IMG/VR virus record: IMGVR_UViG_3300046780_000088
Coordinates: 1 to 64,000 of that record
From: a virus
Direction: 5' to 3' (one strand)
DNA length: 64,000 bases
The position numbers were made by a program, and so were the translations under genes. Below are positions 1 through 64,000 of this stretch, in pieces. Every line of letters begins with the position of its first letter. Positions within the stretch are counted from its first letter, which is position 1. The notes under the pieces were generated by a model. The model was not told where the DNA came from. It ran no database searches and saw nothing but the letters and a program-made list of their open reading frames with translations.

Positions 1-11
1 GATAGTAGATA

Positions 12-764
12 ATGCCAACGAGTCGTCATCATGTGATGATGGAAGTTGGTCCTCGTCCTGTTCTCGCATTATATATTGCTGCTAACACAGCAGACTACGA
101 TTTATATACAGCAGCGGGATCGCCCGGTGCGGCAGTAAATGTTGTATTGACTTTGAATAGTGGAGTTAATACTTATCCATCAGCAACAGCTTTTGCTATA
201 AGACAATCGATAGCTTTTGCTGCTGGTAGCACGGTATTGTTTATCAATCTTGGTGGCGTATTCGGATTAGGTGGCGGCGGGGGCAGCGGTGCGTCTGGAG
301 CTTACCCGGCATCTGGTGGAGCGGGATCAATAGGTGGCACTGCTATCAACATCCTCAATGATTGGACCATCGACAACACTTATGGATTCATTTTTGGTGG
401 TGGCGATGGCGGAAATGGCGGTGATTCTGGAATCAATCCTCTTTTTCAAGTCCTCGGTGGCGGCGGAGGCGGTGGCGGGCAAGGGGCGCTTAATTTGGTA
501 ACAGGCGGTATTGGTGGAAGCGGTGGTTCTGGAACTGGTTCGGGTGGTTCTTCAAGTACAAGTGGAAATGCTGGTACAAATTTGCAAAATGGGATTGGTG
601 GAAATGGCGCTACTACTGGCTCACCCTATGATGGTTATCAAGGTGGGAATGGATATGATGGTGGTACTTGGGGAAATAACGGTAAAGCAATCGCTCTTAA
701 TGGACATACTGTGACGTGGACAGGCGGAAATAATCCTACGCAAGTTAAAGGTGCAGTATCGTGA
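12..764 (+). CDS. glycine-rich tail or adhesin-like protein
   Basis: The first 90 residues are a mixed hydrophobic region. From about residue 82 the chain becomes a long run of Gly-rich blocks (GGGGGSG, GGGDGGNGG, GGGGGGGGQG) separated by short Asn/Ser/Thr stretches. Such blocks occur in phage tail-tip adhesins that form polyglycine type II sandwiches, so a receptor-contacting or tail role is plausible. An in-frame TAG just upstream makes the first ATG the likely start. It overlaps the endolysin gene by 4 nt (GTGA), so the tail region probably ends here. No recognised domain; the function is inferred from composition and position. Confidence 0.6.
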   Translation: MPTSRHHVMMEVGPRPVLALYIAANTADYDLYTAAGSPGAAVNVVLTLNSGVNTYPSATAFAIRQSIAFAAGSTVLFINLGGVFGLGGGGGSGASGAYPASGGAGSIGGTAINILNDWTIDNTYGFIFGGGDGGNGGDSGINPLFQVLGGGGGGGGQGALNLVTGGIGGSGGSGTGSGGSSSTSGNAGTNLQNGIGGNGATTGSPYDGYQGGNGYDGGTWGNNGKAIALNGHTVTWTGGNNPTQVKGAVS

Positions 765-1303
765 CAAATTTTGAATTCGCTCTTTCTATTCTCTGGCCCG
801 AAGAGGGAAAATTCTCTAACACGCCCGGTGATCGAGGCGGTCGCACAATGTATGGTGTAACGCAAAAAGTGTTCGATGAATGGCGAACATTCATTGGCAA
901 CCAACACGCTGATGTAAGCACGATCACGCAAGAAGAAGCACAGGATTTGTATCAGAGAATGTTTTGGCGCAAAGCACATTGCGATGACATGCCTAAGCGC
1001 CTTGGAACAATGGTGTTCGACATCGCAGTTAATAGTGGCCCTCATACCGCAATCGTTTTGTTGCAACGTGCGGTTGGTGCAAATGACGATGGACAATGGG
1101 GTGATCAAACGAAGCAACGTGTCGATAGCGCAACATCAGATAGCGCAGTAGAAGACAACACATTGCGAACTCTTACTGTTTTTCGTTCTGTATTTGAAGA
1201 GAAGGTGATAGAAGCACACCCCGAAGACGAACAGTTCCGGCATGGATGGGACAATCGCTTCAGAAATTTGCTCAATAATTTGTTAGCGGCAAATGCCGCA
1301 TGA
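761..1303 (+). CDS. endolysin, glycosyl hydrolase 108 family
   Basis: 180-residue muramidase-type endolysin expected to cleave peptidoglycan at lysis. The N-terminus carries the GH108 signature: an E-E-G around residue 15 (candidate catalytic Glu), then PGDRGGRT and YGVTQ. The C-terminal part (residues 90-175) resembles the peptidoglycan-binding half usual in this family, and the length is typical. GTG start overlapping the previous stop. No signal peptide is visible, so export would need a holin; candidate holin and spanin genes follow directly. Confidence 0.88.
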   Translation: MTNFEFALSILWPEEGKFSNTPGDRGGRTMYGVTQKVFDEWRTFIGNQHADVSTITQEEAQDLYQRMFWRKAHCDDMPKRLGTMVFDIAVNSGPHTAIVLLQRAVGANDDGQWGDQTKQRVDSATSDSAVEDNTLRTLTVFRSVFEEKVIEAHPEDEQFRHGWDNRFRNLLNNLLAANAA

Positions 1304-1317
1304 CTTGGAGATACCAA

Positions 1318-1716
1318 ATGAAAACTTTTTTGTTTGCAGTTCTTGCCGCATTAGTGGTTGTGGCGTGCAGTGAAAAGACCGCTCCTGAAACTCCCGTTGC
1401 GCCGGTCGCACCCGCTGTCGTGGTTGCGCCTCAAGCTGCGCCTGTTACCGCTGTCGCACAAACAGATGTTGTTTCTCCGACGCCGGTTGCAAACAGGGAT
1501 ACGAAGGTCGTTGAGACAAAGACAACAGCGCCCGCAAAAACTAACGCAAAGCGCGTTTCAACGTCTGCTGAAAAGGCCGCATATGCAAAGGCCAAAAAGA
1601 ATGCAACCAGAGCAGCATGTCTTCGCAAACTTGTTGATCAAAAGATTGACGGTGATGTGAAGGCAGGACAATGGCGTGACTTCGGAAACGTTTTGAAGTC
1701 GAAAGTTTGTGCGTGA
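1318..1716 (+). CDS. secreted lipoprotein, Ala/Val/Pro-rich
   Basis: Start placed at the ATG preceded by TTGGAG. This gives a type II signal peptide (Lys, hydrophobic core, then V-V-A-C lipobox), so a lipoprotein is expected. The mature chain is low complexity (Pro-Val-Ala repeats, Thr/Lys-rich) and ends in a Lys/Arg-rich segment with two cysteines. It sits in the lysis cassette and may be an envelope or spanin-type factor. No family recognised. Confidence 0.7.
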   Translation: MKTFLFAVLAALVVVACSEKTAPETPVAPVAPAVVVAPQAAPVTAVAQTDVVSPTPVANRDTKVVETKTTAPAKTNAKRVSTSAEKAAYAKAKKNATRAACLRKLVDQKIDGDVKAGQWRDFGNVLKSKVCA

Positions 1717-2090
1717 TGTTGGGAACAACCCCAACTCGACGCGACATCTATCTGTCGGCGATCAAAGCTGATGGAACTGTAAACGTCGGTTATCTTGTGA
1801 TGTTCAAAGCACTGCGCGTTATGATTGGCGGTGTTGTTGTGGCAAGTTTAATTGCCATCTATGCTGTGTGGACTAGCGCTGCTGCTGCGTCTGAAATTCT
1901 ACGCTCATATGGATACGGCACCGGAGCGATTGCTGGTGGATTCGCTACAACGCTTGGTGCTATTGGTTTGTTCATGTGGGGTGACAGTCATACACCGCCA
2001 GTGCAACCGGGCACAGTGACCGAAATAAAAACGACGACTGTTGATCATGACGACCCCAAAGACAAAACAACCGCTATCGTTACGAGCTAG
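1716..2090 (+). CDS. two-TM membrane protein, holin candidate
   Basis: Two hydrophobic segments (about residues 28-50 and 68-86) with a basic N-terminus and a short charged tail give holin-like topology. It lies directly after the endolysin and lipoprotein genes; the ATG overlaps the previous TGA by one base. Size (124 aa) and placement fit a holin, but no family motif is visible, so it could be another lysis-cassette membrane protein. Confidence 0.55.
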   Translation: MLGTTPTRRDIYLSAIKADGTVNVGYLVMFKALRVMIGGVVVASLIAIYAVWTSAAAASEILRSYGYGTGAIAGGFATTLGAIGLFMWGDSHTPPVQPGTVTEIKTTTVDHDDPKDKTTAIVTS

Positions 2091-2409
2091 GTTTCATCGC
2101 TATCCATACATCGCATGGGGAACGGTCAGTTCCATCTTTGTGATACTTGGAATTTTAGGTGGCGGAACTTTATGGCTTGTGAAACAGATCGTGTGGCAAT
2201 ACGATCTTCAAGCGCATGTCCAAGAAGAAACAGTTGTCAATCGTTGGCAGACTTATGGAATGCTGCGACTCGAAGCTGTTATCTTGAAACATGAACTGGA
2301 TGATTGCAGTGCCAAGCGAGGATCGAATTGTTCGGACATTAGTGAGCAGTTGGCAGATGTTAAGCAGCGTGCAGCAACGGCACACAACGAAGCAATGAAA
2401 AGGCAATGA
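2047..2409 (+). CDS. single-TM membrane protein in lysis cassette
   Basis: 121 residues with a basic N-terminus, one TM segment near residues 25-48 and an alpha-helical tail holding two cysteines (DDCSAKRGSNC). It overlaps the preceding gene by 44 nt in another frame, typical of compact lysis cassettes. Function unknown; a second holin, antiholin or envelope protein are possibilities. Confidence 0.55.
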   Translation: MTTPKTKQPLSLRARFHRYPYIAWGTVSSIFVILGILGGGTLWLVKQIVWQYDLQAHVQEETVVNRWQTYGMLRLEAVILKHELDDCSAKRGSNCSDISEQLADVKQRAATAHNEAMKRQ

Positions 2410-2882
2410 TGAAAAACCAAAAAGGATTAGGACTCGTTGAACTTATCATTTGGGTCGTGATTGCGGCAGCGGTTTGTGCTTTCGTCTATCATGCTATCGA
2501 TGTTTATTTCATTGAGCCTGCCGTCAAGGTTGCAACAACTAAGCAGATGGCAGCAGATGAAATCGTACTCGAACAAGTCAAAGCTGATCGTGACAAGTGG
2601 CAAGCAGCAGAACAATCGCGTGAGCTTGAAAATCGAGGGATGCAGAGTGAGCTTGAAGGGTTGAAGGGTACGCTTAGATCACTTGACAAACTTACTGCTG
2701 CGCGTGTTGCTCGATCTGCTGCGCTCGCTGCTGAAGCCTTGAAAGGTGAGGCTGACGCGAAAGCTGAGTCGGAGCGCTTGCGAGTTCTTGCGCAAGGTCC
2801 GGCCAAGTCGGGCACCGCAGACGAAAAGCTGAAGCGTATAGAAGCAGAACAGATTCGATTCTTTGGGATTGTATCGCCATGA
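2406..2882 (+). CDS. Rz-like inner-membrane spanin candidate with prepilin-like N-terminus
   Basis: 158 residues: one N-terminal TM helix followed by a long charged coiled coil (about residues 45-145), as in Rz i-spanins. The next gene encodes a short Pro-rich lipoprotein, as in Rz1, with a 4-nt overlap. Oddly, the N-terminus reads KGLGLVELIIW, matching the type IV prepilin pattern (Gly, then Glu at +5, then hydrophobic), which is not usual for spanins. Spanin role is inferred from architecture and context. Confidence 0.65.
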   Translation: MMKNQKGLGLVELIIWVVIAAAVCAFVYHAIDVYFIEPAVKVATTKQMAADEIVLEQVKADRDKWQAAEQSRELENRGMQSELEGLKGTLRSLDKLTAARVARSAALAAEALKGEADAKAESERLRVLAQGPAKSGTADEKLKRIEAEQIRFFGIVSP

Positions 2883-3238
2883 AAATACTGTTTCGAATTG
2901 GCTTCATGATGTACTTGTTTGGCTTGCTCTATGGTTGCGCTCTTGGACCGCCGAAACCTGATACCACGCCAGTTGCGACAAGCGTGCAGACGATTGAAGT
3001 ACCAACGCCTTACCCTGTTCCATGTATTGCTGCAAAGGACGTTCCGCCTGTTCCCGTTCTTTTGCAGATCGATGTTAAAGCATCGGACCCTGAACAAAGG
3101 AATGCGGCAATCATCGAGTATGCCGAAGCGCTGCACCGATACAAGAAGCTTGTGAGCGGACTTGTTGATCAATGCGTCATAGGAGATTCAAATGTTAAAA
3201 CTCCTGACAATGTTGTGGCTGTTCCTGTCGTCAAGTGA
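2879..3238 (+). CDS. Rz1-like outer-membrane lipoprotein (o-spanin candidate)
   Basis: Signal peptide ending in an LLYGC lipobox, then a Pro-rich segment with many PVP/PYP motifs, as in Rz1 o-spanins. At 119 residues it is longer than many Rz1 proteins and is placed after, not nested inside, the i-spanin gene (4-nt overlap). With the upstream coiled-coil membrane protein it probably disrupts the outer membrane at lysis. Confidence 0.65.
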   Translation: MKILFRIGFMMYLFGLLYGCALGPPKPDTTPVATSVQTIEVPTPYPVPCIAAKDVPPVPVLLQIDVKASDPEQRNAAIIEYAEALHRYKKLVSGLVDQCVIGDSNVKTPDNVVAVPVVK

Positions 3239-3632
3239 CGCGGCAATTGCCCAATCATTGCAAGCTGTAACCGATACTGTAAAAAGTAACGGCGGTAACA
3301 ATTTGTGGGTTGCTGGTTTAGTAGTACTCGTACTTGGTGGCTTGTATTATTTCTTCGTTTATCGAAAGAGGCATCCGAGCGCACCGAATCCTTTGCCTGC
3401 TGTTGAAAGCGGAGCGAAGGGTGTGTTCGCAAAAGTAGAGAGTATGTTTGGTAAGTCTTCGGCACCAGCGGTCGATGCACATCAGCAGGCAATAGCTGCT
3501 GTCAATGCAATGCCGATTAGTGACGAACATAAAGCAGCATTAGCAGAGCAAATCAAGAATACACCAATCGTTGTGCCACAAACTGTTCCAGTTGTGGTGA
3601 TCGATGGTGTCAGATATGTACCGGAGAAATGA
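3192..3632 (+). CDS. signal-anchored membrane protein of the lysis region
   Basis: 146 residues with a cleavable-looking signal (ending near AIAQ), a TM helix around residues 38-58 and an Ala-rich cytosolic or periplasmic tail. A strong AGGAG ribosome site precedes the start, which overlaps the upstream lipoprotein gene by 47 nt. No family recognised. Confidence 0.6.
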   Translation: MLKLLTMLWLFLSSSDAAIAQSLQAVTDTVKSNGGNNLWVAGLVVLVLGGLYYFFVYRKRHPSAPNPLPAVESGAKGVFAKVESMFGKSSAPAVDAHQQAIAAVNAMPISDEHKAALAEQIKNTPIVVPQTVPVVVIDGVRYVPEK

Positions 3633-4010
3633 ATGTGGGATTCGGATAGCAGAAAACTTGACGTGCTATTGAGGCGCGTAGAAGAATTGCACGAACGTTT
3701 CGACGGATTTTTTAGATACACAATTCACCAAGGAAAACACATGACACAAGAACTCGATGCACTGACACAGGCTGTTGCAACAACTGAAGACGACGAAGCA
3801 CGCGCAATTGTTCTGTTGCAAGGTTTGGCAGCACAAATTGCTAGTAACGCAAATGATCCGGCGAAGTTGCAGGCATTGGCTGACGGTTTGAATTTGAAGG
3901 CGCAAGCGCTGAAGGATGCGATGGACGGTATTTCGCCGTCGCCCGCTCCTGTTGTGACACCGCCGACAGATACTACACCGCCTTCGACTGACACTACACC
4001 GAGCGCGTAA
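3633..4010 (+). CDS. small helical phage protein with Pro/Thr tail
   Basis: 125 residues from the ATG adjoining the previous stop. A second in-frame ATG at 3741 has a better ribosome site (AAGGA) and yields an 89-residue protein starting MTQELDALTQ; both forms may be made. The core is a predicted helix (DEARAIVLLQGLAAQI) and the end is a Pro/Thr/Asp tail. Small phage proteins of this style are common near tail or lysis genes; function unknown. It is the last plus-strand gene before the tRNA cluster. Confidence 0.6.
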   Translation: MWDSDSRKLDVLLRRVEELHERFDGFFRYTIHQGKHMTQELDALTQAVATTEDDEARAIVLLQGLAAQIASNANDPAKLQALADGLNLKAQALKDAMDGISPSPAPVVTPPTDTTPPSTDTTPSA

Positions 4011-4022
4011 GAACGCTTCGAT

Positions 4023-4110
4023 ACGGGGCAACAAGAATTGCCAGCAATGGCAATGCGTCAAGCCGATAGTGACGCTTAATAACATCGGCAGTCAATGATG
4101 AGCGCCCCGT
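4023..4110 (+). ncRNA. candidate structured RNA closed by a 7-bp stem
   Basis: ACGGGGC (4023-4029) pairs with GCCCCGT (4104-4110). Inside are a perfect hairpin ATTGCCA/TGGCAAT and a second GCGTCA/TGACGC stem. It lies between the last lysis-region gene and the tRNA promoter. No T-run follows, so it is not a simple terminator, and it lacks tRNA T-arm sequence. Confidence 0.35.
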
Positions 4111-4174
4111 TTGTATCTCCCGCTCGGGCATTGATCGGCGGCGGCAGTGATGTCGCCGTTCGTCATTGCTCTAC

Positions 4175-4216
4175 GGAACTTTTTTGATATTCGGTTGTCT
4201 ACCCTTGGGGAAACCC
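4175..4216 (+). promoter_or_regulatory. ECF-type promoter element, copy A (drives tRNA cluster)
   Basis: GGAACTT, 15 nt, GTCTACCC, then CTTGGGGAAACCC. One of five copies in the window with identical internal spacing. The -35/-10 pair matches the layout known for sigmaE-like ECF promoters. It points at the tRNA genes that start 150 bp downstream. Confidence 0.7.
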
Positions 4217-4367
4217 AAGCGACACATGGCGTGCCCATGTGGACCTTTGCAGGGTTCTTGGAATCAAGCCAAGCAGATGAGAGTGCAACACACTACGGGC
4301 CGCGCACTGACGTAAAAACTGCAAAGCGGCGGGTAGGAGTGAAGATGTTTTCACGCAAACAGAATTC

Positions 4368-4443
4368 GGGGATATAGCTCAGTTGGTAGAGCAACTGCTT
4401 TGCACGCAGTAGGTCGTGGGTTCAACTCCCTCTGTCTCCACCA
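4368..4443 (+). tRNA. tRNA-Ala (anticodon TGC)
   Basis: Complete cloverleaf: acceptor GGGGATA pairs with TGTCTCC, anticodon stem ACTGC/GCAGT with loop TTTGCAC, T-loop TTCAACT, CCA encoded. Normal U33. Confidence 0.93.
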
Positions 4444-4447
4444 AGTT

Positions 4448-4539
4448 TTGTGGCCGGAACGGAACGTGGTAAGAGTGATCACACAAATCGAACCTTTCCG
4501 AAGGGTGTGACTTAAATAGCCTGTAGCTTGCCGCCACAA
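4448..4539 (+). ncRNA. structured spacer between tRNA-Ala and tRNA-Gly
   Basis: TTGTGGC (4448-4454) pairs with GCCACAA (4533-4539). Inside, TCACAC/GTGTGA encloses CCTT/AAGG. An AT-rich stretch follows before the next tRNA. Same layout as the spacer at 4632-4720; could be a processing structure or a small RNA. Confidence 0.35.
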
Positions 4540-4550
4540 TTTTTTATTTT

Positions 4551-4625
4551 GCGGGTGTGCCTAGACTGGAATGGTACTGATTTCCAATCAGTTATACGAG
4601 AGTTCGATTCTCTTCGCCCGCTCCA
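4551..4625 (+). tRNA. tRNA-Gly (anticodon TCC)
   Basis: Acceptor GCGGGTG/CGCCCGC, anticodon stem ACTGA/TCAGT with loop TTTCCAA, T-loop TTCGATT, discriminator T, CCA encoded. U33 present. Confidence 0.92.
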
Positions 4626-4631
4626 TTCAAT

Positions 4632-4720
4632 GCGGAATGACTACATCGTGTCAATGACGACAACAACGGTTGGTGCACGCTGTGTTGCTCGACTCAAATC
4701 ATCGCGTGTGATGATTCCGC
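4632..4720 (+). ncRNA. structured spacer between tRNA-Gly and tRNA-Thr
   Basis: GCGGAAT (4632-4638) pairs with ATTCCGC (4714-4720), with a hairpin ATCATC/GATGAT inside. Ends next to an AT-rich run before the tRNA, as in the preceding spacer. Confidence 0.35.
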
Positions 4721-4734
4721 TCCAATTTATTTTT

Positions 4735-4811
4735 GCCCTTGTAGCTCAGTCGGCAGAGCAAGTGCTTTGTAAGCACTAGGTCGAAGGTTCGAATCCATTC
4801 CTCGGGCACCA
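4735..4811 (+). tRNA. tRNA-Thr (anticodon TGT), irregular T-arm/acceptor
   Basis: D-arm, anticodon arm (AGTGC/GCACT, loop TTTGTAA) and encoded CCA are standard. The 3' half carries one extra base: after T-loop TTCGAAT comes CCATTCCTCGGGC, so either the T-stem or the acceptor has mismatches. Four acceptor GC pairs remain. It may be poorly functional or have acquired a one-base insertion. Confidence 0.75.
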
Positions 4812-4840
4812 TTTCTTTTTTACAGCATCGATTCGTGTTT

Positions 4841-4923
4841 GCCCTGATGGTGGAATTGATAGACACACCGGGCCAAGAACCCGGCGCGCAAGCGTGAAGG
4901 TTTGAATCCTTCTTGGGGCACCA
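4841..4923 (+). tRNA. tRNA-Leu (anticodon AAG), C33
   Basis: Class II layout with a short extra arm. Acceptor GCCCTGA/TTGGGGC, anticodon stem CCGGG/CCCGG with loop CCAAGAA, T-stem GAAGG/CCTTC, CCA encoded. Position 33 is C, not the near-universal U. Confidence 0.85.
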
Positions 4924-4934
4924 GTTATTTATAC

Positions 4935-5008
4935 GGTATTGTAGCTCAGGGGCAGAGCAGCGGGTCGATAACCCGCCGACGAAGGTTCGATTCCTTACAG
5001 TACCACCA
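4935..5008 (+). tRNA. tRNA-Ile (anticodon GAT), C33
   Basis: Acceptor GGTATTG/CAGTACC, anticodon stem GCGGG/CCCGC with loop TCGATAA, T-loop TTCGATT, CCA encoded. Position 33 is C. Confidence 0.87.
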
Positions 5009-5063
5009 GTGGCAGGACCGCCCGGAGCAAACCGTAGAACGAAGCACGGCGCGGACAAACTTA

Positions 5064-5100
5064 GGCCCGGACCCTTTTGATGGGGATTCCGGGCCTTTTT
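5064..5100 (+). terminator. rho-independent terminator of the tRNA operon
   Basis: GGCCCGGA (5064-5071) pairs with TCCGGGCC (5088-5095), followed by five T. It separates the plus-strand tRNA unit from the convergent minus-strand operon ending at 5147. A second GGGCC/GGCCC hairpin follows at about 5104-5120. Confidence 0.88.
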
Positions 5101-5146
5101 CTTGGGCCGTTTATAGGCCCGCCACGCTGTTCTAGGACGGTTCAGG

Positions 5147-5602
5147 CTATGGTGACGGCCCGGAAGACGGTACACCGCCTAGAACGGCCCAAAAAGCGTC
5201 CCAAAACGCCTGTCCGACCGGCACCTTTGCCCACATCATCGATCCACGGCGAAAGTCGGACAAAGTCCACAGGTTTATTACCCCTGCTTCCGACCCGGCT
5301 ATTAGGTACAGTTCATCAGCGATCCTGATCAACAGGTAACTCGCACCGCCTGCTTGTCTCTGGTTGATGTGCCAATTGATCTGTTCGACCGTGACCCCAT
5401 ACTTCTTGTCGAAGATCGGTTGCTCGGGATTGCGACGAACCGAACCGATCTTGATTTCAACCCAACACTCCAAACCGTTGCAGCAGATGTTTACATCTGG
5501 CACTCCATCGCCAACTGAATTTTCGATGCGATTGAGGCGCGCGAATTTCGGTGCATGATCGCGCAGCATTGTCCACACTGCTTTGCTTGTGATTCGCTTC
5601 AT
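5147..5602 (-). CDS. PD-(D/E)XK nuclease, VRR-NUC-like
   Basis: 151 residues with the nuclease core G-x-P-D followed by W-V-E-I-K (about residues 33-51) and a downstream Gln-rich helix (VEQINWHIN), the usual VRR-NUC arrangement. Such phage enzymes act on branched or flap DNA. AGGA precedes the start; ATGA overlap with the upstream small gene. It is the promoter-distal gene of the reductase operon. Confidence 0.75.
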   Translation of the reverse strand: MKRITSKAVWTMLRDHAPKFARLNRIENSVGDGVPDVNICCNGLECWVEIKIGSVRRNPEQPIFDKKYGVTVEQINWHINQRQAGGASYLLIRIADELYLIAGSEAGVINLWTLSDFRRGSMMWAKVPVGQAFWDAFWAVLGGVPSSGPSP

Positions 5603-5772
5603 CGATACATCCTGTTGAAAAACTCCATCGCGTACTTCTTCTTGTCATCGTATGCTTGTGAGTAACATGCACGAACTTCTTTCATGAATTGTTCAGGATC
5701 AACACCGTGTGCTACCGCTGTTTCGACAGCACGCCATACATCATCTGAGACTCGATTAGGAACGTCCATCAT
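5599..5772 (-). CDS. small helical protein, 57 aa
   Basis: Starts ATGATGGACGTT, with 4-nt ATGA overlaps both to the reductase stop and to the nuclease start, so it is almost certainly translated. The acidic/basic helical chain has a central GVDPEQF and a KKKYAMEFF tail. Function unknown. Confidence 0.7.
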   Translation of the reverse strand: MMDVPNRVSDDVWRAVETAVAHGVDPEQFMKEVRACYSQAYDDKKKYAMEFFNRMYR

Positions 5773-7670
5773 TCAATCTCGCAAACGCCAGCGCTGCACG
5801 CAAGGTCGCGCACGTTGTCAGTCGTGTCGATTCCGGCTTCGTATACACCGATCTGATCCCAAGGAACCACAACCTGTTTCGTCATCCATTCCTCATAGGT
5901 CTTTTGATCTATCTCCTGATACGGTGCTTGCTTGTAAACGTGTTCGCTGTGCGGCAGGAATGAAACACCGCTCAGTTCATCGAAGTGTTCATACACCCAT
6001 GCGCCGACAGCAAGCCATTCATGCTCCCTGACATAGATCGTGATCGACGCTTTGTGTTCGCACCAGTGACGATTGTAGAGCAACATCAGTTCGAGCATTT
6101 CAATCGCGCTTCGGTCGTTGCGCGTCACACAATGATCAGGTGACTTCACCGGGAAGTAAAACACATCGGTCTTCTCCGGTTTTGTGACATCGTCTTCGAC
6201 GTAGCAACCGGCTTCGCGCATCAGCTTCGAAAGTGGATCGGCCTTGTCCGCGCGCACCGTGCGCAAGTAGTACGCCGAATGCCTAGCATGAATGCCGCTG
6301 GCTGAATCGACAAGCTGCGATACCGTACCAGAAGGCTTGACGCATGTTGTCGCCACTGAAGGATTCACGCCAAGCATCTTGGCGAGCTTCGCATTCGTTG
6401 CCACGACTTCGTTGCGCAAGCGTTCGAGCAGACGACCAAGTGACCCTTCGTAGTCTTCGTACGTCAACGGATTGTCCATGATGCCTGTGAGCGATACGCC
6501 AAGCAGCGCTTCTTCTTCGGTGTTGCGCTGCCATGCTTTGCCAAGATAACGGAACTTTGTGAGGGTTGACTGAAGCGTTCCAAGGATCGCCGCTCCACGC
6601 ACCTTGCGCATCAGATCAGCTTCGGTATCGGTTGCACGCACGACAACTTCAGAAAGGTTGCAAAACTGTTTGCTGCGAAGAATGATTTCTGAGCAAGGGT
6701 TAGTGCCGGGATCGCGGATCGTTCTGCGACCGCTCTTCTCTGCTTGCTTGATGCTGGCGACTCGACTGAACAGTCCACGCTCGCCGCTCTTCGATTCGTA
6801 CAGCGACAACCATTCTTTCATGAACGCGCCGATGTCAGGCTTCTCTGTGTACGCTACGCTGTTGTTGGCGAGCTTGCGATGTCCGTCAGTGTCATACCAT
6901 GCGCCTTGCTTCGCTCCACGCATCCGATCATCGGACAGGTTGCTTAGTGAGATAAGCGCCGAACGACGAACACCGCCGACAACGATCACGTCGGCGATCT
7001 TGCACACAAGGTCGTGACATTCGAGGCTTGTGAGCTTGCGCCCTGCCGCGTTTTGAAAGACATGGATGCAATACTCGAACAGATCAACCAGCGGTTCCGG
7101 GCCTGACGCTCTTCCACCCATCGTCTTCAATCTCGCTCCTGCCGGTCGTACTTTGGATATATCGTACTTGGGAATCTCACCGTGCCACAGATAATTCAGC
7201 ATGGCGTGCAACGCGCTCGACCATCCGATCTTCGAGTCGGCAACCACGACAACAGAATCGACGTGTTCGAATTCATCCGCCACTGCCGGAAGCTTGTTGA
7301 CGAACTGACGCTCGACACTGAACCCAACTCCTGTTCCACACATCAGCGTGTACATGATTTCATCGAACGCTGTTATCTCATCAATCTCGCGGTACGAACA
7401 ATTGAACCCGGCAACGTTGTCGCGTTCGAGTGCTGCACCGGCAGTCATCAGGCAACGCATCGACGGCATTATTTCAAGCTTCAGGATCGCTTCGCGCAAC
7501 TCTTCATAGTCAACGACATCAGGGTATCGAGCTTTGAAGAAATCGATGTAGCGTGCGACAGTTTCAACCCAAGTCTCACGGCGCTTCTGTTCAGGGTTCC
7601 ACCTTGCGTAGCGTGACAGGTGGATGAACGATTGGTAATCGGTTGGGAGTTTTATAGACTCGTTTTTCAT
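5769..7670 (-). CDS. nrdJ: adenosylcobalamin-dependent (class II) ribonucleotide reductase
   Basis: 633 residues from the ATG with AGAGGGA upstream. It reduces ribonucleotides to deoxyribonucleotides for phage DNA synthesis, using B12. Visible family features: GFNCSYR near residue 88, a CGTGVGFS loop, NPCSE with the finger-loop Cys, the PSGTVSQL substrate loop, and a C-terminal C-x4-C (ACSAGVCE) that fits the redox shuttle of the monomeric L. leichmannii-type enzyme. Length is close to that family. It removes the need for an O2-dependent NrdAB and acts with DnaE and the deoxyribosyltransferases nearby. No intein seen. Confidence 0.92.
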   Translation of the reverse strand: MKNESIKLPTDYQSFIHLSRYARWNPEQKRRETWVETVARYIDFFKARYPDVVDYEELREAILKLEIMPSMRCLMTAGAALERDNVAGFNCSYREIDEITAFDEIMYTLMCGTGVGFSVERQFVNKLPAVADEFEHVDSVVVVADSKIGWSSALHAMLNYLWHGEIPKYDISKVRPAGARLKTMGGRASGPEPLVDLFEYCIHVFQNAAGRKLTSLECHDLVCKIADVIVVGGVRRSALISLSNLSDDRMRGAKQGAWYDTDGHRKLANNSVAYTEKPDIGAFMKEWLSLYESKSGERGLFSRVASIKQAEKSGRRTIRDPGTNPCSEIILRSKQFCNLSEVVVRATDTEADLMRKVRGAAILGTLQSTLTKFRYLGKAWQRNTEEEALLGVSLTGIMDNPLTYEDYEGSLGRLLERLRNEVVATNAKLAKMLGVNPSVATTCVKPSGTVSQLVDSASGIHARHSAYYLRTVRADKADPLSKLMREAGCYVEDDVTKPEKTDVFYFPVKSPDHCVTRNDRSAIEMLELMLLYNRHWCEHKASITIYVREHEWLAVGAWVYEHFDELSGVSFLPHSEHVYKQAPYQEIDQKTYEEWMTKQVVVPWDQIGVYEAGIDTTDNVRDLACSAGVCEIE

Positions 7671-8026
7671 TGTCCCTCTTTCAGAATTTTGATGGCGGCA
7701 TTTATGTCTTGCATCACGGCACTGCCAATGATACCGCGCCACTGTTTTAGATTTCTTATCACCGCTTGCTTCTTCTCAATCTTCTCTTCTGCTGCAACAA
7801 GCATGAAGGCTAAGAACATCAATCGAGCTTCATAGCCTTCTTTGTTATTGGGCCAAAAATAGACGAACCCATCTGAGCAAAGATACTTGCATTTGCCACC
7901 AAGCTTTACCAAGAATTTGTGAAACTGATCCCTGTTCGGCGCACCAAACTTTACCCAATAGCACATCCCCAATCGTGGATATGCATAAGCACGGTCGATT
8001 GCATCTAGGATTTGATTGCGATTCAT
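7667..8026 (-). CDS. uncharacterised 119-aa phage protein
   Basis: Soluble chain with a WVKFGAP/FHKFLVKLGGKCKYL region and a helical C-terminus. ATGA overlaps on both ends tie it to the reductase and to the tiny membrane gene upstream. No family recognised. Confidence 0.7.
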   Translation of the reverse strand: MNRNQILDAIDRAYAYPRLGMCYWVKFGAPNRDQFHKFLVKLGGKCKYLCSDGFVYFWPNNKEGYEARLMFLAFMLVAAEEKIEKKQAVIRNLKQWRGIIGSAVMQDINAAIKILKEGQ

Positions 8027-8127
8027 GTGAACAACATTTGGATTAGGACTCCGATGAGATTAATGAAACAGTACCAACCATAGCAGAACGTTGTGAAAAC
8101 AAAGACAGCAATTATCCAATCAATCAC
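8023..8127 (-). CDS. tiny single-TM peptide, 34 aa
   Basis: GTG start two bases after the Fic stop, with AGGA about 9 nt upstream. The product is almost entirely one hydrophobic segment (WIIAVFVFTTF, then FINLIGVLIQM). Its stop overlaps the next start as ATGA, which supports translation. Role unknown. Confidence 0.5.
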   Translation of the reverse strand: MIDWIIAVFVFTTFCYGWYCFINLIGVLIQMLFT

Positions 8128-8128
8128 A

Positions 8129-8623
8129 TCATGGATTCCTGATTGGATGTCCGAACAGATCGTTCGGCGGGAAGATCGGATTTTGTAACGTACCATTGAT
8201 CCAATTCAACAGAATCTTTCCAGTGCGTCCGTTGCCATCGCCGAACGGATGAATCAATTCGAATTGATAATAGAATTGCATTGGCGACAATTGATGTATT
8301 TTTGTGAACAGTGTATCGAGCGATGCGCGAAGACCGAATGGCGGTGGGCACAGACGATGTCCGACTTGCACATTGTGTTTACGAATGCCCATTTGGTTTG
8401 TGACAGGTTCGATGATCTGACCAAGCGTGATTGCATCCTCGACCGTTGGATCACGGCCACTTGCGATCAAACCTTCGCCATGCAAACCGTTTATTGATTC
8501 ATCGATTGCTACTGCCCATGCTTTCAACATCCAAGACGTGCGTGACAAACCATCAACCGTCTGCGGGTTGTGACCTTGCCTCGCAACTTCTTCTGCGACG
8601 TACTCTACGATTGCATAGTTCAT
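8129..8623 (-). CDS. Fic/Doc-family AMP transferase
   Basis: 164 residues with the Fic motif HPFGDGNGRTGK at 125-136. The family consensus is HxFx(D/E)GNGRxxR; here the final Arg is Lys. The fold normally transfers AMP (sometimes other groups) to a target side chain. No separate inhibitory alpha-helix motif is obvious in neighbours. It could modify host translation or signalling proteins, or provide anti-defence; inference only. Confidence 0.85.
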   Translation of the reverse strand: MNYAIVEYVAEEVARQGHNPQTVDGLSRTSWMLKAWAVAIDESINGLHGEGLIASGRDPTVEDAITLGQIIEPVTNQMGIRKHNVQVGHRLCPPPFGLRASLDTLFTKIHQLSPMQFYYQFELIHPFGDGNGRTGKILLNWINGTLQNPIFPPNDLFGHPIRNP

Positions 8624-8796
8624 TCTTCATCCCCTATATCAATCCAAAGCGTTTTCTTGTCATCACTCAAATATACAGAAAGCAAATCCAACCCTGTATC
8701 TGCCGGTCCTGTTGCGAATTTCACTTCGACATCTAAGTCGAAGAACTTATCGTAGTCATCTTTTTGAAGTGACTCAACCAATTCGCGCAGTGTCAT
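8620..8796 (-). CDS. small acidic protein, 58 aa
   Basis: Start chosen at the ATG with AAGGTG upstream that overlaps the polymerase stop as ATGA; the stop overlaps the Fic start likewise. Reads like a compact alpha/beta domain (DLDVEVKFATG, YLSDDKKTLWIDIGDE). Small phage proteins of this type are frequent; function unknown. Confidence 0.68.
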   Translation of the reverse strand: MTLRELVESLQKDDYDKFFDLDVEVKFATGPADTGLDLLSVYLSDDKKTLWIDIGDEE

Positions 8797-11585
8797 TGCA
8801 TCACCTTTATCTTGCTCGCTGTGAGCATGTTGAAACCGCTCTTCACCGTTCCCCGCACCATGAGCCACGCGCCGGGTTCGACCCCAATGTTAATCTGCAC
8901 TCCCAACCGCTGATAATCGAATCGACCTATCATCACCTTGAAGATGCCAGCATCGTCTTCTAACGTCAGCATCATATACTCCACGTCTTTCTTGAACGTC
9001 TTGCCGCCACGCTTCAATACTGCTTCGTACGAATTCATGTCGCGCAGTTCCTTCGTGATCAATTTTCCGATCACAACATACTCGCCCGGTTCCTTGCATT
9101 CGTTCGAGTGCGAAATCTTTCCATCGATCCCATGTGCGTCCGGGTGTTCGTACCAATCAGCGAACTTGGTCTTGGTCTGGAACACATCAGCGTAGAAGAT
9201 GTCAGGCTTCGCCAGCATTTCTTCTTGCTGCGGTGTCAGCTTGCCATCCTTGCGTGCGTCAATCAGCGCTTGTGCCTTTGATTGTCCAACGCCACGAATG
9301 CCCATCATGCCGCCATACAGCTTGCCGTCCTGCACGCTCCAATTCAACTGACTGCGCTCGCGGTCGAACGGAATGTATGTGTGACCTTCGCTCACCAGTT
9401 CGCGCAACAACGCGATGGTCTGTTCATCATCCTTTGCATTGCGCAAGCATCCGCAAGCGAACGCTACCGGGTGATAGACCTTGAGCCACGCGCACCAATA
9501 GCTGATGAGTGAGTAAGCAACAGCGTGCGACAGGTTGAATCCGTAGGAACCGAACGTGCGAATTTCATTCCATATCCTACGCGCGATTGCTTCTTCAACT
9601 CCGTTCTCTTTTGCACCGTCCCTGAATTGAATCCAGAATTGCTCCATGTATTCGTCGCCCATCGACTTACCCATCGCCTTACGAAGACGACTGACTTCGG
9701 GCCACGACATCTTACCGACTTCACGCGCTATCTGCATCACCTGTTCCTGATACACGATCACGCCATACGTTGACTTTGTGATCTTCTCAACCAGCGGATG
9801 TGCATAAATCGGTTTCTCCTGTCCGGTTCTGCGCAGCACGAACAGGCGAGTGCCACCACCATTCATAGGTCCGGGCCTACACAGCGAAGTCAACGCAACG
9901 ATGTCATCGAACTTGTCGCAACCCATTTCGTTTGTGACGTTCTGCAACGCGCTGCCCTCGAACTGAAACACACCAGCATACTTGCGCTGCTTGAACACGT
10001 CATACACTTTCGGATCATCAAGCGGAATTGAATTCAAATCTAGTGTTGCTTCAGGAACAGTAGGATCGAACGCTACAATATCTAACGTGTCGCTGATCAC
10101 AGAGAGCGTGCGCAGTCCAAGTGCATCGATCTTCAACAGGTTGATCTTCTCTGCATCCTTCTTGTCGATCTGTGCAACACCTTCGCTTGTGACCGTACAG
10201 TAATTGCTGATCGCCTTATTGCAGATGATGATGCCTGCCGCGTGCACACCAGCATGTCGCGCGTGCCCTTCGAGTTCAGTCGCCAGTGCAATACCCGGAT
10301 GCTTCGCCAGCACTGCCTTACCAGCATCGGTAGTTGTGAGCGTATCGGCAAGGCAACGCTCTGCGCCTTCGTCGTCGCTGTTGCGCTCGATCAGCACAGC
10401 TTTGACATCCTTGAAATCCCAAGGTGGGATGCCAAGCGCTTTGCCTACGTCGTTCAGAACCGACTTGGGTTGATACCGGCTGACAGTGGCGATATGTGCG
10501 ACACGATCATCGCCATATTTTTCTCGGAGATATTGTAAGACTGACTCGCGTGTAGTGTCGGGGAAGTCAAGATCGATGTCAGGCAAGTCAGTACGAGTAA
10601 CATCAACAAAACGTTCAAACAACAAACCAAAGCGCAAAGGATCAACATCAGTGATACCCAATAGATAGCAAACGAGTGAGCCTGCCGACGAACCGCGACC
10701 CGGACCAACGAGCATTGAGCGTTTCGCATGTTGAACCATGTCCGCAATGACGACGAAATAGTCTTCAAATTTCTTCTCCCTGATCACAGCAAGTTCGCGC
10801 ACCAATCGATCTTCATAATCCGGCGACCAACGATCCTTCAATCCGTTTTGGAATCTTGATCTGATACCAGCACGACACATTGCCTCAATGTCACCTTCAA
10901 CCTTGATGTTCGCCGCATGTGGCAACTCGACCGTGCAAAGCTTTGCGATGATGTCGGAATTTGTGTAAGCCTCATCAGGCAACATCGGCATGACGCGGCG
11001 CATATCGCGTTCGCTCATGATGTGTTCTGGTGTGAGTGCCGGTCGCGTGCCCATGAGTTCGTAGACTTCGCGGTGATCCCTCGTCGGGTATCGGTTGTCG
11101 GACGTTGCAACCAGTGGCAGATGCAAGCGCTCTGCCAACGCCATCTTCGCATTGATGGCGACAGCGCTGTGCGGGTTCACATCAAGGTAAACCTTCTTCA
11201 GCTTGCGCAAGAATCCTTCATCCAACACCATGCCGTTGAACATTACCAGATTGTCCGATATGGCAGCATCAAGAACGTTATCGTGTGTGAGCGATCCCTG
11301 CTTGTTGGCGAGCGACGAAAGACGATAGAGTTCGGCAAGACCATCGTTGTTCTTGGCGATGAAACTCATTTCCGGTTTGTGATCCTTGTTGCCGCCAACG
11401 ATCAGACGTACACCAAGCAGCGGTTTCTTTTTCTGCTTGACGCATTCGTTGAAGAATGCGACGTGACCGAACGTGTTGTTGTCGGCAATGCCGCACGCAT
11501 CGCCTTCGGCAGCGGCAACAACCTTTTCGATTGGGCCAAAGACCTTTTGGAATGTGTACTCAGTGCGGAGCAAAAGATTGATCAT
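8793..11585 (-). CDS. dnaE: DNA polymerase III alpha subunit-like replicase
   Basis: 930 residues, shorter than cellular DnaE (about 1160). The N-terminal PHP domain is present but degenerate: the usual His-rich metal motif reads RTEYTF, so phosphoesterase activity is doubtful. The polymerase palm is intact, with GPGRGSSAGS at 294-303 and catalytic PDIDLDFPD at 335-343, then VYQEQVM in the fingers and a (HhH)2/OB-like C-terminus. Proofreading is probably supplied by the separate exonuclease at 12830-13357. ATGA overlaps join it to its neighbours. It should copy the phage genome. Confidence 0.93.
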   Translation of the reverse strand: MINLLLRTEYTFQKVFGPIEKVVAAAEGDACGIADNNTFGHVAFFNECVKQKKKPLLGVRLIVGGNKDHKPEMSFIAKNNDGLAELYRLSSLANKQGSLTHDNVLDAAISDNLVMFNGMVLDEGFLRKLKKVYLDVNPHSAVAINAKMALAERLHLPLVATSDNRYPTRDHREVYELMGTRPALTPEHIMSERDMRRVMPMLPDEAYTNSDIIAKLCTVELPHAANIKVEGDIEAMCRAGIRSRFQNGLKDRWSPDYEDRLVRELAVIREKKFEDYFVVIADMVQHAKRSMLVGPGRGSSAGSLVCYLLGITDVDPLRFGLLFERFVDVTRTDLPDIDLDFPDTTRESVLQYLREKYGDDRVAHIATVSRYQPKSVLNDVGKALGIPPWDFKDVKAVLIERNSDDEGAERCLADTLTTTDAGKAVLAKHPGIALATELEGHARHAGVHAAGIIICNKAISNYCTVTSEGVAQIDKKDAEKINLLKIDALGLRTLSVISDTLDIVAFDPTVPEATLDLNSIPLDDPKVYDVFKQRKYAGVFQFEGSALQNVTNEMGCDKFDDIVALTSLCRPGPMNGGGTRLFVLRRTGQEKPIYAHPLVEKITKSTYGVIVYQEQVMQIAREVGKMSWPEVSRLRKAMGKSMGDEYMEQFWIQFRDGAKENGVEEAIARRIWNEIRTFGSYGFNLSHAVAYSLISYWCAWLKVYHPVAFACGCLRNAKDDEQTIALLRELVSEGHTYIPFDRERSQLNWSVQDGKLYGGMMGIRGVGQSKAQALIDARKDGKLTPQQEEMLAKPDIFYADVFQTKTKFADWYEHPDAHGIDGKISHSNECKEPGEYVVIGKLITKELRDMNSYEAVLKRGGKTFKKDVEYMMLTLEDDAGIFKVMIGRFDYQRLGVQINIGVEPGAWLMVRGTVKSGFNMLTASKIKVMQ

Positions 11586-12040
11586 TGCTTTGCCAGAATG
11601 ATCTTCACGATGTGCAGCGCTTCTTCAAGTGTCTCGACTTTGAAACCAATAACTTCGTTGATCATTCCATGATCGTGAATGTTACCTTCTTCCATAACGC
11701 ACACGATTGGGATGCGATTAGCATCGGCCCAACCAAGTTCCATCACTGTACCAATCGATACTTTGTTAGCTCCAAGCAGATTGACTAGCATGACATCGCA
11801 ATGTGTCGCATCGTAACGGTCGCGTGTTGTAATACCGCGAGCGCTCGACATGCAACTGAAGTTGCCATAATTGCCAGCGGAATCGAAGTTGCGCACATCG
11901 CGTAGATATTCTTTTCCACGCATCGGTGATACGCCTTGTATTCCGCAGTCATACAATTGCTGACGCGCAATGTCACGCCATTCTGTAGCGCCTTCGTAAT
12001 TCAATCCGGCGATAGGACCAGCAAGATAAACTTTACTCAT
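11582..12040 (-). CDS. nucleoside 2-deoxyribosyltransferase-like protein
   Basis: 152 residues: YLAGPI near the N-terminus, a central ATHCDVMLVNLLG, then SIGTVMELGWA with the Glu typical of this fold. These enzymes swap or hydrolyse bases on deoxynucleosides and feed salvage. AGGAG precedes the ATG (an in-frame TTG just upstream is ignored). It sits between polymerase and a nuclease in the replication operon. Confidence 0.82.
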   Translation of the reverse strand: MSKVYLAGPIAGLNYEGATEWRDIARQQLYDCGIQGVSPMRGKEYLRDVRNFDSAGNYGNFSCMSSARGITTRDRYDATHCDVMLVNLLGANKVSIGTVMELGWADANRIPIVCVMEEGNIHDHGMINEVIGFKVETLEEALHIVKIILAKQ

Positions 12041-12048
12041 CAATTCTC

Positions 12049-12504
12049 CTATTTGTCGTACCTGTATGAACGCGAGGCATTCACTGCCTTCTCAAGATCG
12101 AGCATGTGTTGTGAGTTCCAGAAATCCGGTTGATTTCCATTGAACAAATAATCGTCGCGCGACAAACGTTGATCACCTATCTGCCAATACTTCTTCAACT
12201 CAGGCATACCATCGAGCAAGATCAGCTTTTCCGACACAGCAAATTCCTGCATCTTCGACCAATCACGATCTGTAATCAACTGTTCAATGCCGAGTCTCGG
12301 TTTTACTTCAAACCACACATCGCTATATTCGGTATGATGCACGCGGAAGTCAGGCAAGTAGCGTGCACCGCTATCGAGTTCGAAACCTTCCGGTTCGTAT
12401 TGCCACTCAGTGATACAGACAAGATTGTCGAAGAACACCGCCCAACGCGCTTCGGTCCTGCTGCGGAACCGATAGCCTTTGTACCTTGTCTCGATTGCTT
12501 TCAT
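12049..12504 (-). CDS. PD-(D/E)XK endonuclease-like protein
   Basis: 151 residues; the start overlaps the upstream stop as ATGA. Pattern FRSRTEARWAVFF, then YEPEGF, YLPDFRV and WFEVKPR, the E...PD...E-x-K layout of small phage endonucleases. Substrate unknown. Confidence 0.75.
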   Translation of the reverse strand: MKAIETRYKGYRFRSRTEARWAVFFDNLVCITEWQYEPEGFELDSGARYLPDFRVHHTEYSDVWFEVKPRLGIEQLITDRDWSKMQEFAVSEKLILLDGMPELKKYWQIGDQRLSRDDYLFNGNQPDFWNSQHMLDLEKAVNASRSYRYDK

Positions 12505-12815
12505 TCGATCTTCCATCCGGTTGCAGCATTCGGATAGACATCGCCATTCTTTTCGATTGCCTCGTCTTCGTATGGGTCTTGATAACGTCGTGTGAATTCT
12601 GTGATCAAGTCGCTGAAGATACCCTTGATGATTGCCGTCACCCAATAGCGCCGTTCTGGAATGACACGAAGCGCCAACGTGGTAACGCAGTAGTTGAACA
12701 GACCAGCGAACGCACCGGGATATCCGTACGATGCTGCTTGTGCGTTGATGGCATCCGCCAATTGCTTGACGATGGGGTCGAATACTTCACGGTCTTTCGT
12801 TGCGATGTAAGGCAT
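12501..12815 (-). CDS. conserved phage protein, 104 aa
   Basis: Begins MPYIATKDRE after a clear AGGAG. It contains FDPIVKQLADAIN and an aromatic WVTAIIKGIFSDLITEF helix. Many phages encode proteins of this shape beside replication genes. No enzymatic motif. Confidence 0.68.
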   Translation of the reverse strand: MPYIATKDREVFDPIVKQLADAINAQAASYGYPGAFAGLFNYCVTTLALRVIPERRYWVTAIIKGIFSDLITEFTRRYQDPYEDEAIEKNGDVYPNAATGWKIE

Positions 12816-12829
12816 GTGATTTCTCCTAT

Positions 12830-13357
12830 TTACCACTTCTCATGTCGCACGATTGCGGCAAGAGCGCGTACATCATCCTCTGCTCTGTGAGTCTGTTCGA
12901 GTTTCGTTCCGATGAAATGTTCGTGCATGTCAGCAAGGTTCATGCGGAATCCTTTGATGTGTTCTGTAAGCGCGACCGTGCAGACTTGCACCGGGGGCCA
13001 CGGAAAGCGCGTGACTGCATCAAGGCGACGTAGCTCGACTTCGAGTACACCCTTGTCGAACGGCAAATTGTGAGCGACCAGTTTGCGCTGTCCAAGAAAG
13101 CTCTCGGTGATCTTCGGAAGCAGTTCTTCGAACGTCGGAGCATCCTTCACCATGTCAGCGCTGATACCGTTGACCTTCTCCGATTCCTTCGACATCGGCA
13201 CCATTGGATTGATCAACCATGTGTGAGGCGGGCCGCACTCTTCATATGTCTTGTCATCAAGTTCGATGACGCATAGCTCAACGATACGCGGTTGCAGGAA
13301 CAGCGTTGCAGTCGGCGGCAGTAGTAAGCCGGTTGTCTCTGTATCGAAGATGATCAT
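12830..13357 (-). CDS. DnaQ-like 3'-5' exonuclease (proofreading subunit)
   Basis: 175 residues with all three DEDDh motifs: FDTETTG at 4-10 (D5, E7), AHNLPFD around 95-101, and HRAEDD at 157-162 with the catalytic His. It resembles the Pol III epsilon subunit and most likely edits for the DnaE-like polymerase. Start overlaps a tiny membrane gene as ATGA. Confidence 0.88.
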   Translation of the reverse strand: MIIFDTETTGLLLPPTATLFLQPRIVELCVIELDDKTYEECGPPHTWLINPMVPMSKESEKVNGISADMVKDAPTFEELLPKITESFLGQRKLVAHNLPFDKGVLEVELRRLDAVTRFPWPPVQVCTVALTEHIKGFRMNLADMHEHFIGTKLEQTHRAEDDVRALAAIVRHEKW

Positions 13358-13449
13358 CGGAATGCAATCGCAAGAATGAGAAAGATAATTGCCAGCGTGT
13401 ACATCCCTAGCAATGCAAAGATGATAGCGAGTATCAACCAGATGTTCAT
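13354..13449 (-). CDS. tiny two-segment membrane peptide, 31 aa
   Basis: Nearly all hydrophobic (IWLILAIIFALLG, then LAIIFLILAIAF). Stop overlaps the exonuclease start and start overlaps the previous stop, both as ATGA; a GGTGATG ribosome site precedes it. Role unknown. Confidence 0.58.
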   Translation of the reverse strand: MNIWLILAIIFALLGMYTLAIIFLILAIAFR

Positions 13450-13541
13450 GACTTCATCACCTGTAAAAGAGTGATCAGTGAGCCAACGAAGAAGGCAACG
13501 CTGCCAATCATATAGAGAATCAGCGGAAGATATTTCATCAT
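13446..13541 (-). CDS. tiny single-TM peptide, 31 aa
   Basis: Starts MMKYLPLILYMIGS, one hydrophobic helix with a polar end (QVMKS). ATGA overlaps on both sides. It is adjacent to a second peptide of the same size and type. Confidence 0.58.
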   Translation of the reverse strand: MMKYLPLILYMIGSVAFFVGSLITLLQVMKS

Positions 13542-13933
13542 GAAAATGTCGGCGGTCGATCACTGTCATGGTATTTGTAACTACCACGCAATGTCGAACC
13601 ATCACAAGGTTTGAACACAGCGACAACTGGTGAATCATATTTCTCTACTCGCATATCAAAACCTGTTAGCAGCGCTCGGTCGCGGTAATACCACATTAGC
13701 GTGAGCCACACAGCGTTCGCCGCCACGACGACCAGACCACCATAGAAACTGAACGTCTGTCCGAGATTCGGATAATAAAACAGGTTCCAGAAACCCCATG
13801 CGGTGAAGAACAGCGTTGCGACGATTGACGCGCCACGGACCTTCTTGTCGATCCACACTCGACGGCAATGCAGGCCGATCATCGCACCAGCGAATGCCTC
13901 GAATGCACCATTGATCATGTCGGGAGTTATCAT
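13538..13933 (-). CDS. membrane protein, three or four TM segments
   Basis: 131 residues. Segments around IVATLFFTAWGFWNLF and GGLVVVAANAVWLTLMW are clearly membrane-embedded; the C-terminal 40 residues are soluble. Linked by ATGA overlaps in a chain of membrane genes. No family recognised. Confidence 0.68.
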   Translation of the reverse strand: MITPDMINGAFEAFAGAMIGLHCRRVWIDKKVRGASIVATLFFTAWGFWNLFYYPNLGQTFSFYGGLVVVAANAVWLTLMWYYRDRALLTGFDMRVEKYDSPVVAVFKPCDGSTLRGSYKYHDSDRPPTFS

Positions 13934-14409
13934 TTGTCGCCTTCCAATTCTGCGCGCCGATCAACGGTGCGCTGTTCGCATTCTGCATACCCGGCAAGGT
14001 CTGTCATGTTGTCGCGCTTCGGTGCGTTGATCTGCCGTGAAAGCTTGACGCAACACATGATGAGAATCATTTCTTCCGCTGTCAGCGGTTCGCGTAGCTT
14101 GTGAGCAAGCATCGATGACACCATGCCAGCAGTGCGCGTGTAATCGTCAAACGGATGTCCGTACTGTACTCCACGCTCGCCATACACCAGACGTTGCGCT
14201 TCTTGCAAGCATGACTCTTTTGGTTTGTCCATAATTTTGATTGATAATGTTCCAGCAAATGTTTGTCTGTCAGCTTCGCTTGTCGAATCCTGTCCGAGTT
14301 TTATTTGCTCTGGTGTTAGCTGACGAAGATTTCCACGTTCATCAAAGCGAGGATCACTTGAACAATTACGGTAATGACAAACAGGACAATCAGGATCGAA
14401 GTCACTCAT
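13930..14409 (-). CDS. DUF6378-like phage protein
   Basis: 159 residues. N-terminal Cys/His cluster (DCPVCHYRNC) may bind zinc. The C-terminal half fits DUF6378: YGHPFDDYTRTAGM, then EEMILIMCCVKLSR and DNMTDLAGYAECE. Family function is unknown. GGAG ribosome site; ATGA overlaps. Confidence 0.75.
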   Translation of the reverse strand: MSDFDPDCPVCHYRNCSSDPRFDERGNLRQLTPEQIKLGQDSTSEADRQTFAGTLSIKIMDKPKESCLQEAQRLVYGERGVQYGHPFDDYTRTAGMVSSMLAHKLREPLTAEEMILIMCCVKLSRQINAPKRDNMTDLAGYAECEQRTVDRRAELEGDK

Positions 14410-14504
14410 TGTCCAACTCCACCATGTTGAATGAATGCAAACGTTACAGCAAGAATTACAGCTACCATGTATGCAAGAAAAATCCACGCGATGTATTTTT
14501 TCAT
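14406..14504 (-). CDS. tiny single-TM peptide, 32 aa
   Basis: MKKYIAWIFLAYMVAVILA and a short polar tail. ATGA overlaps with both neighbours; 9-10 nt upstream is the end of the DUF1937 gene. Third peptide of this type within 1.2 kb. Confidence 0.58.
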   Translation of the reverse strand: MKKYIAWIFLAYMVAVILAVTFAFIQHGGVGQ

Positions 14505-14848
14505 TTGTTTGCCTCATCATCTTCAAGATATTCTACCGGGATGCCTAGTTCATGCGCGTGTTCAATCTCGCGTGTGATGCCTCGACTAATATCCCATCCT
14601 TCGAGTTTCAACACTTTCACTTTTTGTGATCGCGCTAGGATCGGCAAATCTTGGTGCATCCAGAACTCGAAGTCTCCGACATGACCTGACGCTACTTCAA
14701 TTGGGTGACTGTGAGCGATTGGACAGAAGATAGCTTCTCCCGCTTCCATTAGCTTTGCAGCTTCACGACATGCCCGGTCGAAACGCGCTACACGTTGCGC
14801 CGGGTCCGGGTGACTGTAAGGCGAGGCTAGATAGGTGTATCCACTCAT
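14501..14848 (-). CDS. DUF1937 protein, deoxyribosyltransferase-like fold
   Basis: 115 residues after AGGAG. YLASPYSHPD at the start, CPIAHSHP in the middle, then a VKVLKLEGWDISRGITREIEHA stretch, all as in DUF1937, a relative of nucleoside deoxyribosyltransferases. A second such protein lies at 11582-12040, pointing to nucleotide salvage or modification. Confidence 0.8.
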   Translation of the reverse strand: MSGYTYLASPYSHPDPAQRVARFDRACREAAKLMEAGEAIFCPIAHSHPIEVASGHVGDFEFWMHQDLPILARSQKVKVLKLEGWDISRGITREIEHAHELGIPVEYLEDDEANK

Positions 14849-14874
14849 CCTGATTCTCCTGAAGTTTGAAAAAC

Positions 14875-14910
14875 AAAAAAGGGCGTAACCCAATGTTCCG
14901 GGTTACGCCC
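14875..14910 (-). terminator. rho-independent terminator
   Basis: Perfect 11-bp stem GGGCGTAACCC/GGGTTACGCCC (14881-14910). On the minus strand it is followed by TTTTTT (14880-14875). It ends the secreted-protein gene at 14916-15311. Confidence 0.9.
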
Positions 14911-14915
14911 TTCGT

Positions 14916-15311
14916 TTATTGCTGTGCTTCTTTCTCGATGGTGACATTGTAAACACGCCCATCACCGGGCAACGCGAACACAGGCACCAGCGCATATTCA
15001 CCGCTGGCACCAAGCCAGATGTAAGCGAAGCCACGAATCTTGCCAGCGTTCAGTGTGATGTCATGCAGGCCGATTGTAGCGCCATGCTGAAAGACCAGCG
15101 ATCCATCCGCTTCAATACTGGCGCGCATAGTTCCATCCGCCGCTATTACTTTCAACACCGGGCCGAACAGCGGGGGTCCACCTTCGACCTTGATGTTGCT
15201 TACCGTAATGCCCTGTGCCGGTACGATATTGAACACCGGGGGCACAGGCAAGTCTTGACCAAATACAGTTGTAGTTGCCAAAGCAAATACCAATGCGATT
15301 GCGTGCTTCAT
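14916..15311 (-). CDS. secreted protein, 131 aa
   Basis: Cleavable signal peptide (MKHAIALVFALATTTVFGQ). The mature part has beta-rich repeats (FNIVPAQGITVSNIKVEGG, LFGPVLKVIAADGTM) and resembles a small periplasmic or surface protein. Followed by its own terminator. No family recognised. Confidence 0.7.
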   Translation of the reverse strand: MKHAIALVFALATTTVFGQDLPVPPVFNIVPAQGITVSNIKVEGGPPLFGPVLKVIAADGTMRASIEADGSLVFQHGATIGLHDITLNAGKIRGFAYIWLGASGEYALVPVFALPGDGRVYNVTIEKEAQQ

Positions 15312-15395
15312 TTTGATTCTCCTGTTGATAAAAAGGTTGAGCTACTCGCTGCACTGCCCACTGTTCAAAGCAGCATCCGCTTTCGCTCAATTCGA

Positions 15396-16217
15396 TTACG
15401 CAGTCACCGCAGTCTTCAGCGATTCCGCCAGTACCCACAGCGCACGGTTCAGGCGCACATCTTCGCTGACTGACTTCACAGCGCGAGTAGTGAGTCTGCG
15501 ACCAGTGGATGCAGTGCCACGTTGACCGCCTTGCAGAATGTTCTCCTGCACGCGGTTGAACGTTCTCCACAGATCGTTACCTTGGTCTTCTACACGACGT
15601 GCTTTCAGAAGAGCGTGCGGTTGAACCGGAGCCTCACCTTCTTTCCAACGCAACGCAACCGCTGCATTGGCGAAAGCTTGTTGTTGTTCCGGCAGCAGCG
15701 GCAATGCCTTCATCGCTTCGACGCGCTCCATCACGGCAGGCATTTCATCGATGATCTTATAGCTGCCTTCGATGACACGATCAACGATGTTGCCACTGTG
15801 ACGAACCCGGATCGATTCGAACGCGCTGTCGCAAACCATCAAACCATTCGCGCACAGGATACGGAAGATACCAGCATCCAGTTGATAACCGCTCGAACGA
15901 TCATGCGAATTGACCAGCGCGATCTGCGCGATTTCCGGTTGCTTGTTTTTCGCGTAGAACGAATGGCCCGGTGCGAAGAACTTCATGTCTTCTGCACGAC
16001 AGAACTTCAGCATGTGCTTTGTGAACTCGCCCTTACCTTCAATGCGAGCGCGCGACTGCACAGCGGACACCGGGAGAAAACCCTCTTCCCGCAAGCGCTC
16101 AACGACATTGATCGTCGGAATGAATTCGTAGCGCTCGCTGACTCCATCCCACGGTTCCGTTGCAAACACTGACGGCGCACGCTGACGGAGTTCGTCATTA
16201 CTCATAACTTGTAGCAT
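15396..16217 (-). CDS. DUF932 phage/plasmid-like protein
   Basis: 273 residues. Fits the DUF932 pattern: an N-terminal ERYEFIPTINVVERL, then KHMLKFCRAEDM, ALVNSHDRSSGYQLDAGIFRILCANGLMV, and an arginine-rich C-terminus. The family is common in phages and plasmids; biochemical role unknown, DNA-related by context. Confidence 0.82.
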   Translation of the reverse strand: MLQVMSNDELRQRAPSVFATEPWDGVSERYEFIPTINVVERLREEGFLPVSAVQSRARIEGKGEFTKHMLKFCRAEDMKFFAPGHSFYAKNKQPEIAQIALVNSHDRSSGYQLDAGIFRILCANGLMVCDSAFESIRVRHSGNIVDRVIEGSYKIIDEMPAVMERVEAMKALPLLPEQQQAFANAAVALRWKEGEAPVQPHALLKARRVEDQGNDLWRTFNRVQENILQGGQRGTASTGRRLTTRAVKSVSEDVRLNRALWVLAESLKTAVTA

Positions 16218-16220
16218 GAT

Positions 16221-16475
16221 TCATATTCCTTTCTGTTGAGCCATTGTTTCGGCCAGATTGAACAGCGGACTACAATACGACGGAAGCTTTTCTTCGGAAC
16301 CATACTTGCGCTTCTCTTTGAGCAGATTCAGACACACTTCGAATTGCTGATGCTTGAATTGCGCTTTTGTTATCGGCGCAACTGGATGCGATGCTGGTAA
16401 CGCTGACACGATTGCTATGCCAAGCACGACGATGAATCCGCCGATGCCTGTGAGCAATTTGGTTTCTGGTTTCAT
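16221..16475 (-). CDS. small N-terminal-anchored membrane protein
   Basis: 84 residues: one TM helix (ITGGFIVVLGIAIVSAL-type) and a soluble tail with two Cys. Lies 3 nt upstream of DUF932 on the same strand. Confidence 0.62.
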   Translation of the reverse strand: MKPETKLLTGIGGFIVVLGIAIVSALPASHPVAPITKAQFKHQQFEVCLNLLKEKRKYGSEEKLPSYCSPLFNLAETMAQQKGI

Positions 16476-16491
16476 AGCCGTACCTTTCTAT

Positions 16492-16662
16492 TCAATGGAA
16501 CTTCGGTTGTACTTCCAAGAAAGTGCTGATGACGAAGTATCTATCTATCATCGTCATGTCGTGCCACGCGATGAATGTTCCAACGCGCTCGAACAGGTAT
16601 CCAACATGCTCCTGTCGCATGTTGTGTGGAGTCGGACATTCACCATCGATGTTAGGTTGCAT
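16492..16662 (-). CDS. small soluble protein, 56 aa
   Basis: Starts MQPNIDGECPTPHNM and has an aromatic middle (GYLFERVGTFIAWHD). Typical phage codon use and close spacing to its neighbours support it; no Shine-Dalgarno of note. Function unknown. Confidence 0.5.
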   Translation of the reverse strand: MQPNIDGECPTPHNMRQEHVGYLFERVGTFIAWHDMTMIDRYFVISTFLEVQPKFH

Positions 16663-17226
16663 TGTGAGCCTTTTTCAATGGCGGGTTACTATTGTCCCGC
16701 AGCTATTGTCTAAGCGCCAGATCAAACGACTAAACACAACTGGAAGCCATAGCAGGTTCGTTGAATTCATTTAACCCGATACGAAGGATTGCTTACAGCA
16801 CGCTTTCGCGTTCTTTCCATCGTCAGATCGTCGGGCAAGTCCGCGACCATGTTCTCGAAGGTTCCTTATCATATCACCCATCAGTCACCTTCAACCCGTT
16901 GGTAAAATTCCAACTGACGATCTGTACTAGCTCGCCCATCCAAATTTCACATTTGCTCTGTAGTGCCAAAGCACATCAGAAGAGCGCGGCAGCGTGTCCG
17001 TTGTTGACACTGCTTGCTCTTCCGCTGAGTTTTGGTCAGCGCTTCATGATAATTTCTCCATCGGTTGACTTCTCACCGGGCAAATGGAATCAAATGCCGG
17101 GTCTTCCCATTTGAGTGTTGAAAAGTTGATTAGCCTTTGCCGATTTGTCTCCTGTAATATTTCATCTAGTTGTCGGACACCGGGCGATGTCCGACGCGCC
17201 GTTTTACCCGCTGGCGCTACGGTTGT
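16663..17226 (-). other. 564-bp stretch without a convincing gene
   Basis: No ORF with a start and ribosome site stands out on either strand. A perfect hairpin GTCGGACA/TGTCCGAC lies at 17172-17195. The minus frame directly after the stop of the 17227 gene stays open for 50-60 codons but has no good start. Several protein-like fragments in different frames suggest decayed coding DNA. Confidence 0.4.
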
Positions 17227-17457
17227 TTATTCCAAGGCGGATGTGATCTTCGACGCTGTCTCTTCGAGTTCACTGGCAGCTTCTTCGAGTTCACTTGCGA
17301 CTTCATCTGCGCGACTGCCTTTGTCACCGGACTGCAAAGCTTCCGGCATGTTGTCGTAGTATTCGCGTTCGGCATCAGCTTCATCTTGCACGATGCTTTG
17401 CGCTTCTTCGACCAGTGCAGCGGCGCGGGTCAACGCTTCACGACGTTGCTTGTTCAT
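17227..17457 (-). CDS. acidic coiled-coil protein, 76 aa
   Basis: Rich in Glu/Ala with heptad-like SELEEAASELEETASK at the end. Starts within the 3' end of the upstream gene (20-nt overlap). Probably a protein-binding helix; function unknown. Confidence 0.62.
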   Translation of the reverse strand: MNKQRREALTRAAALVEEAQSIVQDEADAEREYYDNMPEALQSGDKGSRADEVASELEEAASELEETASKITSALE

Positions 17458-17731
17458 CTTCTTTCTCTCTGTTGGCAGCTACGATCTTAGCAAGCTTGGC
17501 AGCACTGACTTTGCGCGCCGGGATGGATACCGAACCACGCTCGCCATCCCTGAACAGAACTTCGTAAGGGACGACGTAGAAATCATGCATACCCTTGAGC
17601 CACACCTTGACCCCGCCACGCAACAGCGCGACTCTGATGGGCCTGCCCTTGTACTGGCTTGCTGTCTCTCGTTCGATCACCGTGTAACTGTTGGGGTCCG
17701 CACCTTTGGGTACTTCCCCGATCTTTATCAT
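17438..17731 (-). CDS. first gene of the element-rich operon, 97 aa
   Basis: ATG preceded by GAAAGG. Beta-rich first half (IRVALLRGGVKVWLKG) and a basic helical tail (KVSAAKLAKIVAANREK). It is the first gene after promoter B and the first double-hairpin element. Longer open reading upstream runs through promoter sequence and is rejected. Confidence 0.65.
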   Translation of the reverse strand: MIKIGEVPKGADPNSYTVIERETASQYKGRPIRVALLRGGVKVWLKGMHDFYVVPYEVLFRDGERGSVSIPARKVSAAKLAKIVAANREKEDEQATS

Positions 17732-17740
17732 TGGCGGTTT

Positions 17741-17832
17741 CCTTTCTATTCCCGGCAAAAGCACCGGAGCAAGCGCTTGGGGTTCTATTCCCGCTGCCCA
17801 AGCAAAAGACAAGCGCTTGCCTCGATACTCTG
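17741..17832 (-). promoter_or_regulatory. double-hairpin leader element, copy 1
   Basis: On the minus strand: AGAGTATCGAGG, an 11-bp stem GCAAGCGCTTG/CAAGCGCTTGC around a long loop, then hairpin CCGG-TGCTTTTG-CCGG, then GAAAGG and the ATG. It is the 5' leader of the transcript from promoter B. Confidence 0.65.
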
Positions 17833-17833
17833 A

Positions 17834-17874
17834 GGGTTCCCCAAGGGTAGACAACACAATCAGGGAAAAGTTCC
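17834..17874 (-). promoter_or_regulatory. ECF-type promoter element, copy B
   Basis: On the minus strand GGAACTT, 15 nt, GTCTACCC, CTTGGGGAACCC. It begins right after the TAA of the 17876-18160 gene and reads into the leader element and the 17438 gene. Confidence 0.7.
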
Positions 17875-17875
17875 G

Positions 17876-18160
17876 TTAAACTCCACCGCGTGATTCATCG
17901 CCGTCAAGTTCTTCCAATGCTAACGGGCGGCGCGTTTTGAATCCACCACCATTAGTACCGGCAAGAGTTCTGTGACCAGCGAAAAAACCAGCACCGTAGA
18001 AAAACGGATCACGTTCTTGTTGACGCGGTTCGTCGGCGATCAGATCGAGAAACTTTCTCGCCTGTGCCAGCGTCTTGACGGTTGTTTTCGCCAAGACCTT
18101 CGCCTTCGCACCGGAACCCGGATGAACATAACTGTACTTTGTGACTTCGATCTGGTTCAT
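17876..18160 (-). CDS. uncharacterised 94-aa protein
   Basis: Begins MNQIEVTKYSYVHPGSGAKAK, with an Arg-rich DEPRQQERDPFF region and a Gly-rich stretch. Its stop codon abuts promoter B. No family recognised. Confidence 0.62.
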   Translation of the reverse strand: MNQIEVTKYSYVHPGSGAKAKVLAKTTVKTLAQARKFLDLIADEPRQQERDPFFYGAGFFAGHRTLAGTNGGGFKTRRPLALEELDGDESRGGV

Positions 18161-18366
18161 TACTTGTTCCTTTCTTCTGCTTCGAACTGTCGGATGATTT
18201 CGTCGGCATCAAGATCGATGACCGCTTCAATCGGTTCTGCTTCGCGCGCTGCTTGTTCGGCAGCGTGTCTTGCCTTGATCACCTTGAACCGCGCCAACTG
18301 ATCAGGTGTGAGATACGTTTCCGGCGCGCGGTACTTCAGGTACTTTGCCCAACCTTGACTCATCAT
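18160..18366 (-). CDS. helical protein, 68 aa
   Basis: Start at ATGATGAGT with AAAGGAAATC upstream. Alanine/glutamate-rich helix (ARHAAEQAAREAEP) with a DLDADEI segment. Shares one base with the next start. Function unknown. Confidence 0.62.
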   Translation of the reverse strand: MMSQGWAKYLKYRAPETYLTPDQLARFKVIKARHAAEQAAREAEPIEAVIDLDADEIIRQFEAEERNK

Positions 18367-18386
18367 GATTTCCTTTCGAACTTCTC

Positions 18387-18617
18387 TTATCGATTGTACC
18401 AAAGAATATGCGTTGCCCATTTCGGCAATACAACATACGACTGTGACGGACGGATTCTACAATTCGAAACGCCAGTTTTTGTAGCAAGATCACCGAACCC
18501 ATCATAGTCAATAAAAGAACCACTACGAACAGCATCCTTCCATTCTTTTATCGTGAACAAATCTCCGTTACGCTTTTTGATTGGTTCGAGTTCTGGAACT
18601 TCTGTCGGGTATATCAT
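18387..18617 (-). CDS. uncharacterised 76-aa protein
   Basis: Start overlaps the upstream stop as ATGA. Mixed alpha/beta sequence with KEWKDAVRSGSFIDYDGFG and a final aromatic WATHILWYNR. Looks like many small phage proteins; function unknown. Confidence 0.65.
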   Translation of the reverse strand: MIYPTEVPELEPIKKRNGDLFTIKEWKDAVRSGSFIDYDGFGDLATKTGVSNCRIRPSQSYVVLPKWATHILWYNR

Positions 18618-18886
18618 GGCAACACCCTTGTTAGTGCAGCACCGGCGATGGCAGCACATTTAGCGCGACGTGTCGCATCAGTTATGTTTTTGTCGTTCGT
18701 CGGACCTGTTGCTGCTGCCAACACATCTTGAAGTGCCTCGACCAGATCGTCGTATGCATTGTAGCGCTTGACGATCAGAGCAGCACGCTTTTGTATATCG
18801 CAAATATCGGTGAAGAGTTTTGCAATTGGAACTCCCTCTGTATCTTCAATCACTCGCTGTACCTGTTGACTAACTCGCAGTTTCAT
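18614..18886 (-). CDS. helical protein, 90 aa
   Basis: Follows GAAAGGAATCAC. Mostly helical (ALIVKRYNAYDDLVEALQDVL). The upstream 180 nt are non-coding and strongly structured, so translation may be controlled by RNA structure. Confidence 0.65.
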   Translation of the reverse strand: MKLRVSQQVQRVIEDTEGVPIAKLFTDICDIQKRAALIVKRYNAYDDLVEALQDVLAAATGPTNDKNITDATRRAKCAAIAGAALTRVLP

Positions 18887-19066
18887 GTGATTCCTTTCTA
18901 TGGTTGTGAGTACACCGTGCAGCGCGATTGAGTGAGGGGGCGTTGCCTTGTGCCTACGCTTGTAGGAAGCGGCCACAGGTCTGCATGTCTCTAATCCGTC
19001 GCGGCACCCTTTGGAAGTGACGTAACGTTTATCGCGCTGCACGCTGCACTCGCAGCGTTGAAGCAA
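18887..19066 (-). ncRNA. structured 180-nt leader or small RNA
   Basis: Perfect 12-bp pairing closes the region: GTGCAGCGCGAT (18917-18928) with ATCGCGCTGCAC (19031-19042). Inside or beside it are hairpins ACGCTGC-GAGT-GCAGCGT and CCTAC-AAGC-GTAGG (minus-strand reading). This multi-branch leader ends near the ribosome site of the 18614 gene. It could be a riboswitch-like or autoregulatory element; I recognise no known class. Confidence 0.5.
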
Positions 19067-19369
19067 TTACAGACTGCCAAGCGCACGCGGTTCGAAGTGC
19101 ATGTCACGCTCGATCTTCAAACCGAACGGCCCGCGAATCGATTCGAGTTCACGCAAACTGAAATAACCGAGTTCAGTTTCGTGACCTTCGACGCGACCGA
19201 AGAACATTATCTCACCGTCTTCTTGTACATGCCCCTCGACACCGTACCATGTCCAGTTCGACCACGGTGTGAAGAACTTCACGACCGCAACCTTGTCGCC
19301 TTCCGGGATGTGTTCAGTTGCATTCAGTGCCGGAAGCTTACGCAGAATTTCTTTGGTGATCAGTTTCAT
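19067..19369 (-). CDS. DUF2958 protein
   Basis: 100 residues. Pattern KVAVVKFFTPWSNWTWYGVEG, then FFGRVEG, ELGYFSLRELE and a final KIERDMHFEP, matching DUF2958, a plasmid and phage family of unknown function. Start from the ATG after GAAAGGAATCACA. Confidence 0.82.
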   Translation of the reverse strand: MKLITKEILRKLPALNATEHIPEGDKVAVVKFFTPWSNWTWYGVEGHVQEDGEIMFFGRVEGHETELGYFSLRELESIRGPFGLKIERDMHFEPRALGSL

Positions 19370-19578
19370 TTGTGATTCCTTTCTGCTGTTAATTCTTCGA
19401 TTCGTTTTTGCTGCCACGTTATTGCTTCAACCGCATTCTCTTGCGTTATCGGATTGTAACGTGCTGCAACTTCCGCTCTAACCTGTTTCAATATCTGGTT
19501 GTGAGCAATGCGTTCGGCAATTTGTTCCTTCGTGTCTGCTGGCGGTGACACCAACATATAATGCCGTTTGCTGTACAT
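19366..19578 (-). CDS. helical protein, 70 aa
   Basis: MYSKRHYMLVSPP then a long helix (QIAERIAHNQILKQVRAEVAARY). Preceded by a double-hairpin element and GAAAGG. ATGA overlap with DUF2958. Function unknown. Confidence 0.65.
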   Translation of the reverse strand: MYSKRHYMLVSPPADTKEQIAERIAHNQILKQVRAEVAARYNPITQENAVEAITWQQKRIEELTAERNHK

Positions 19579-19587
19579 TATATTTCC

Positions 19588-19641
19588 TTTCTCACCCGGC
19601 AAAGCACCGGAGCATCCGTTGTCGGATGCCTCGTAGCTCTA
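19588..19641 (-). promoter_or_regulatory. double-hairpin element, copy 2
   Basis: Minus strand: TAGAGCTACGAGG, stem GCATCCG-ACAA-CGGATGC, then CCGG-TGCTTTG-CCGG, then GAAAGG. The TAG is the stop codon of the upstream gene. Confidence 0.7.
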
Positions 19642-19944
19642 CTGAAGACGTTCCTCAATCCTCATAACACTTGCAGTATACCAAAGACCACCTTGGCTTA
19701 CTGGACGATCATGTTCCATGATAATACCGCTGATATTTACGCGACACCATACGCGACCTTTCTTGCTCAGATGCGGAGCTATCGGCTTCGAACAGCAATG
19801 CCAACCGGGTCGAACTTTGAATCCGTTTGTTGGATGCGATTGAGCAAAATAGCACGAACCTACTTCGAGTCGTTGACCGCGATTGATGAATAGTGAACCG
19901 AGTGAACCATCAGGGCGCACGCGAAAAAGCTTGTAAGCTTGCAT
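19639..19944 (-). CDS. uncharacterised phage protein, 101 aa
   Basis: YKLFRVRPDGSLGSLFINR at the start, then a Cys/His-containing SCYFAQSHP...HCCSKP middle and WCRVNISG. Proteins of this kind occur in many phages without known function. Flanked by two copies of the hairpin element. Confidence 0.7.
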   Translation of the reverse strand: MQAYKLFRVRPDGSLGSLFINRGQRLEVGSCYFAQSHPTNGFKVRPGWHCCSKPIAPHLSKKGRVWCRVNISGIIMEHDRPVSQGGLWYTASVMRIEERLQ

Positions 19945-19956
19945 GAATTTCTCCTA

Positions 19957-20005
19957 GCCGACTAAAGTGTCGGAGCAAGGCCCGAAGCCTTGCCTCGAAA
20001 CTCTA
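19957..20005 (-). promoter_or_regulatory. double-hairpin element, copy 3
   Basis: Minus strand: TAGAGTTTCGAGG, stem GCAAGGC-TTCGG-GCCTTGC, then CCGAC-ACTTTA-GTCGG, then GGAGAAATTC before the ATG. The TAG ends the upstream gene. Confidence 0.75.
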
Positions 20006-20500
20006 CTTGCGAACCGTGCCCAACTTCGTAAGCGTTTCTTGGTACGCCAGCGCTTCAGCACGTTGCGCATTCTTTACTTCTTTGCTGAACCCTGCACGCG
20101 CCAGTGTGTCAGGACCACCAACAAACGATTGACCGTTGATGGTGCTATTAACTCCATCAGGATCATGTTCATTGTGTGACTTAACACCTTTCCCGGCGAC
20201 ACCAACAAGCTCAATCTCGCCAGTATCACGCACCTTGATTTCTGTGATGGTGCAAAAGAAAGTCGGCATCGAAAAACTGCCAGCAGTAAATCCTTCGCTA
20301 AGGATCAAGTCGCCAACCTTGAAATCAGCGTAGCGACGTTTGCGGAGCGAATCCAGATACGTCTGTGCTGCCCTTCCACGCTTTGTAAGAACAGCGCCCT
20401 TCCCTTCACACTTGAAACAGACACCGTTGTAAACAGCATACGGCATACGTCCTGAACCACCACAACGCGAGCAACGGACGTTTTCAAAGAGCAGACCCAT
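20003..20500 (-). CDS. DnaJ-type zinc-finger protein, 165 aa
   Basis: N-terminus carries two CxxCxGxG-like knuckles (CSRCGGSG and CFKCEGKG), the DnaJ zinc-centre pattern. A beta-rich domain (FCTITEIKVRDTGEIELVGV) and helical tail follow. May bind unfolded protein or nucleic acid; exact role unknown. Confidence 0.72.
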   Translation of the reverse strand: MGLLFENVRCSRCGGSGRMPYAVYNGVCFKCEGKGAVLTKRGRAAQTYLDSLRKRRYADFKVGDLILSEGFTAGSFSMPTFFCTITEIKVRDTGEIELVGVAGKGVKSHNEHDPDGVNSTINGQSFVGGPDTLARAGFSKEVKNAQRAEALAYQETLTKLGTVRK

Positions 20501-20515
20501 GATGTTCCCTTTCTA

Positions 20516-20574
20516 GCCGACGAAAGTGTCGGAGAATAGGCGCGGTGATCTGCGCTCATTCCTCGATGCTCTCA
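20516..20574 (-). promoter_or_regulatory. double-hairpin element, copy 4
   Basis: Minus strand: GAGAGCATCGAGG, stem GAATGAGCGC/GCGCCTATTC with one A-C mismatch, then CCGAC-ACTTTC-GTCGG, then GAAAGGGAAC. Here the first hairpin includes the upstream gene's stop codon. Confidence 0.72.
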
Positions 20575-20753
20575 ACTTTTGCTTGTAATTTCGCTGCGCG
20601 ACGAACTGCTGCTTGCTGCTCATAGCGAGCATGAAATTCACAGCGCGAACCCCAAAAATTTGCACATACTGCTGGCTTACCGCATGACGAAACATACGAT
20701 GCCATACCCGCTCCGTTACGACGACGACGTGGAAACGTACAAAACGGACCCAT
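20556..20753 (-). CDS. small Cys/Arg-rich protein, 65 aa
   Basis: MGPFCTFPRRRRNG, four cysteines within 40 residues (one each in CTF, CGK, CAN and CEF) and a basic helical tail. May bind zinc. Preceded by AAAGGGAAC and the fifth hairpin element. Confidence 0.6.
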   Translation of the reverse strand: MGPFCTFPRRRRNGAGMASYVSSCGKPAVCANFWGSRCEFHARYEQQAAVRRAAKLQAKVESIEE

Positions 20754-20767
20754 GATGTTCCCTTTCT

Positions 20768-20816
20768 AGCCGACGAAAGTGTCGGAGCAAGGTCGAAACC
20801 TTGCCTCGAAACTCTA
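20768..20816 (-). promoter_or_regulatory. double-hairpin element, copy 5
   Basis: Minus strand: TAGAGTTTCGAGG, stem GCAAGGT-TTCG-ACCTTGC, then CCGAC-ACTTTC-GTCGG, then GAAAGGG. The TAG ends the upstream gene. Confidence 0.75.
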
Positions 20817-21017
20817 ATCATCAAACTCATCGTAAGGTATTTCATCGCTCTTCTGAGCGCTGAAAATGATGCGACCAAGATGTCCGTTGTCAGCATGTTG
20901 TCTACGCGCTCTCTTGATTGCTTCTGACTTTGACTTCGCACGGACAACATACTGGTATCCTTCACGTTCATCCCATGCCGGAAAAACTGGCATTGCAAGA
21001 ACTGTGTAAGTTTCCAT
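20814..21017 (-). CDS. uncharacterised 67-aa protein
   Basis: Beta-strand start (YTVLAMPVFPAWDEREGYQYVVRAKS), then a basic helix and an acidic end (EIPYDEFDD). Preceded by GAAAGGTAAGC and a hairpin element. The AKSKSEAIKRARRQ segment suggests a small nucleic-acid or protein-binding fold. Confidence 0.65.
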   Translation of the reverse strand: METYTVLAMPVFPAWDEREGYQYVVRAKSKSEAIKRARRQHADNGHLGRIIFSAQKSDEIPYDEFDD

Positions 21018-21032
21018 TGCTTACCTTTCTGT

Positions 21033-21080
21033 GCCGACAAAAACGTCGGAGCAAGCAGCGCTGCTTGCCTCGAAGTTCTC
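21033..21080 (-). promoter_or_regulatory. double-hairpin element, copy 6
   Basis: Minus strand: GAGAACTTCGAGG, stem GCAAGCA-GCGC-TGCTTGC, then CCGAC-GTTTTT-GTCGG, then AGAAAGG. Confidence 0.73.
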
Positions 21081-21122
21081 AGTCTTCGACAAACCGGGTA
21101 GCGGTGTTCACCGTTCGGTCTG

Positions 21123-21818
21123 TTACGCTTGGATGGATGCTTGACGAATCAACCGCACCGGGTATCCATATTCCTTACCGTTCCTTTCGAACACGATATG
21201 CGGAACATACTTACCATTCAGGTGCGGTCCAAAACTACGAACAACGCGCTCTTCAACGCGCAATACTGTTACGTCGTATCCGTCTTTGCCGTACAGATGC
21301 ACGACAGTACCCGGAACGATTACACGCTTGCTTTCTTCGCTACGCTCTTGCAACTGCTGCTTACCGTGCACGCGATCAGCGTTTGTGGTGATGGCCTTCG
21401 ACGTATTACGCGCCAAAATCGCACGGTTAAGAAGATTAAGACGTAAATCTCTTACCGCTTCCCGCTGATGTTCTGCTGGAGCCTCAGCGTATGCAACCAT
21501 CACTCGTTCAGTCCTAGCAAATCTCTTACCTTCCGGGATGAACTTTCTGTATTCGCCGTTCCACGCACGCGACGGAAGAATAAAACCATCCAATACCGCC
21601 TCCGCATCTTTGTCATGATTGCGAGCGTTGACCAGCAATTCGGCAGCGATTTGATCCGCGAATGTGCGGTCAAGTTCCAACGGTTGATGACGTTCGCCGC
21701 AGCACACGCCGTTGAAGTAACCGTGATCGACGGTGTAACCGTGCTTCGACAGAACTTTGGATGGCAGCGCTTGAAGCGAGCCACATATCTGACACGTTCC
21801 ACTGTGAGTCGATTTCAT
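21123..21818 (-). CDS. zinc-ribbon-containing phage protein, 231 aa
   Basis: Begins MKSTHSGTCQICGSLQ, with further Cys/His (VDHGYFNGVCCGERHQP) suggesting a zinc site. A helical middle (AILARNTSKAITTNADR) and a C-terminal beta domain (PGTVVHLYGKDGYDVTVLRV) follow. The start is the ATG after GAAAGGAATCAA; longer readings run through the hairpin element. Confidence 0.7.
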   Translation of the reverse strand: MKSTHSGTCQICGSLQALPSKVLSKHGYTVDHGYFNGVCCGERHQPLELDRTFADQIAAELLVNARNHDKDAEAVLDGFILPSRAWNGEYRKFIPEGKRFARTERVMVAYAEAPAEHQREAVRDLRLNLLNRAILARNTSKAITTNADRVHGKQQLQERSEESKRVIVPGTVVHLYGKDGYDVTVLRVEERVVRSFGPHLNGKYVPHIVFERNGKEYGYPVRLIRQASIQA

Positions 21819-21831
21819 TTGATTCCTTTCT

Positions 21832-21880
21832 GTCCGACTAAAGTGTCGGAGCAAGGCCGAAGCCTTGCCTCGAAACTCTA
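21832..21880 (-). promoter_or_regulatory. double-hairpin element, copy 7
   Basis: Minus strand: TAGAGTTTCGAGG, stem GCAAGGC-TTCG-GCCTTGC, then CCGAC-ACTTTA-GTCGG, then AGAAAGG. The TAG ends the upstream gene. Confidence 0.75.
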
Positions 21881-22150
21881 CACTGTCTTACTCGCCAACT
21901 CGCGCACCAACATACGCGCTGTTACTTTCGCCATATGCGCGCGGGGTCCGTCACTCTTACGAGGATCAAGCACGCCAGTTTCGTACAGTCTGTTCAGTAC
22001 CTTGGTAACGAAGAATAACGCATCGCTATCGTTGGTGTTGAACGGGTCTTTCGGAGCAGTTGCGTTGACGATCTTAAACGGTACGCGCGGATCGTTGACG
22101 ATCTGACCAGCGGGGTGTTCGACATTCTTGTGTGCGGGAACATGGAACAT
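21878..22150 (-). CDS. uncharacterised 90-aa protein
   Basis: MFHVPAHKNVEHPAGQ then VPFKIVNATAPKDPF and a helical end (VTARMLVRELASKTV). Start follows GAAAGGATTACC. Contains no recognised motif. Confidence 0.65.
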   Translation of the reverse strand: MFHVPAHKNVEHPAGQIVNDPRVPFKIVNATAPKDPFNTNDSDALFFVTKVLNRLYETGVLDPRKSDGPRAHMAKVTARMLVRELASKTV

Positions 22151-22163
22151 GGTAATCCTTTCT

Positions 22164-22212
22164 GTCCGACGAAAGTGTCGGAGCAACCGTTGTCGGTTGC
22201 CTCGAAACTCTA
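22164..22212 (-). promoter_or_regulatory. double-hairpin element, copy 8
   Basis: Minus strand: TAGAGTTTCGAGG, stem GCAACCG-ACAA-CGGTTGC, then CCGAC-ACTTTC-GTCGG, then AGAAAGG. The TAG ends the upstream gene. Confidence 0.75.
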
Positions 22213-22395
22213 TCGCGCGTTTAGCGCGTTACACACATCTTCAACATCCTTCTTATTAACCTTTTGTTGTTCTTCATAACCCTTCATACCAAGGACGCTA
22301 GTACGTTGCTCGCGCCCACACAATTTCATTTCAACAACTCTTCCATCATCCAATGTGAATTGAATGATGGTTCCAAATTTGGTTTCAATCTTCAT
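22210..22395 (-). CDS. small beta-rich protein, 61 aa
   Basis: MKIETKFGTIIQFTLDDGRVVEMKL then a Lys-rich helix (KKDVEDVCNALNAR). First coding sequence downstream of the large structured region. Function unknown. Confidence 0.62.
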   Translation of the reverse strand: MKIETKFGTIIQFTLDDGRVVEMKLCGREQRTSVLGMKGYEEQQKVNKKDVEDVCNALNAR

Positions 22396-23375
22396 GATAA
22401 CCTTTCTGTTGTTAAAAGACGATGGGGATGCAAGCTCGATTCGTCATCGTCTTGCTGCGCCCATCGGTAGAACGTACTGATGAATCCATCCACCCGGTGT
22501 ACACTATCCCGCCTAACCTTAATTTCACAGGTGGTATCTGTCGGATCGAATGGATGAACTCATCAGTACGCACTACGATAGCGTCACGCTGTTTGGAGCA
22601 GCACAGTTTTGCGCTTCATGCATGATCTGATCGACGCTATCGTAGTACGCACTGAGCAACACTGTATTGCGACATCACGACCGATATGCCATCCACGAAA
22701 CCGACTCGCTATCCAGATGCATCATGTCAATGCATAACAACGATTAGGTTTGTGTCATGTAGCTATCCAGCTATCGTGATGAAAATATACAGTGTTGCTC
22801 GGTACGCACTGCGCAACATTCAAGTGTGATCTTATCTCAGCCTGCCCTGACGGAATGGTCAGAAGCGCTTTTCGCGCACCCTGAAAATGTTTGACCGTGT
22901 ACCGTAACTCGCCCGACCAATTCAGATGCAAGAACTTGAATGCTGCGCACTGCGCACTGTGCAACACACTGGAATCGGAATCAAAGCGTTGGCCGGTTTC
23001 CAGTTTTTCAATCCCAACGCTACAGAGGGAAATAATTCACTTTTCACCGTTAGACTTTGATCATGTCTTGTGTGTTGCACACTGCGCAGTTACCGCAGTG
23101 TTGAAAAGAGCAATGCTTCGCCCTTTCCCTTTCCGTCCGGGTGCCGGTTGTCTTCGGGTTTCGTTGCGAGTCGTCTGACTTCGTGCTATCGGTTTTTAGC
23201 TTGTTGGCGGTTGCCTGTTGCCTGAACCCGCCACTCTGATTCTGCTTGGCAGACACCGATGGTGCCTACCTACCGAAGCGACTCTGCTACCCTAGTGAGC
23301 CTGCTTCCCTTGCTACTCGGTTCTCAGTGCCCGGTGGACCCGACTGGTTGGCATCCACTGAACTTCAAGTACCGT
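22396..23375 (-). ncRNA. candidate large structured non-coding RNA (five tandem long hairpins)
   Basis: No gene on either strand over about 1 kb, yet pairing is dense. Hairpins: H1 CGTACTGATGA 22473-22483 with 22560-22570; H2 14 bp, 22572-22585 with 22633-22646; H3 14 bp, 22654-22667 with 22787-22800, plus an inner 8 bp CATCACGA/TCGTGATG; H4 13 of 14, 22811-22824 with 22935-22948; H5 20 pairs with one C-C mismatch, 22949-22969 with 23070-23090. Linkers repeat a CGCACT word. A strong minus-strand sigma70 promoter lies at its right end, so it should be transcribed leftward into 22210-22395. Could alternatively be a replication origin. Confidence 0.6.
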
Positions 23376-23381
23376 GATTGA

Positions 23382-23409
23382 AGTATAGTCCAACCACAGA
23401 CCATGTCAA
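23382..23409 (-). promoter_or_regulatory. sigma70-type promoter
   Basis: Minus strand TTGACA (23404-23409), 16 nt, TATACT (23382-23387). An inverted repeat ACTTCAA/TTGAAGT (23362-23384) overlaps the -10 and start site and could be an operator. Flanking GGTTGG/CCAACC (23346-23351, 23390-23395) also pair. Confidence 0.7.
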
Positions 23410-23454
23410 GCACTTTCTGAACTATTTTTATGCTCTGTAAGCCCTTGATTCCAT

Positions 23455-25380
23455 TTAAAAATTCTCCGCATGGTAGCGACCATCAGGGCTAAGTGTGACC
23501 CTGCCTGCTTCGATCAGCGCGTATACCGAGCGGTCGAATCGCTTGCGCCGTGCATCAAGCAGCTTCGTGCGCTCTTCACCATCAGGCACTAGGTTGATCG
23601 CATAGTAGCGTTCGCGCCATGCATCGAGTGTTACTCCTTTGCCTTCGTCGCCTAACGTCTGCAATGCCATGTCATCGAATGCTGATAGCGGTTTGATTTT
23701 CTTTCGCTCGACAGGAACATAGTCAGGCGGTTTCGGTTTGACGATGCACGATCCAATCGTTTCATCAGGATCAGCATCCGGGTCCGGTGATTTGCCGAGT
23801 CCGATGTATTCAAGATCGTACGAAAATGATTGTCCTGTTTCTCCATCGCGCACCTTGGACACTTCAGCAGTCCGCGCACCATCTTCTTCTGTTCGCACTT
23901 GCAACTCGAAGTCCGCAGCAGCGCGCAACGAACTGTGACCGCGCGATCCTTTGCTTTCATCCTTGCCGCTATGGTGCACATAGACGACTGTGCAACCGCA
24001 CGCATCGCGTATCGCCTTGCCTGCCATCACCATCATGCCCATGTCAATCGAACTATTCTCATCGCCACCCGGCATCATCGCGTTCAGCGTATCAAGCACG
24101 ACCAGCACGACACCGTGCAACTCTTCCGACTTTTGCTTCACGTCTTCGACCAGTGCTGCAACGTCTGTTCCTTTCTGATCGCACAGGTTCAAGTTCGTTT
24201 GCAGGATACGGAAGTTCGGATAGTCATCGGCGGATGTATTGTTGTGACCGACCATGTACGCACGCAAGCGATACGTCAGGTTGCCTTCGCTTGTGACGTA
24301 GATAACACCGCCCGGTTTGATTCGACGCTCGAACCAACGCAGCTTGCCTTCCTTCTGCGCAAGCAGCATCGCAAGGTCCGTTGCAAGAAACGTCTTCGAG
24401 CTACCCGGCTGACCATAGATGACTCCGATGTCGCCAAGCTGCGCAACACCGCGCACCAACCAACGAGGCGGTTGTCGATCAAGAAACTCCGACAACGTTT
24501 GTGACTTGACTACGCGCGGTACACCTTTCCATTCGAACCCTGCTTCGTATGCCCACTTGAAGATCGTGCCAACTGTGACCGGCTTGCGACCTGTCTTCTT
24601 GCGCGCATGGTAGAAGTCTAGCGTCTGTTTCTCGTTGAAGTTCCCCGCTCGACGCGCGAAGTCCAACGCAAGTTGCTCGCCGACTTCGTCATGTCCGAAC
24701 GCATTCCCAATCGCATACGTTATCCGCATCCATGAATCGCGGTCTTCCGCTTTTGCAGGATCAAGAAATTCCAGTGCAGCTTTCAGCTTTTCGAATGAAC
24801 CCGGCTTGTTACGATTCCATTGTTCTTCTTCGTCATCGTCGGATTCAACCGTAGCACCTTTCTTTCTCAGCTTGACTTCGACTTCTTCATTGATCGGTGC
24901 GAACGGTGCATCATCCGCGACATCTGTGATCGCGCGCCCGGTGAAGGTGACGTACTTCTTATCGGTGAAGACATCGATACCGATACCATCGCCGATGTCC
25001 CTGTTGTCGGGCAGCGAAGATTTTCCACTCACAAACGCATGGACACCGTGACCTGACGGACTCCATTCAACGTACGTCGCCCCAAGACCTTTGATGATGT
25101 CGGCAGCGCGATCCTTCAGCGTCCCTTCAGCATCGGTTGCCTTGTCGAAGTCGTAGACTGTTACGCCGAGTTCAGGCAACAAAGCTAACCCGATTCCTGT
25201 AAAGGATTTCGGGTTTTTATCGAGTCTTTCTTTTGCTACGTCGAACGATACTAACTCAGCACGATCACTCGCATCACCATTCTCACCGCGTCTTGGTTCA
25301 CCATTCGTTGCGTAGAACGGTTGCTTTGTAGCGTTATGCAGTAACCATACTGGCAGCTTTTTGAGTTCTGTGAGATTCAT
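23455..25380 (-). CDS. primase-like N-terminus fused to RepA-type AAA helicase
   Basis: 641 residues. The N-terminal third resembles phage bifunctional primase/polymerase domains (VTVYDFDKA near 74-82; SPSGHGVHAF). The middle is a RecA/RepA-type ATPase with Walker A GQPGSSKT near 323-330, Walker B VVLDTLNAMMPGG, a sensor YVHHSGK and GHSSLRAAAD. It would unwind DNA and prime synthesis for the DnaE-like polymerase. ATG chosen at 25380; an in-frame GTG 12 nt upstream is possible. Confidence 0.85.
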   Translation of the reverse strand: MNLTELKKLPVWLLHNATKQPFYATNGEPRRGENGDASDRAELVSFDVAKERLDKNPKSFTGIGLALLPELGVTVYDFDKATDAEGTLKDRAADIIKGLGATYVEWSPSGHGVHAFVSGKSSLPDNRDIGDGIGIDVFTDKKYVTFTGRAITDVADDAPFAPINEEVEVKLRKKGATVESDDDEEEQWNRNKPGSFEKLKAALEFLDPAKAEDRDSWMRITYAIGNAFGHDEVGEQLALDFARRAGNFNEKQTLDFYHARKKTGRKPVTVGTIFKWAYEAGFEWKGVPRVVKSQTLSEFLDRQPPRWLVRGVAQLGDIGVIYGQPGSSKTFLATDLAMLLAQKEGKLRWFERRIKPGGVIYVTSEGNLTYRLRAYMVGHNNTSADDYPNFRILQTNLNLCDQKGTDVAALVEDVKQKSEELHGVVLVVLDTLNAMMPGGDENSSIDMGMMVMAGKAIRDACGCTVVYVHHSGKDESKGSRGHSSLRAAADFELQVRTEEDGARTAEVSKVRDGETGQSFSYDLEYIGLGKSPDPDADPDETIGSCIVKPKPPDYVPVERKKIKPLSAFDDMALQTLGDEGKGVTLDAWRERYYAINLVPDGEERTKLLDARRKRFDRSVYALIEAGRVTLSPDGRYHAENF

Positions 25381-25400
25381 TCTTTCGCCCAAAGAGAAAC

Positions 25401-25422
25401 AGAGGGATCAATTGATCCCTCT
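25401..25422 (-). terminator. 22-bp perfect palindrome, likely terminator
   Basis: AGAGGGATCA/TGATCCCTCT with a central AT, directly after the 25447 gene. On the minus strand it is followed by GTTTCTCTTT, a moderate T-run. May partly insulate the primase gene. Confidence 0.6.
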
Positions 25423-25446
25423 GGCCTTGCATTATGGACGATGATT

Positions 25447-26259
25447 TTAGAACCGCTCGCTGGCTTTTCCGCTCTTCACGTCGTCGCCATCGGTTGCTGC
25501 CTTGAAGTCTGCCTTTGCCTTGCCGCCCTCGACCGCCGCCTTGAATGCCTTTGCAGCGTGATACAGGACCACAGGTGACGGTCCCTTGAGACTGATGACC
25601 CAACCCTGCCAGCTTCCCTTATCGTTGCTCTCTGGCGTGCTGGTGATCGTATAGATCGTGCTGTACGTCGGTTTTGTGAAGAAGACCCCATCCGAACCGG
25701 CAACCTTCTGCGCATCCATCTTCGAACACCAGTTGCGCGACTTCTTGACCTGAGTGCTTGACAGGTTGATCAGTGCCGGTGCGAAGCTGCCGTCATCTTC
25801 CAAGACCAAGACGTAATGCAGGCGCGTATCCTTCAGTTGATCGCTCGAACCATCAACGATCAGCTTACCTTCATCATCCGGCTTCGTGTTCTGCACGACC
25901 GGATCATCAGGTTGATATTCGCCCCTGAATCCGCCACCTTCTTTACGATCTGCCCAACGCAAGAAGCGCCGTTCGTAGTGAGCCGGGATCACGTCAACGG
26001 ATTCGTAGAACTTTCCAGTGACGGTGTTGAACAGCATCCCTTGCTTCGCGCCTTCTACATACGCGCCGTCATCCTCATCGACTTGCGGCGAACCCTTTTG
26101 CAGCATGATCAGGAACGGCATCGCATACGAATCTTTGTCAGCGTGTTCCAGACCAGCACCCTTGTCTTGCGCATACAGCGCGAGCAGTTCAGCATCAACT
26201 GCGCCAACCGCCGTGCTTTCCTTCACTACTACTTCTGTACCACTGGATTTCTTTGCCAT
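25447..26259 (-). CDS. conserved phage protein near replication genes, 270 aa
   Basis: Acidic flexible N-terminus, then PFLIMLQKGSPQVDEDDG, GMLFNTVTGKFYESVDVIPAHYERRFLRW and a C-terminal WQGWVISLKGP. This layout recurs in phages beside primase or recombination genes. Its position and acidic tail would suit a DNA-binding accessory protein, but I see no OB-fold proof. Function not assigned. Confidence 0.7.
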   Translation of the reverse strand: MAKKSSGTEVVVKESTAVGAVDAELLALYAQDKGAGLEHADKDSYAMPFLIMLQKGSPQVDEDDGAYVEGAKQGMLFNTVTGKFYESVDVIPAHYERRFLRWADRKEGGGFRGEYQPDDPVVQNTKPDDEGKLIVDGSSDQLKDTRLHYVLVLEDDGSFAPALINLSSTQVKKSRNWCSKMDAQKVAGSDGVFFTKPTYSTIYTITSTPESNDKGSWQGWVISLKGPSPVVLYHAAKAFKAAVEGGKAKADFKAATDGDDVKSGKASERF

Positions 26260-26273
26260 GATAAGTGTTCCCT

Positions 26274-26777
26274 TTATTTGATTACAGCAAGTGTTACGGC
26301 TTGAATTGCGAAAACGTCGTACGGAACGTCAACGCCTTTTTCCAATTGCTCTTTGACTAATGCTTTGAGCGTTTGCGGATGCACTGTTTCCTTGTCTGCT
26401 ATCGGGATGTTATTCTCTTCGCAGAACTTCAACAGTTTGTCAGCGGCATCACCTTCGTTCTTGCCGAAGTCAGCCTTGACTTGATGCTTGATCACTCCCC
26501 CCATTTCATGTTCGCGCAACCATGCGAACGCACGGTCTTGCATTTCCGCCGTGATACTGGCGAACACGTCAGGCTTGACTGTGATCTTCGTTCCATCTTC
26601 GAGTGCGATGCTTTGCACCTGTCCCTCACGCATCGCTTCCGGGATGTCAATCTCGATAAGCTTGCGCAAATCGTTGTTAGCTCGCTTCAGCGCTTCTTCT
26701 TTCTCTGCAATTTCATCCTTCTTGTCGCGCGCCAACTGCGCAAGACGAGAAAGAGTTTTCAGTAGGTCTTCGTTCAT
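26274..26777 (-). CDS. coiled-coil protein of replication region, 167 aa
   Basis: N-terminal coiled coil (residues 5-50), a short beta segment (IALEDGTKITVKP), then a mixed domain ending ALVKEQLEKGVDVPYDVF. Co-directional with the neighbour at 25447 and linked upstream by ATGA. A Gam-like or accessory role is possible but unproven. Confidence 0.65.
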   Translation of the reverse strand: MNEDLLKTLSRLAQLARDKKDEIAEKEEALKRANNDLRKLIEIDIPEAMREGQVQSIALEDGTKITVKPDVFASITAEMQDRAFAWLREHEMGGVIKHQVKADFGKNEGDAADKLLKFCEENNIPIADKETVHPQTLKALVKEQLEKGVDVPYDVFAIQAVTLAVIK

Positions 26778-27151
26778 AGTTCCCTTCCCGATGAATCAAT
26801 CTGCACAGCAACGTAATGTCCTGCCGTTCGTTGCAACGTTTGTGGATCAAGATCGCGTTCCCACTTCAGAATCCGCACTCGACCACCATTACGCTCACCA
26901 GCAATGATTGCCGCAGCTACCATGATTGATGGATCGCCTAGCGGAACAAGATAATCATCGTCATTGAAGTGAATCAATTTCTCTCGCAACGTGCGAACGA
27001 TTGGAACAGGAGCGAACAGGTTCAACACCGGGGGCAGCAACACGACAGGTTCGCCAAAATCCTTCAGCGAAGACAGATCGAATTGTGAGACACGTTCTCC
27101 GGTGACTTTGTTCTTCTTAAAAATCTCTTGTGTAATGTAAACCTTGCCCAT
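26774..27151 (-). CDS. uncharacterised 125-aa protein
   Basis: MGKVYITQEIFKKN start and a central PVVLLPPVLNLFAPVPIVRTL. The end (LKWERDLDPQTLQRTAGHYV) is alpha/beta. ATGA overlap with the next gene. Function unknown. Confidence 0.65.
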   Translation of the reverse strand: MGKVYITQEIFKKNKVTGERVSQFDLSSLKDFGEPVVLLPPVLNLFAPVPIVRTLREKLIHFNDDDYLVPLGDPSIMVAAAIIAGERNGGRVRILKWERDLDPQTLQRTAGHYVAVQIDSSGREL

Positions 27152-27154
27152 TGC

Positions 27155-27397
27155 TCAGTATCCTTTGCGCACCTTGTTGCGTTGAACTTTATGATAGATG
27201 CTAATAACACCAGCAATGATTGCTGCAACAATAAGGATAGCAACTCCAATAGCAGCACCCAACCAAAATGGCATCGTAACGTACCACCAAGACCAATCAA
27301 TAAATCCTGTGAGCTTCAGCGTTACGAATACGATCCCAAGCAAACCCATTATAAGACCACTGAAATTCGTCGTTGTTTCTCCGCTCTGCTTATGCAT
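27155..27397 (-). CDS. two-TM membrane protein
   Basis: 80 residues with TM segments at about 14-32 and 43-66. The KLTGFIDWSWWYVTMPFW motif is typical of a small phage membrane family often labelled Fragile-X-F-like. Role unknown. Confidence 0.72.
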   Translation of the reverse strand: MHKQSGETTTNFSGLIMGLLGIVFVTLKLTGFIDWSWWYVTMPFWLGAAIGVAILIVAAIIAGVISIYHKVQRNKVRKGY

Positions 27398-27665
27398 GTT
27401 CTTCTCTCCTATGTTGACGTGCTGACTTGAACTTCAAACCGCTGTACGGACCACTGGCATACCGATTCTTGTACGACCGTTGCGTCTTCGTCAAACCATC
27501 TGTGAGCTTATCGTTGCGACGATCCTTGCCAACGCCAGTATTGCGCAAGCTTTGACGATGATAGCCGTTTCCTGTTGCTGTCATCACGCGCCACATAGCG
27601 ATCAGAGCATCGTCAATGAATTTCCGCACGCCAGCACGATCAAGATTTCCATTTACAGTTGTCAT
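27390..27665 (-). CDS. basic protein, 91 aa
   Basis: Rich in Arg/Lys/Asn (GKDRRNDKLTDGLTKTQRSYKNR). Overlaps both neighbours by a few bases. Possibly nucleic-acid binding; no motif. Confidence 0.6.
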   Translation of the reverse strand: MTTVNGNLDRAGVRKFIDDALIAMWRVMTATGNGYHRQSLRNTGVGKDRRNDKLTDGLTKTQRSYKNRYASGPYSGLKFKSARQHRREEHA

Positions 27666-28069
27666 CGCAGTAATGCTCCTAAAAGTGTTTCATCGTCATA
27701 AACAAACACACAAGAAGGCCAAACCTTCACTTTGATTTTGTCAGGCATGAAGCATGTTGCTGACGGTTCAACGTTTGGTTCAACAGGACGAGGGGGAACA
27801 TGAATCGGCTCCCAAGGGAAATGGAAATTTGTATTGGCATAAACATTTTTAACAACTTCTTTCTCGCCGGTTTCAAGTTCATGCACGCGCCGATCAAGCT
27901 TGCGGATTGCTCCATCAATCGTGTCGGTTTCCAGAACGCGGTTTGTCGGAGTATTTATCTCGATCAACCTTCTAGCTTCGTGATAACCACATTGACATTC
28001 GTTTTCGTTAACGGCATGACACCAAGTTTTGTGACCAATAGAGCGGATATAATCAATCGCTGCATTCAT
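27662..28069 (-). CDS. uncharacterised 135-aa protein
   Basis: N-terminal Cys/His set (HKTWCHAVNENECQCGYHE) may bind zinc. A helical stretch and a C-terminal beta part (KIKVKVWPSCVFVYDDE) follow. Start at ATG 28069 overlaps the upstream stop as ATGA. Confidence 0.65.
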   Translation of the reverse strand: MNAAIDYIRSIGHKTWCHAVNENECQCGYHEARRLIEINTPTNRVLETDTIDGAIRKLDRRVHELETGEKEVVKNVYANTNFHFPWEPIHVPPRPVEPNVEPSATCFMPDKIKVKVWPSCVFVYDDETLLGALLR

Positions 28070-28499
28070 TCTACTTTTTCCTCGCAAATTTGACGGACCT
28101 GTTCCAGAATTTCCAACTTGAAACGCTGAAGTCCGCGTGCTTTAACTACAACAGGATCGCCGAGCAACGAACGAATCACATTGACACTGCGCAAACAATC
28201 ATTTGTTATCGCTCCATCGCAATGTGATATTTTCCCATCACTAGTTTTGAAATCAAGATTGAACGGCCAACAATGATTGAGGAATCGTTCTCCATACTCT
28301 CCCCATTTGTGACCGTGATCCTTTGCTGTGCCAGTGCGCGACGAAATCGTAACTCCAATAACACCTTCGCGGAACCACGCCTGAATAAAATCATCGAGCG
28401 CCAGCGATAGACGAAACAGGAACGGTTCCCACCAATCTAGGATTCGTTTCTTTCTATCTGTGAGCCAAAAAGAAATTCGCTCACAAACTATGCGCGCAT
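28066..28499 (-). pseudogene. gene with apparent frameshift at codon 3
   Basis: A protein-like frame runs from about 28490 to 28066 (ERISFWLTDRKKRILDWWEP..., ends ILEQVRQICEEKVE). The expected start, an ATG overlapping the previous stop as TAATG with AAAGG upstream, reads M-R-A-stop; shifting by one base joins the good frame. Either a recent indel has broken the gene, or recoding or a non-standard start is used. The in-frame start far upstream (28698) lies wholly inside another gene and is implausible. Confidence 0.55.
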
Positions 28500-28750
28500 T
28501 AGTCGTAACCTTTGTTTTGTAAACGCTCTGTTGCGATAGAACGTAACCAATTATTCTCTGTACGCTCTTCTTCAAGTTCTTTCTCCAATCGTTGAATTTT
28601 CTGTTCCTGTGCTTCGACAAATCGAGCAGCAATGAATCCGCCTGTAGCTTGCATTGCTGAGTCTGGTCTTCCGGGCAAATCCTGCCGTGCCCATTCACGC
28701 AAATTCATAGCAACTCTATACGCGGTCGATAGACCCCATTTTTCGCTCAC
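28499..28750 (-). CDS. coiled-coil protein, 83 aa
   Basis: MSEKWGLSTAYRVAMNLREWARQD start, then a heptad helix (QKIQRLEKELEEERTE). ATGA overlap upstream. Function unknown. Confidence 0.66.
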   Translation of the reverse strand: MSEKWGLSTAYRVAMNLREWARQDLPGRPDSAMQATGGFIAARFVEAQEQKIQRLEKELEEERTENNWLRSIATERLQNKGYD

Positions 28751-28983
28751 AACTTTAGCTCCCTAATCTTGTAATACAGTTGCCGTTCACTGATACCAAG
28801 CGACTTTGCAGTTGCCGCTCTGTGACCTTCGAACTCGCGCAGTCTACGCTTGATCACCATGTTGTTTATCTGTTCGAGTGTCGGATACCACGGACCACGC
28901 TGCTGTTGCGTGCGCAATTGCTTCATCACATCCAATCTTTTCGAAATCGATTTGTAAGCTTCATTAACCAGCGTATTTGCCAT
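28747..28983 (-). CDS. Fis-type helix-turn-helix protein
   Basis: 78 residues. The C-terminal 40 match the Fis/NtrC DNA-binding helix-turn-helix: a core AATAKSLGISERQLYYKI. It lacks an ATPase domain, so it is a small DNA-binding protein, perhaps a phage regulator or nucleoid-type factor. Start overlaps the upstream stop as TAATG. Confidence 0.78.
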   Translation of the reverse strand: MANTLVNEAYKSISKRLDVMKQLRTQQQRGPWYPTLEQINNMVIKRRLREFEGHRAATAKSLGISERQLYYKIRELKL

Positions 28984-29186
28984 TATCGCATCATCCCGTA
29001 GAATCGGTCGATTGTCGGCACATCCATCCTTCGAGTTATTTCTGCCTCGTACCAAAATCTTTTATCATGAACCATTTCCATCGTGCGCGGTGGACAGGTT
29101 GCCGCAGTGCTAATTATTCCAACATACCTGTTGTATTCACTTTCTTGTGACTTCATATCTTCCGGCAATGACATCCAAATTTTCAT
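28983..29186 (-). CDS. uncharacterised 67-aa protein
   Basis: MKIWMSLPEDMKSQESEYN then a helical/aromatic end (DKRFWYEAEITRRMDVPT). ATGA overlap upstream. No motif. Confidence 0.6.
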   Translation of the reverse strand: MKIWMSLPEDMKSQESEYNRYVGIISTAATCPPRTMEMVHDKRFWYEAEITRRMDVPTIDRFYGMMR

Positions 29187-29482
29187 GGCTTCCCTGACAG
29201 TCCGCAATAACCCAACGCTTTACCATCACGACTCTCGCCTGTCTCCCGCCACGACATACACATCGAACCGATGCAATCTGTTCCTTGCGCCAACGATGCA
29301 CCTTGCGCCGTGATAACTCGATTCACCGCCAAGAATGCAACAGCACCATTCCGAAGATCGACAGCTTGTGACGTGATACGAGTGTGTGGGCACCATTTCT
29401 TTTTTGCTTCTTCTTCAGTCATTGCCACGCTGCCCGGATTAACTTTCAGTGCGTGCATTCCACCTAACAACGTTTCACTCAT
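29183..29482 (-). CDS. Cys-rich phage protein, 99 aa
   Basis: MTEEEAKKKWCPHTRI, then GTDCIGSMCMSWR and GYCGLSG. This spaced Cys/His pattern suggests a metal site and recurs in many phages, always unannotated. Overlaps both neighbours by 4 nt. Confidence 0.7.
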   Translation of the reverse strand: MSETLLGGMHALKVNPGSVAMTEEEAKKKWCPHTRITSQAVDLRNGAVAFLAVNRVITAQGASLAQGTDCIGSMCMSWRETGESRDGKALGYCGLSGKP

Positions 29483-29709
29483 AGCGTAAACTCCGATGGG
29501 TCAACTTCCAAAAGTTCTTTGCGTATGCCAGCAGCGAGTGCTAGATACGCGCCGTTCGGTACTTGATCAAGACATTCGCAAGCTGCTTCTACACCTTCGC
29601 GGTATGCCTCTTCAGCGAGCGCCAAAGCAAATTCTGTGAGTACCGAATCAAGCGCAGCTTCCGCTGTATCGAGTCGTGACGGAATTGATTCTAAATTTGC
29701 TTCGTTCAT
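29479..29709 (-). CDS. helical protein, 76 aa
   Basis: Almost wholly alpha-helical (LDSVLTEFALALAEEAYREGVEAA). ATGA overlaps on both ends. Function unknown. Confidence 0.62.
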   Translation of the reverse strand: MNEANLESIPSRLDTAEAALDSVLTEFALALAEEAYREGVEAACECLDQVPNGAYLALAAGIRKELLEVDPSEFTL

Positions 29710-29927
29710 TTTCCGAACTCATCTGTGAGTTTTGCAAGTTGAACAAATACGCGACCATCAATATCAATTCGATCACGCGCTAATTTTAATACCTTTGCAG
29801 GAAATTTATAGTCGTTATTTGTGTTCAATAGCACAATCAAATCATCCATCATTACGAGTAATTTTGCGCGCGATCCTAATTCTTCATCGCTGCCCATCGA
29901 CTGCGATCCAACTTGGGAAACTGGCAT
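29706..29927 (-). CDS. uncharacterised 73-aa protein
   Basis: Start at 29927 has AAGGTGAT upstream and overlaps the peptidase gene by 52 nt; an ATG at 29894 is an alternative. Helical with DDLIVLLNTNNDYKFP. Confidence 0.58.
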   Translation of the reverse strand: MPVSQVGSQSMGSDEELGSRAKLLVMMDDLIVLLNTNNDYKFPAKVLKLARDRIDIDGRVFVQLAKLTDEFGK

Positions 29928-30373
29928 AGTATCACCTTATCTGTTTGTGAGTCATATGTATCGATCAATGCGTTTGTGTTCTGATCCAACTCACTTGCAA
30001 ACAGAACAGCTTCTTTGGCAGTTGCGCCAAGATGCATTGCTGCCATCGCAAATTTCGATCCTGTTCCAATCGCTGCAAATTCATGCTCTACCGGAACAGG
30101 AGTCGGGCCATCATCGTACCAATACACGTCTTTCCACTGATTGACGTGAAGTGCTTCGAATTTCTTCGTGCGCTTCCATTCGAAATCGGCAAGCTTCTCT
30201 CCCGCCATGAACCACTGTCTGAACAACCATTCTCCATCAGTGTCACCAGCACATGCCATGCAACCGTGCCCTTTGATCTGATAGAGCTTGCGGCAGTATG
30301 TCTTGATGTCATCGCCGAGAGTCAACTGTGTATCAGCGGCAAGGATGCGACCGCGCCATGCAATCGTCGTCAT
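29876..30373 (-). CDS. HslV/proteasome-beta-like Ntn hydrolase
   Basis: 165 residues beginning M-T-T-I-A, so removal of Met would expose a Thr nucleophile as in HslV and proteasome beta subunits. Following features fit: ILAADTQ (Asp near 15), LTLGDDIKTYCRKLYQI with the Lys, GCMACAGDTDGEW, and a C-terminal IGTGSKFAMAAMHLGATAKEA. These enzymes degrade proteins, usually under an ATPase partner, which is not visible here. The gene is followed by a metallophosphatase. Substrate unknown; virion maturation or host-protein turnover are guesses. Confidence 0.82.
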   Translation of the reverse strand: MTTIAWRGRILAADTQLTLGDDIKTYCRKLYQIKGHGCMACAGDTDGEWLFRQWFMAGEKLADFEWKRTKKFEALHVNQWKDVYWYDDGPTPVPVEHEFAAIGTGSKFAMAAMHLGATAKEAVLFASELDQNTNALIDTYDSQTDKVILCQFPKLDRSRWAAMKN

Positions 30374-31623
30374 TTGTTACGCCACGAAATCCAATCGCCC
30401 TTTGGATCAACAAGTTTACCCGCTGCTGGTTCGAGAAACACCGGCATCTGGATCGTAATGCCATGCTCCGGGTGTGTGAGCCACAGCGCTTGGATCGGCG
30501 GTTCATACGCGAAGTTCGACACGTTCGCATATTCATCGTATCCCTTCAGCGATCCATTACCGATGATCGACATCGTCGGGAAGTAAGTGTGAAAGTGACC
30601 GTGTATCAGCGTATCGAATTCCAAACCGATGTTCGAATTGCGCGCAGCTTTCTTCTTCTCTCCGCGCAGCACCGGACCAAAGTGACCAATCATCCCATCA
30701 CCGCCGCGAAACTGATCACCGTGTGTGAGCAATATCCGATGCCCAACGACCGAATACAGCGCGTCCGGGCCATCTGGAATGTAGAACGTAATGCGATCAT
30801 CGTTCTCGAACGACTGCGCGAGGAATTGATAAAGCAACCAATCGAAGTTTGTGAAGTTGCGATGCTTCGCGCGAGGCTTGCGAGTAGTGCGCCCATGATT
30901 GCCAGCAACACACGCTACGAACACACGACCAAACTCATCCGCCAATTCCTTCAACGCCCAACGCAAGACGCCAAACAGATCGAGCAACACCGGCATCAGC
31001 GGTTGTTCATTCGTTTCTGTGAGTTCTTCGTGGATGTCTCCTGACATCATATCGCCACCAAGATTCACGACGATGCCCGGAAAGTCCGGTGTCACGACGT
31101 GATGGCGCAGCAGATAGATTGTGCGCTCCACCAACTTCTTCGCTCGCTTGTGAGCTATTTCCAAATTGAATTCGTTTACTCCGTTGATCTGCGCCGGGAA
31201 GACAATTTCTCCCCAATGCCAATCAGACCAGAACGCGACAGGAACGCCGGGACGCTTCGTATCCTTTTTGATTGCATCGCCAGCAATCACCCAATTCGGT
31301 GTTGGTGTATCTTCGCATGTCTTCTTCAGATCGAGCAATTTACGCTTGACCCAATCATCGGTGATTGAATTCGCTCGAATGCTTTTCAGTTGGGTTGTGA
31401 GTTCGAAGACCTGATCACGCAACGCATCTTCAGGTGAAATGATTGCTTCTTTTTCGGATGGCCTGATCAGCGTAATCGCTTTTGCATATCTACCTTTGAA
31501 CGTCGATGGTTGCACACCTTCTTCGCGTGCTGCCGCTGTTTTGTTACCATCGTGTTTGTTGACTAGAGCAATAACGTGTTTCGCTTCAGCAACAGTCATC
31601 TTTCCAAATTGATTTGCCCCCAT
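30370..31623 (-). CDS. calcineurin-like metallophosphoesterase with N-terminal HTH
   Basis: 417 residues. Residues 1-60 look like a helix-turn-helix (NKTAAAREEGVQPSTFKGRY). The metal-binding core follows the usual order: SDWHWGE, NLGGDMMSGDIH, AGNHGR, LLTHGDQF, GHFHTYF. Such proteins hydrolyse phosphodiesters or nucleotides; DNA targeting is suggested by the HTH. ATGA overlap with the peptidase gene. Confidence 0.85.
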   Translation of the reverse strand: MGANQFGKMTVAEAKHVIALVNKHDGNKTAAAREEGVQPSTFKGRYAKAITLIRPSEKEAIISPEDALRDQVFELTTQLKSIRANSITDDWVKRKLLDLKKTCEDTPTPNWVIAGDAIKKDTKRPGVPVAFWSDWHWGEIVFPAQINGVNEFNLEIAHKRAKKLVERTIYLLRHHVVTPDFPGIVVNLGGDMMSGDIHEELTETNEQPLMPVLLDLFGVLRWALKELADEFGRVFVACVAGNHGRTTRKPRAKHRNFTNFDWLLYQFLAQSFENDDRITFYIPDGPDALYSVVGHRILLTHGDQFRGGDGMIGHFGPVLRGEKKKAARNSNIGLEFDTLIHGHFHTYFPTMSIIGNGSLKGYDEYANVSNFAYEPPIQALWLTHPEHGITIQMPVFLEPAAGKLVDPKGDWISWRNK

Positions 31624-31624
31624 A

Positions 31625-31921
31625 TTATTGTTCCCTCACGATACCGTTATCAATGACGTAATGCTTGCACAACAACGATACCGGAATGCGTGCTGCTTTC
31701 AGCTTCAATCCTTCTATACGTCCCTTAGTAGTGCAAGCTTCAAGATCAGGGAACGTTACCGGAGTCTTCCGATCAACTGTGAGCAGCGCACGATCTGCCG
31801 GGTTTGCATCTTCGACAAGAACAAGAACGTATCCGGGTTGAAGAGCAATTTCTGCAAATGCCGGTAAAGCAACCAACGCGCACAATACAACTCCAATCAA
31901 AAATCCTTTAAGCAGATTCAT
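31625..31921 (-). CDS. small secreted protein, 98 aa
   Basis: Cleavable signal (MNLLKGFLIGVVLCALVALPAFA), then a compact domain with two Cys (LEACTTKGR, LLCKHYV). AGGGAAC precedes the ATG. Probably periplasmic or membrane-proximal. Confidence 0.68.
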   Translation of the reverse strand: MNLLKGFLIGVVLCALVALPAFAEIALQPGYVLVLVEDANPADRALLTVDRKTPVTFPDLEACTTKGRIEGLKLKAARIPVSLLCKHYVIDNGIVREQ

Positions 31922-31941
31922 AAGTGTTCCCTTGTTGTGAG

Positions 31942-31972
31942 AAAAATAACGCGAACCACTGATCCGGTTCGC
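31942..31972 (-). terminator. rho-independent terminator
   Basis: GCGAACC/GGTTCGC stem (31951-31957, 31966-31972) followed on the minus strand by TTATTTTT. It ends the unit containing 31992-32129. Confidence 0.8.
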
Positions 31973-31991
31973 GTCAAACCGCACCGCCTGT

Positions 31992-32129
31992 TTACTTAGA
32001 TGCTGCTTTCTGAGCCTCATTCTTTTCTTTGATCGCTCGCCGTGCTGCTGCAAACGTTTTGCGAATATCCGTTGCGACCGCTGGCGTATATCGAAACTTA
32101 GGATCGAGAATCGATTTAGGTTTCATCAT
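31992..32129 (-). CDS. small basic protein, 45 aa
   Basis: MMKPKSILDPKFRYTPAVATDI, then a basic helix. Proteins of this type recur in phages. Overlaps the coiled-coil gene by 14 nt; terminator downstream. Confidence 0.6.
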   Translation of the reverse strand: MMKPKSILDPKFRYTPAVATDIRKTFAAARRAIKEKNEAQKAASK

Positions 32130-32337
32130 TACTAAAATCATCCTTTCTGGCATCAAAGAATTGAACCAAGTCAACGATAAGATCACGACCTTCATCCCGC
32201 GTTTCTGCTATCAATTCACGAAGGTCTTCAATTTCCCAAACAGATTCTTTTAATTCGTGTTCCAACTCCTGAACGCGCTCTTTCAATTCGCGCACCTTTG
32301 CATTCGCCTTATCGAGCGGTGATTGATATTTACTCAT
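32116..32337 (-). CDS. coiled-coil protein, 73 aa
   Basis: Residues 8-50 form a clear heptad coiled coil (VRELKERVQELEHELKE). Acidic C-terminus. Function unknown. Confidence 0.64.
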   Translation of the reverse strand: MSKYQSPLDKANAKVRELKERVQELEHELKESVWEIEDLRELIAETRDEGRDLIVDLVQFFDARKDDFSNDET

Positions 32338-32632
32338 GTTGCGTTACCATGCCACCAAGATTTTTAATCACGGCAGCTTCAATCGAAGCTTCAAGTTGAT
32401 CGAAGTTGCCAAGATTTTCACGATGCAACATCACCTGTGTAAAATTCTCGTACGTCATATCATCCATGTAGCGATCAACTGCAAGCAAGAATTCGAGTTC
32501 CTTGTCGGGAAGAGCAGTACGCGCGGTTTTTAAGTTTTGAAATTCTTCGTCTGCCTGTTCGTCGGTTTGTGAGGCGGCAAGCTTCAACAAATACGCATCG
32601 AATGCTGAGACAAATGTTTTGATGCTTTCCAT
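32330..32632 (-). CDS. helical protein, 100 aa
   Basis: After CAGGAGAAATTA. All-helical with LAASQTDEQADEEFQNLKTA and a MLHRENLGNFDQLE end. No motif recognised. Confidence 0.63.
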   Translation of the reverse strand: MESIKTFVSAFDAYLLKLAASQTDEQADEEFQNLKTARTALPDKELEFLLAVDRYMDDMTYENFTQVMLHRENLGNFDQLEASIEAAVIKNLGGMVTQHE

Positions 32633-32646
32633 TAATTTCTCCTGTT

Positions 32647-32937
32647 TTATCGTTCGTGATGTTCGTATCTGTTCCGCAATTCTTCGATTTTCAAAGCTAC
32701 ACACTCTTCGAGTGAATGACCGAGTGAATCAGCCATGAACAAAGCATAGACATACACGTCTGCCAGTTCCTTCATAACATCGACCGTCAAAACTTTGTCG
32801 CCGCGCCATTCTTTCTTGACGAAGTTCGCCAACTCTCCTGCCTCTCCGCACAATGCAAGCGAGCAATACCGCGACCACATTATCGGTGTGAAGTTAGCGT
32901 TCTTCTGCATAGACAGCAATTCTTTATCGTACTTCAT
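32647..32937 (-). CDS. MazG-like nucleotide pyrophosphohydrolase
   Basis: 96 residues matching the compact all-alpha NTP-PPase fold: ALCGEAGELANFVKKEWRG with the metal-binding E-x2-E, then ELADVYVYALFMAD and CVALKIEELRNR. It would hydrolyse (d)NTPs, house-cleaning or altering nucleotide alarmone pools. ATGA overlap with the next gene. Confidence 0.82.
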   Translation of the reverse strand: MKYDKELLSMQKNANFTPIMWSRYCSLALCGEAGELANFVKKEWRGDKVLTVDVMKELADVYVYALFMADSLGHSLEECVALKIEELRNRYEHHER

Positions 32938-33095
32938 GCTGTCACCTTCGCGTGCAGTTTGTTACGCGCAGCACGTTTCTTACGCTTCGCTGCTGCTGCA
33001 TCTTTTACTGCAACAGCGGTAAGGTTGCGCTTTGTGAGTGCTGAAGTGATCTTCTGATCAAGCAACGCTTTTTCGAGTTCTGTCTGTGCTGTCAT
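32934..33095 (-). CDS. small Lys/Ala-rich protein, 53 aa
   Basis: MTAQTELEKALLDQKI, then a strongly basic AAAAKRKKRAARNKLH. ATGA overlaps on both sides. Probably nucleic-acid binding; composition only. Confidence 0.62.
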   Translation of the reverse strand: MTAQTELEKALLDQKITSALTKRNLTAVAVKDAAAAKRKKRAARNKLHAKVTA

Positions 33096-33385
33096 TGTGG
33101 TGTTCCCGATCCCGGAGCAGTCATCTTGCCGAGTGTATTTTGCGCGAGTTCGTTTGCTGCTTGTTCAGCTTTCGCTTTCGCTGCTTGAATATCTGCTTCC
33201 ATTGCAGCGCCAATATATCTACCGACCACTTGCCCCGCCTCATTAGCATACTCCAACGGCATCTTGCCATCCGCTGCAATACGCGACAACAGGAGAATAC
33301 CAGCACGTCCGGTTGTTACGACAAGTTGCAAATTGACCAGCATCTTGTCGTATTCAGGAGTCGGTAACTTTTGTTGTTCAGCCAT
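33092..33385 (-). CDS. helical protein, 97 aa
   Basis: Begins MAEQQKLPTPEYDKM after GAAAGGAAAAAG. Contains LSRIAADGKMPLEYANEAG and an Ala/Lys-rich helical tail. Function unknown. Confidence 0.63.
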   Translation of the reverse strand: MAEQQKLPTPEYDKMLVNLQLVVTTGRAGILLLSRIAADGKMPLEYANEAGQVVGRYIGAAMEADIQAAKAKAEQAANELAQNTLGKMTAPGSGTPQ

Positions 33386-33731
33386 TCTTTTTCCTTTCAG
33401 CTTTTCGCTTCTCAAGTGATTCGCCAATTTCGGCAAGCAATTTGTTACGGGCCTTGTCCCACGCTGGCGAAGCAACCTTAACCAGTAACGCGAACATGAC
33501 CAACTTGTCGTATGCTTCGAGCTTTCTTTGGGTTTCATAGATTGCCGCATTCTTTGCGTTGCGCACTGCGCATTCTTGCCGCCATCTTTCTTCGCGCTCT
33601 GCTTGACGGCGAGCTACAGCAGCATCGTTGTGAACACCGCATTTGTCAGACGGAGCAAGAGCATCGTTCTGACATTGCCGAGTGCGACCCCAATCGCCAT
33701 ACGGAAGTCGTACAACACATTTAGATGACAC
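33378..33731 (-). CDS. basic coiled-coil protein, 117 aa, GTG start
   Basis: GTG start after GGAGAGAGAAC. N-terminal Cys/His cluster (CVVRLPYGDWG, CQNDALAPSDKCGVHND) may bind zinc; then a long Arg/Glu helix (AERE, ERWRQECAVRN). Overlaps the upstream small gene by 11 nt. Confidence 0.62.
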   Translation of the reverse strand: MSSKCVVRLPYGDWGRTRQCQNDALAPSDKCGVHNDAAVARRQAEREERWRQECAVRNAKNAAIYETQRKLEAYDKLVMFALLVKVASPAWDKARNKLLAEIGESLEKRKAERKKNG

Positions 33732-33888
33732 GTTCTCTCTCCAAGAGAATATTGCGCCAGATTGCAAGATCGGCAGCAGCGAGGCGATGCTTTTCTTCGC
33801 TCTCATCACGCCAACGATTTTCTTCAACTTCGTAGTGAGCCACCAACACCTTCAAATCGGCGATGCTCAAGAATGGATTTGTGTTCAT
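33721..33888 (-). CDS. small helical protein, 55 aa
   Basis: MNTNPFLSIADLKVLVAHYE, then charged helices. Stop codon of the upstream neighbour overlaps as ATGA. A shape often seen for small phage proteins. Confidence 0.6.
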   Translation of the reverse strand: MNTNPFLSIADLKVLVAHYEVEENRWRDESEEKHRLAAADLAIWRNILLERERVI

Positions 33889-34223
33889 GCTTGCACTTCT
33901 GCACGAAGCTTTGCTATCACCTTTGCAAGCGCACCTTCACCATAGTCACGGTCGAACAAACCCGAATTGACTTCATCGTTTGTGATGTCAACTTTCATAC
34001 AGCGACCGTTGAGATAATCAAAATACAAATTATTCCGTTTTCTTGCAACACCGCCAGCAAAAACATAATCACGGTCGAATTCCTCACCAAGAATTTTCTT
34101 GGCTTCATCTTCAGTCATGTCACCGCGAGTCGCGCGCAAAAATCCCATGCCCATCGGTTGCGCATGGTTGTAAATTGCCGCAAGCACTTTGTGCTTCGGG
34201 AGTCCACTGATGTCAACTTTCAT
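33885..34223 (-). CDS. uncharacterised 112-aa protein
   Basis: MKVDISGLPKHKVLAAIYNHA at the start, then GMGFLRATRGDMTEDEAKKIL and a FDYLNGRCMKVDITND segment, a pattern found in many phages. First coding sequence upstream of the RNA cluster. Confidence 0.7.
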   Translation of the reverse strand: MKVDISGLPKHKVLAAIYNHAQPMGMGFLRATRGDMTEDEAKKILGEEFDRDYVFAGGVARKRNNLYFDYLNGRCMKVDITNDEVNSGLFDRDYGEGALAKVIAKLRAEVQA

Positions 34224-34257
34224 TTCTCTTTCCACCTTTCTTATCAAAAATCATTTC

Positions 34258-34331
34258 TGGCGGGACGTAAGGGATTCGAACCCATATCTGACGGATAGAC
34301 AATCCGTTGCATCCCGATCTGCCAACGCCCC
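34258..34331 (-). tRNA. tRNA-Asp (anticodon GTC)
   Basis: Acceptor GGGGCGT/ACGTCCC, anticodon stem ACGGA/TCCGT with loop TTGTCTA, T-loop TTCGAAT, discriminator G (an Asp identity element), CCA encoded. U33 present. Confidence 0.92.
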
Positions 34332-34342
34332 AAAATAAAATC

Positions 34343-34377
34343 GCTCGGTACAGGCATCACTGTATCTGGCCCCGAGC
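34343..34377 (-). ncRNA. structured spacer between tRNA-fMet and tRNA-Asp
   Basis: GCTCGG/CCGAGC closes an inner TACAG/CTGTA hairpin, followed on the minus strand by ATTTTATTTT. A further CATCGTC/GACGATG hairpin lies upstream (34383-34401). Similar in layout to the spacers in the first tRNA cluster. Confidence 0.35.
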
Positions 34378-34409
34378 TTGCATCGTCTTTGTGACGATGG
34401 ATGCAGCGA

Positions 34410-34484
34410 TGGTAGCGGGTGTGCGATTCGAACGCACGATCTTCAGGTTATGGGCCTGACGAGTTACCACTTCTCCAACCCGCA
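34410..34484 (-). tRNA. initiator tRNA-fMet (anticodon CAT), C33
   Basis: Has two initiator hallmarks: bases 1 and 72 do not pair (T and T), and the D-stem carries an A11-T24 pair. Anticodon stem TCAGG/CCTGA with loop CCCATAA, so C33. T-loop TTCGAAT, CCA encoded. The D-arm and variable region closely follow bacterial tRNA-fMet. Confidence 0.85.
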
Positions 34485-34506
34485 TTCGATTCCTTCGGCG
34501 GTTAAA

Positions 34507-34586
34507 TCCCCGGATCGGGGGTCCGCCGTCGCCGACCCAAGACGCTTTAGCGACTCGCGCCGGGGAGTCCATGTGTTGCAACACAT
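34507..34586 (-). other. structured end of the tmRNA coding piece or separate RNA
   Basis: TCCCCGG/CCGGGGA (34507-34513, 34560-34566) encloses smaller stems (CGCT/AGCG, GGGTC/GACCC), giving a three-way layout. A perfect 16-bp palindrome ATGTGTTG/CAACACAT follows at 34571-34586. It lies between the tmRNA tag region and the initiator tRNA. Confidence 0.35.
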
Positions 34587-34808
34587 TCGCTCCTAAGCTT
34601 TCTTCCGGTTCCGCACAGCACAGGTTATGTGCTTTCGGTTCTGTTGCCACGCTCACCGGATCGCGCCGCGTATTGTTGGACCGATTAGGCCGCGATACGC
34701 TGGTCGTACATTTCGTCATTCGCAGTTATGCGCTGGCTCAGTTATTACGCGACTGTGCGCGTGTTGTCATCGTCTGCTATCTCGCCACGTCGAAACCTGT
34801 GCGACCCC
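34587..34808 (-). ncRNA. ssrA: tmRNA coding piece (5' half of a permuted two-piece tmRNA)
   Basis: Minus strand starts GGGGTCG (34808-34802), which pairs with CGACTCC of the acceptor piece. Next comes GGTTTCGA, the tmRNA D-loop signature, then CGTGGCG, which can pair with CGTTGCG just before the acceptor-piece T-arm (helix P2). Five bases later a GCA resume codon opens a short frame. The gene order (3' half first, then 5' half) is the circularly permuted arrangement known from alphaproteobacteria and some others. The left boundary is uncertain. Confidence 0.8.
34742..34777 (-). CDS. tmRNA proteolysis-tag reading frame
   Basis: From the presumed resume codon GCA: A-D-D-D-N-T-R-T-V-A followed by two TAA stops. 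An acidic/Asn start, a hydrophobic V-A end and tandem stops all fit tmRNA tags. Ten encoded residues is at the short end of known tags. Confidence 0.72.
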
Positions 34809-34880
34809 GCCGCGCGACACTTTGTTACCCGCATATTATTGCGCCCAACATTCACGGATGAACTATGGGAAAATGCCGCT

Positions 34881-34960
34881 CGGTGGAGTCGTCGGGAATT
34901 GAACCCGAGTCCGCAACGCCTTCACTTCCGAGTCTGCGGTCTTAATCACCGCCACAACAA
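34881..34960 (-). ncRNA. ssrA: tmRNA acceptor piece (3' half of the permuted tmRNA)
   Basis: Minus strand contains a hairpin GCGGT-GATTAAG-ACCGC, then GCGGACTCGGG, T-loop TTCAATT, CCCGA, and CGACTCC-A-CC. This is very close to the 3' end of proteobacterial ssrA, but T-stem and acceptor differ by paired changes, so it looks functional rather than an attachment-site remnant. The encoded end is ACCG, so the terminal A must be added. It is transcribed first from promoter C, then about 73 nt of spacer, then the coding piece. Confidence 0.8.
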
Positions 34961-34975
34961 TTCTTCGAACGACAA

Positions 34976-35017
34976 GGGTTTCCCCAAGGGTAGACACCAA
35001 AACCTGCAAAAAGTTCC
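34976..35017 (-). promoter_or_regulatory. ECF-type promoter element, copy C (drives tmRNA/tRNA cluster)
   Basis: Minus strand GGAACTT, 15 nt, GTCTACCC, CTTGGGGAAACCC. It begins just after the TAA of the 35019 gene and reads into tmRNA, tRNA-fMet and tRNA-Asp. Confidence 0.72.
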
Positions 35018-35018
35018 G

Positions 35019-35342
35019 TTAATCGATTAACCCGTTGATCTGGTTAAGATAATGCGCGACCACTTCGCCAGCTTCTTCCCATGTCGGTTTGTGATTAAAG
35101 TACGCCACTGGTTGCTCCTGAAAATATCTCCGACGCGCAACTGTCCGACCACGCTTGCGAATGAACTCATCTTTGATCGAGCAGACTGCAACCGTTGCTC
35201 CCCAATTTTGTGCCGTTGTTTGAAACGGATTTGGTGGAGTAGCATTGCGCGCAAAGAACGTCGCGCCACGATACTTGTTGAACGGATCGTTGATCGGAAA
35301 ATGGTGATAGATTTCTTCGTGCGTTGTACTTCTGTGATTCAT
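35019..35342 (-). CDS. uncharacterised 107-aa protein
   Basis: AGGAGCAACAATC precedes the ATG. Contains GATFFARNATPPNPF and a WEEAGEVVAHYLNQI helix. Its stop is followed at once by promoter C. Function unknown. Confidence 0.66.
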   Translation of the reverse strand: MNHRSTTHEEIYHHFPINDPFNKYRGATFFARNATPPNPFQTTAQNWGATVAVCSIKDEFIRKRGRTVARRRYFQEQPVAYFNHKPTWEEAGEVVAHYLNQINGLID

Positions 35343-35602
35343 GATTGTTGCTCCTGATCCTGTTGTTGAATGTGATGTCTCGCGTTCTGCCGTGCAGTAC
35401 CACGCGGCACCTTCATCACCTTCTTTGTTTCCTGTCGTTTCTTTTCGCGTGCAATGTTGCGTGCTTTGTTAGCGATGCTGCGATTCATCTGATTGCCATC
35501 GCTAGGACTCGTTCCCTTTGCTCCGGTCTTCTTAACCTTCGTTGCCTTCTTCTCTTCCTTCTTTGTGTCTTTGTCAATCTTGTTCGAACGATCTTCGCTC
35601 AT
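35339..35602 (-). CDS. highly basic Lys-rich protein, 87 aa
   Basis: Low-complexity KKEEKKATKVKKTG and IANKARNIAREKKRQE. Probably disordered and nucleic-acid binding. ATGA overlap with the next gene. Confidence 0.6.
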   Translation of the reverse strand: MSEDRSNKIDKDTKKEEKKATKVKKTGAKGTSPSDGNQMNRSIANKARNIAREKKRQETKKVMKVPRGTARQNARHHIQQQDQEQQS

Positions 35603-35604
35603 AT

Positions 35605-35736
35605 TCAATTGTCCACGTTGTGAATAATAACTTCAGGTACTACTTCGTCACGCTCCGGGTGACAACGGCATTCCAATCCAATCAATCTGTGAGGCATACC
35701 AAATAACGGATACACATGCACATCATCTTGGTTCAA
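35605..35736 (-). CDS. small phage protein with HVYP...HPERD motif
   Basis: The recognisable part is DDVHVYPLFGMPHRLIG followed by LECRCHPERDEVVPEV, a pattern seen in many phages (Cys/His pair may bind metal). No ATG fits; TTG at 35736 just after GGAG is chosen, GTG at 35721 is an alternative. Confidence 0.55.
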   Translation of the reverse strand: MNQDDVHVYPLFGMPHRLIGLECRCHPERDEVVPEVIIHNVDN

Positions 35737-35887
35737 CTCCAAATTCTCGCATGATGACTTTTGTGATTTCTTCGAATTCAATTTTCCATCCTTCCGGTTT
35801 ATCACCGATATATTGCAAATTTCCAACGATTAGCTCTGCTGCATTTTTAGAGCGCTCTCGAATTTCATCTTCACTCATTATCTTCAT
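35723..35887 (-). CDS. small helical protein, 54 aa
   Basis: MKIMSEDEIRERSKNAAE start; ATGA overlap with the metallopeptidase gene. Residues 20-45 are mixed helix. Function unknown. Confidence 0.6.
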   Translation of the reverse strand: MKIMSEDEIRERSKNAAELIVGNLQYIGDKPEGWKIEFEEITKVIMREFGVEPR

Positions 35888-36270
35888 GACGCTACCACCA
35901 ATCCAAATTCCCTCATTGACGCTCGAACATTCACCCAACCATCGAAGCGTTCGAGCAATCGAGCGTACAGCGCACAGAAATTGCCATGATGACCCACCTG
36001 TCCCAATGCATGTGTGAGTTCATGTAACGTATACCAAGGCGACCGAAAACATTCTGGCAGATAGATTAAATGATACTTGTCATTATAGAATCCGGCACCG
36101 CCAACTGTTCGAGTAGTTCTGACTTTCGGTGCTGATCCTTTCGCACGCATATTGCTCCACACGTTTCTCGCCAAATCATTACACTCTGTGAGCGAAAGAT
36201 ATGGACATTGCATTCCTACCAATACACACCCTTCCCATGCGTAGAGCTTTGCCCGTTGGAAATCTCTCAT
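35884..36270 (-). CDS. zinc metallopeptidase-like protein (HExxH)
   Basis: 128 residues with HELTHALG at 83-90 and a third ligand candidate in the following HHGNFCALYARLL segment, typical of compact zincins such as SprT-like folds. The upstream YHLIYLPECFRSPWYTLHE layout also fits. Substrate unknown. ATGA overlap with the RNA ligase gene. Confidence 0.75.
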   Translation of the reverse strand: MRDFQRAKLYAWEGCVLVGMQCPYLSLTECNDLARNVWSNMRAKGSAPKVRTTRTVGGAGFYNDKYHLIYLPECFRSPWYTLHELTHALGQVGHHGNFCALYARLLERFDGWVNVRASMREFGLVVAS

Positions 36271-36869
36271 TCTACTTTCCCTTTCGGAACTTCATCGTTC
36301 TTTATCGTCTTCTTGAATCCGATGTTTGCCGCGTGATGCCATATCACGATGCCTTCAGGGTTCATGAATCCGGGCGCTGCTTTACTGCCATGTTGTTCGA
36401 GTTCAGCTAACGACATTCGAACCCAATCAGTTGTGAATGGACCTTGATACACGACCGGCACAACGTCGCAACATGCAGGACGTACATCCTGCCATCTGTG
36501 AGTATTGAACAGCGCGAAGCGCCTGTGATCGAGTCCGTATCCGCGTTGAATACCGCGCCCATACCACTCGCCAAAGTGTGAGCCATGTCCAAGGTCTGCC
36601 AATTCTGCCGCGTGATTAGCAACCCAAAGAGCAAACCCAAAGTTGTCGTCTTGCGTACCAATCCATCGCGTGCGCGATCCTGCACGAATGAAATGTGTGA
36701 CGCCATCAATCAACACTTGATTGTCGTACTTGATGTCGTATGCCTCGTCACCTGACACTAGCAACCGTGAATCTCGAATGCTTACTTGCGCATTCGTGCC
36801 ATCGATCTTTTCTGTGATCGTACAGTCACGCGACAGTCGCGGCATCTTGGGAAACTCAACGAATTCCAT
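36267..36869 (-). CDS. RNA ligase, Rnl2-like nucleotidyltransferase
   Basis: 200 residues after AGGAGAAAGA. Motifs in order: EKIDGTN with nucleophile Lys 21, GEWYGRG at 100-106 (motif IIIa), PEGIVIW at 171-177 (motif IV), FKKTIK at 185-190 (motif V). It joins 3'-OH and 5'-phosphate RNA ends with ATP. With RtcB it would give the phage two chemically different RNA sealing routes. Slightly shorter than T4 Rnl2, lacking a distinct C-terminal domain. Confidence 0.85.
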   Translation of the reverse strand: MEFVEFPKMPRLSRDCTITEKIDGTNAQVSIRDSRLLVSGDEAYDIKYDNQVLIDGVTHFIRAGSRTRWIGTQDDNFGFALWVANHAAELADLGHGSHFGEWYGRGIQRGYGLDHRRFALFNTHRWQDVRPACCDVVPVVYQGPFTTDWVRMSLAELEQHGSKAAPGFMNPEGIVIWHHAANIGFKKTIKNDEVPKGKVE

Positions 36870-37047
36870 TCTTTCTCCTATCACGTTTTGTGAGTACAGC
36901 AAACATTTCGTTGCATACGTCAGTACCGTGTTCCTTTTCGAACTTCGCTATATCGCACCGAGCTTCAATACGATCCATTTGCCTCAATGACGACAGTTTG
37001 TTTGTGAGTCTGTCAAACCTATCAAGCATTGATCTGGTATAGCTCAT
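36856..37047 (-). CDS. small helical protein, 63 aa
   Basis: MSYTRSMLDRFDRLTNKLSS after GGGGGAGAGAC. Basic helix with two Cys. Overlaps the ligase start by 14 nt. Function unknown. Confidence 0.62.
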   Translation of the reverse strand: MSYTRSMLDRFDRLTNKLSSLRQMDRIEARCDIAKFEKEHGTDVCNEMFAVLTKRDRRKNGIR

Positions 37048-37343
37048 TGTAATGTCTCTCCCCCACGTTGAATGTCTCCTGCTTGGCACTTCAACAACTC
37101 GTACGTTGAATCTTTGCCGACGAAACCCCACTTGATACCAGCGCACCCTTGCTCGGTAGCACGCGCAAATCCAAGCAGGATTAGTGAGCCACCATTCGTC
37201 GCCAGCGTCAATTGATAACCTGACGGCAGTGCAACGAGTGAGCAAAACTTAGCGCGAGGGTCAATCGGTTGCGGCAGCAAATCCAGTATGCCTTCTGTTG
37301 CATTCTCAATCTCAATCAACCATCCTTCAATCATTTCCTTCAT
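37044..37343 (-). CDS. uncharacterised 99-aa protein
   Basis: N-terminal amphipathic helix (MKEMIEGWLIEIENATEGILDLL), then a beta-rich part (GYQLTLATNGGSLILLGFAR). ATGA overlaps on both ends. Confidence 0.63.
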   Translation of the reverse strand: MKEMIEGWLIEIENATEGILDLLPQPIDPRAKFCSLVALPSGYQLTLATNGGSLILLGFARATEQGCAGIKWGFVGKDSTYELLKCQAGDIQRGGETLQ

Positions 37344-38785
37344 TGCATCCGCTCCAAGTGTCGCAACGTTTCAATCGATACATCGCTCTTTGATTCCAGC
37401 GTGTCCAATATATGCCTGTCAATCGGTGCATCACGGCAGATGATGTCATAGTACGTTACCGACTTCGTCTGACCGCCACGGTGCGACCTGTCTTCTGATT
37501 GAATGCGATCCTCAAGACTGAAATTGTTTGTGAAGTAAATCACATGCGATGCTCGATTCAATGTGATCGACAATCCACCAGCATGTTGATTGCCTACGAA
37601 GATTCGTTTCTCGCCAGCTTCGAATGCAGCAACGTTTGCTCCCCGTTCATCCTTCTTGGTATCTCCAATGTACGTTACGATGTTTCCTTCATACATCTTG
37701 GCAATTCGCTCTGTGTCTTCTGTGAACCGCGACCAGATGATGATGCTTTCGTCTTCCGGTATATCTTCAATCAGTTCCTTCAGCGTATCGAATCTGTTAG
37801 TCGGTATCGGCGGCAGATCAGGCAGATGCCCGGACAACAATTGCTGCAATCGCATGAAGCTTGTGAGCTTCGATACAGTAGCAATGCGATTATCCTTCAA
37901 TACGATCTGCAAATCCTCATCGAGTCGGTGATAGATATTCTTTTGCTCTGGTGTCATCACGCAAAACACACGCTCGAACACCTTCGGCGGAAGATCGAGG
38001 CAATCAACCTTCTTTACATGGTACGAGTATGGAGCGATCAATGCAGCGAGCTTATCAAGGTTCTTGAACTTTGGTCTGCCTGTCTCTTTGTCACGCGCAA
38101 GAATCTGCGGTTGAAACCTGTCGCGCCCTGTTATGTTCTTGACCTGTTTGTGAGACAACAGATCGCAATATTCTGCGGTGAAAGCATATTTGCTGCATCC
38201 AAGAATCGACTCATCCAAGAATGTAAACTGTGAGTACACGTCAACCGGGTTTTGCGTGATCGGAGTGCCGGTCGCTATCCGACGAACCTTCGCCAACTTC
38301 CCAAGCTTGATCATCCGCTTCGTACGAATTGCTCCTGTTGACTTGATGCGACTTGATTCATCGATAGCAAGATATGAATCGACGCACATCAAAACCTTCT
38401 TCAACATCGCTTCGCCTTTGGCAGTCTGCACCGCGTCGATGTTCATCAGGAATACGCGCATCCCATCTTTGTGAGCCATGAATTCGTCGTACTTCTTCTT
38501 CCACTTCTTCGTTTCTGTTTTTCCTGAATGCCACGCCAGAATTTTACCGTTGACATATTCAGGAAACCACTTCGGCAATTCCACTTCTTCCCAATTGATG
38601 TGAGCAGACATCGGCCCAACAACAACGAGGCATTGAATTTTCCCGTTTCCATATAGCTCGACAGATTCATCAATGACGATCTTGGTCTTGCCTGTTCCCG
38701 GCTCACACAGGAATGCGAAAGCAACTGCACCGCGCGCTTTGTCACGCGCTATCTTCTGATGCCCCCAATCGACGCTCTTTACCAT
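37340..38785 (-). CDS. SNF2-family DNA helicase/ATPase
   Basis: 481 residues. Helicase motifs in order: EPGTGKT (I), SAHINWEEV (Ia region), AIDESS (II, a DEAH variant), RIATGTPITQ (III), IIWSRFTED (IV), NQHAGGLSITLNRASHVIYF (V) and EDRSHRGGQTK (VI). Compact phage SNF2 enzymes of this size are linked to replication or recombination. Start ATG overlaps the stop of the tiny membrane gene. Confidence 0.88.
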   Translation of the reverse strand: MVKSVDWGHQKIARDKARGAVAFAFLCEPGTGKTKIVIDESVELYGNGKIQCLVVVGPMSAHINWEEVELPKWFPEYVNGKILAWHSGKTETKKWKKKYDEFMAHKDGMRVFLMNIDAVQTAKGEAMLKKVLMCVDSYLAIDESSRIKSTGAIRTKRMIKLGKLAKVRRIATGTPITQNPVDVYSQFTFLDESILGCSKYAFTAEYCDLLSHKQVKNITGRDRFQPQILARDKETGRPKFKNLDKLAALIAPYSYHVKKVDCLDLPPKVFERVFCVMTPEQKNIYHRLDEDLQIVLKDNRIATVSKLTSFMRLQQLLSGHLPDLPPIPTNRFDTLKELIEDIPEDESIIIWSRFTEDTERIAKMYEGNIVTYIGDTKKDERGANVAAFEAGEKRIFVGNQHAGGLSITLNRASHVIYFTNNFSLEDRIQSEDRSHRGGQTKSVTYYDIICRDAPIDRHILDTLESKSDVSIETLRHLERMQ

Positions 38786-38877
38786 AACGGAATTCCATCC
38801 CACAACATGCAGAACACAAAGAATCCACCTATACCAATAAAAGCAAGTCCTAGCAGCTTGATCAGATCATTCATCAT
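38779..38877 (-). CDS. tiny single-TM peptide, 32 aa
   Basis: MMNDLIKLLGLAFIGIGGFFV and a short tail (CMLWDGIPLW). Starts inside the 3' end of the upstream gene; its stop overlaps the helicase start. Same type as the peptides at 13-14 kb. Confidence 0.55.
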   Translation of the reverse strand: MMNDLIKLLGLAFIGIGGFFVFCMLWDGIPLW

Positions 38878-39076
38878 CTTCCTCGAACATCGATTTGTGA
38901 CCCGGTCCCTTGCGATGCATAGCGAGTTCAGATGGATGCACCCAACCCGCTCCATCACCATTGTAGAAATCGACAGCGACCATCGGTGGATCAATCTTTG
39001 TGACCGTGCCATGTTCCCAATCGTCTGCACCCATGCGACAGACCTGATCACCGACGCGCAACTCTTCGATCAACAT
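38867..39076 (-). CDS. small SH3-like barrel candidate, 69 aa
   Basis: LRVGDQVCRMGADDWEHGTVTKID, then VAVDFYNGDGAGWVHPSEL. Reads as a short beta-barrel. The protein at 39370-39549 has the same plan, so the two are paralogues. Confidence 0.65.
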   Translation of the reverse strand: MLIEELRVGDQVCRMGADDWEHGTVTKIDPPMVAVDFYNGDGAGWVHPSELAMHRKGPGHKSMFEEDDE

Positions 39077-39360
39077 TACTGTTCCAATACTCGCGCCAAC
39101 TCTGTGAAGAGTGCAGCGAGTTCTGCCAGATCAGCAGCTTCAACGTACTGTGAGTTCGAAGAATCCCAATTTGAATCGCGGATGAATGCTTTGCTTCCGA
39201 AACGCAAACGAATATGTGGGCGACGATTTGGGCGTTCTTTCTGATCATCAGGTACTTGAACACTCAACACTGCATAGTGATTTCCAGTAGTGTGTTCACC
39301 GGGCACAATTTCAAATTGTTTTATTGTTGGCGGAATTTCTTTGACCAAAGCAGTTTTCAT
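39076..39360 (-). CDS. uncharacterised 94-aa protein
   Basis: AGGATCACAA precedes the ATG. VLSVQVPDDQKERPNRRPH and FGSKAFIRDS, ending in a helix (LAELAALFTELARVLEQ). TAATG overlap with the next gene. Confidence 0.63.
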   Translation of the reverse strand: MKTALVKEIPPTIKQFEIVPGEHTTGNHYAVLSVQVPDDQKERPNRRPHIRLRFGSKAFIRDSNWDSSNSQYVEAADLAELAALFTELARVLEQ

Positions 39361-39369
39361 TTGTGATCC

Positions 39370-39549
39370 TCAATCGTAATAGAACGTAAGATTGTCCGGG
39401 TGTATTGCTGAATCGAAATCGTCGCCACGCAATCGCACCATGACGAACGGCCAATCAATTTTTGTAATCCTTCCTATCTGAACGAATCCTTCCTTGACAG
39501 GCGGAATGTAAAGCACCTTGTCTCCAACGCGAGCGTTCTTGATGTTCAT
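39370..39549 (-). CDS. small SH3-like barrel candidate, 59 aa
   Basis: MNIKNARVGDKVLYIPPVKE, then GRITKIDWPFVMVRLRGDD and an IHPDNL end, aligning with the 38867 protein (VGDxV, TKID, HPxxL). ATGA overlap upstream. Confidence 0.66.
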   Translation of the reverse strand: MNIKNARVGDKVLYIPPVKEGFVQIGRITKIDWPFVMVRLRGDDFDSAIHPDNLTFYYD

Positions 39550-39815
39550 TTGAGTGCCGAATCTATTTCCGCTAATGTTTCCTCAACATCCAATGTTTCC
39601 TCAACATCGCGGACAGGTTTGTGAGAGAGTAGAAGACTGATACATCCTCTTGCACGTTCTAATGCTAATCGACGTGTTTCAAGCAACGCGATGGCGTGCT
39701 TTACCATGTCTGCTTGATAAGCGTGCCACGAATTTTTGTCTTTGCCAGCGCGCGATCGCTCTCCGCTTTCCATCGTTGTGAGCCTTTGCACGAACTCTTC
39801 GCTGCCGATCTTCAT
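39546..39815 (-). CDS. helical protein with tandem VEETL repeat, 89 aa
   Basis: MKIGSEEFVQRLTTMESG start, helical middle, and DVEETLDVEETLAEID encoded by an 18-nt direct repeat (about 39570-39610) that may vary in copy number. Function unknown. Confidence 0.62.
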   Translation of the reverse strand: MKIGSEEFVQRLTTMESGERSRAGKDKNSWHAYQADMVKHAIALLETRRLALERARGCISLLLSHKPVRDVEETLDVEETLAEIDSALK

Positions 39816-39900
39816 CTGTTTCCTCGTATGTATCTTCAAAATAAAACATGAACATCGCAACAATGGTCAATCCAAGCAGTAAAAATATTCCATCAACCAT
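39679..39900 (-). CDS. single-TM protein overlapping the next gene
   Basis: MVDGIFLLLGLTIVAMFMFYF, then a charged tail that overlaps the 39546 gene by 137 nt in another frame. The TM part and the TGATG junction look genuine; the tail may be shorter in reality. Confidence 0.45.
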   Translation of the reverse strand: MVDGIFLLLGLTIVAMFMFYFEDTYEETDEDRQRRVRAKAHNDGKRRAIARWQRQKFVARLSSRHGKARHRVA

Positions 39901-40070
39901 CAAAGCATTCCATCAATGAATCGTTGATTCAGTTTATCACGCACCCACGTTTCGAATGAAGGTGGATGACCAGCAAAATAACGAAATGCTTTGTTGTACT
40001 GCGCTCGCAAACTATCGAATTCCGCGCGAGTCAAAGAAATATCTGGTTCATCAATTATCTTGATTGCCAT
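39900..40070 (-). CDS. small soluble protein, 56 aa
   Basis: MAIKIIDEPDISLTRAEFDS then NKAFRYFAGHPPSFETWVRD. GGAAAC upstream. Lies 2 nt from the rtcB stop. Function unknown. Confidence 0.62.
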   Translation of the reverse strand: MAIKIIDEPDISLTRAEFDSLRAQYNKAFRYFAGHPPSFETWVRDKLNQRFIDGML

Positions 40071-40071
40071 G

Positions 40072-41256
40072 TCAGTTTCCCTTTATGCAAAGCACTTGCT
40101 TCAATGTGTGAACGACTTCGACAAGGTCTTCCTGATTCTTCATTACGACATCGATGTCTTTGTAAGCACCGGGTATCTCATCGATCACGCCTTTATCTTT
40201 GCGACATTCGACGCCTTGTGTTTGTGCGATAAGATCGTCAACCGTGAATTGCTTGTTCGCTTCTGTGCGCGACATCCGACGACCAGCACCATGCGAACAC
40301 GAATGGTACGAGTCTGCATTTCCCTTCCCACGCACAATGTATGATCGTTGCCCCATGCTGCCGGGTATGATGCCCATATCGCCCTCTCGCGCACGAATCG
40401 CCCCTTTTCTAGTTACCAAAACGTTCTGTCCAAAATGACTTTCACGCTCGATGTAATTGTGATGGCAGTTGACCGCTTCGGTTGTGAGTTCAAACGGTTT
40501 CACCGAGTGATGCAACGCGCGCAGCACCGTATCGAGCATCGCCTTGCGGTTTGTGAGTGCATAGTCCTGTGCCCACGTTACCGCCTCGACATAGTCGCGG
40601 AAGTCTTGCGTGTTCTCCGGGAAGTATGCAAGGTCTTTGTCGGGCAACGTTATGAAGTATTCTTCCATGCGCTCGCGCGCTTTTGTGATGAAGTGACGCC
40701 CGATCTGATTGCCGATGCCACGCGATCCTGAGTGCAACATCACCCAAACGTTTTGTGACTCGTCAAGACAGACTTCAATGAAGTGATTCCCGCCACCCAA
40801 CGTGCCGATTTGCTTACCAGCGTTCTTCAACGAAACCTTTGAATCGCGCAACGGCAAATCATCGAGTCTGTCGAACAGATTTCTATCCGGCCATTGATCT
40901 TCGCCGTGCGCCGCCCCCGGCCCGAGCGGAACACCGCGCTCGATGTCGTGTCGCAATTGTGTGAGTGAGTCGGGCAGATCAGATGCAGTCAATGATGTGC
41001 GTACAGCGTTCATACCGCAACCGATGTCAACGCCAACAGCAGCAGGAATCACCGCGCGTGCAGTCACTATCACGCTACCGACTGTTGCACCAATGCCGTA
41101 ATGAACGTCAGGCATCGCCACAACTCCATGCGGATGAATGAACGGCAGTTGCGAAGCGTTGATCAGTTGCTTCATTGCTTCAGGTTCGACATCGTCTGTC
41201 CAAATGCGAACAGGACGTGCGCCGGGTGATTGTGTGACGTGCGGAAAATCAGACAT
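40072..41256 (-). CDS. rtcB: RtcB-type RNA ligase
   Basis: 394 residues. Family motifs: MPDVHYGIG at 48-56, VGVDIGCGM at 74-82 with the Mn-binding Cys 80, TLGGGNHFIE, LHSGSRGIG, CHHNY, PGSMG and the SCSHGAGRRMSR block with the GMP-accepting His. RtcB seals RNA with 2',3'-cyclic phosphate or 3'-phosphate ends, such as those left by anticodon nucleases and toxins. With eight tRNAs and an Rnl2-like ligase in the same window, tRNA repair during infection is a natural role. Confidence 0.95.
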   Translation of the reverse strand: MSDFPHVTQSPGARPVRIWTDDVEPEAMKQLINASQLPFIHPHGVVAMPDVHYGIGATVGSVIVTARAVIPAAVGVDIGCGMNAVRTSLTASDLPDSLTQLRHDIERGVPLGPGAAHGEDQWPDRNLFDRLDDLPLRDSKVSLKNAGKQIGTLGGGNHFIEVCLDESQNVWVMLHSGSRGIGNQIGRHFITKARERMEEYFITLPDKDLAYFPENTQDFRDYVEAVTWAQDYALTNRKAMLDTVLRALHHSVKPFELTTEAVNCHHNYIERESHFGQNVLVTRKGAIRAREGDMGIIPGSMGQRSYIVRGKGNADSYHSCSHGAGRRMSRTEANKQFTVDDLIAQTQGVECRKDKGVIDEIPGAYKDIDVVMKNQEDLVEVVHTLKQVLCIKGN

Positions 41257-41257
41257 G

Positions 41258-41482
41258 CTATTCCTTTATGATTGCGTATACGACCATTGTGAGCAAGTAA
41301 CAATCAATGATTGCTGAAATTGCCGGATGTGCATGACGAATGTTTCCGCCCGATCCTACCGCCAAATCGACAAGGTCTGCCACTTGCCAGAAACCAAAGA
41401 TGACGAGCAACAGCTTCGAAAAGATCGGATACTTGCGCGCTCCGCTTTCGTATGCTTTGTGATATTCGTTGTCGTGAGTCAT
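41258..41482 (-). CDS. small membrane protein, 74 aa
   Basis: Polar N-terminus with HDNEYHKAYESG, then hydrophobic segments (SKLLLVIFGFWQVADLV; CYLLTMVVYAII). Two TM likely. Directly upstream of rtcB in the operon. Confidence 0.62.
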   Translation of the reverse strand: MTHDNEYHKAYESGARKYPIFSKLLLVIFGFWQVADLVDLAVGSGGNIRHAHPAISAIIDCYLLTMVVYAIIKE

Positions 41483-41483
41483 T

Positions 41484-41699
41484 TCAATTCCTTCTCAATG
41501 GTACGAGAGACATCGCTGCCATTTGCTTTAACCACTCCACAACTTCTTCGTCGCCAAGCAATACTTCGAGTGCGATTCGATCTGCCGGATGACTGTAAGC
41601 AGAAAAGAATTCCTGTGCGTGAACCACGATGCTGCCAAGCTTCATCAACACCGGAAGCGACGGCACCGTTGGATTCACCGGCTTCGCTGCCATAGTCAT
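41484..41699 (-). CDS. helical protein, 71 aa
   Basis: MTMAAKPVNPTVPSLPVLMK, then an amphipathic stretch (IALEVLLGDEEVVEWLKQMA). ATGA overlap upstream. Function unknown. Confidence 0.62.
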   Translation of the reverse strand: MTMAAKPVNPTVPSLPVLMKLGSIVVHAQEFFSAYSHPADRIALEVLLGDEEVVEWLKQMAAMSLVPLRRN

Positions 41700-41896
41700 A
41701 GCACTGCCCCTTTGCTTATACACATCCAATCGCCATACTGCTGCATTCCTTTGACGCCACTAATTTTCCCACGCATAGCAACACCGCCTCGCTGTTCGCA
41801 TCCTTGAATGAATGCGTCAGACTTGACAGACCCATCGTAGACAACCCACAACAAAAAGAAAAACGCTGCGAACAAACCAACGATGAGTGTTTTCAC
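41696..41896 (-). CDS. small exported or anchored protein, 66 aa
   Basis: TM/signal MKTLIVGLFAAFFFLLWVVY, then two Cys (GCEQRGG, WMCISKG). Probably periplasm-facing. ATGA overlaps. Confidence 0.63.
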   Translation of the reverse strand: MKTLIVGLFAAFFFLLWVVYDGSVKSDAFIQGCEQRGGVAMRGKISGVKGMQQYGDWMCISKGAVL

Positions 41897-42105
41897 CGCT
41901 CTTCTCCGCTCGACTTCCGATACTCGCTGTTCAACGTTTCGAACCCCAAGTCGCCATGCACCTTCAACACCGTGCTTGTGAGTACAGATTGTGTGTTTGA
42001 AACTTTACTCGACGTGTGATCGATTGGAACAACGATTGCTGATTGTCCAACGATAGGACCACGCAACGTTTCAACATAGTGAACTACTCGTTTACTATTC
42101 ATCAT
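41893..42105 (-). CDS. uncharacterised 70-aa protein
   Basis: MMNSKRVVHYVETLRGPIVG, then VVPIDHTSSKVSNTQSV. Beta-rich with a charged end. AGGAGCT upstream and ATGA overlap. Confidence 0.62.
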   Translation of the reverse strand: MMNSKRVVHYVETLRGPIVGQSAIVVPIDHTSSKVSNTQSVLTSTVLKVHGDLGFETLNSEYRKSSGEER

Positions 42106-42278
42106 AGCTCCTGTTCAACATCTGCAATCCCATCCGAGTATCCTGATTGATACCCGGCGCGTGTGGCGTTTGCAATTGCTCTTACATGATCTTGGAAACT
42201 GACCCAAGGCCCGTTCGGTGCGGGTTCGAGTCCGCTGCCAACAGTCTCATCAACGATACGCCAGCGCTCGATACTCAT
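42102..42278 (-). CDS. uncharacterised 58-aa protein
   Basis: MSIERWRIVDETVGSGLEPA, then GPWVSFQDHVRAIANATRAG. ATGA overlaps with both neighbours. Function unknown. Confidence 0.63.
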   Translation of the reverse strand: MSIERWRIVDETVGSGLEPAPNGPWVSFQDHVRAIANATRAGYQSGYSDGIADVEQEL

Positions 42279-42445
42279 CGCATCCTCGCGGTGCGCGTGA
42301 TCTTCGTGCGTACATCACGCATCGTTTGACGAATCCGGCTTGTGAGCGTGACGCGCTCTGCTGCCGTGTCGTCATTGGTTGCAAGACGAGCAAGCGCCGA
42401 CTTCCGACGCGCGTTAACCTTCTCCGGGAAATTCCATGTCTTCAT
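42275..42445 (-). CDS. basic protein, 56 aa
   Basis: MKTWNFPEKVNARRKSALARL, then TSRIRQTMRDVRTKI. Strongly basic helix; ATGA overlaps. Possibly nucleic-acid binding. Confidence 0.62.
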   Translation of the reverse strand: MKTWNFPEKVNARRKSALARLATNDDTAAERVTLTSRIRQTMRDVRTKITRTARMR

Positions 42446-42612
42446 TTCTGACCCCTCGCTTTCACTGCCTTGTCTGCAATCTTGTAAGCACGTTCGAGCA
42501 ACACGTCTTCGTTGAATTCCTTTTTGTCAGCACGACCTATCAATGCATGTGCGACGACCATCGCCCACTGATCGCGCAATGCTTCCGCTGACGGTGCTAT
42601 AAGTGTGAGCAT
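42442..42612 (-). CDS. helical protein, 56 aa
   Basis: MLTLIAPSAEALRDQWAMVV, then DKKEFNEDVLLERAYKIAD. TAATG overlap upstream and ATGA downstream. Function unknown. Confidence 0.62.
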   Translation of the reverse strand: MLTLIAPSAEALRDQWAMVVAHALIGRADKKEFNEDVLLERAYKIADKAVKARGQK

Positions 42613-42929
42613 TAAAGATGTTTCTCGATGTAGTTAGCGATCTGATCGAACGATTTTGCACCAGTACCATTCCAATCGCCATCATTCATTGCCGACAATT
42701 TTTGCTGTTGTTCTATTGTTAAGCCTATAAGCTTGAGTGATTGAACAGAAAGAAGTTCATCGCCTATGGGGTCTTTTTTCAGTTTTTTATCGCATACGGT
42801 TTTCAAAACACCTAAACAACAATAACCAATTTCACCATCTTCATTGACACCTTCAAGCACGCCTCGCGCCTGCCTAAACAATCCTGACCGCAATGCTTTA
42901 ACCCAATACTTCTTGATCGTCTTGTTCAT
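42612..42929 (-). CDS. conserved phage protein with CCLGVL motif, 105 aa
   Basis: YWVKALRSGLFRQARGVL, then GYCCLGVLKTVCD and MNDGDWNG...SFDQIANYI. This motif order is widespread in phage proteins of unknown role. AGGAGCAAAAAA upstream. Confidence 0.72.
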   Translation of the reverse strand: MNKTIKKYWVKALRSGLFRQARGVLEGVNEDGEIGYCCLGVLKTVCDKKLKKDPIGDELLSVQSLKLIGLTIEQQQKLSAMNDGDWNGTGAKSFDQIANYIEKHL

Positions 42930-42942
42930 TTTTTTGCTCCTG

Positions 42943-43143
42943 TTATCTCACTTCAATGCTGCCAATATGCTTCGGTTCATCTTCATCGAGAATCTTCAAG
43001 TCGAATGCGCAGATTGTGTAATCGGTATAATCAGATTCATCCATTGCTTTGTATGTTTTGTATACATCATAACCGTTACCGTTTCGGTTGTAAGCAACAT
43101 AGAATTTCACTTTCAAAGTACGAGGCTTAATTTTTGCTGCCAT
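42943..43143 (-). CDS. uncharacterised 66-aa protein
   Basis: Basic beta-rich start (KIKPRTLKVKFYVAYNRNGNGY), then acidic end (LKILDEDEPKHIGSIEVR). AGGAGAAATTTAA upstream. No motif. Confidence 0.62.
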   Translation of the reverse strand: MAAKIKPRTLKVKFYVAYNRNGNGYDVYKTYKAMDESDYTDYTICAFDLKILDEDEPKHIGSIEVR

Positions 43144-43158
43144 TTAAATTTCTCCTGA

Positions 43159-43551
43159 TTAAAATGGAACTACACCTTTGTCATCCGGCCACCGAATCGG
43201 TTTCGCTTCCCGGATGTTCTCGATGTTTGTGATGATTCGTACGTTGTCAATTGCGTACGGTCCAACATCACCATTACGCGCCATGCAATATTGATGTCCG
43301 AGTCTGCCCCGTTCTCGCCAGTACCCGGACGTAACCCACACTTGCCACCACTCCGCAAGCGTTAGCTTCCACTCGACTCCACGCTTTTGTGCATTCTCTC
43401 TTTGACGCCTGTAAGCGTGCAACGGATGTTTGCTGTTCTTCGCACGCCTGCCATACTGCGCATCCAACGATGGCAGATCGACGCCCAATAATTCGCTTTC
43501 TGGTATACACATACGAAAGTCAAGACGTAACTGTTTCGGTCTTCTTGTCAT
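43159..43551 (-). CDS. phage protein with WKLTLAEWW...GPYAIDNVRI motif
   Basis: Up to 130 residues; the start at 43551 overlaps the ParB-like gene by 32 nt, with ATG 43512 as alternative. The HLT..WW....G.W..RG....QY.MAR..D.GPYAI.NV pattern occurs in many phage proteins that resemble mobile or HNH-associated endonuclease parts. Catalytic residues not evident. Confidence 0.62.
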   Translation of the reverse strand: MTRRPKQLRLDFRMCIPESELLGVDLPSLDAQYGRRAKNSKHPLHAYRRQRENAQKRGVEWKLTLAEWWQVWVTSGYWRERGRLGHQYCMARNGDVGPYAIDNVRIITNIENIREAKPIRWPDDKGVVPF

Positions 43552-44362
43552 GTGAGCGCTTCGGGCCGTTGCGTTCAACGATCTGCCGCAGTTTCTTGAA
43601 CACGACCTTCGCCGTTTCCAATTGACCGTTGCTCAGTTTGAATTTCTGCACATCAACAACAACAATCACGTCGTGTATCTGGCCGATCAAATCGACCAGC
43701 GTTTCGTATGGATCGCCAGCAGCGATCAGTTGATCCTTCGTCGGTTCGAGTTCGGCCTTCTTTGCTGCCTTGTCTGCCGCTGCATCGAGCTTCGCCTTCG
43801 CCGCTTCCATCTTCGACGCGCTAGGATCGTCGCCAGTCGTCAGAGACTTCAGGGCAGCATTCAGGGTAGTCTTGCCGTCCCTGACCGCTTCTACGACCGC
43901 TTTAGGTGCTTCTGCGACGAGTTTCTTGGCCCGCTTCACGGTGACAGGCGAAACACCCATCGCTTTCGCCGCTTCCGGTTGTGTGAGCGGTGCAGCAGGA
44001 TTAATTGATCCATCTGCCTTGGTCTTGCGCACGCCCTTCTTGCCTGTCGCCATCGCGTTCGCCAGCAATGCGCGCTGGCTGGTTGTGAGTGACCGTCTGT
44101 GCAGATTGAGCGACAGCACCAGCAACCGCGCAGCATGTTCGTCGCCCTCGAAGTTGTGAGTCTTGATAGCGATGCTTCGCTCGATACATGCATCGTACCG
44201 ATGACGACCATCGAGTATCTTGCCTTCGAACAATTCGATTGGCACGCGCAGGCCGTTCGTTTCGATGTCATCGGCAAACGAACTGTATTCGTCTTCGCCC
44301 ATGCGCGGCACCATGTCTGCCAGTGGATGATTCTCCAAATGTTTCACGCTTACGAGTTCCAT
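43520..44362 (-). CDS. ParB/Srx-domain protein with HTH
   Basis: 280 residues. ParB N-terminal signature with DGRHRYDA near residues 50-57, then LSLNLHRRSLTTSQRALLA and a helix-turn-helix (LTQPEAAKAMGVSPVTVKRA). The C-terminus is a Lys/Ala-rich helix. Phage proteins of this type can act in partition, DNA-binding regulation or as nucleases; no ParA gene is seen, so partition is unlikely. Confidence 0.82.
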   Translation of the reverse strand: MELVSVKHLENHPLADMVPRMGEDEYSSFADDIETNGLRVPIELFEGKILDGRHRYDACIERSIAIKTHNFEGDEHAARLLVLSLNLHRRSLTTSQRALLANAMATGKKGVRKTKADGSINPAAPLTQPEAAKAMGVSPVTVKRAKKLVAEAPKAVVEAVRDGKTTLNAALKSLTTGDDPSASKMEAAKAKLDAAADKAAKKAELEPTKDQLIAAGDPYETLVDLIGQIHDVIVVVDVQKFKLSNGQLETAKVVFKKLRQIVERNGPKRSHDKKTETVTS

Positions 44363-44372
44363 TTGTTAGCCT

Positions 44373-44510
44373 TTATATGAAATACAAAATCGAAAACAGC
44401 AATGCGATACTCGACACCGCTGCTGCTTCAGCTTTCTCGCCATCCATGTATGCTTCTATCGCGCAACAGGCAACGACAAAAATAGACAAACAGAAAATGA
44501 AATCACGCAT
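44373..44510 (-). CDS. two-TM mini protein, 45 aa
   Basis: MRDFIFCLSIFVVACCAIEA, a short acidic loop (MDGEKAEAAA), then VSSIALLFSILYFI. ATG within the 3' end of the upstream gene. Role unknown. Confidence 0.55.
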   Translation of the reverse strand: MRDFIFCLSIFVVACCAIEAYMDGEKAEAAAVSSIALLFSILYFI

Positions 44511-44718
44511 CATCGAATGCCGGTGCTATCCATTGATACCACAATTGTCCGCAAGCGTAAACACAGACATGCCTATCAGTATTGAAGTCCGTTAGTGGAC
44601 TGAACTTCGAACCGGGATCGATGCCCCGCGCGCACCATACAACGCCCGATTCGTAAGGCGGTCGCTGTCCGCTCGGTGCGCGGTTTGTGATCTTGTCGCT
44701 GAGTCGAACAGGTAACAT
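44503..44718 (-). CDS. uncharacterised 71-aa protein
   Basis: MLPVRLSDKITNRAPSGQRP, then VVWCARGIDPGSKFSPLTDF and CVYACGQLWYQW. Three Cys; small metal site possible. TGATG overlap upstream. Confidence 0.6.
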   Translation of the reverse strand: MLPVRLSDKITNRAPSGQRPPYESGVVWCARGIDPGSKFSPLTDFNTDRHVCVYACGQLWYQWIAPAFDDA

Positions 44719-44975
44719 CAAACGCTGCCCCGCGCCAGTGCGAACAGTTCGGTTGCCTCATCGCGCATCTGATCTGCTTTTGTGTGAGCTTCGAAAGCTT
44801 CTGTGTATGCTGCTTTCGCATTTCCTACCGTCACCGCGAGCATAGCCTTCGCCGATGCAGTGTCGTACACGAATCCGTATTGCTTGCGCAACAGGATCGA
44901 TTCCTCTGCCAGCTTGTGAGCCTTGGTGATCATTTGTTCCGGTGTCAATGCTGCTGGTTGCGCTTGCTGTTCCAT
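44718..44975 (-). CDS. helical protein, 85 aa
   Basis: Begins MEQQAQPAALTPEQM after GGAAAGGGCGACGA; all-alpha (SAKAMLAVTVGNAKAAYTEA). Function unknown. Confidence 0.63.
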   Translation of the reverse strand: MEQQAQPAALTPEQMITKAHKLAEESILLRKQYGFVYDTASAKAMLAVTVGNAKAAYTEAFEAHTKADQMRDEATELFALARGSV

Positions 44976-45142
44976 TCGTCGCCCTTTCCAAATGTTGAAT
45001 ATGTCCTGATGCGTTTTTGCAATTCTTCCTTTGCTTGTTTCTCGCGCAACCAATCATCGTACTGTTCGTCATGCGCGCGTTCCAAATCATCCTCTCGATC
45101 ACTGGTGCACAACGGACAACGAGGCGTGTGTAGTACGCTCAT
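44945..45142 (-). CDS. small zinc-knuckle-like protein, 65 aa
   Basis: MSVLHTPRCPLCTSDRED with one CxxC, then a long charged helix (DDWLREKQAKEELQKRIRT). TGATG overlap upstream; 31-nt overlap downstream. Confidence 0.6.
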   Translation of the reverse strand: MSVLHTPRCPLCTSDREDDLERAHDEQYDDWLREKQAKEELQKRIRTYSTFGKGDEWNSKRNQQH

Positions 45143-45324
45143 CAAAAATTCCTTCCGTTTGGATCATACCATTCACGATGTTTCTTCATCACGTCGCGCA
45201 ACGATTCGTTGTACAGATTGCGCTCGCCACACAGCTTGCATTTGCGATCAACGAATTGATGCTCGACTCCGGGCATCCGATGCCCCGGTTTGTAAGAACA
45301 TAACCAACGAAAGCAGAGAATCAT
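45142..45324 (-). CDS. zinc-ribbon-like protein, 60 aa
   Basis: Cys at the start (CFRWLCSYKPGH), then RKCKLCGERN. Layout fits a small zinc ribbon. ATGA overlap upstream. Function unknown. Confidence 0.62.
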   Translation of the reverse strand: MILCFRWLCSYKPGHRMPGVEHQFVDRKCKLCGERNLYNESLRDVMKKHREWYDPNGRNF

Positions 45325-45623
45325 TTGTCACTCGCCGCTTGCGATGCGAGGGCGCGCGACGAGTCAATAGCTTCGTCCATGTGTTCGCCCCACAGTGACG
45401 CGGCATAGCCTGATACGTCAGCGTTTTGCGGGTCACGCAGCCACCGATACCGTTCCGCATCCCGCTCCAACTCCCCGCACCGCGCGGCCAGTGCGTCGTT
45501 GGCGGCGATGCGGCGATAGCAGTCTACGAGAATGGCGTCGATAGCATGACTGCCCGCGCCAATCCGCAGCGCCTCCCGTATCTCCGCCAGCAGTTCGTCA
45601 GGCCCGCTCACTTGGTGGTTCAT
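45321..45623 (-). CDS. phage protein with ELERDAERYRWLRD motif, 100 aa
   Basis: Helical, with AARCGELERDAERYRWLRD, a string widespread in phages and prophages of high-GC hosts. The local GC content is visibly higher than in flanking genes through 46.45 kb, suggesting an acquired cassette. Function unknown. Confidence 0.65.
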   Translation of the reverse strand: MNHQVSGPDELLAEIREALRIGAGSHAIDAILVDCYRRIAANDALAARCGELERDAERYRWLRDPQNADVSGYAASLWGEHMDEAIDSSRALASQAASDK

Positions 45624-45844
45624 GCGTTGCTCGTATCGCAGGCGTCAAACAACATACCGTCCTCGGCGGCAACAACCTTTCCCGGCGTCATGGTTCCCTG
45701 CCGTTGCTCGTCACTACTGCGGCGCGTGCGGTAGGTAACCGTGATAATTCGCTTCGGGTCGAAGCCAGCGTGGGCAAGGATTTGTTCGTAAGTTACCTCT
45801 TGTCTTGCAACATAAGTCTGCTTGCCGTTTATGTAGATATTCAT
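45620..45844 (-). CDS. single multiubiquitin-type (ubiquitin-like) domain protein
   Basis: 74 residues: YINGKQTYVARQEVTYEQIL, ITVTYRTRR, TMTPGKVVAAEDGMLFDACDT. The order matches bacterial multiubiquitin/E2-binding Ubl domains (ubiquitin beta-grasp fold). It ends in SNA, not GlyGly, and no E1 or E2 partner is visible. ATGA overlaps on both ends. Confidence 0.7.
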   Translation of the reverse strand: MNIYINGKQTYVARQEVTYEQILAHAGFDPKRIITVTYRTRRSSDEQRQGTMTPGKVVAAEDGMLFDACDTSNA

Positions 45845-46116
45845 TTGACCTCAATCATGTAGCGGCGGGGGCACCACGGGCCGGGGCATTGATGCGTCCA
45901 GTCCGCGCACTCCCGCTCGCACCGCTTGTTATGTTCCGCGATCACGCCCTCTAGCGCCCGGTTGCGGGTGAGCAGGGATTCGAGTACAGGTAAGGCGTCG
46001 TCCGTCCACTCGATAAGCTCGAAGCGGTCACACACACCTTGGTATCGCTCGATCAAGTCGGCGGCGTCATCCTCCGGCGCGGCATCGATCCTCGCCAGCA
46101 GTTCAGGCCCGCTCAC
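45841..46116 (-). CDS. paralogue with NKRCERE motif, 91 aa
   Basis: C-terminal GVIAEHNKRCERECADW...YMIEVK is shared with the next gene, so the two are duplicates with different N-termini. Cys-rich end. High local GC. Function unknown. Confidence 0.62.
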   Translation of the reverse strand: MSGPELLARIDAAPEDDAADLIERYQGVCDRFELIEWTDDALPVLESLLTRNRALEGVIAEHNKRCERECADWTHQCPGPWCPRRYMIEVK

Positions 46117-46457
46117 TTGGGCACCTCGATCATGTAGTTGAGCGGATCAGTACATCGCATACCGCCAAATGTGACCGACTCCCGCTCGCACCGCTTATTG
46201 TGTTCCGCGATCACGGTCTCTAGCGCCAATTTCACGCCTAGTAATTTGATGTTGGCGGCTTGCGCGCTATCCCTGTGCTGGCAGGCCAGCCGTTCGCGCA
46301 CCAGCAGCTCCATGTTCTTGCCCTCTAGCGCCGTGCAGCGGGTGGAGAGGGATTCGATCATGTCGGCTGCGGCGTTTCGAGATACGCCACCATGCGGCAC
46401 GCGAAGTTCTTTGACTGTTTCCGCTACATCCTCCGGCGCGGCAGGGGCGGTAGTCAT
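46113..46457 (-). CDS. paralogue with NKRCERE motif, 114 aa
   Basis: Ala/Pro-rich start, helical middle, then ALETVIAEHNKRCERESVTF and YMIEVPK aligning with the 45841 gene at protein and DNA level. ATGA overlap. Function unknown. Confidence 0.62.
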   Translation of the reverse strand: MTTAPAAPEDVAETVKELRVPHGGVSRNAAADMIESLSTRCTALEGKNMELLVRERLACQHRDSAQAANIKLLGVKLALETVIAEHNKRCERESVTFGGMRCTDPLNYMIEVPK

Positions 46458-46723
46458 GATGCGACATACCCGGTGATGCGATTGACTTCTTCAACCGCTT
46501 CTTTGAGGCTTGATCCCTTGATCGACTCACGATAAAACCGAACCGCAGCAACACGACCTTCGGTGCGCGACAGTTCCTTGATACGCGCCTCGAATGCCGG
46601 TCCACGCACGTTGATCACATCCAAGATCACTTGCGGATATTGATCGGCGAGCTTCACCAGCAATTCCAGCGCGTCAATCGATCCACTGCCAACTTCGATC
46701 ATGATCTGATTCAGCGATTTCAT
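46454..46723 (-). CDS. ribosomal L7/L12 C-terminal-like protein, 89 aa
   Basis: The RIKELSRTEGRVAAVRFYRE run followed by LKEAVEEVNRI resembles the L7/L12 C-terminal fold. Phages carry such small proteins without known role. ATGA overlap with the paralogue gene. Confidence 0.65.
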   Translation of the reverse strand: MKSLNQIMIEVGSGSIDALELLVKLADQYPQVILDVINVRGPAFEARIKELSRTEGRVAAVRFYRESIKGSSLKEAVEEVNRITGYVAS

Positions 46724-46725
46724 TT

Positions 46726-47001
46726 TTAACCTTTCTTCTTCAATGATTGGACAAGTTCAATCACATCATAGATTGAATTGTACGTTGCACCGCCACTCGA
46801 ATATGAATTCAACCTTTCTGTGAGTGCAAGTCTAACTTCTTCGAGTGCTGCATCGCGTATCCCATCCATGTACTCGAAGACATCGCGCGGGATTTCATAC
46901 GAACGCTGTCCGACCACGACGATCTTTGTGAGTTCGGTTTCATCTGTGATAACAGGATTGTGTGATGCCCAACTCACCTGATCAAGTGTATCTTTACTCA
47001 C
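46726..47001 (-). CDS. uncharacterised 91-aa protein, GTG start
   Basis: GTG overlapping the upstream stop as GTGA. MSKDTLDQVSWASHNPVITD, then VVVGQRSYEIPRDVFEYMDG and a helical end. No motif. Confidence 0.62.
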   Translation of the reverse strand: MSKDTLDQVSWASHNPVITDETELTKIVVVGQRSYEIPRDVFEYMDGIRDAALEEVRLALTERLNSYSSGGATYNSIYDVIELVQSLKKKG

Positions 47002-47162
47002 GCCCACAGCACGCTCCGGTCGCGGCCAAATGCATCTTCCAACGCGCACAGCGCTTTGAATTTTGTGATCGCGCGCAAGACCATCGCCATTACATACGCG
47101 CTGCCTTTCAATGCATTGTTATATGCACTGATCAAATGCTGCAACACTTTCGAGCGGTTCAT
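46998..47162 (-). CDS. small helical protein, 54 aa
   Basis: MNRSKVLQHLISAYNNALKG, then ITKFKALCALEDAFG. GTGA overlap with the next gene and TGATG at its start. Function unknown. Confidence 0.6.
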   Translation of the reverse strand: MNRSKVLQHLISAYNNALKGSAYVMAMVLRAITKFKALCALEDAFGRDRSVLWA

Positions 47163-47332
47163 CATTCACCTTTCTTCAAGCGAGCTACGAAACAGTTCAA
47201 TGCGCTGATGACATGCGCCTCAAGATAGATTTCGTTTGTTACGTTGATGCCATCTTCGGTTGTGAGCAGAATGCTATCGCTGCCCTCTTCGTATGCAGCA
47301 TACACACCATCGCCAAGATATTCTTTCTTCAT
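47162..47332 (-). CDS. conserved small phage protein (YLGDGVYAAYEEG)
   Basis: 56 residues. The motif EYLGDGVYAAYE, then ILLTTEDG and IYLEAHVI, is one of the most widely distributed small phage protein patterns; role unknown. ATGA overlap upstream. Confidence 0.72.
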   Translation of the reverse strand: MKKEYLGDGVYAAYEEGSDSILLTTEDGINVTNEIYLEAHVISALNCFVARLKKGE

Positions 47333-47517
47333 CGTGACTCGATCACCGCGCGAGCTAAGGCGTCCACCGCGCGTTCAACTGTGTCGTCGCCTTTCAAGCA
47401 AACGTCTTTGAAATGCGTATTGCGCAAATCGTATGCCGAATCAAACACCGAATCAACAAACAACTTCTCACGCTCTGTGAGCTTGTCGTAATTCTCGTGT
47501 ATCGCGTGTCTCATCAT
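47329..47517 (-). CDS. helical protein, 62 aa
   Basis: MMRHAIHENYDKLTEREKLF, then DTVERAVDALARAVIE. TGATG overlap upstream, ATGA downstream. Function unknown. Confidence 0.62.
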   Translation of the reverse strand: MMRHAIHENYDKLTEREKLFVDSVFDSAYDLRNTHFKDVCLKGDDTVERAVDALARAVIESR

Positions 47518-47765
47518 CAACCTTTCTGTGTTGTGCGCGGTGTGTTCCATATAGCCATGTGCGCCTCGTTCAACTTCTCGATCAGCGTCTTGTGCCACGG
47601 TGCTGTGATTTGTGGCAAGTTTAACGCCATTGCATCGGCAACATAGTACAGACCGAGCAGTGCATTGTACTCTGCCGGTTTGACCCGATCATTCGCGCGT
47701 GCAACAACATCGACCTTGAGCTTCGCGTGCGAACCATCGGTATTAACTAACTTGTCTCGCTTCAT
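47517..47765 (-). CDS. uncharacterised 82-aa protein
   Basis: MKRDKLVNTDGSHAKLKVDV, then AEYNALLGLYYVADAMAL and a helical/aromatic end (KTLIEKLNEAHMAIW). Function unknown. Confidence 0.63.
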   Translation of the reverse strand: MKRDKLVNTDGSHAKLKVDVVARANDRVKPAEYNALLGLYYVADAMALNLPQITAPWHKTLIEKLNEAHMAIWNTPRTTQKG

Positions 47766-47895
47766 CTGTGACCTTTCTTATGAATGGCGGCGACCAGCGA
47801 CATGCGCTGCACGCGAACCATAGACGACCACAACGAAAGCCGTGCGGCGATCCATACCCGCGACATTTCCAATCATTCTGCTGTTTCTTTGCCAT
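47743..47895 (-). CDS. small zinc-binding-like protein, 50 aa
   Basis: MAKKQQNDWKCRGYGSPHGF, with Cys at CRGYG, CGRLW, CSACRW. Four Cys plus His make a zinc site likely. Overlaps the next gene by 23 nt. Confidence 0.6.
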   Translation of the reverse strand: MAKKQQNDWKCRGYGSPHGFRCGRLWFACSACRWSPPFIRKVTDEARQVS

Positions 47896-48142
47896 CGTCT
47901 TTCTTTCTCTTTGTGAGCGGGATGAAGTTCGGGCCGTCGCGTTCGTCATCGAACTTCGACTGCTGCCACTGGAACCAACCATCAATCCGCTCGATTCGAT
48001 TCACGTCTTCATAGTTGCGAATCTGCTGAAGTGCCGCGCGACGTTCCACGCCCCTTAGCGACGATCCATTGTAGATAGCGCTGACCAAGCGATGATAATC
48101 GCCCCGGACGCGCGCTGATTCAACAATCGCTTCAATCCTCAT
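47873..48142 (-). CDS. basic helical protein, 89 aa
   Basis: MRIEAIVESARVRGDYHRLV, then RRAALQQIRNYEDVNRIERID and a basic end (LTKRKKDDGKE). AAAGGTGC upstream. Possibly DNA-related; no motif. Confidence 0.62.
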   Translation of the reverse strand: MRIEAIVESARVRGDYHRLVSAIYNGSSLRGVERRAALQQIRNYEDVNRIERIDGWFQWQQSKFDDERDGPNFIPLTKRKKDDGKETAE

Positions 48143-48177
48143 TGTCAATTTGCACCTTTCTGTTTGACGCGCGCCGT

Positions 48178-48360
48178 TCAATGCGCGAAAGCTACATCCT
48201 CTTCAAGTTCATGCAAGAACATCGGTTCCGATTCTTGGTGTCCCTCGAATCGGACAAAGATACTGTCACCCTGAACATCTGTGATCACCCCGGACTGCGG
48301 GTATGCAGGATGACTCCATACCACATGAAGTCCGACCCGCGCCGTTCTGAGCTTTGTCAT
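48178..48360 (-). CDS. first gene of the leftward unit, 60 aa
   Basis: MTKLRTARVGLHVVWSHPAY, beta-rich, then EGHQESEPMFLHELEED. Starts about 27 nt after promoter D, with GAGAGG upstream. Function unknown. Confidence 0.63.
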   Translation of the reverse strand: MTKLRTARVGLHVVWSHPAYPQSGVITDVQGDSIFVRFEGHQESEPMFLHELEEDVAFAH

Positions 48361-48386
48361 CGCATCATGCCTCTCTTTTGTGAGCA

Positions 48387-48428
48387 GGGTTTCCCCAAGG
48401 GTAGACACCGAGCGGCGCGGAAAGTTCC
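48387..48428 (-). promoter_or_regulatory. ECF-type promoter element, copy D (leftward)
   Basis: Minus strand GGAACTT, 15 nt, GTCTACCC, CTTGGGGAAACCC. Faces into the minus-strand early region starting at 48178-48360. Divergent partner of copy E. Confidence 0.72.
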
Positions 48429-48907
48429 GTGGCAACCGAAAATAAGGTTTCAGGGATTTTCGGTTGACTCGTTAGAACGGCCTTGGTTGATCGGCGAGTC
48501 GCGGACATGGGAAGATGAGCGCCGACCACCGGGCGATCAATGGCGAGGCTTGTGAGCGGTTTGTTGCGCGTTATATGGCGAGCGCTACCCAACGAGCGAT
48601 TGATTGCTCAAAATCGTATAGAACTAATAGTTATAATGACCGCCGAAAAACGAGCGATTGGAATATAGGGTTTTGGCCCGAATCGCGGCCAAAAACTAAG
48701 TCATTGAATTATATAAGTGTGATAATAGAATCAAAGACGTTTTGGTCCTGACGCTCGGACGGACACGGACAAGCCTATAGGCTTTTGTCCTGTCCTGTCC
48801 AGAGTGAGCGGTCACTATGGACTGGTGGACAGAACGGACAAAGTCCGATTTGTCCCGTTTTGTCCGGTTTGGTTGCTTAGGCAATCATTGTCTCGGCAAG
48901 CAATCAC
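48429..48907. other. divergent control region with repeated TTGTCC/GGACA words and hairpins
   Basis: No gene. Contains a long hairpin GTTTTGGCC/GGCCAAAAAC (about 48670-48697), a GGACAAGCC-TATA-GGCTTTTGTCC hairpin (about 48767-48791), and an imperfect inverted repeat 48827-48842 with 48849-48865 built from GGACA/TTGTCC units. More TTGTCC words follow to 49.48 kb. Iteron-like; may be a repressor operator array or an origin. Confidence 0.5.
48873..48901. repeat. 29-bp direct repeat, left copy
   Basis: TTGCTTAGGCAAT followed by ATTGTCTCGGCAAGC. Matches 48975-49003 with a few mismatches; the two copies bracket promoter E. A weaker third copy (TGCCTAGGCAACGAT) lies near 49537. Contains TTGC/GCAA dyads, so a regulator-binding site is possible. 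Confidence 0.6.
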
Positions 48908-48948
48908 GGAACTTTTTGAGTTATTTGTTGTCTACCCTTGGGGAAACC
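48908..48948 (+). promoter_or_regulatory. ECF-type promoter element, copy E (rightward)
   Basis: GGAACTT, 15 nt, GTCTACCC, CTTGGGGAAACC. Reads into the plus-strand gene at 49074. Bracketed by 29-bp repeats. Confidence 0.72.
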
Positions 48949-48974
48949 TTTGTGTGCTACAAAACGGATCATCA

Positions 48975-49003
48975 TTGCTTAGGCAATAATTGCTCTGCCA
49001 AGC
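48975..49003. repeat. 29-bp direct repeat, right copy
   Basis: TTGCTTAGGCAAT then AATTGCTCTGCCAAGC; see the left copy at 48873-48901. Start-to-start distance is 102 bp. Confidence 0.6.
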
Positions 49004-49073
49004 GTCGATCTGTACCGTACAAAAACGCGGTTTTTATTCCCCTTTAAAATCAACGACTTACACAGGAGCAGCA

Positions 49074-49319
49074 ATGTTAACCATAAGAATCAATGGGTTA
49101 GATGGGAATCAGGAAATCTTCGAGGCGTCGGTCGTCGTGCGCCGTCCTGCATCCCTGCCCGGTAGCGCTGGTGCGCTTGAATTCACGTCTGGTGGCGTCG
49201 AATGCCATGCTGCTGCTCACTTCGGACACGTCTACGTTATGAACGACCACGGCAAAACGGTCGCGGCATACGATCTTGGGAAGTGGGATGAGGATAAGCC
49301 AGCGGCGCGTAAAGCATAG
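49074..49319 (+). CDS. first gene of rightward unit, 81 aa
   Basis: ACAGGAGCAGCA precedes the ATG. Beta-rich (MLTIRINGLDGNQEIFEASV, CHAAAHFGHVYVMNDHGKTV). It lies right after promoter E and the repeats, a typical place for a regulator or early takeover protein. Function unknown. Confidence 0.65.
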   Translation: MLTIRINGLDGNQEIFEASVVVRRPASLPGSAGALEFTSGGVECHAAAHFGHVYVMNDHGKTVAAYDLGKWDEDKPAARKA

Positions 49320-49795
49320 GCAAAGTGGTAGATTTTATTTGTCCTACATTCTTTACATATTAGGCATTATACGCAGTGCAGATTTATCCGCGTTGATTAT
49401 TAAGGACAATTCACCACTCCCATAATCTTGTCCAACCTGAATTAGAGGGTGTCTAGGACAAGATTCGACATTGTCCATGCCGAACAGCAGCATGGTCGAG
49501 CGGTGCGGTTTGCCAAGTGGGGAATCAGCGATTCCACTGCCTAGGCAACGATCTTCGGTCCACATGGATCAATTGATCCACGATGCAAGCGATCGATGGC
49601 ACGATCCTTGACGCCGACACGATCCATGCCAAAGGATCGTTGAACGGCGCACGGTGCGCGCAGATCGACGGACCACGACCGTTGGACTCCCCCCGGTTTC
49701 GCGTCGGGCCGTTCGACCACCCCCGGCTTCGGTTTTGTTCTGAACAGCGGCGCATGTCGTGCATCTGTGCCGGAAAATCAAAAAAAGGAAAAAAG
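49320..49795. other. 476-bp intergenic region with palindromes
   Basis: No convincing gene. AATCTTGTCC (49421-49430) pairs with GGACAAGATT (49453-49462). TGGATCAATTGATCCA at 49564-49579 is a perfect palindrome, and ACGATCCTT/AAGGATCGT flank about 49599-49640. GATC is dense here. The minus-strand frame at 49353-49565 and the plus frame from 49583 look accidental. Confidence 0.45.
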
Positions 49796-49933
49796 ATGCA
49801 GATCGTCTTGATCGTGCTTTTGGTTTTGCTTCTTGCTGGCGCGTTCCCGATATATGGATGGGCAGGACCGTACGGATTGGTTGGTACGCTTCTTATCATC
49901 GTTCTGATTCTCGCGTTGCTCGGCGCTCTCTGA
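49796..49933 (+). CDS. DUF3309-like small membrane protein, 45 aa
   Basis: MQIVLIVLLVLLLAGAFPIY, GWAGPYGLVG, then a second hydrophobic segment. Matches DUF3309, small two-TM proteins common in proteobacteria. AAAGGAAAAAAG upstream. Confidence 0.75.
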   Translation: MQIVLIVLLVLLLAGAFPIYGWAGPYGLVGTLLIIVLILALLGAL

Positions 49934-50253
49934 ACATCGCATTATGTCCATCGCCTCTGTTGCACCGAAAGATGTGCATCAAGCGTTGGATTTCCCTTTC
50001 ACCGCGCGTCGAGCTTCGCTCGTTGAAAACAAAACATTGATCAAAGTGTCCGTTGCATCCGCCGTCAGGCGAGGAAGACCGTCAGCGGGCACGATGTTAA
50101 CTCAGCCGACCGAGGGGTCGCGGTGTTCACGCACCGAACTGTGATACCACAACTGTGGTGCTGATGTAATAAATCACAGGTGAACAGAAGTTAAAGCAGA
50201 GCAAGCGACATGGGATGAAATTTCCAGAAAATCCAAAAAAGGAGAATATCCAA
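49934..50253 (+). other. 320-bp intergenic stretch
   Basis: No gene with a ribosome site. Two hairpins: CGGTG-TTCACG-CACCG (about 50120-50136) and ACCACA-AC-TGTGGT (about 50152-50165). A 66-codon frame from 49944 lacks a Shine-Dalgarno and protein-like character. Confidence 0.4.
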
Positions 50254-50586
50254 ATGTTGAACATACTGTTTGCAGTATTGATGGCAATTCCGTTAACGTT
50301 CGTAAGTTGCCAAGCGAGGGCAGAGGATCACCGTGTTGGACCAGTGAACGGCCCGAACGTGACGATACAAACTGATCGTGAGCATGTATTCCCGCGCCAC
50401 ATCGAAGTACATCGTCATCACTTTCATAGCTATCGACATGGGCGCACTGAGTTTGGTGTTGTGATCGCAGCACCGTGGGTTCCGGGTCCGGGATATGCAG
50501 CGCGATCCGCATGGTGTCCTGATCCTGCCGGATATTATCCAGACGTGCAAGTTTGTTTTCAACCGTGGGTTCGAGTGATCAACTAA
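50254..50586 (+). CDS. secreted or lipoprotein-like His-rich protein, 110 aa
   Basis: AAAAGGAGAATATCC precedes the ATG. Signal MLNILFAVLMAIPLTFVSC (possible lipobox) then a His-rich region (RHIEVHRHHFHSYRHG) and a Pro/Trp/Cys-rich C-terminus. Probably periplasmic; may bind metal. Confidence 0.66.
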   Translation: MLNILFAVLMAIPLTFVSCQARAEDHRVGPVNGPNVTIQTDREHVFPRHIEVHRHHFHSYRHGRTEFGVVIAAPWVPGPGYAARSAWCPDPAGYYPDVQVCFQPWVRVIN

Positions 50587-50600
50587 TGAGGAAAAATAGA

Positions 50601-50933
50601 ATGGTACATAAACACGAAGGTCAGACCAAGGTTCAACCGCCGAACGATTCGGCCTATCCGGGTCCGTATTTGCAAGTCGCCGACTTGAAAGTCGATGATG
50701 CGAAGTATATTCAAAAGCGTGCTGGTTCAGTTTTCAATTCCATCGTCAAGGGCGATCAAGCGGCGAAGAATGATCTGATCAATGCAGCGATGCAAGGCGC
50801 ATACCGCGATGCTTCGCCGGGTGATACGCAACCGCAAGTGATTGCTCCGAACTTCGATGATTCGCAATACGCCAATCAAAGTGTGATCGATGTTGTTGCG
50901 GCATTCAACAAATTCAGACATCCGAATCGGTGA
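50601..50933 (+). CDS. uncharacterised 110-aa protein
   Basis: MVHKHEGQTKVQPPNDSAYP, then KYIQKRAGSVFNSIVKGDQA. Acidic middle and helical end. Lies before the packaging genes; may be a minor virion or assembly protein. Function unknown. Confidence 0.65.
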   Translation: MVHKHEGQTKVQPPNDSAYPGPYLQVADLKVDDAKYIQKRAGSVFNSIVKGDQAAKNDLINAAMQGAYRDASPGDTQPQVIAPNFDDSQYANQSVIDVVAAFNKFRHPNR

Positions 50934-51118
50934 TTTCACCAGCGACAAGTATTGTCATCGTCGGAGTGAGTGCGCAGACAGCGTTGCTCGCTCTTTGGGC
51001 GTTGGGCATCGAGCGATGGCCTTGGTTCATCAATCTGCTCCCGCTTGAAGCACTGATCGTATTCGTGCTTGGGCTGAGTGTGTATCTGGTATCAACGAAA
51101 TCGAATCCATTTCAGTGA
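50930..51118 (+). CDS. two-TM membrane protein, 62 aa
   Basis: GTG start overlapping the previous stop as GTGA. Segments TSIVIVGVSAQTALLALWAL and LLPLEALIVFVLGLSVYL. Similar in plan to small holin-like phage proteins, but far from the lysis genes. Confidence 0.62.
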   Translation: MISPATSIVIVGVSAQTALLALWALGIERWPWFINLLPLEALIVFVLGLSVYLVSTKSNPFQ

Positions 51119-51129
51119 AGGAAAACATC

Positions 51130-51519
51130 ATGGCAAAATACGGAAGAGTACCGCAAGAAAAAGATGCAGTCGCACCGAAGGGCGCGTTCGGACAACCGAA
51201 TGGCGATGGATCGCACAACGACAAGCCTGATTTCGTTGGACAGGTTGTATCGAGTGACGCGAGGGCCACACACCGCGTTGTGAAGTCGGTTGGCAATCAG
51301 CGCGAAGCGGTTGCGCATTTCGCGCCGGTTCCGCAAGATGCGTCGGCATTCGAAGCGGCGGTAGAAGCTGCGAAGGTTTTGTCGAAGGAACAACCGGGTG
51401 CGACGTTCGATGTCGAAGGTCCGAAACCTGACGATAAGGCAGAAACGTCGTTCGTCGTGGAGACACCAAAACCGAAGGTTGAAGCGGCAAAGACTGAGAC
51501 AACTTCTGCGAAGACGTGA
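51130..51519 (+). CDS. Pro/Ala/Lys-rich protein, 129 aa
   Basis: MAKYGRVPQEKDAVAPKGAF, then VVSSDARATHRVVKSVGNQR and a low-complexity acidic/Lys tail (KPKVEAAKTETTSAK). GAAGGAAAACATC upstream. Likely disordered; role unknown. Confidence 0.64.
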   Translation: MAKYGRVPQEKDAVAPKGAFGQPNGDGSHNDKPDFVGQVVSSDARATHRVVKSVGNQREAVAHFAPVPQDASAFEAAVEAAKVLSKEQPGATFDVEGPKPDDKAETSFVVETPKPKVEAAKTETTSAKT

Positions 51520-51662
51520 GCGAAGCGCAATATTCATTCACTGACCTTGTGATCGCGTTCTGGATGGGCGCGATCTTTTTGTATATGCTGCTGATCATAA
51601 TGGCCGGTATCCAAGTGATGAAAAACAAACCGCCGAACGAACCGCCGACAGGCACGACATGA
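51516..51662 (+). CDS. single-TM mini protein, 48 aa
   Basis: GTG start (GTGA overlap). One TM helix (DLVIAFWMGAIFLYMLLIIM), then a Pro-rich cytosolic tail. ATGA overlap with the next gene. Confidence 0.58.
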   Translation: MSEAQYSFTDLVIAFWMGAIFLYMLLIIMAGIQVMKNKPPNEPPTGTT

Positions 51663-52162
51663 AGATTAAGAAGACGCGAAGCGACAAAGGCGTGCATAAA
51701 CCTGCATCCGAAAAGAGTTTGCAAGCGCTGGTGAAGTACCGAGCGGAACATCCGGGCGAGAAAATTGGTGGTATACCGTTGGTAGTGTTCGATGCAAAGC
51801 AGTTGCAGACGATCACGAAGTTGCGCGCAGTAAGCACCCCGATTAGGGCTATTGCTCGCGCGATGGGCGTGTCGAACATGACGTTCAATGCGATGCGCGA
51901 ACGGCAACCGGAAGTTCAGGACGCACTCGATGCTGGCGACGACATGCTGTACAACAGGATCATTTCAGGTCGCACAGGATTGCTCAACGAGAAGAGTTTC
52001 GTTGCGAAGATTTTCTTAGCGAAGGCGTTGTTAGGACTACGCGATGGCGAATCAGTGCCGGGTAATACCGGGCCGCGCATAGTCATCAACATGCCCGGAG
52101 CGCAACCGCTGTCGAAGGTGATCGAGGGACAGGTGATCAGGGAAGATGACGACGAAAAATAA
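51659..52162 (+). CDS. small terminase subunit-like HTH protein
   Basis: 167 residues. N-terminal basic region, then an HTH (STPIRAIARAMGVSNMTFNA) followed by ERQPEVQDALDAGDDM and a helical region, as in many small terminase subunits that recognise the packaging site. The large subunit lies 3 kb downstream. Alternative: another DNA-binding phage protein. Confidence 0.6.
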   Translation: MKIKKTRSDKGVHKPASEKSLQALVKYRAEHPGEKIGGIPLVVFDAKQLQTITKLRAVSTPIRAIARAMGVSNMTFNAMRERQPEVQDALDAGDDMLYNRIISGRTGLLNEKSFVAKIFLAKALLGLRDGESVPGNTGPRIVINMPGAQPLSKVIEGQVIREDDDEK

Positions 52163-52322
52163 ATTCAGTCCGCGCGTCGGCGATCCGAATTTCAACCCGC
52201 GTGCGTACTATGAGCGTGTGTATCTCAAAGACATCGAGCGTGACATCGACATGAAGGACAAGCTCAAGAAGGATGCAGCATGGCGGAAGATGATCAGGGA
52301 CAAACACAATGAAACTGCTTGA
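52146..52322 (+). CDS. small basic protein, 58 aa
   Basis: MTTKNKFSPRVGDPNFNPRA, then a charged helix (DIERDIDMKDKLKKDA). Overlaps the terminase-like gene by 17 nt and the next by 14 nt. Function unknown. Confidence 0.6.
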   Translation: MTTKNKFSPRVGDPNFNPRAYYERVYLKDIERDIDMKDKLKKDAAWRKMIRDKHNETA

Positions 52323-52500
52323 CTATCCCGGACTGACGATTGAAAAGTTCGATGACGGTACAGTTACCGTCAGTTTGTTCGATCAGTATGTGGAATTTAC
52401 GAACGAGGAATTTTTGTTCATGATGAAAGATTTGAATGGGAACATTGCACATGATGCGCGCATGGAGCGCGAGCGACCATCGCCGGTTGCCGTAGCTTGA
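52309..52500 (+). CDS. uncharacterised 63-aa protein
   Basis: MKLLDYPGLTIEKFDDGTVT, beta-rich, then NEEFLFMMKDLNGNIAHDAR. Ends 6 nt before a tRNA gene. Function unknown. Confidence 0.62.
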   Translation: MKLLDYPGLTIEKFDDGTVTVSLFDQYVEFTNEEFLFMMKDLNGNIAHDARMERERPSPVAVA

Positions 52501-52506
52501 CGCCAT

Positions 52507-52584
52507 CTGTGCGTAGCTCAGTCAGGTCAGAGTACCCGGCCCGGAACCGGGAAGTCGAAGGTTCGAATCCTTCCGTACAGACCA
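52507..52584 (+). tRNA. tRNA-Pro (anticodon CGG), C33
   Basis: Acceptor CTGTGCG/CGTACAG, anticodon stem CCCGG/CCGGG with loop CCCGGAA, T-stem GAAGG/CCTTC, CCA encoded. Position 33 is C. Isolated inside the plus-strand operon and probably processed from its mRNA. Confidence 0.88.
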
Positions 52585-52603
52585 TTTCCAAGAGGAAATT
52601 ATC

Positions 52604-52774
52604 ATGAATACAACCGTTGTAACACTGAATTATTTCTTCGTACTTGCTGCTACCGTTGTGATGTGGGTTGCGGCATTCAATCCTACCGTCGATGCAAACC
52701 ATAAATTTTCGCTCGCAATAAATTGGATGTGTCTTAGCTTTGCACTTCTTCTGACTGCGTGGTTCTTCAAGTAA
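52604..52774 (+). CDS. two-TM membrane protein, 56 aa
   Basis: NYFFVLAATVVMWVAAFNPT and INWMCLSFALLLTAWFF. AGAGGAAATTATC precedes the ATG. Follows the tRNA by 20 nt. Confidence 0.6.
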   Translation: MNTTVVTLNYFFVLAATVVMWVAAFNPTVDANHKFSLAINWMCLSFALLLTAWFFK

Positions 52775-52921
52775 GTGAAGAACTGCACTTACGGTTGTAC
52801 GGGAAAGTGTTTCGATAATCATTCGTTCGATTGTTCGGTTTGTGGTAGCAAATCTTCGGCATGTTACGGTATTGATAACGTATGGTATTGCGTGAAGTGC
52901 TGGCTTGAGAGAGTTCTATGA
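52775..52921 (+). CDS. cysteine-rich mini protein, 48 aa
   Basis: Nine Cys in 48 residues, spaced CTYGC, CF, CSVCG, CYG, YCVKCW, so probably two zinc knuckles. GTG start immediately after the previous stop; ATGA overlap with the next gene. No family recognised. Confidence 0.55.
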   Translation: MKNCTYGCTGKCFDNHSFDCSVCGSKSSACYGIDNVWYCVKCWLERVL

Positions 52922-53220
52922 TCGAGTACGTTCTGGTTATGGTGGTTGGCAGTCAACTGGCGTTTGCTACCGACGTTCGTACAGATGAAATGCTCATCTT
53001 TACGAAGCTTGCTGTATGTGAGCAAGCGAAAGTGAGGATGGAGAAAGTTGCTGCGAAAGTGATGAAGGAAAATCCGCAGTTCGACAAAAGCTTGACGCCT
53101 GTGATTGAATGCATTGATCGGCAGAAGACACCTTGGGCCGATGAACCAACAGAAAAGAAAACGCCGATGCTGAACGAAGAACAATTCTTTCAGTACGGCA
53201 ACAAGCAAGGTGATGCATAA
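52918..53220 (+). CDS. secreted protein, 100 aa
   Basis: Signal peptide (MIEYVLVMVVGSQLAFA). Mature helical part with two Cys (KLAVCEQAKVRMEK, VIECIDRQ). Presumably periplasmic during infection. Function unknown. Confidence 0.66.
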   Translation: MIEYVLVMVVGSQLAFATDVRTDEMLIFTKLAVCEQAKVRMEKVAAKVMKENPQFDKSLTPVIECIDRQKTPWADEPTEKKTPMLNEEQFFQYGNKQGDA

Positions 53221-53480
53221 TGGTTCGCGCATTTCAAGATACTGGTAACGGTACAGCAGCACCGGCAACTTTCACTGGACAAGTGAAAGCAAATGGTGAA
53301 TCTCCAACCGACAACAAGACGTATTCTGCAACGTATCGCGTGACTCGATATTGGGGTGTGGCATTCATTCAAGCAGAAGCGGTAGCGTACTTTCATACCA
53401 AAGCAGACGCCGATGCTGCTGCTGCAACATTGAATGCAACGGCACATGGTGAAGTATATCGTTCTGAAGTTTCTCAATGA
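53220..53480 (+). CDS. uncharacterised 86-aa protein
   Basis: Thr/Ala-rich beta sequence (YSATYRVTRYWGVAFIQAEA), then a helix (DADAAAATLN). Shares one base with the previous stop. Possibly structural; function unknown. Confidence 0.63.
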   Translation: MVRAFQDTGNGTAAPATFTGQVKANGESPTDNKTYSATYRVTRYWGVAFIQAEAVAYFHTKADADAAAATLNATAHGEVYRSEVSQ

Positions 53481-53490
53481 GGAAATTGAT

Positions 53491-53667
53491 ATGTCAATGA
53501 ATGGTCCGAAGTCCGCGAACAAGAAACAAACATTCGATATTCAACCAAAACTGATTCCTGATGGATATGCACAATTACCAGCAGCATTGGCGGTTACACC
53601 GCCCGGTGTTCCAGTAAGTGTTCCGTTGGTTCCAAATGCAATGCCTGTGTATCCTTGTAAGAATTGA
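53491..53667 (+). CDS. Pro-rich small protein, 58 aa
   Basis: MSMNGPKSANKKQTFDIQPK then a Pro/Val-rich tail (VTPPGVPVSVPLVP). GAGGAAATTGAT upstream. May be a minor virion component; composition only. Confidence 0.6.
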   Translation: MSMNGPKSANKKQTFDIQPKLIPDGYAQLPAALAVTPPGVPVSVPLVPNAMPVYPCKN

Positions 53668-53672
53668 TGTAA

Positions 53673-53876
53673 GTGAGAGGAATGCGTAACATCGCTCTTT
53701 GGGCGTCGAACGAATCACCAAATTCGCAATCCGCGCCAATGGTTTCGATAAACCAAAAAGACGATTGTGTTGTGTTCACAGTGCGTGATGCCTTCGACAC
53801 AACAGCGATTGCCTTCATGCCGATAAAAGACTTCGTGAAGTTTGCTGCGACATTTATTCAAGAGGCTAGATCATGA
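53673..53876 (+). CDS. uncharacterised 67-aa protein
   Basis: SINQKDDCVVFTVRDAFDTT, then KDFVKFAATFIQEARS. Start is GTG 53673 or ATG 53682; the Shine-Dalgarno GAGAGGA lies close to the ATG. ATGA overlap with the next gene. Confidence 0.58.
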   Translation: MRGMRNIALWASNESPNSQSAPMVSINQKDDCVVFTVRDAFDTTAIAFMPIKDFVKFAATFIQEARS

Positions 53877-54316
53877 CAGGCTGGACTGATGCAGCAAGAG
53901 CCGCGAGTCTTGCAGTTCGTGAGGCTGAAGCGAAGAATCACAATGCAAATGGAAAAAGAGCAGGGCAGGAAACACATCATCAAGCAATTCGTGAAGTATC
54001 AAAATGGTATCACGGCGACATTAATGCGATAAGAGGACAATCAATAAATGCAAAGAGTTTGATGACTCCAAGTTGGGCAGTAACGAATTTAAAGTCAGCT
54101 TATAATTATGCAACTCAAGCATCATACAAAAAATCTTTAATTCCTGAACGCAAAGCGATATTCTCAGTTAGACCGATAACAAAAAATTCAACTCGTATGT
54201 CGGAAGGTCGCGGTCGCGGTAGTATGTCAAAAGAAGTTATTGCTTCTCCATATCGGATGAGTATTGTGTCAAGATTACCGCAAGCTCGCGGCCATGCATC
54301 AAGAGGAAAATATTGA
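53873..54316 (+). CDS. MTGWTD-family protein 1
   Basis: 147 residues. The first 40 follow the shared module MTGWTDxARxxSLxxR...NHNANG...GQETH. The rest is a unique, basic, Ser/Asn-rich domain without recognised fold. First of six such genes around the terminase gene. Confidence 0.7.
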   Translation: MTGWTDAARAASLAVREAEAKNHNANGKRAGQETHHQAIREVSKWYHGDINAIRGQSINAKSLMTPSWAVTNLKSAYNYATQASYKKSLIPERKAIFSVRPITKNSTRMSEGRGRGSMSKEVIASPYRMSIVSRLPQARGHASRGKY

Positions 54317-54489
54317 TGACAGGCTGGACTGATGACGCGCGGAAGTCGTCGCTCGATGCACGTCGGAACAAGAAGACAGGAAAAAAGAAGACGTACGTTC
54401 GCAATCGCGTAGCGAAAACTCCGCGCGAAAAGGCAATCGATAAATTTGGTGAAGCCTATGTCGAAACTTTCATGGATGAACTGAAATGA
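54316..54489 (+). CDS. MTGWTD-family protein 2, 57 aa
   Basis: MTGWTDDARKSSLDARRNKK, then a basic, short C-terminus (KKKTYVRNRVAKTP) and an acidic helix. It keeps the first half of the shared module but lacks the HNANG/GQE part. Confidence 0.65.
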   Translation: MTGWTDDARKSSLDARRNKKTGKKKTYVRNRVAKTPREKAIDKFGEAYVETFMDELK

Positions 54490-54878
54490 CAGGATGGACT
54501 GACCAAGCACGCGAGGCGTCGATTGCTGCACGCCACAATGCCAATGGCAAAGCACCCGGTCAGGAAGCGCACCATGCCGCGTTGAAAGCGGCGCAGACGC
54601 GCAGAGCGAATGTCGCGCACAACGATCACCGTCATGCTGTGAAAGCTGCTGAAGATGCGTTGCTTCGTGCACGTTCGCTTCATGAAGTTCCGAAGTGGGC
54701 GAACCTGAAAGCTGTGAGCAACTTCTATCTTGCCGCTGCACAATCGCATGGTCGATACCAAGTCGATCACATCGTACCGTTGAACGGTCGCAAAGTGATG
54801 GGTTTGCATGTGGAGAATAATATGCAACTGTTGACTCCGTGGCAGAATAAATCAAAAAGCAACAGGTTCAAATCATGA
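54486..54878 (+). CDS. MTGWTD-family HNH endonuclease
   Basis: 130 residues: N-terminal shared module, then a C-terminal HNH fold (YQVDHIVPLNGRKVMGLH, ENNMQLLTPWQNKSK). HNH enzymes beside terminase genes can cut DNA at packaging; here the N-terminal module may recruit it. Direct neighbour of two module-bearing genes and the terminase. Confidence 0.78.
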   Translation: MTGWTDQAREASIAARHNANGKAPGQEAHHAALKAAQTRRANVAHNDHRHAVKAAEDALLRARSLHEVPKWANLKAVSNFYLAAAQSHGRYQVDHIVPLNGRKVMGLHVENNMQLLTPWQNKSKSNRFKS

Positions 54879-55195
54879 CAGGCTGGACTGACGCTGCGCG
54901 TGAAGCGAGCTTGGCAGTTCGTGAAGCCGAAGCGAAAGATCATAACGCCAACGGGAAAGCTCCCGGACAGGAAACGCACCATGCCGCATTGAAGGGCGCA
55001 GTGACGCCGACATGGGCAACACATACTGAAGCTGCACGAAAGATGGCAGCGTTGCAATCGACAAGACCGCATTCAATTGAAAAACGTTTCGGTAGTAACG
55101 GGCCAAATCCTGATCAATTGACAGCATATAAAGCAGAAGTGAAGTCTTGGAATTCTGCATATCGAAATGCGAAGAAGGGATTGATGCCTAGATGA
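54875..55195 (+). CDS. MTGWTD-family protein 4
   Basis: 106 residues. Shared module complete (DHNANGKAPGQETHHAALK), then a helical KAEVKSWNSAYRNAKKG tail. ATGA overlaps with both neighbours. Function unknown. Confidence 0.68.
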   Translation: MTGWTDAAREASLAVREAEAKDHNANGKAPGQETHHAALKGAVTPTWATHTEAARKMAALQSTRPHSIEKRFGSNGPNPDQLTAYKAEVKSWNSAYRNAKKGLMPR

Positions 55196-56631
55196 GCCAA
55201 GAAGTAATAGCACGCACACCAGAAAAAGTAGTAGGAAGACCAAGACTCGATACACCGCCGCCCGGAACCGATCTGTTGACGATGTCGAAATTTCAGAAGC
55301 GCGTGCTTCGCGTTCCTGAAGAAGTCGATTTGTTTCTTGGTGGTGGTCGTGGTGGCGCGAAGTCATACACGATGGTCTTGCTCGCTCTTCGGCACGTCGA
55401 ACAGTATGGTCCAAAGGCACGAATTCTTTACATCCGGCAAACACATGCGGGGTGCGCAGACTTCGAATCTTTGTGTCTCGAAGTTTTTTCGTTGTTGTAT
55501 GGTCGCACCGTAAAATACAATTCTACGAAGGGACTATTCAAGTTCCCGAACGGCGCGACTCTCGAAATCAATCAGCTTGAAACAGTATCAGACTATACGA
55601 AATTTCAGGGGCGCTCATTTACGCTGCTGATGATTGACGAAGCAGGGCATTATGCGATGCCTGATATGTTGGACAAGCTTCGTTCGAACTTGCGTGGACC
55701 GGCAGACATGCCTACACGCATTGTGATCGCAGCAAATCCGGGTGATGCAGGACACCATTGGTTAGCTTCACGGTACGTTTTTCGTGCGGCACCGTGGACT
55801 ATCTTCAAGGAACCGAACTCGCAACGTTTCTTTTTGTATGCGCCTTCAACGTTCCTAGACAATCCATTCATCAACCAAGCTGAATACAAGGCTCAACTTG
55901 TATCGTCTTGTCCAAGCGATCCTGAACTGTTGCGCGCGTGGCTTGATGGTGATTGGGCGATTGCTCGCGGTGCGTACTTCGGTGGATGTCTTGAAGAATC
56001 GCGTAACGCGGTAGACTTCTGGAATTACAAGATACCTGCTGGTTGGGATTGGTGGCTTGCGCACGATTATGGTTCGACCGCTCCGTCAGTAACGTACATC
56101 GTTGCGAAGTCACCGGGTGGCGAAGGACCGGATGGAAAATGGTATCCGCGCGATTCACTTGTACTGGTCGATGAATTTGCAACGAACGAAGCTGGACATC
56201 TGAACAAGGGACTTGGTTGGATGGTTCCGCGACTCGCAGAAGAAATCATCAAGCATTTGTGTATGCCGTGGAATGTTGCCGCAACTGGTGTCGCTGATGA
56301 TGCTTGCTTTGCCAAAGGTGGACATTCTCGCGGTTCGATTGCTGATGAGTTTGCACGATGTGGATTGATCTTTGTTCCTGCCAAGAAGGGTGATCGTCTT
56401 TCAGGCTTGACAACGTTGAAGCGTTTGTTAGGCGATGCAGGACAGATGGATGTACCCGGTTTGTATATCTCGCGTTCGTGTTCGTATTTTTGGGCTACCG
56501 TTCCATACTTGGCGCGCGATCCTCGTAAGATGGAAGATTTGGATTCAAAGGGACCGGATCACGCTGCTGATGCAGCACGGTACGGTGTATTGCGCGAAGA
56601 GAGAAGCGCAACAATGAAGGCGATGTTCTGA
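55192..56631 (+). CDS. terminase large subunit
   Basis: 479 residues. ATPase: Walker A LGGGRGGAKS at 49-58 and Walker B LLMIDEAG around 145-152. Nuclease: AHDYGSTAPS with the first Asp, and DHAADAARYG near the end. It drives DNA packaging into the prohead and cuts the concatemer. Start overlaps the preceding gene as ATGA. Confidence 0.93.
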   Translation: MSQEVIARTPEKVVGRPRLDTPPPGTDLLTMSKFQKRVLRVPEEVDLFLGGGRGGAKSYTMVLLALRHVEQYGPKARILYIRQTHAGCADFESLCLEVFSLLYGRTVKYNSTKGLFKFPNGATLEINQLETVSDYTKFQGRSFTLLMIDEAGHYAMPDMLDKLRSNLRGPADMPTRIVIAANPGDAGHHWLASRYVFRAAPWTIFKEPNSQRFFLYAPSTFLDNPFINQAEYKAQLVSSCPSDPELLRAWLDGDWAIARGAYFGGCLEESRNAVDFWNYKIPAGWDWWLAHDYGSTAPSVTYIVAKSPGGEGPDGKWYPRDSLVLVDEFATNEAGHLNKGLGWMVPRLAEEIIKHLCMPWNVAATGVADDACFAKGGHSRGSIADEFARCGLIFVPAKKGDRLSGLTTLKRLLGDAGQMDVPGLYISRSCSYFWATVPYLARDPRKMEDLDSKGPDHAADAARYGVLREERSATMKAMF

Positions 56632-56642
56632 AAGGAAAACCA

Positions 56643-56786
56643 ATGACAAATTTGACGGTTGTAAATCCGAATGAACTGAATCCTGATACATCACCGCCGC
56701 CAGTTGTGATAGGTGAAGCAAGCGAATCGCCGGATGATTCTGATGCTGATGATGTTGTTGATGTGCCGCAAGGCTCTAAGGTGTAA
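56643..56786 (+). CDS. small acidic protein, 47 aa
   Basis: MTNLTVVNPNELNPDTSPPP, then an acidic Asp-rich stretch. GAAAGGAAAACCA upstream. Probably disordered; function unknown. Confidence 0.55.
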   Translation: MTNLTVVNPNELNPDTSPPPVVIGEASESPDDSDADDVVDVPQGSKV

Positions 56787-56790
56787 ATGA

Positions 56791-57081
56791 ATGTCTATGA
56801 CCTTAGATCGGTTCAAAACTGAACCACACAAAATCTATTCGTCAGGTTGGTTTGTATTCTGCTTAGTGATTATAGCAGCTTTGGTTTTGGAATTGCTGCA
56901 TCAACAAACAATAATTCTCGATCAAACAAAGATCGATCAAGAACTCCAAACGATAATCAACAATGAAGAAAATATAATTGCTCACCAAGGTCAGTATGAT
57001 CAGATAATCAAGATGCTTCTTTCAAACCAAGAAAACATCATTAAGAAGCTCGATGACCACAACACCGGAAAATCGAAATGA
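56791..57081 (+). CDS. membrane-anchored coiled-coil protein, 96 aa
   Basis: One TM helix (VFCLVIIAALVLELLHQQ), then an Asn/Gln/Glu coiled coil (QTKIDQELQTIINNEENII). Followed at 4-nt overlap by a second coiled-coil membrane protein; they may interact. Function unknown. Confidence 0.63.
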   Translation: MSMTLDRFKTEPHKIYSSGWFVFCLVIIAALVLELLHQQTIILDQTKIDQELQTIINNEENIIAHQGQYDQIIKMLLSNQENIIKKLDDHNTGKSK

Positions 57082-57602
57082 TGACAGCTACTACTACACA
57101 ACAGAGACAACGTAAAAAAGACGCACGAAAAGTAATCACCACTGCACAGACTACAGCGAAGATGTTGAAGAGCAATGCAGATGCAGTTGCTTCGGCGACA
57201 GCAAATGTATTGAAGAGTAACGCCAAGCTTGTTTCTGATGCTTTGGAAGACACGGCAAAAAATACAGCAGATATTGTTTCAAAAGCAATTGAAACTGCTA
57301 ACCATAAAAATGAAGAAATATTGCGACAACGATCTGATGAAATTGTTCTTAAAACAGAAGCGCATTTTGACAAGGCTTCAGACCGAATCGATTCATTGGA
57401 AGATAGAATTGATGGAGTAGAAAAGAAGGTTCAGGACAGAATTGATAAGGTTGAAAAGAAGGTTGATGAAGGAAATGAAGATACGAAGAAGGTTTTGGCA
57501 ATAGTTAGTGCAGGAAAAATTGGTGGCAAATTCATGGGTTGGCTTGCCGCGCTGATTGCTTCTATTGCTGTTGCATGGTCGTATCTTATTCATGGAAAAT
57601 AA
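57078..57602 (+). CDS. coiled-coil protein with C-terminal TM
   Basis: 174 residues: long Ala/Lys/Asp helical region (about 25-145, including DRIDSLEDRIDGVEKKV) and a C-terminal hydrophobic helix (FMGWLAALIASIAVAWSYL). Tail-anchored architecture. Lies between packaging genes and the portal; role unknown. Confidence 0.65.
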   Translation: MMTATTTQQRQRKKDARKVITTAQTTAKMLKSNADAVASATANVLKSNAKLVSDALEDTAKNTADIVSKAIETANHKNEEILRQRSDEIVLKTEAHFDKASDRIDSLEDRIDGVEKKVQDRIDKVEKKVDEGNEDTKKVLAIVSAGKIGGKFMGWLAALIASIAVAWSYLIHGK

Positions 57603-57620
57603 ATTTGGAGTGTGAGCAAA

Positions 57621-57815
57621 ATGTCATCGACTCGCCCACCGAAAACTCTCGATTACGATGCACAAGAAGTTAGCATGTTGAGAGATTTGTATACCAAGAT
57701 GGCAAAGAATAATGAAATGGATCAGGATAGCGAAGGCTTCGTCACCGTCGAACAAGTTTTCGACGAATTTGCGCGAGTGCGCGATTTCTACAAAATGAAG
57801 CGAAGGAAACATTAA
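57621..57815 (+). CDS. uncharacterised 64-aa protein
   Basis: MSSTRPPKTLDYDAQEVSML, helical (RDLYTKMAKNNEM), then VEQVFDEFARVRDF. An in-frame GTG at 57612 is an alternative start. Function unknown. Confidence 0.6.
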   Translation: MSSTRPPKTLDYDAQEVSMLRDLYTKMAKNNEMDQDSEGFVTVEQVFDEFARVRDFYKMKRRKH

Positions 57816-57816
57816 A

Positions 57817-58224
57817 ATGACAGGATGGACAGACGAAGCGAGGGCCGCATCGCTCGCAGTGCGTGAGGCTGAAGCAAAAGACCACAACGCAAACGGCAAA
57901 GCACCGGGACAAGAAACACATCATCAAGCAATTAAGGCGGCGAGTAATTTAACTCGTCAGCATTTCGTTGCTGCCGCGAATCAGTTGCGCGAATCTGGTG
58001 CAAGCGCTGAAGCTGTTTCGCGCGCTGCTAATGCATTCGCTATGACGAATCCTAATTTTGATCGTGGTCGTTTTGTTGCTGCCGCTACAAAGGGACTGAC
58101 GAAGGGACTTGATATTCGCTCGCAATCAAACAAAGGATTCGCAAAAGCTTCGCGTGTTGCAGCTAACGTGATGAAAAATTATTCGAGCGGCAGTCCCTAT
58201 TTGACCCCTTCTAGGAGTCGATAA
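57817..58224 (+). CDS. MTGWTD-family protein 5
   Basis: 135 residues. Module complete (MTGWTDEARAASLAVREAE, DHNANGKAPGQETHH). The rest is Ala/Arg/Ser-rich and basic, unlike other family members. Adjoins the sixth member with one base between. Confidence 0.7.
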   Translation: MTGWTDEARAASLAVREAEAKDHNANGKAPGQETHHQAIKAASNLTRQHFVAAANQLRESGASAEAVSRAANAFAMTNPNFDRGRFVAAATKGLTKGLDIRSQSNKGFAKASRVAANVMKNYSSGSPYLTPSRSR

Positions 58225-58225
58225 C

Positions 58226-58786
58226 ATGACCGGCTGGACTGACGAAGCACGACAAGCATCACTCGATGCACGGCGCGGCAATCCAAAGGATCATAATGCC
58301 AATGGTGCTGTGAGGGGGCAAGAAACTCATCAAGCAGCGGCGCGAGTATTTTCGCGCAACAATTTACCGAAGCTTATGCGCCAATCAAATTGGTCGATTC
58401 TTTCTGCCAATCGTGGTGATGCAGTATCATCGACCAAGAACACGATGCATCAAACACAACTTGCAAACGATCTTCGTAGACAAGGGGCATCATTCATCAA
58501 GGTAGAAGGACATTATGGTGGCAAGCCTGAAATTTCGTATGCCGTAACTGGAATTTCTGCGAGAGCAGCATACGCACTTGGTGCTAAATACAAACAAGAT
58601 TCTATTTTGACCAATCGTGGTCTGATTTATACGACAGGCGCGAAAGCTCGCGCTGGCGTTCGTACACCATCTACAGGAAGAATGGCAGTCGGAAAGTCCG
58701 CAACCGGAGATTTCTATTCGCGTATTCCGTCAACAGGCGCGCGTTTCTCTGCCGGTTTGAATTTCGACAAATACAAGACAAGGTAA
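58226..58786 (+). CDS. MTGWTD-family protein 6
   Basis: 186 residues. Module MTGWTDEARQASLDARRGNP, then DHNANGAVRGQETHQAA. The C-terminal domain (LANDLRRQGASFIKVEGHYG, then ISYAVTGISARAAYALGAKY) looks like an enzyme-like alpha/beta unit reminiscent of DUF3293; not proven. Precedes the portal gene. Confidence 0.7.
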   Translation: MTGWTDEARQASLDARRGNPKDHNANGAVRGQETHQAAARVFSRNNLPKLMRQSNWSILSANRGDAVSSTKNTMHQTQLANDLRRQGASFIKVEGHYGGKPEISYAVTGISARAAYALGAKYKQDSILTNRGLIYTTGAKARAGVRTPSTGRMAVGKSATGDFYSRIPSTGARFSAGLNFDKYKTR

Positions 58787-58792
58787 TAGCCT

Positions 58793-60358
58793 ATGTACGG
58801 TGATACGAATCCCTCTCCCGCGCCAGCTATTGCGCGTGCGGCAGTTGCAGCATTGCTTGGTGGCGGCGGAAAAAATCCTGTAGGGATTCCGACTGCGCGT
58901 TACACCGAACTTGCCGCAGAGCGTTTGTTGCCCCGTACATTGATGGGCGGCACCGAATCGATGCGTGCTGCCGGAACATTGTTCCTACCGAAACATCCTG
59001 CCGAAACACAAGCTTCGTACGACTCTCGTATCAATGCAACGTTCTTGTATGGCGGTTATGCTGAAACTGTTTTCCGCATGGCAGCTAAGTTCTTCGAAGA
59101 ACCGATTGCAATGAAAGATGATGTACCGATCAAGATGCAGCAACTTGCATTGAACATCGATGGTCAGGGTCGTGCATTGACTCCATTCACAATGGACTTG
59201 GTGAAAGAAGCAATGGTCGATGGGATAGCATTCATTCTTGTTGATCACCCTAAAGTAGCACCAGATTCTACGCAAGCAGATGTGATAAAAGCTGGATTGC
59301 GTCCGTATTGGATTCTTGTTAAAGCAGATGATGTCATTGGTTGGCAGACAACTGCTGACTCTGGTGCGCAACTTCTTACGCAAGTCCGCATCAAGGAAAC
59401 TGTTGTTGTCCCTGATGGATTGTTTGGCGAGAAAATTGAGAAGCGCGTTCGTGTTTTGTTTCCCGGACACTTCCAAGTTTACACACAGATTGTAAACTCG
59501 CGTGGAGAATCAGATTGGATATTATCTGATTCTGGTGATACATCGTTCGATGAAATTCCTTTGATCCCTTTCTACACCAATCGTTGTGGATTCATGGAAG
59601 GTATGCCGCCGCTGAAGGTTCTGGCGGAAATGAATCAAGAACATTGGGTATCGTCTAGTGAACAACGTCGTGCGTTGACGTTCTTGCGTTTCGCAATGCT
59701 TTGTGCAATTGGTGTTGATGGTAAGACATCGACACTTGAAGTTGGCCCTGATCGAGTGTTGTACGTTCCTCTCGGTGGCGATGCAAAGTACGTTGAACAT
59801 AGTGGTAAGGGAATTGAATCTGGTCAAGCTGATTTGGATTCGATAGAGAAGCGCATGACTAGCGCTGGAATGAAGTTGAGAATTGAGAATGCAGGACAAG
59901 TTTCTGCTACAGCGAGTGCAGTTGATAGCGATGATGTGAATGCAGTATTGAAAGCAATTGCCAAAGAACTTGAAGACGTGCTTGCGCAAGCAGCACAATT
60001 CACTGTTGAATTGCTTGGGTTGCCGGATGGCGGTTCATACGATGTGTTTGATGATTTCGCTGATAGCGGCGCACCGGGCACAATAACTGAATTCAATGCA
60101 ATGGCGGTCGCAGGAAATATCAGCAAGCAGACGTTGTGGGAAGAATTGCGCCGTCGCCATATGCTCAGTGAGGATTTCGATCCCGAAACAGAACAAGCAA
60201 ATCTTGATTCAGAATTGCAGTCGTACATGAAATCAGTAGCACAACAGTCGGCATTGGTTGCTAATGCAGTGCCGCCATCACCCACTTCTGGCGCTGCGCC
60301 AACACCTGTTGCACCAACACCGCCTAAGAAGTCGAAATTGAATATCAAACAAAATTGA
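58793..60358 (+). CDS. portal protein, DUF4055-type
   Basis: 521 residues. N-terminal signature GGTESMRAAGTLFLPKHPAE and LYGGYAETVFRMAAKFFEEP fits DUF4055 phage portals, the dodecameric DNA gate to which the terminase docks. A central alpha/beta part and a Pro/Ala-rich C-terminus follow. Lies 2 kb after the large terminase gene. Confidence 0.85.
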   Translation: MYGDTNPSPAPAIARAAVAALLGGGGKNPVGIPTARYTELAAERLLPRTLMGGTESMRAAGTLFLPKHPAETQASYDSRINATFLYGGYAETVFRMAAKFFEEPIAMKDDVPIKMQQLALNIDGQGRALTPFTMDLVKEAMVDGIAFILVDHPKVAPDSTQADVIKAGLRPYWILVKADDVIGWQTTADSGAQLLTQVRIKETVVVPDGLFGEKIEKRVRVLFPGHFQVYTQIVNSRGESDWILSDSGDTSFDEIPLIPFYTNRCGFMEGMPPLKVLAEMNQEHWVSSSEQRRALTFLRFAMLCAIGVDGKTSTLEVGPDRVLYVPLGGDAKYVEHSGKGIESGQADLDSIEKRMTSAGMKLRIENAGQVSATASAVDSDDVNAVLKAIAKELEDVLAQAAQFTVELLGLPDGGSYDVFDDFADSGAPGTITEFNAMAVAGNISKQTLWEELRRRHMLSEDFDPETEQANLDSELQSYMKSVAQQSALVANAVPPSPTSGAAPTPVAPTPPKKSKLNIKQN

Positions 60359-60372
60359 AGGAGTCTTGAAAA

Positions 60373-61065
60373 ATGATGGACAAATTAAATGCAACAGACG
60401 GTGTTGGTGCAGCAGTACATCGCGGGGCCGCATTGTCTGAATCGATGAATGCAATTGGTCGCTATGATGTGACTTGTGTTCGACCGCTGAAAGAATATGA
60501 AGGTGAATATCTTCGCTTGCTCGGTATTGCGATGGCATGGGACAAGATCGGTAAGGAACGACTTGTTGAACGCTTCCTTGAACAAGCTAGAGAATTGCCG
60601 CATCAGATTGTGTGGGAAGATACAATTCACAACACGGTCTGTACTGCCGGGAAGAATCTTGCTCTCGATACTTTTCTTGCTGGCTCTTCGTACACAGTTG
60701 TTGGTCCGTATATTGGTTTGATCAGTTCAACTTCGTATTCGGCAATTGCCGCTGGCGATACGCAAGCATCGCACTCTGGTTGGCTTGAAGCTGGAAATGC
60801 AAACGCTCCGACATATACATCGCCTCGTAAGACTGCCGCATGGAGTGCTGCTTCTGCTGGTTCGAAAGCGTTGTCTTCGAATGCCTCGTTCGCTATTACT
60901 GGATCGGGAACCGTCAAAGGTGCGTTTATGATTTATGGTTCAGGTGCATTGACTACCATTGACAACACTGCCGGAACGCTTCTGTCTGCTGGTCTGTTCA
61001 CTGGTGGCGATAAAGTTGTTGCCAACCTTGACACGCTTAACGTCAGCTATTCGCTGGCAATCTAA
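60373..61065 (+). CDS. phage structural protein (tail/neck or decoration)
   Basis: 230 residues. Pattern NTVCTAGKNLALDTFLAGSS, YIGLISSTSYSAIAAGDTQA, SHSGWLEAG, a WSAASAGSKALSS stretch and ITGSGTVKGAFMIYGSGALT recurs in structural modules of many phages. N-terminal 60 residues are helical and less typical. Probably virion-associated. Confidence 0.72.
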   Translation: MMDKLNATDGVGAAVHRGAALSESMNAIGRYDVTCVRPLKEYEGEYLRLLGIAMAWDKIGKERLVERFLEQARELPHQIVWEDTIHNTVCTAGKNLALDTFLAGSSYTVVGPYIGLISSTSYSAIAAGDTQASHSGWLEAGNANAPTYTSPRKTAAWSAASAGSKALSSNASFAITGSGTVKGAFMIYGSGALTTIDNTAGTLLSAGLFTGGDKVVANLDTLNVSYSLAI

Positions 61066-61079
61066 TAGGAGATTTGGTT

Positions 61080-61265
61080 ATGTTGAAAAAGGGATCGAAG
61101 GTAAAACAGATTGTCCAAGCTGCGATTGAAGGTGAAGTTGTGCGCGTCGAACGTGATGGCGATGGCGAACCAACAGGGAATTATCTTGTTGAATGGGAAG
61201 CTGATGGTGTGACTCATTCCAAATATTTCTCTGAAAAAGAAGTTGAGGAAGTTGCAAATGGATAA
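61080..61265 (+). CDS. uncharacterised 61-aa protein
   Basis: MLKKGSKVKQIVQAAIEGEV, beta-rich (VERDGDGEPTGNYLVEWEAD), acidic end. AGGAGATTTGGTT upstream. May be a small chaperone or structural factor. Confidence 0.6.
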   Translation: MLKKGSKVKQIVQAAIEGEVVRVERDGDGEPTGNYLVEWEADGVTHSKYFSEKEVEEVANG

Positions 61266-61500
61266 CGCCACGTTGATTGCCGACATTACTACGTCTTTGC
61301 AAGATGCTTGCACTTTAGCAAACGTTCAATCGCCGATGCAGCAACTTGTGACAGCAAACGCTTCACTGCAAACTGCATTAACTCATGCTACACAATTACA
61401 GACTGCTCTTGATGCTGAGACAGCAGATGATGTTGCAAAAGCAGCGCAGTTAGCGACAGCGAAACAGAAGGCACAGGATTTGGTTGCTTCACTTAGTTGA
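61258..61500 (+). CDS. helical protein, 80 aa
   Basis: MDNATLIADITTSLQDACTL, then long Ala/Gln/Thr helices. TTGAGGAAG upstream; overlaps the previous gene by 8 nt. Resembles the N-terminal module of the next protein in style. Function unknown. Confidence 0.6.
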   Translation: MDNATLIADITTSLQDACTLANVQSPMQQLVTANASLQTALTHATQLQTALDAETADDVAKAAQLATAKQKAQDLVASLS

Positions 61501-61512
61501 AAGGATTTGTTC

Positions 61513-63540
61513 ATGCCAACTGTTACATACGACACAATCGTAACTGGTCTTCAACGCGCTATAGTAGACGCGCAAACTTTGGCTGGACAAGTAATTACTC
61601 CCCCGCCGCCCCCGCCGCCTGTTAATGGAACCCCGATTGGGACGTACTATCCGCCAAACTTTACTGAGTCTGGTTTTGGTGATGCTGCTGGACCGCCATC
61701 ATGCGGTGTAACAGCTAGAATTGGTCAACAGTTGAAACCGCCTTATCCGGCATTTCTTCCGGGATTTTATTTAGGTGATGGTGATGCTCCGGTGCGTTGG
61801 ACGACAATCAATAAACCTGATTGGTATGATACCGCTGGAACATTGTATGGTTCTGTTCCATACGCTAAGACTACGGTTACTGCTGCGCCAGTTCATTTAA
61901 CTGAATTTTCGGTTGATCTTGATGCAACTTCATTAGTTAAGGAATTTGCAAGCAAACCGAATTATGGATTTGTAGTTGCTGCTGACAGTGCAAACTCTAA
62001 CACAATCAAATGGCGTTCTTCACATGCATCAGTAAATTTGCCGGTGCTTATTGTTGATGGTGTGACGATTCAATGTGAACGTTCTACATGGTTTTCGACT
62101 AGCAGTGAGACATCGTTTGCTGGCAATCCTGAAATGAGAACGGCACATAATACCGATTTTGCTTTGCTGCGATTCGATCTTAGAACTATCGACGTATCGA
62201 AAGTCCAAAAAGCAACACTTCGTATGTGGACGTTTGATCAATATGGTAACGTGACAATCGGATTATATCGTTTGTGGAATCCGGCTGATCCTGCGAGCGT
62301 TGCACCTGTGCAACTTGGCATTGCTGCACAATATCCGCTTGATGTCGGAATTGAAACTAATTCTGCTGTTGCGTTTGTTCAAGCCGTCAAGGATAAAAAT
62401 TATTCTTCCCTTTGGGGTTCTAGCTCCACTGGCGACAATTCAACATTCTTTACACCGGCAGACTTGGCAGCGCTTGGTTTACCGCCTATGCCGGGGGCTA
62501 CTGGAAACGCTATTGCTGGTGTCTTCAAAAAAGGTGGCCCGCAAAGTACCTTAGAAGCTCACTGGTCGCCGTGGCGTAGGGGTCAGGGTACAACCGGACC
62601 TTGGGAAACCGGGCAGCAGCTACGACCGCCTGCACCGATGGAAGAGGCATATTTCCGATATTACCTTATGATCCACGGCAACCCGGAACCTGATGGTGGT
62701 AAGTTGTTTGGATTCGATGGTCGATACCGCGATTGGGGAACACCGCCTACACCTGAAAGTCTTGTTGGTGCTGGTCGTGGAAATTCAGCTTCATTTTGTG
62801 ATTTGCTTACTGGATATTCTGCGCGTGGAAATCACAATGCTGAACCTGTAGCTGGATCGCCTTGTAAGGGTCGTATTGGTGTTGGTATGAGCGATTGTTA
62901 CATACCGGACCAAACAGGACCATATGGACCGGCATTAACAGTTGATCTAAATTATCTTGGTCAATTGAAAAAGGATGTGCCGCACTGTATTGAAATGCAT
63001 TTGAAGTTGAATACAGTGACACATCCTGAAGAAAAACAGCAACTCATTACTTCTATTACTGCTGTAAATGGTGTTGCTACAGCTACTCTTGCACAACCAT
63101 GTACGTCGCCATTGTACGTTACCGGAGCAACTATGGCTGTTGGTGGTGCTGGTGGATATTCTTCACTTGCATACAATGGTGAATTCAAAATCACTGTTAT
63201 CAGTCCGACTCAATTTACATATCCAGTTCCAACAACTGTTGCTCCTGTTGCTGCACTAGGTTCTAGTCCAAGCTATCCGTTGCGATTCACTTGCTGTTTG
63301 AGTACTGGAAACTTCGACGGTATTTTGGAATGGTTCATCAATGGTCGTTTGGCAATGCGTTATTCCGGTATGCGTTTTCGTGGTTCAGCATGGCTTCCTG
63401 ATGGCAAATCGAAATATGGAATTGACAATTTCTGGTTTGCATTCTTCCAAGGTGGCCCAAACAATCCGACAGAAGACTACTGGATGTTTGCCAGTGGCAT
63501 TGTGATCGCCGATAAATACATTGGACCTATGGTTCATTGA
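61513..63540 (+). CDS. tail-associated protein with polysaccharide-lyase-like domain
   Basis: 676 residues. A short N-terminal helix and a run of seven prolines (about residues 30-37) look like a virion-attachment linker. The remainder is beta-rich; the C-terminal third (LEWFINGRLAMRYSGMRFRG, IDNFWFAFFQGG, IVIADKYIGPMVH) resembles the jelly-roll of PL14-type polysaccharide lyases. A depolymerase or receptor-binding tail protein is likely; catalytic residues not assigned. Confidence 0.66.
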   Translation: MPTVTYDTIVTGLQRAIVDAQTLAGQVITPPPPPPPVNGTPIGTYYPPNFTESGFGDAAGPPSCGVTARIGQQLKPPYPAFLPGFYLGDGDAPVRWTTINKPDWYDTAGTLYGSVPYAKTTVTAAPVHLTEFSVDLDATSLVKEFASKPNYGFVVAADSANSNTIKWRSSHASVNLPVLIVDGVTIQCERSTWFSTSSETSFAGNPEMRTAHNTDFALLRFDLRTIDVSKVQKATLRMWTFDQYGNVTIGLYRLWNPADPASVAPVQLGIAAQYPLDVGIETNSAVAFVQAVKDKNYSSLWGSSSTGDNSTFFTPADLAALGLPPMPGATGNAIAGVFKKGGPQSTLEAHWSPWRRGQGTTGPWETGQQLRPPAPMEEAYFRYYLMIHGNPEPDGGKLFGFDGRYRDWGTPPTPESLVGAGRGNSASFCDLLTGYSARGNHNAEPVAGSPCKGRIGVGMSDCYIPDQTGPYGPALTVDLNYLGQLKKDVPHCIEMHLKLNTVTHPEEKQQLITSITAVNGVATATLAQPCTSPLYVTGATMAVGGAGGYSSLAYNGEFKITVISPTQFTYPVPTTVAPVAALGSSPSYPLRFTCCLSTGNFDGILEWFINGRLAMRYSGMRFRGSAWLPDGKSKYGIDNFWFAFFQGGPNNPTEDYWMFASGIVIADKYIGPMVH

Positions 63541-63555
63541 AAGTGAATACATAAA

Positions 63556-63912
63556 ATGGCAGCTACTAAAAACAAGCGGACTCTTCTTGCTTCAACGAGT
63601 ATTGCCGCAGCAACACCGACTGATGGTACTGAAATTGATCTTTCAACGAAGTATGGTGGCGTTCTTACTGTAAAATTGACGAATGGTGGAACTGGTCCTA
63701 CGGTTCCGATCAACGCTTATGTATACATTGGTGGCGCTACAACTGAAAAGAAATTGTTCGCCAAGCTTCTTGGTGATTCAGTAAACAGTAGCGTTAATGA
63801 ATATGCAGTTGATATTCCTGCTGGCACAATGTTTTTGAACATCACATTTAAGGACAATACTGCACAAGCGGTGACTTGTGAGGCATTCTTGCAAGAACTG
63901 ACTACGATTTAA
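63556..63912 (+). CDS. small structural protein, 118 aa
   Basis: Beta-rich, Thr/Ala/Gly-rich (STKYGGVLTVKLTNGGTGPT, VYIGGATTEKKLFAKLL). Looks like a tail or decoration protein. Between the lyase-like protein and the partial gene at the edge. Confidence 0.6.
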   Translation: MAATKNKRTLLASTSIAAATPTDGTEIDLSTKYGGVLTVKLTNGGTGPTVPINAYVYIGGATTEKKLFAKLLGDSVNSSVNEYAVDIPAGTMFLNITFKDNTAQAVTCEAFLQELTTI

Positions 63913-63915
63913 GCT

Positions 63916-64000
63916 ATGACTGTTTTCAATCGAGTTCGGTCGGCTCAGATTCCGCGTTACCCGCTGAAGATTGATCGCTCGACTGAAATCGGAAAATCTC
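63916..64000 (+). CDS. partial gene at window end
   Basis: Begins MTVFNRVRSAQIPRYPLKID and runs off the window in frame. Continues the structural operon, so probably a virion gene. Too short to name. Confidence 0.5.
   Translation, partial: MTVFNRVRSAQIPRYPLKIDRSTEIGKS

What the first reader, a model, noticed from the sequence alone, without database searches (positions are those of the whole stretch)
17741..22212. Eight copies of a covarying double-hairpin element at gene junctions
Minus-strand form: (T)AGAG-TTTCGAGG, hairpin 1, CTCCGAC-loop-GTCGG hairpin 2, AGAAAGG, start codon. Hairpin 1 changes sequence but keeps pairing (GCAAGGC/GCCTTGC, GCAACCG/CGGTTGC, GCATCCG/CGGATGC, GCAAGCA/TGCTTGC, GAATGAGCGC/GCGCCTATTC, GCAAGCGCTTG/CAAGCGCTTGC), strong covariation. 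In five copies the upstream stop codon is the TAG inside the element. It ends at the ribosome site, so it likely controls translation, RNase processing or mRNA stability of each gene. I know no named family like it.
Basis: seen in the sequence. Interest (0 to 1): 0.85.

Follow-up and report, generated by a model that had tools for sequence, protein, structure and literature searches.

The report
Repeated RNA junction element in phage
A bacterial virus carries eight copies of a small folded RNA element, each placed between the stop signal of one gene and the start signal of the next; the folds are real and unlike any catalogued RNA family, but what they do (most likely separating and tuning translation of neighbouring genes) is not yet shown.

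Summary
A covariance model finds exactly eight copies, all on the minus strand between 17,732 and 22,212 (E ≤ 1e-9), and none elsewhere in the 86.8-kb virus record. Each copy ends at the Shine-Dalgarno of the next gene. Five copies supply the upstream gene's UAG stop.

Hairpin 1 covaries convincingly (permutation p = 0.0004). Hairpin 2 is supported by one double change shared by two copies (p = 0.036). It is fully paired in seven copies and 4 of 5 in the eighth, but with eight copies p = 0.077. The element can therefore adopt two near-equal folds, and a ribosome parked on the UAG would force the double hairpin.

No homologue was found in IMG/VR, 85k genomes, INPHARED, PLSDB or Rfam. The copies precede non-homologous small genes, in long spacers within an otherwise compact genome.

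Best reading: a cassette-like gene-junction RNA (stop, hairpins, ribosome site) that insulates and tunes translation. RNase processing and PeSL-like recombination are the main rivals. Function is inferred only.

The parts
22151..22212 (-). Element copy 1 (c22k2): UAG stop/5' strand 22212-22201, hairpin 1 22200-22183 (GCAACCG-ACAA-CGGUUGC), hairpin 2 22181-22166, SD AGAAAGG, then AUG at 22150
21819..21880 (-). Element copy 2 (c21k9): UAG stop, hairpin 1 GCAAGGC-UUCG-GCCUUGC, hairpin 2 CCGAC-ACUUUA-GUCGG, SD, AUG at 21818
21018..21080 (-). Element copy 3 (c21k1): 5' strand AGAAC with loop GUUUUU (double change in the third helix); upstream gene ends at a UAA about 40 nt before the element
20754..20816 (-). 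Element copy 4 (c20k8): UAG stop, hairpin 1 GCAAGGU-UUCG-ACCUUGC
20501..20573 (-). Element copy 5 (c20k5): hairpin 1 wholly replaced (GAAUGAGCGC/GCGCCUAUUC, one mismatch), its 5' arm overlapping the end and UGA stop of the upstream gene; 3' half identical to copy 4 through the start codon
19945..20005 (-). Element copy 6 (c20k0): UAG stop; SD is AGGAGAAA instead of AGAAAGG
19579..19641 (-). Element copy 7 (c19k6): UAG stop; hairpin 2 CCGGU/GCCGG; 5' strand AGAGC with loop GCUUU
17732..17832 (-). Element copy 8 (c17k7): 11-bp hairpin 1 with 30-nt loop, hairpin 2 CCGGU/GCCGG; no upstream stop codon inside; lies just downstream of a promoter-like repeat
17846..17874 (-). Promoter-like repeat GGAACTT...TGTCTACC (ECF-sigma-like spacing) directly upstream of copy 8
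23382..23409 (-). sigma-70-like promoter TTGACA-16-TATACT (11/12) upstream of the whole cluster
   Evidence: consensus match only
19366..22150 (-). Seven small, mutually non-homologous genes (90, 231, 67, 65, 165, 101, 70 aa), each preceded by a copy of the element
17438..17731 (-). 97-aa gene preceded by copy 8

Best explanation
It is a gene-junction RNA element of a polycistronic phage transcript. It supplies (i) the upstream gene's stop codon, (ii) a strong hairpin 1 whose base lies 12 nt after the first base of that UAG, about where the leading edge of a terminating ribosome sits, (iii) a second hairpin a few bases before (iv) the next gene's Shine-Dalgarno. Shown: the anatomy, the conservation of hairpin 1 as a fold rather than as a sequence, the conserved complementarity of hairpin 2, and a third complementarity between the 5' strand and hairpin 2's loop. 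Inferred: hairpin 1 blocks post-termination ribosomes from sliding into the next gene, so each gene is started independently. The 5' strand/loop pairing acts as a toggle: when no ribosome sits on the UAG the long hairpin (or pseudoknot) forms and leaves more open RNA before the SD; when one does, the double hairpin forms. The unit is also a modular cassette end, so unrelated genes can be joined without disturbing each other's translation.
For: Eight copies, only between genes and only on the coding strand, each ending at SD+AUG. Six of eight element junctions are 55-60 nt (the other two 105 and 144 nt), against a median of 10.5 nt for 30 other minus-strand junctions, so the spacer looks actively kept. 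UAG stops: 5 of 8 genes before elements against 2 of 52 others, Fisher p = 0.0002. Hairpin-1 covariation p = 0.0004; all 18 pairs of the three-helix structure form in all 7 aligned copies, with 7 pairs changed on both sides, 0 of 500 shuffles as good. The two folds differ by 0.4-3 kcal/mol in seven copies and 5.5 in the eighth; blocking the 5' strand as a terminating ribosome would raises hairpin 2 probability to about 0.7-1.0 in all copies. Structure just downstream of a stop codon is reported to lower translational coupling (Chemla et al., as cited in PMC12548453). The genes are not paralogues, so the element was kept or gained separately from the genes.
Against: No expression data. The third helix is not significant by permutation (p = 0.077), and one copy has a C.A mismatch in it. 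The predicted SD accessibility does not change consistently between the two states. Copies 3 and 8 have no stop codon in the element, so ribosome sensing cannot apply to them in the same way. No homologues were found to test conservation.
Confidence: 0.36

Rival explanations
1. The elements are RNase III-type (or other RNase) processing sites that cut the early polycistronic mRNA into single-gene messages with protective hairpin ends, as in phage T7.
For: The long-hairpin form is an irregular duplex of about 17 pairs with two conserved mismatches and a stable loop, sited between genes just before the SD. Many copies in one early operon resembles T7 (own knowledge).
Against: Conservation of hairpin 2's 3' strand (GUCGG, co-changing to GCCGG) is not needed for a long-hairpin substrate. 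Copy 5's folding is mixed. The phage has no RNase III of its own (the host would supply it).
Confidence: 0.24
2. A DNA-level mobile or recombination junction, like the PeSL cassettes of T4-type phages: repeats at gene borders let small genes be swapped in and out, and the RNA stem is a by-product or a bonus.
For: Repeats flank unrelated genes. Copies 4 and 5 are identical from hairpin 2 through the first codons while hairpin 1 differs, which looks like recombination or conversion at the repeat. A phage carrying a distant relative of one cluster gene (L132) has its own seven-copy junction repeat TAACTAACTAACTTACT-SD in the corresponding gene cluster.
Against: Compensatory changes that preserve RNA-type stems (including G-U pairs) and strand bias are not explained by DNA recombination alone. 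No promoter is found inside the elements, unlike PeSLs.
Confidence: 0.2
3. An RNA operator: a phage protein binds hairpin 2 (invariant UUU loop, CCG/CGG stem) and regulates all eight genes together.
For: The hairpin 2 stem base and UUU are invariant across copies while hairpin 1 is free to vary.
Against: The UUU invariance is equally explained by pairing with the 5' strand. No RegA or CsrA homologue found (the RegA search had no positive control).
Confidence: 0.1
4. A put-like antiterminator RNA that modifies RNA polymerase, since HK022 put is also a double hairpin of about 70 nt.
For: Two adjacent stem-loops in a nascent phage RNA; copy 8 lies just after a promoter-like repeat, as putL does after PL.
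Against: Eight mostly intercistronic copies rather than one leader copy per operon; hairpin 1 sequence is arbitrary whereas put depends on specific bases and bulges that contact RNA polymerase.
Confidence: 0.05

Closest known systems
PeSLs (promoter early stem-loops) of T4-type phages (Arbiol 2010; Comeau 2014; cited through PMC4503421, originals not held)
   Same: Multi-copy short structured repeats at borders of small shuffled phage genes
   Different: No promoter inside; the element carries stop codon, two hairpins and SD; covarying three-helix complementarity
Phage T7 RNase III processing sites (own knowledge)
   Same: Several hairpins at gene junctions of an early polycistronic mRNA, just upstream of start codons
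   Different: Second hairpin with conserved complementarity; stop codon built in; cleavage untested
HK022 putRNA (PMC9378689)
   Same: About 70-nt phage RNA with two adjacent stem-loops
   Different: put: two copies per genome, in leaders, with base-specific contacts to RNA polymerase; here eight mostly intercistronic copies with free hairpin-1 sequence
Ribosome-controlled (translational-coupling / attenuation) RNA structures, e.g. f1 gene VII-IX hairpin, rpmI-rplT (reviewed in PMC12548453)
   Same: A terminating ribosome could change a fold close to the next start site; +52 nt spacing in rpmI-rplT is similar
   Different: Those are single cases in which structure inhibits the next start site; here one element is reused eight times and the SD is not clearly masked in either fold
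Three-frame stop repeat TAACTAACTAACTTACT-SD of L132 (this work)
   Same: Multi-copy junction repeat combining stop codons and SD in the corresponding small-gene cluster of a distantly related phage
   Different: No covarying hairpins identified; some copies have a sigma-70-like promoter

Membership tests
Any Rfam 15 family | Covariance-model match at gathering score, or E<5 in a sensitive scan | tested here: not met
PeSL | Multi-copy stem-loop at small-gene borders | tested here: met
PeSL | Early promoter within the cassette | tested here: not met
   no sigma-70-like site within the copies; one ECF-like repeat lies outside copy 8 only
PeSL | Gene shuffling bounded by the element in related phages | not testable with these tools
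   no close relatives found in the collections
HK022 put | Two stem-loops | tested here: met
HK022 put | Leader position downstream of early promoters, one copy per operon | tested here: not met
   seven of eight copies lie between genes with no promoter between
HK022 put | Conserved bases/bulges in both stems that contact the RNA polymerase beta' zinc domain | tested here: not met
   hairpin 1 is replaced wholesale in copy 5; feature taken from PMC9378689
Intrinsic terminator | G+C-rich hairpin followed by a U tract | tested here: not met
   none of the hits falls on an element
RNase III site | Irregular duplex of about 20 bp at gene junctions | tested here: inconclusive
   about 17 pairs in the long-hairpin fold, near-equal in energy with the double hairpin
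RNase III site | Cleavage in vivo or in vitro | not testable with these tools
   needs experiment

The most novel reading that the evidence does not exclude
A reusable ribosome-sensing RNA switch: one element, copied to eight gene junctions, carries the stop codon of the gene before and the ribosome site of the gene after. Its 5' strand (covered by a ribosome standing on the stop codon) competes for hairpin 2's loop and stem, so each gene's initiation responds to whether its neighbour is being translated at that moment.
Probability: 0.15. Interest if true: 0.8.

Novelty: new variant of a known kind. Interest (0 to 1): 0.52.

Why it matters
Repeated, structure-conserving RNA elements that combine stop codon, hairpins and ribosome site at many junctions of one operon are rare. 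If functional, this would be a natural, modular part for joining genes so that their translation is insulated or sensed, and it would give a molecular basis for how phages add and swap small early genes. It would also be a compact, testable two-state RNA.

Tried and rejected
Loop-SD pseudoknot (hairpin-2 loop CUUUC with GAAAG): possible in three copies but not better than shuffled loops (p 0.05-0.66); rejected as a general feature. Three-way junction closed by GUUUC/GAAAG: folded in two copies but broken in copies 3, 5, 7 and 8 by inspection; rejected. Terminator or sigma-70 promoter inside the element: none. Tandem duplication of gene+element units: genes are not paralogous. Homologues: patterns of decreasing strictness in IMG/VR gave only chance matches, mostly inside genes; GTDB genomes gave 0 matches and then 7 chance matches without hairpin 1; INPHARED and PLSDB chance only; portal- or gene-related contigs and XcP1 have no match to the model. 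The primase query found no relatives.

Full report
Observation. The window is part of an 86,782-bp virus record, a tailed phage with a portal up to about 53% identical to its nearest IMG/VR relatives and 35-37% to Xanthomonas/Stenotrophomonas and similar phages. A covariance model (R1) built from six copies finds exactly eight elements in the record, all minus strand, 17,732-22,212, with the two copies not used in building it at E = 2e-10 and 1e-9. The hairpin-2-plus-SD pattern occurs 7 times against none in 100 shuffles.

Anatomy, 5' to 3' on the mRNA: (U)AGAGU-UUCGAG / hairpin 1 (7-11 bp, sequence free, loops ACAA, UUCG, GCGC or longer) / U / hairpin 2 CCGAC-RYUUUN-GUCGG or CCGGU-GCUUU(U)-GCCGG / 3-6 nt / AGAAAGG (AGGAG in one copy) / AUG. 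In five copies the UAG is the upstream gene's stop. In copy 5 the stop (UGA) lies in hairpin 1's 5' arm, which is also coding, yet the opposite arm matches it in nine of ten pairs. In copies 3 and 8 the upstream gene ends earlier.

Covariation. Hairpin 1: 49 of 49 pairs, permutation p = 0.0004 (0.0014 on distinct stems). Hairpin 2: p = 0.036, resting on one change shared by two copies. A third helix between AGAGU and the hairpin-2 loop ACUUU pairs 39 of 40 positions (AGAAC with GUUUU, AGAGC with GCUUU), but with eight related copies the permutation p is only 0.077. Counted together on seven aligned copies (for copy 8, hairpin 1 was cut to its outer seven pairs with a dummy loop, so its loop carries no information), all 18 pairs form in all copies and seven pairs have double changes; 0 of 500 shuffles reach this and slid registers fall to 33-53% paired. 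The same strand can instead extend hairpin 1 into one long hairpin. The inner pairs of that fold do not covary (column 7/35 breaks in one copy) while hairpin 2 does, so the data favour either a pseudoknot of all three helices or a two-state switch over the long hairpin alone. The copies are paralogues, and the shuffles do not correct for relatedness.

Energetics. Long-hairpin and double-hairpin folds are within 0.4-3 kcal/mol in seven copies; copy 8 favours the long hairpin by 5.5. If the 5' strand is kept single, as under a ribosome terminating at the UAG, hairpin 2 forms with probability 0.68-1.0 in every copy. Hairpin 1's first G-C pair starts 12 nt after the first base of the UAG. Predicted SD exposure does not shift consistently between states, so the direction of any switch is open.

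Context. The genes preceded by the element are small, mostly ORFan and not related to each other. Element junctions are 55-60 nt in six cases, against a median near 10 nt for other minus-strand junctions, and UAG is used by 5 of 8 genes before elements against 2 of 52 others (Fisher p = 0.0002; simple gene calls of my own). Copies 4 and 5 are identical from hairpin 2 through the first codons but differ in hairpin 1, which points to recombination at the element. No sigma-70 promoter or terminator lies in the copies; one good sigma-70-like promoter lies upstream of the cluster and an ECF-like repeat lies just before copy 8.

Relatives. No homologous element was found in IMG/VR, GTDB genomes, INPHARED or PLSDB, related records or Rfam. 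The tools warn that records very near the window may be left out. A 64-kb contig (L132) with a homologue of the 231-aa cluster gene has, at its own junctions, a different seven-copy repeat with stops in several frames followed by an SD. That suggests junction cassettes are a recurring solution in such clusters.

Mechanism. Shown: fold conservation, position, junction spacing, UAG donation. Inferred: translation insulation by hairpin 1 (structure right after a stop codon is reported to reduce coupling: Chemla et al., cited in PMC12548453) and a ribosome-dependent toggle through the third helix. RNase processing, PeSL-like gene shuffling and a protein operator remain open; put-like antitermination is unlikely.

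Verdict. A real, previously uncatalogued (in the collections searched) multi-copy structured RNA element; a new variant of the known kind 'repeated intercistronic phage RNA/junction cassettes'; function unproven.

Noticed in passing
4175-4203 (+), 17846-17874 (-), 34989-35017 (-), 48400-48428 (-), 48908-48936 (+): Five copies of GGAACTT-N14-TGTCTACCCTTGGGGAA (last 17 nt identical), with the form of an ECF-sigma promoter (GGAAC...GTCTA): before a five-tRNA cluster, before element copy 8, directly before the tmRNA, and a divergent pair near 48.4-48.9 kb. No clear phage sigma factor was found.
   Followed up: partly
34594-34973 (-): A permuted (two-piece) tmRNA gene in a phage, Rfam RF04321, 90 bits, tag ANDEMYDQRIAA, with its own promoter-like repeat.
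   Followed up: partly
18884-19070 (-): Untranslated stretch of about 180 nt in the same cluster that folds well beyond shuffles (z -3.3), closed by a perfect 12-bp stem GUGCAGCGCGAU/AUCGCGCUGCAC around about 115 nt; no Rfam or convincing phage match. Possible structured RNA.
   Followed up: partly
L132:6199-10159: Seven-copy junction repeat TAACTAACTAACTTACT-SD-ATG (stops in several frames), some copies with a sigma-70-like promoter, in a distantly related phage's small-gene cluster.
   Followed up: partly
53871-58266 (+): Six related gene starts (ATGACAGGCTGGACTGA...) of paralogous small genes scattered around the terminase gene.
   Followed up: no
40072-41256 (-) and 36267-36902 (-): RtcB-type RNA ligase and a second RNA ligase in the same phage.
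   Followed up: no
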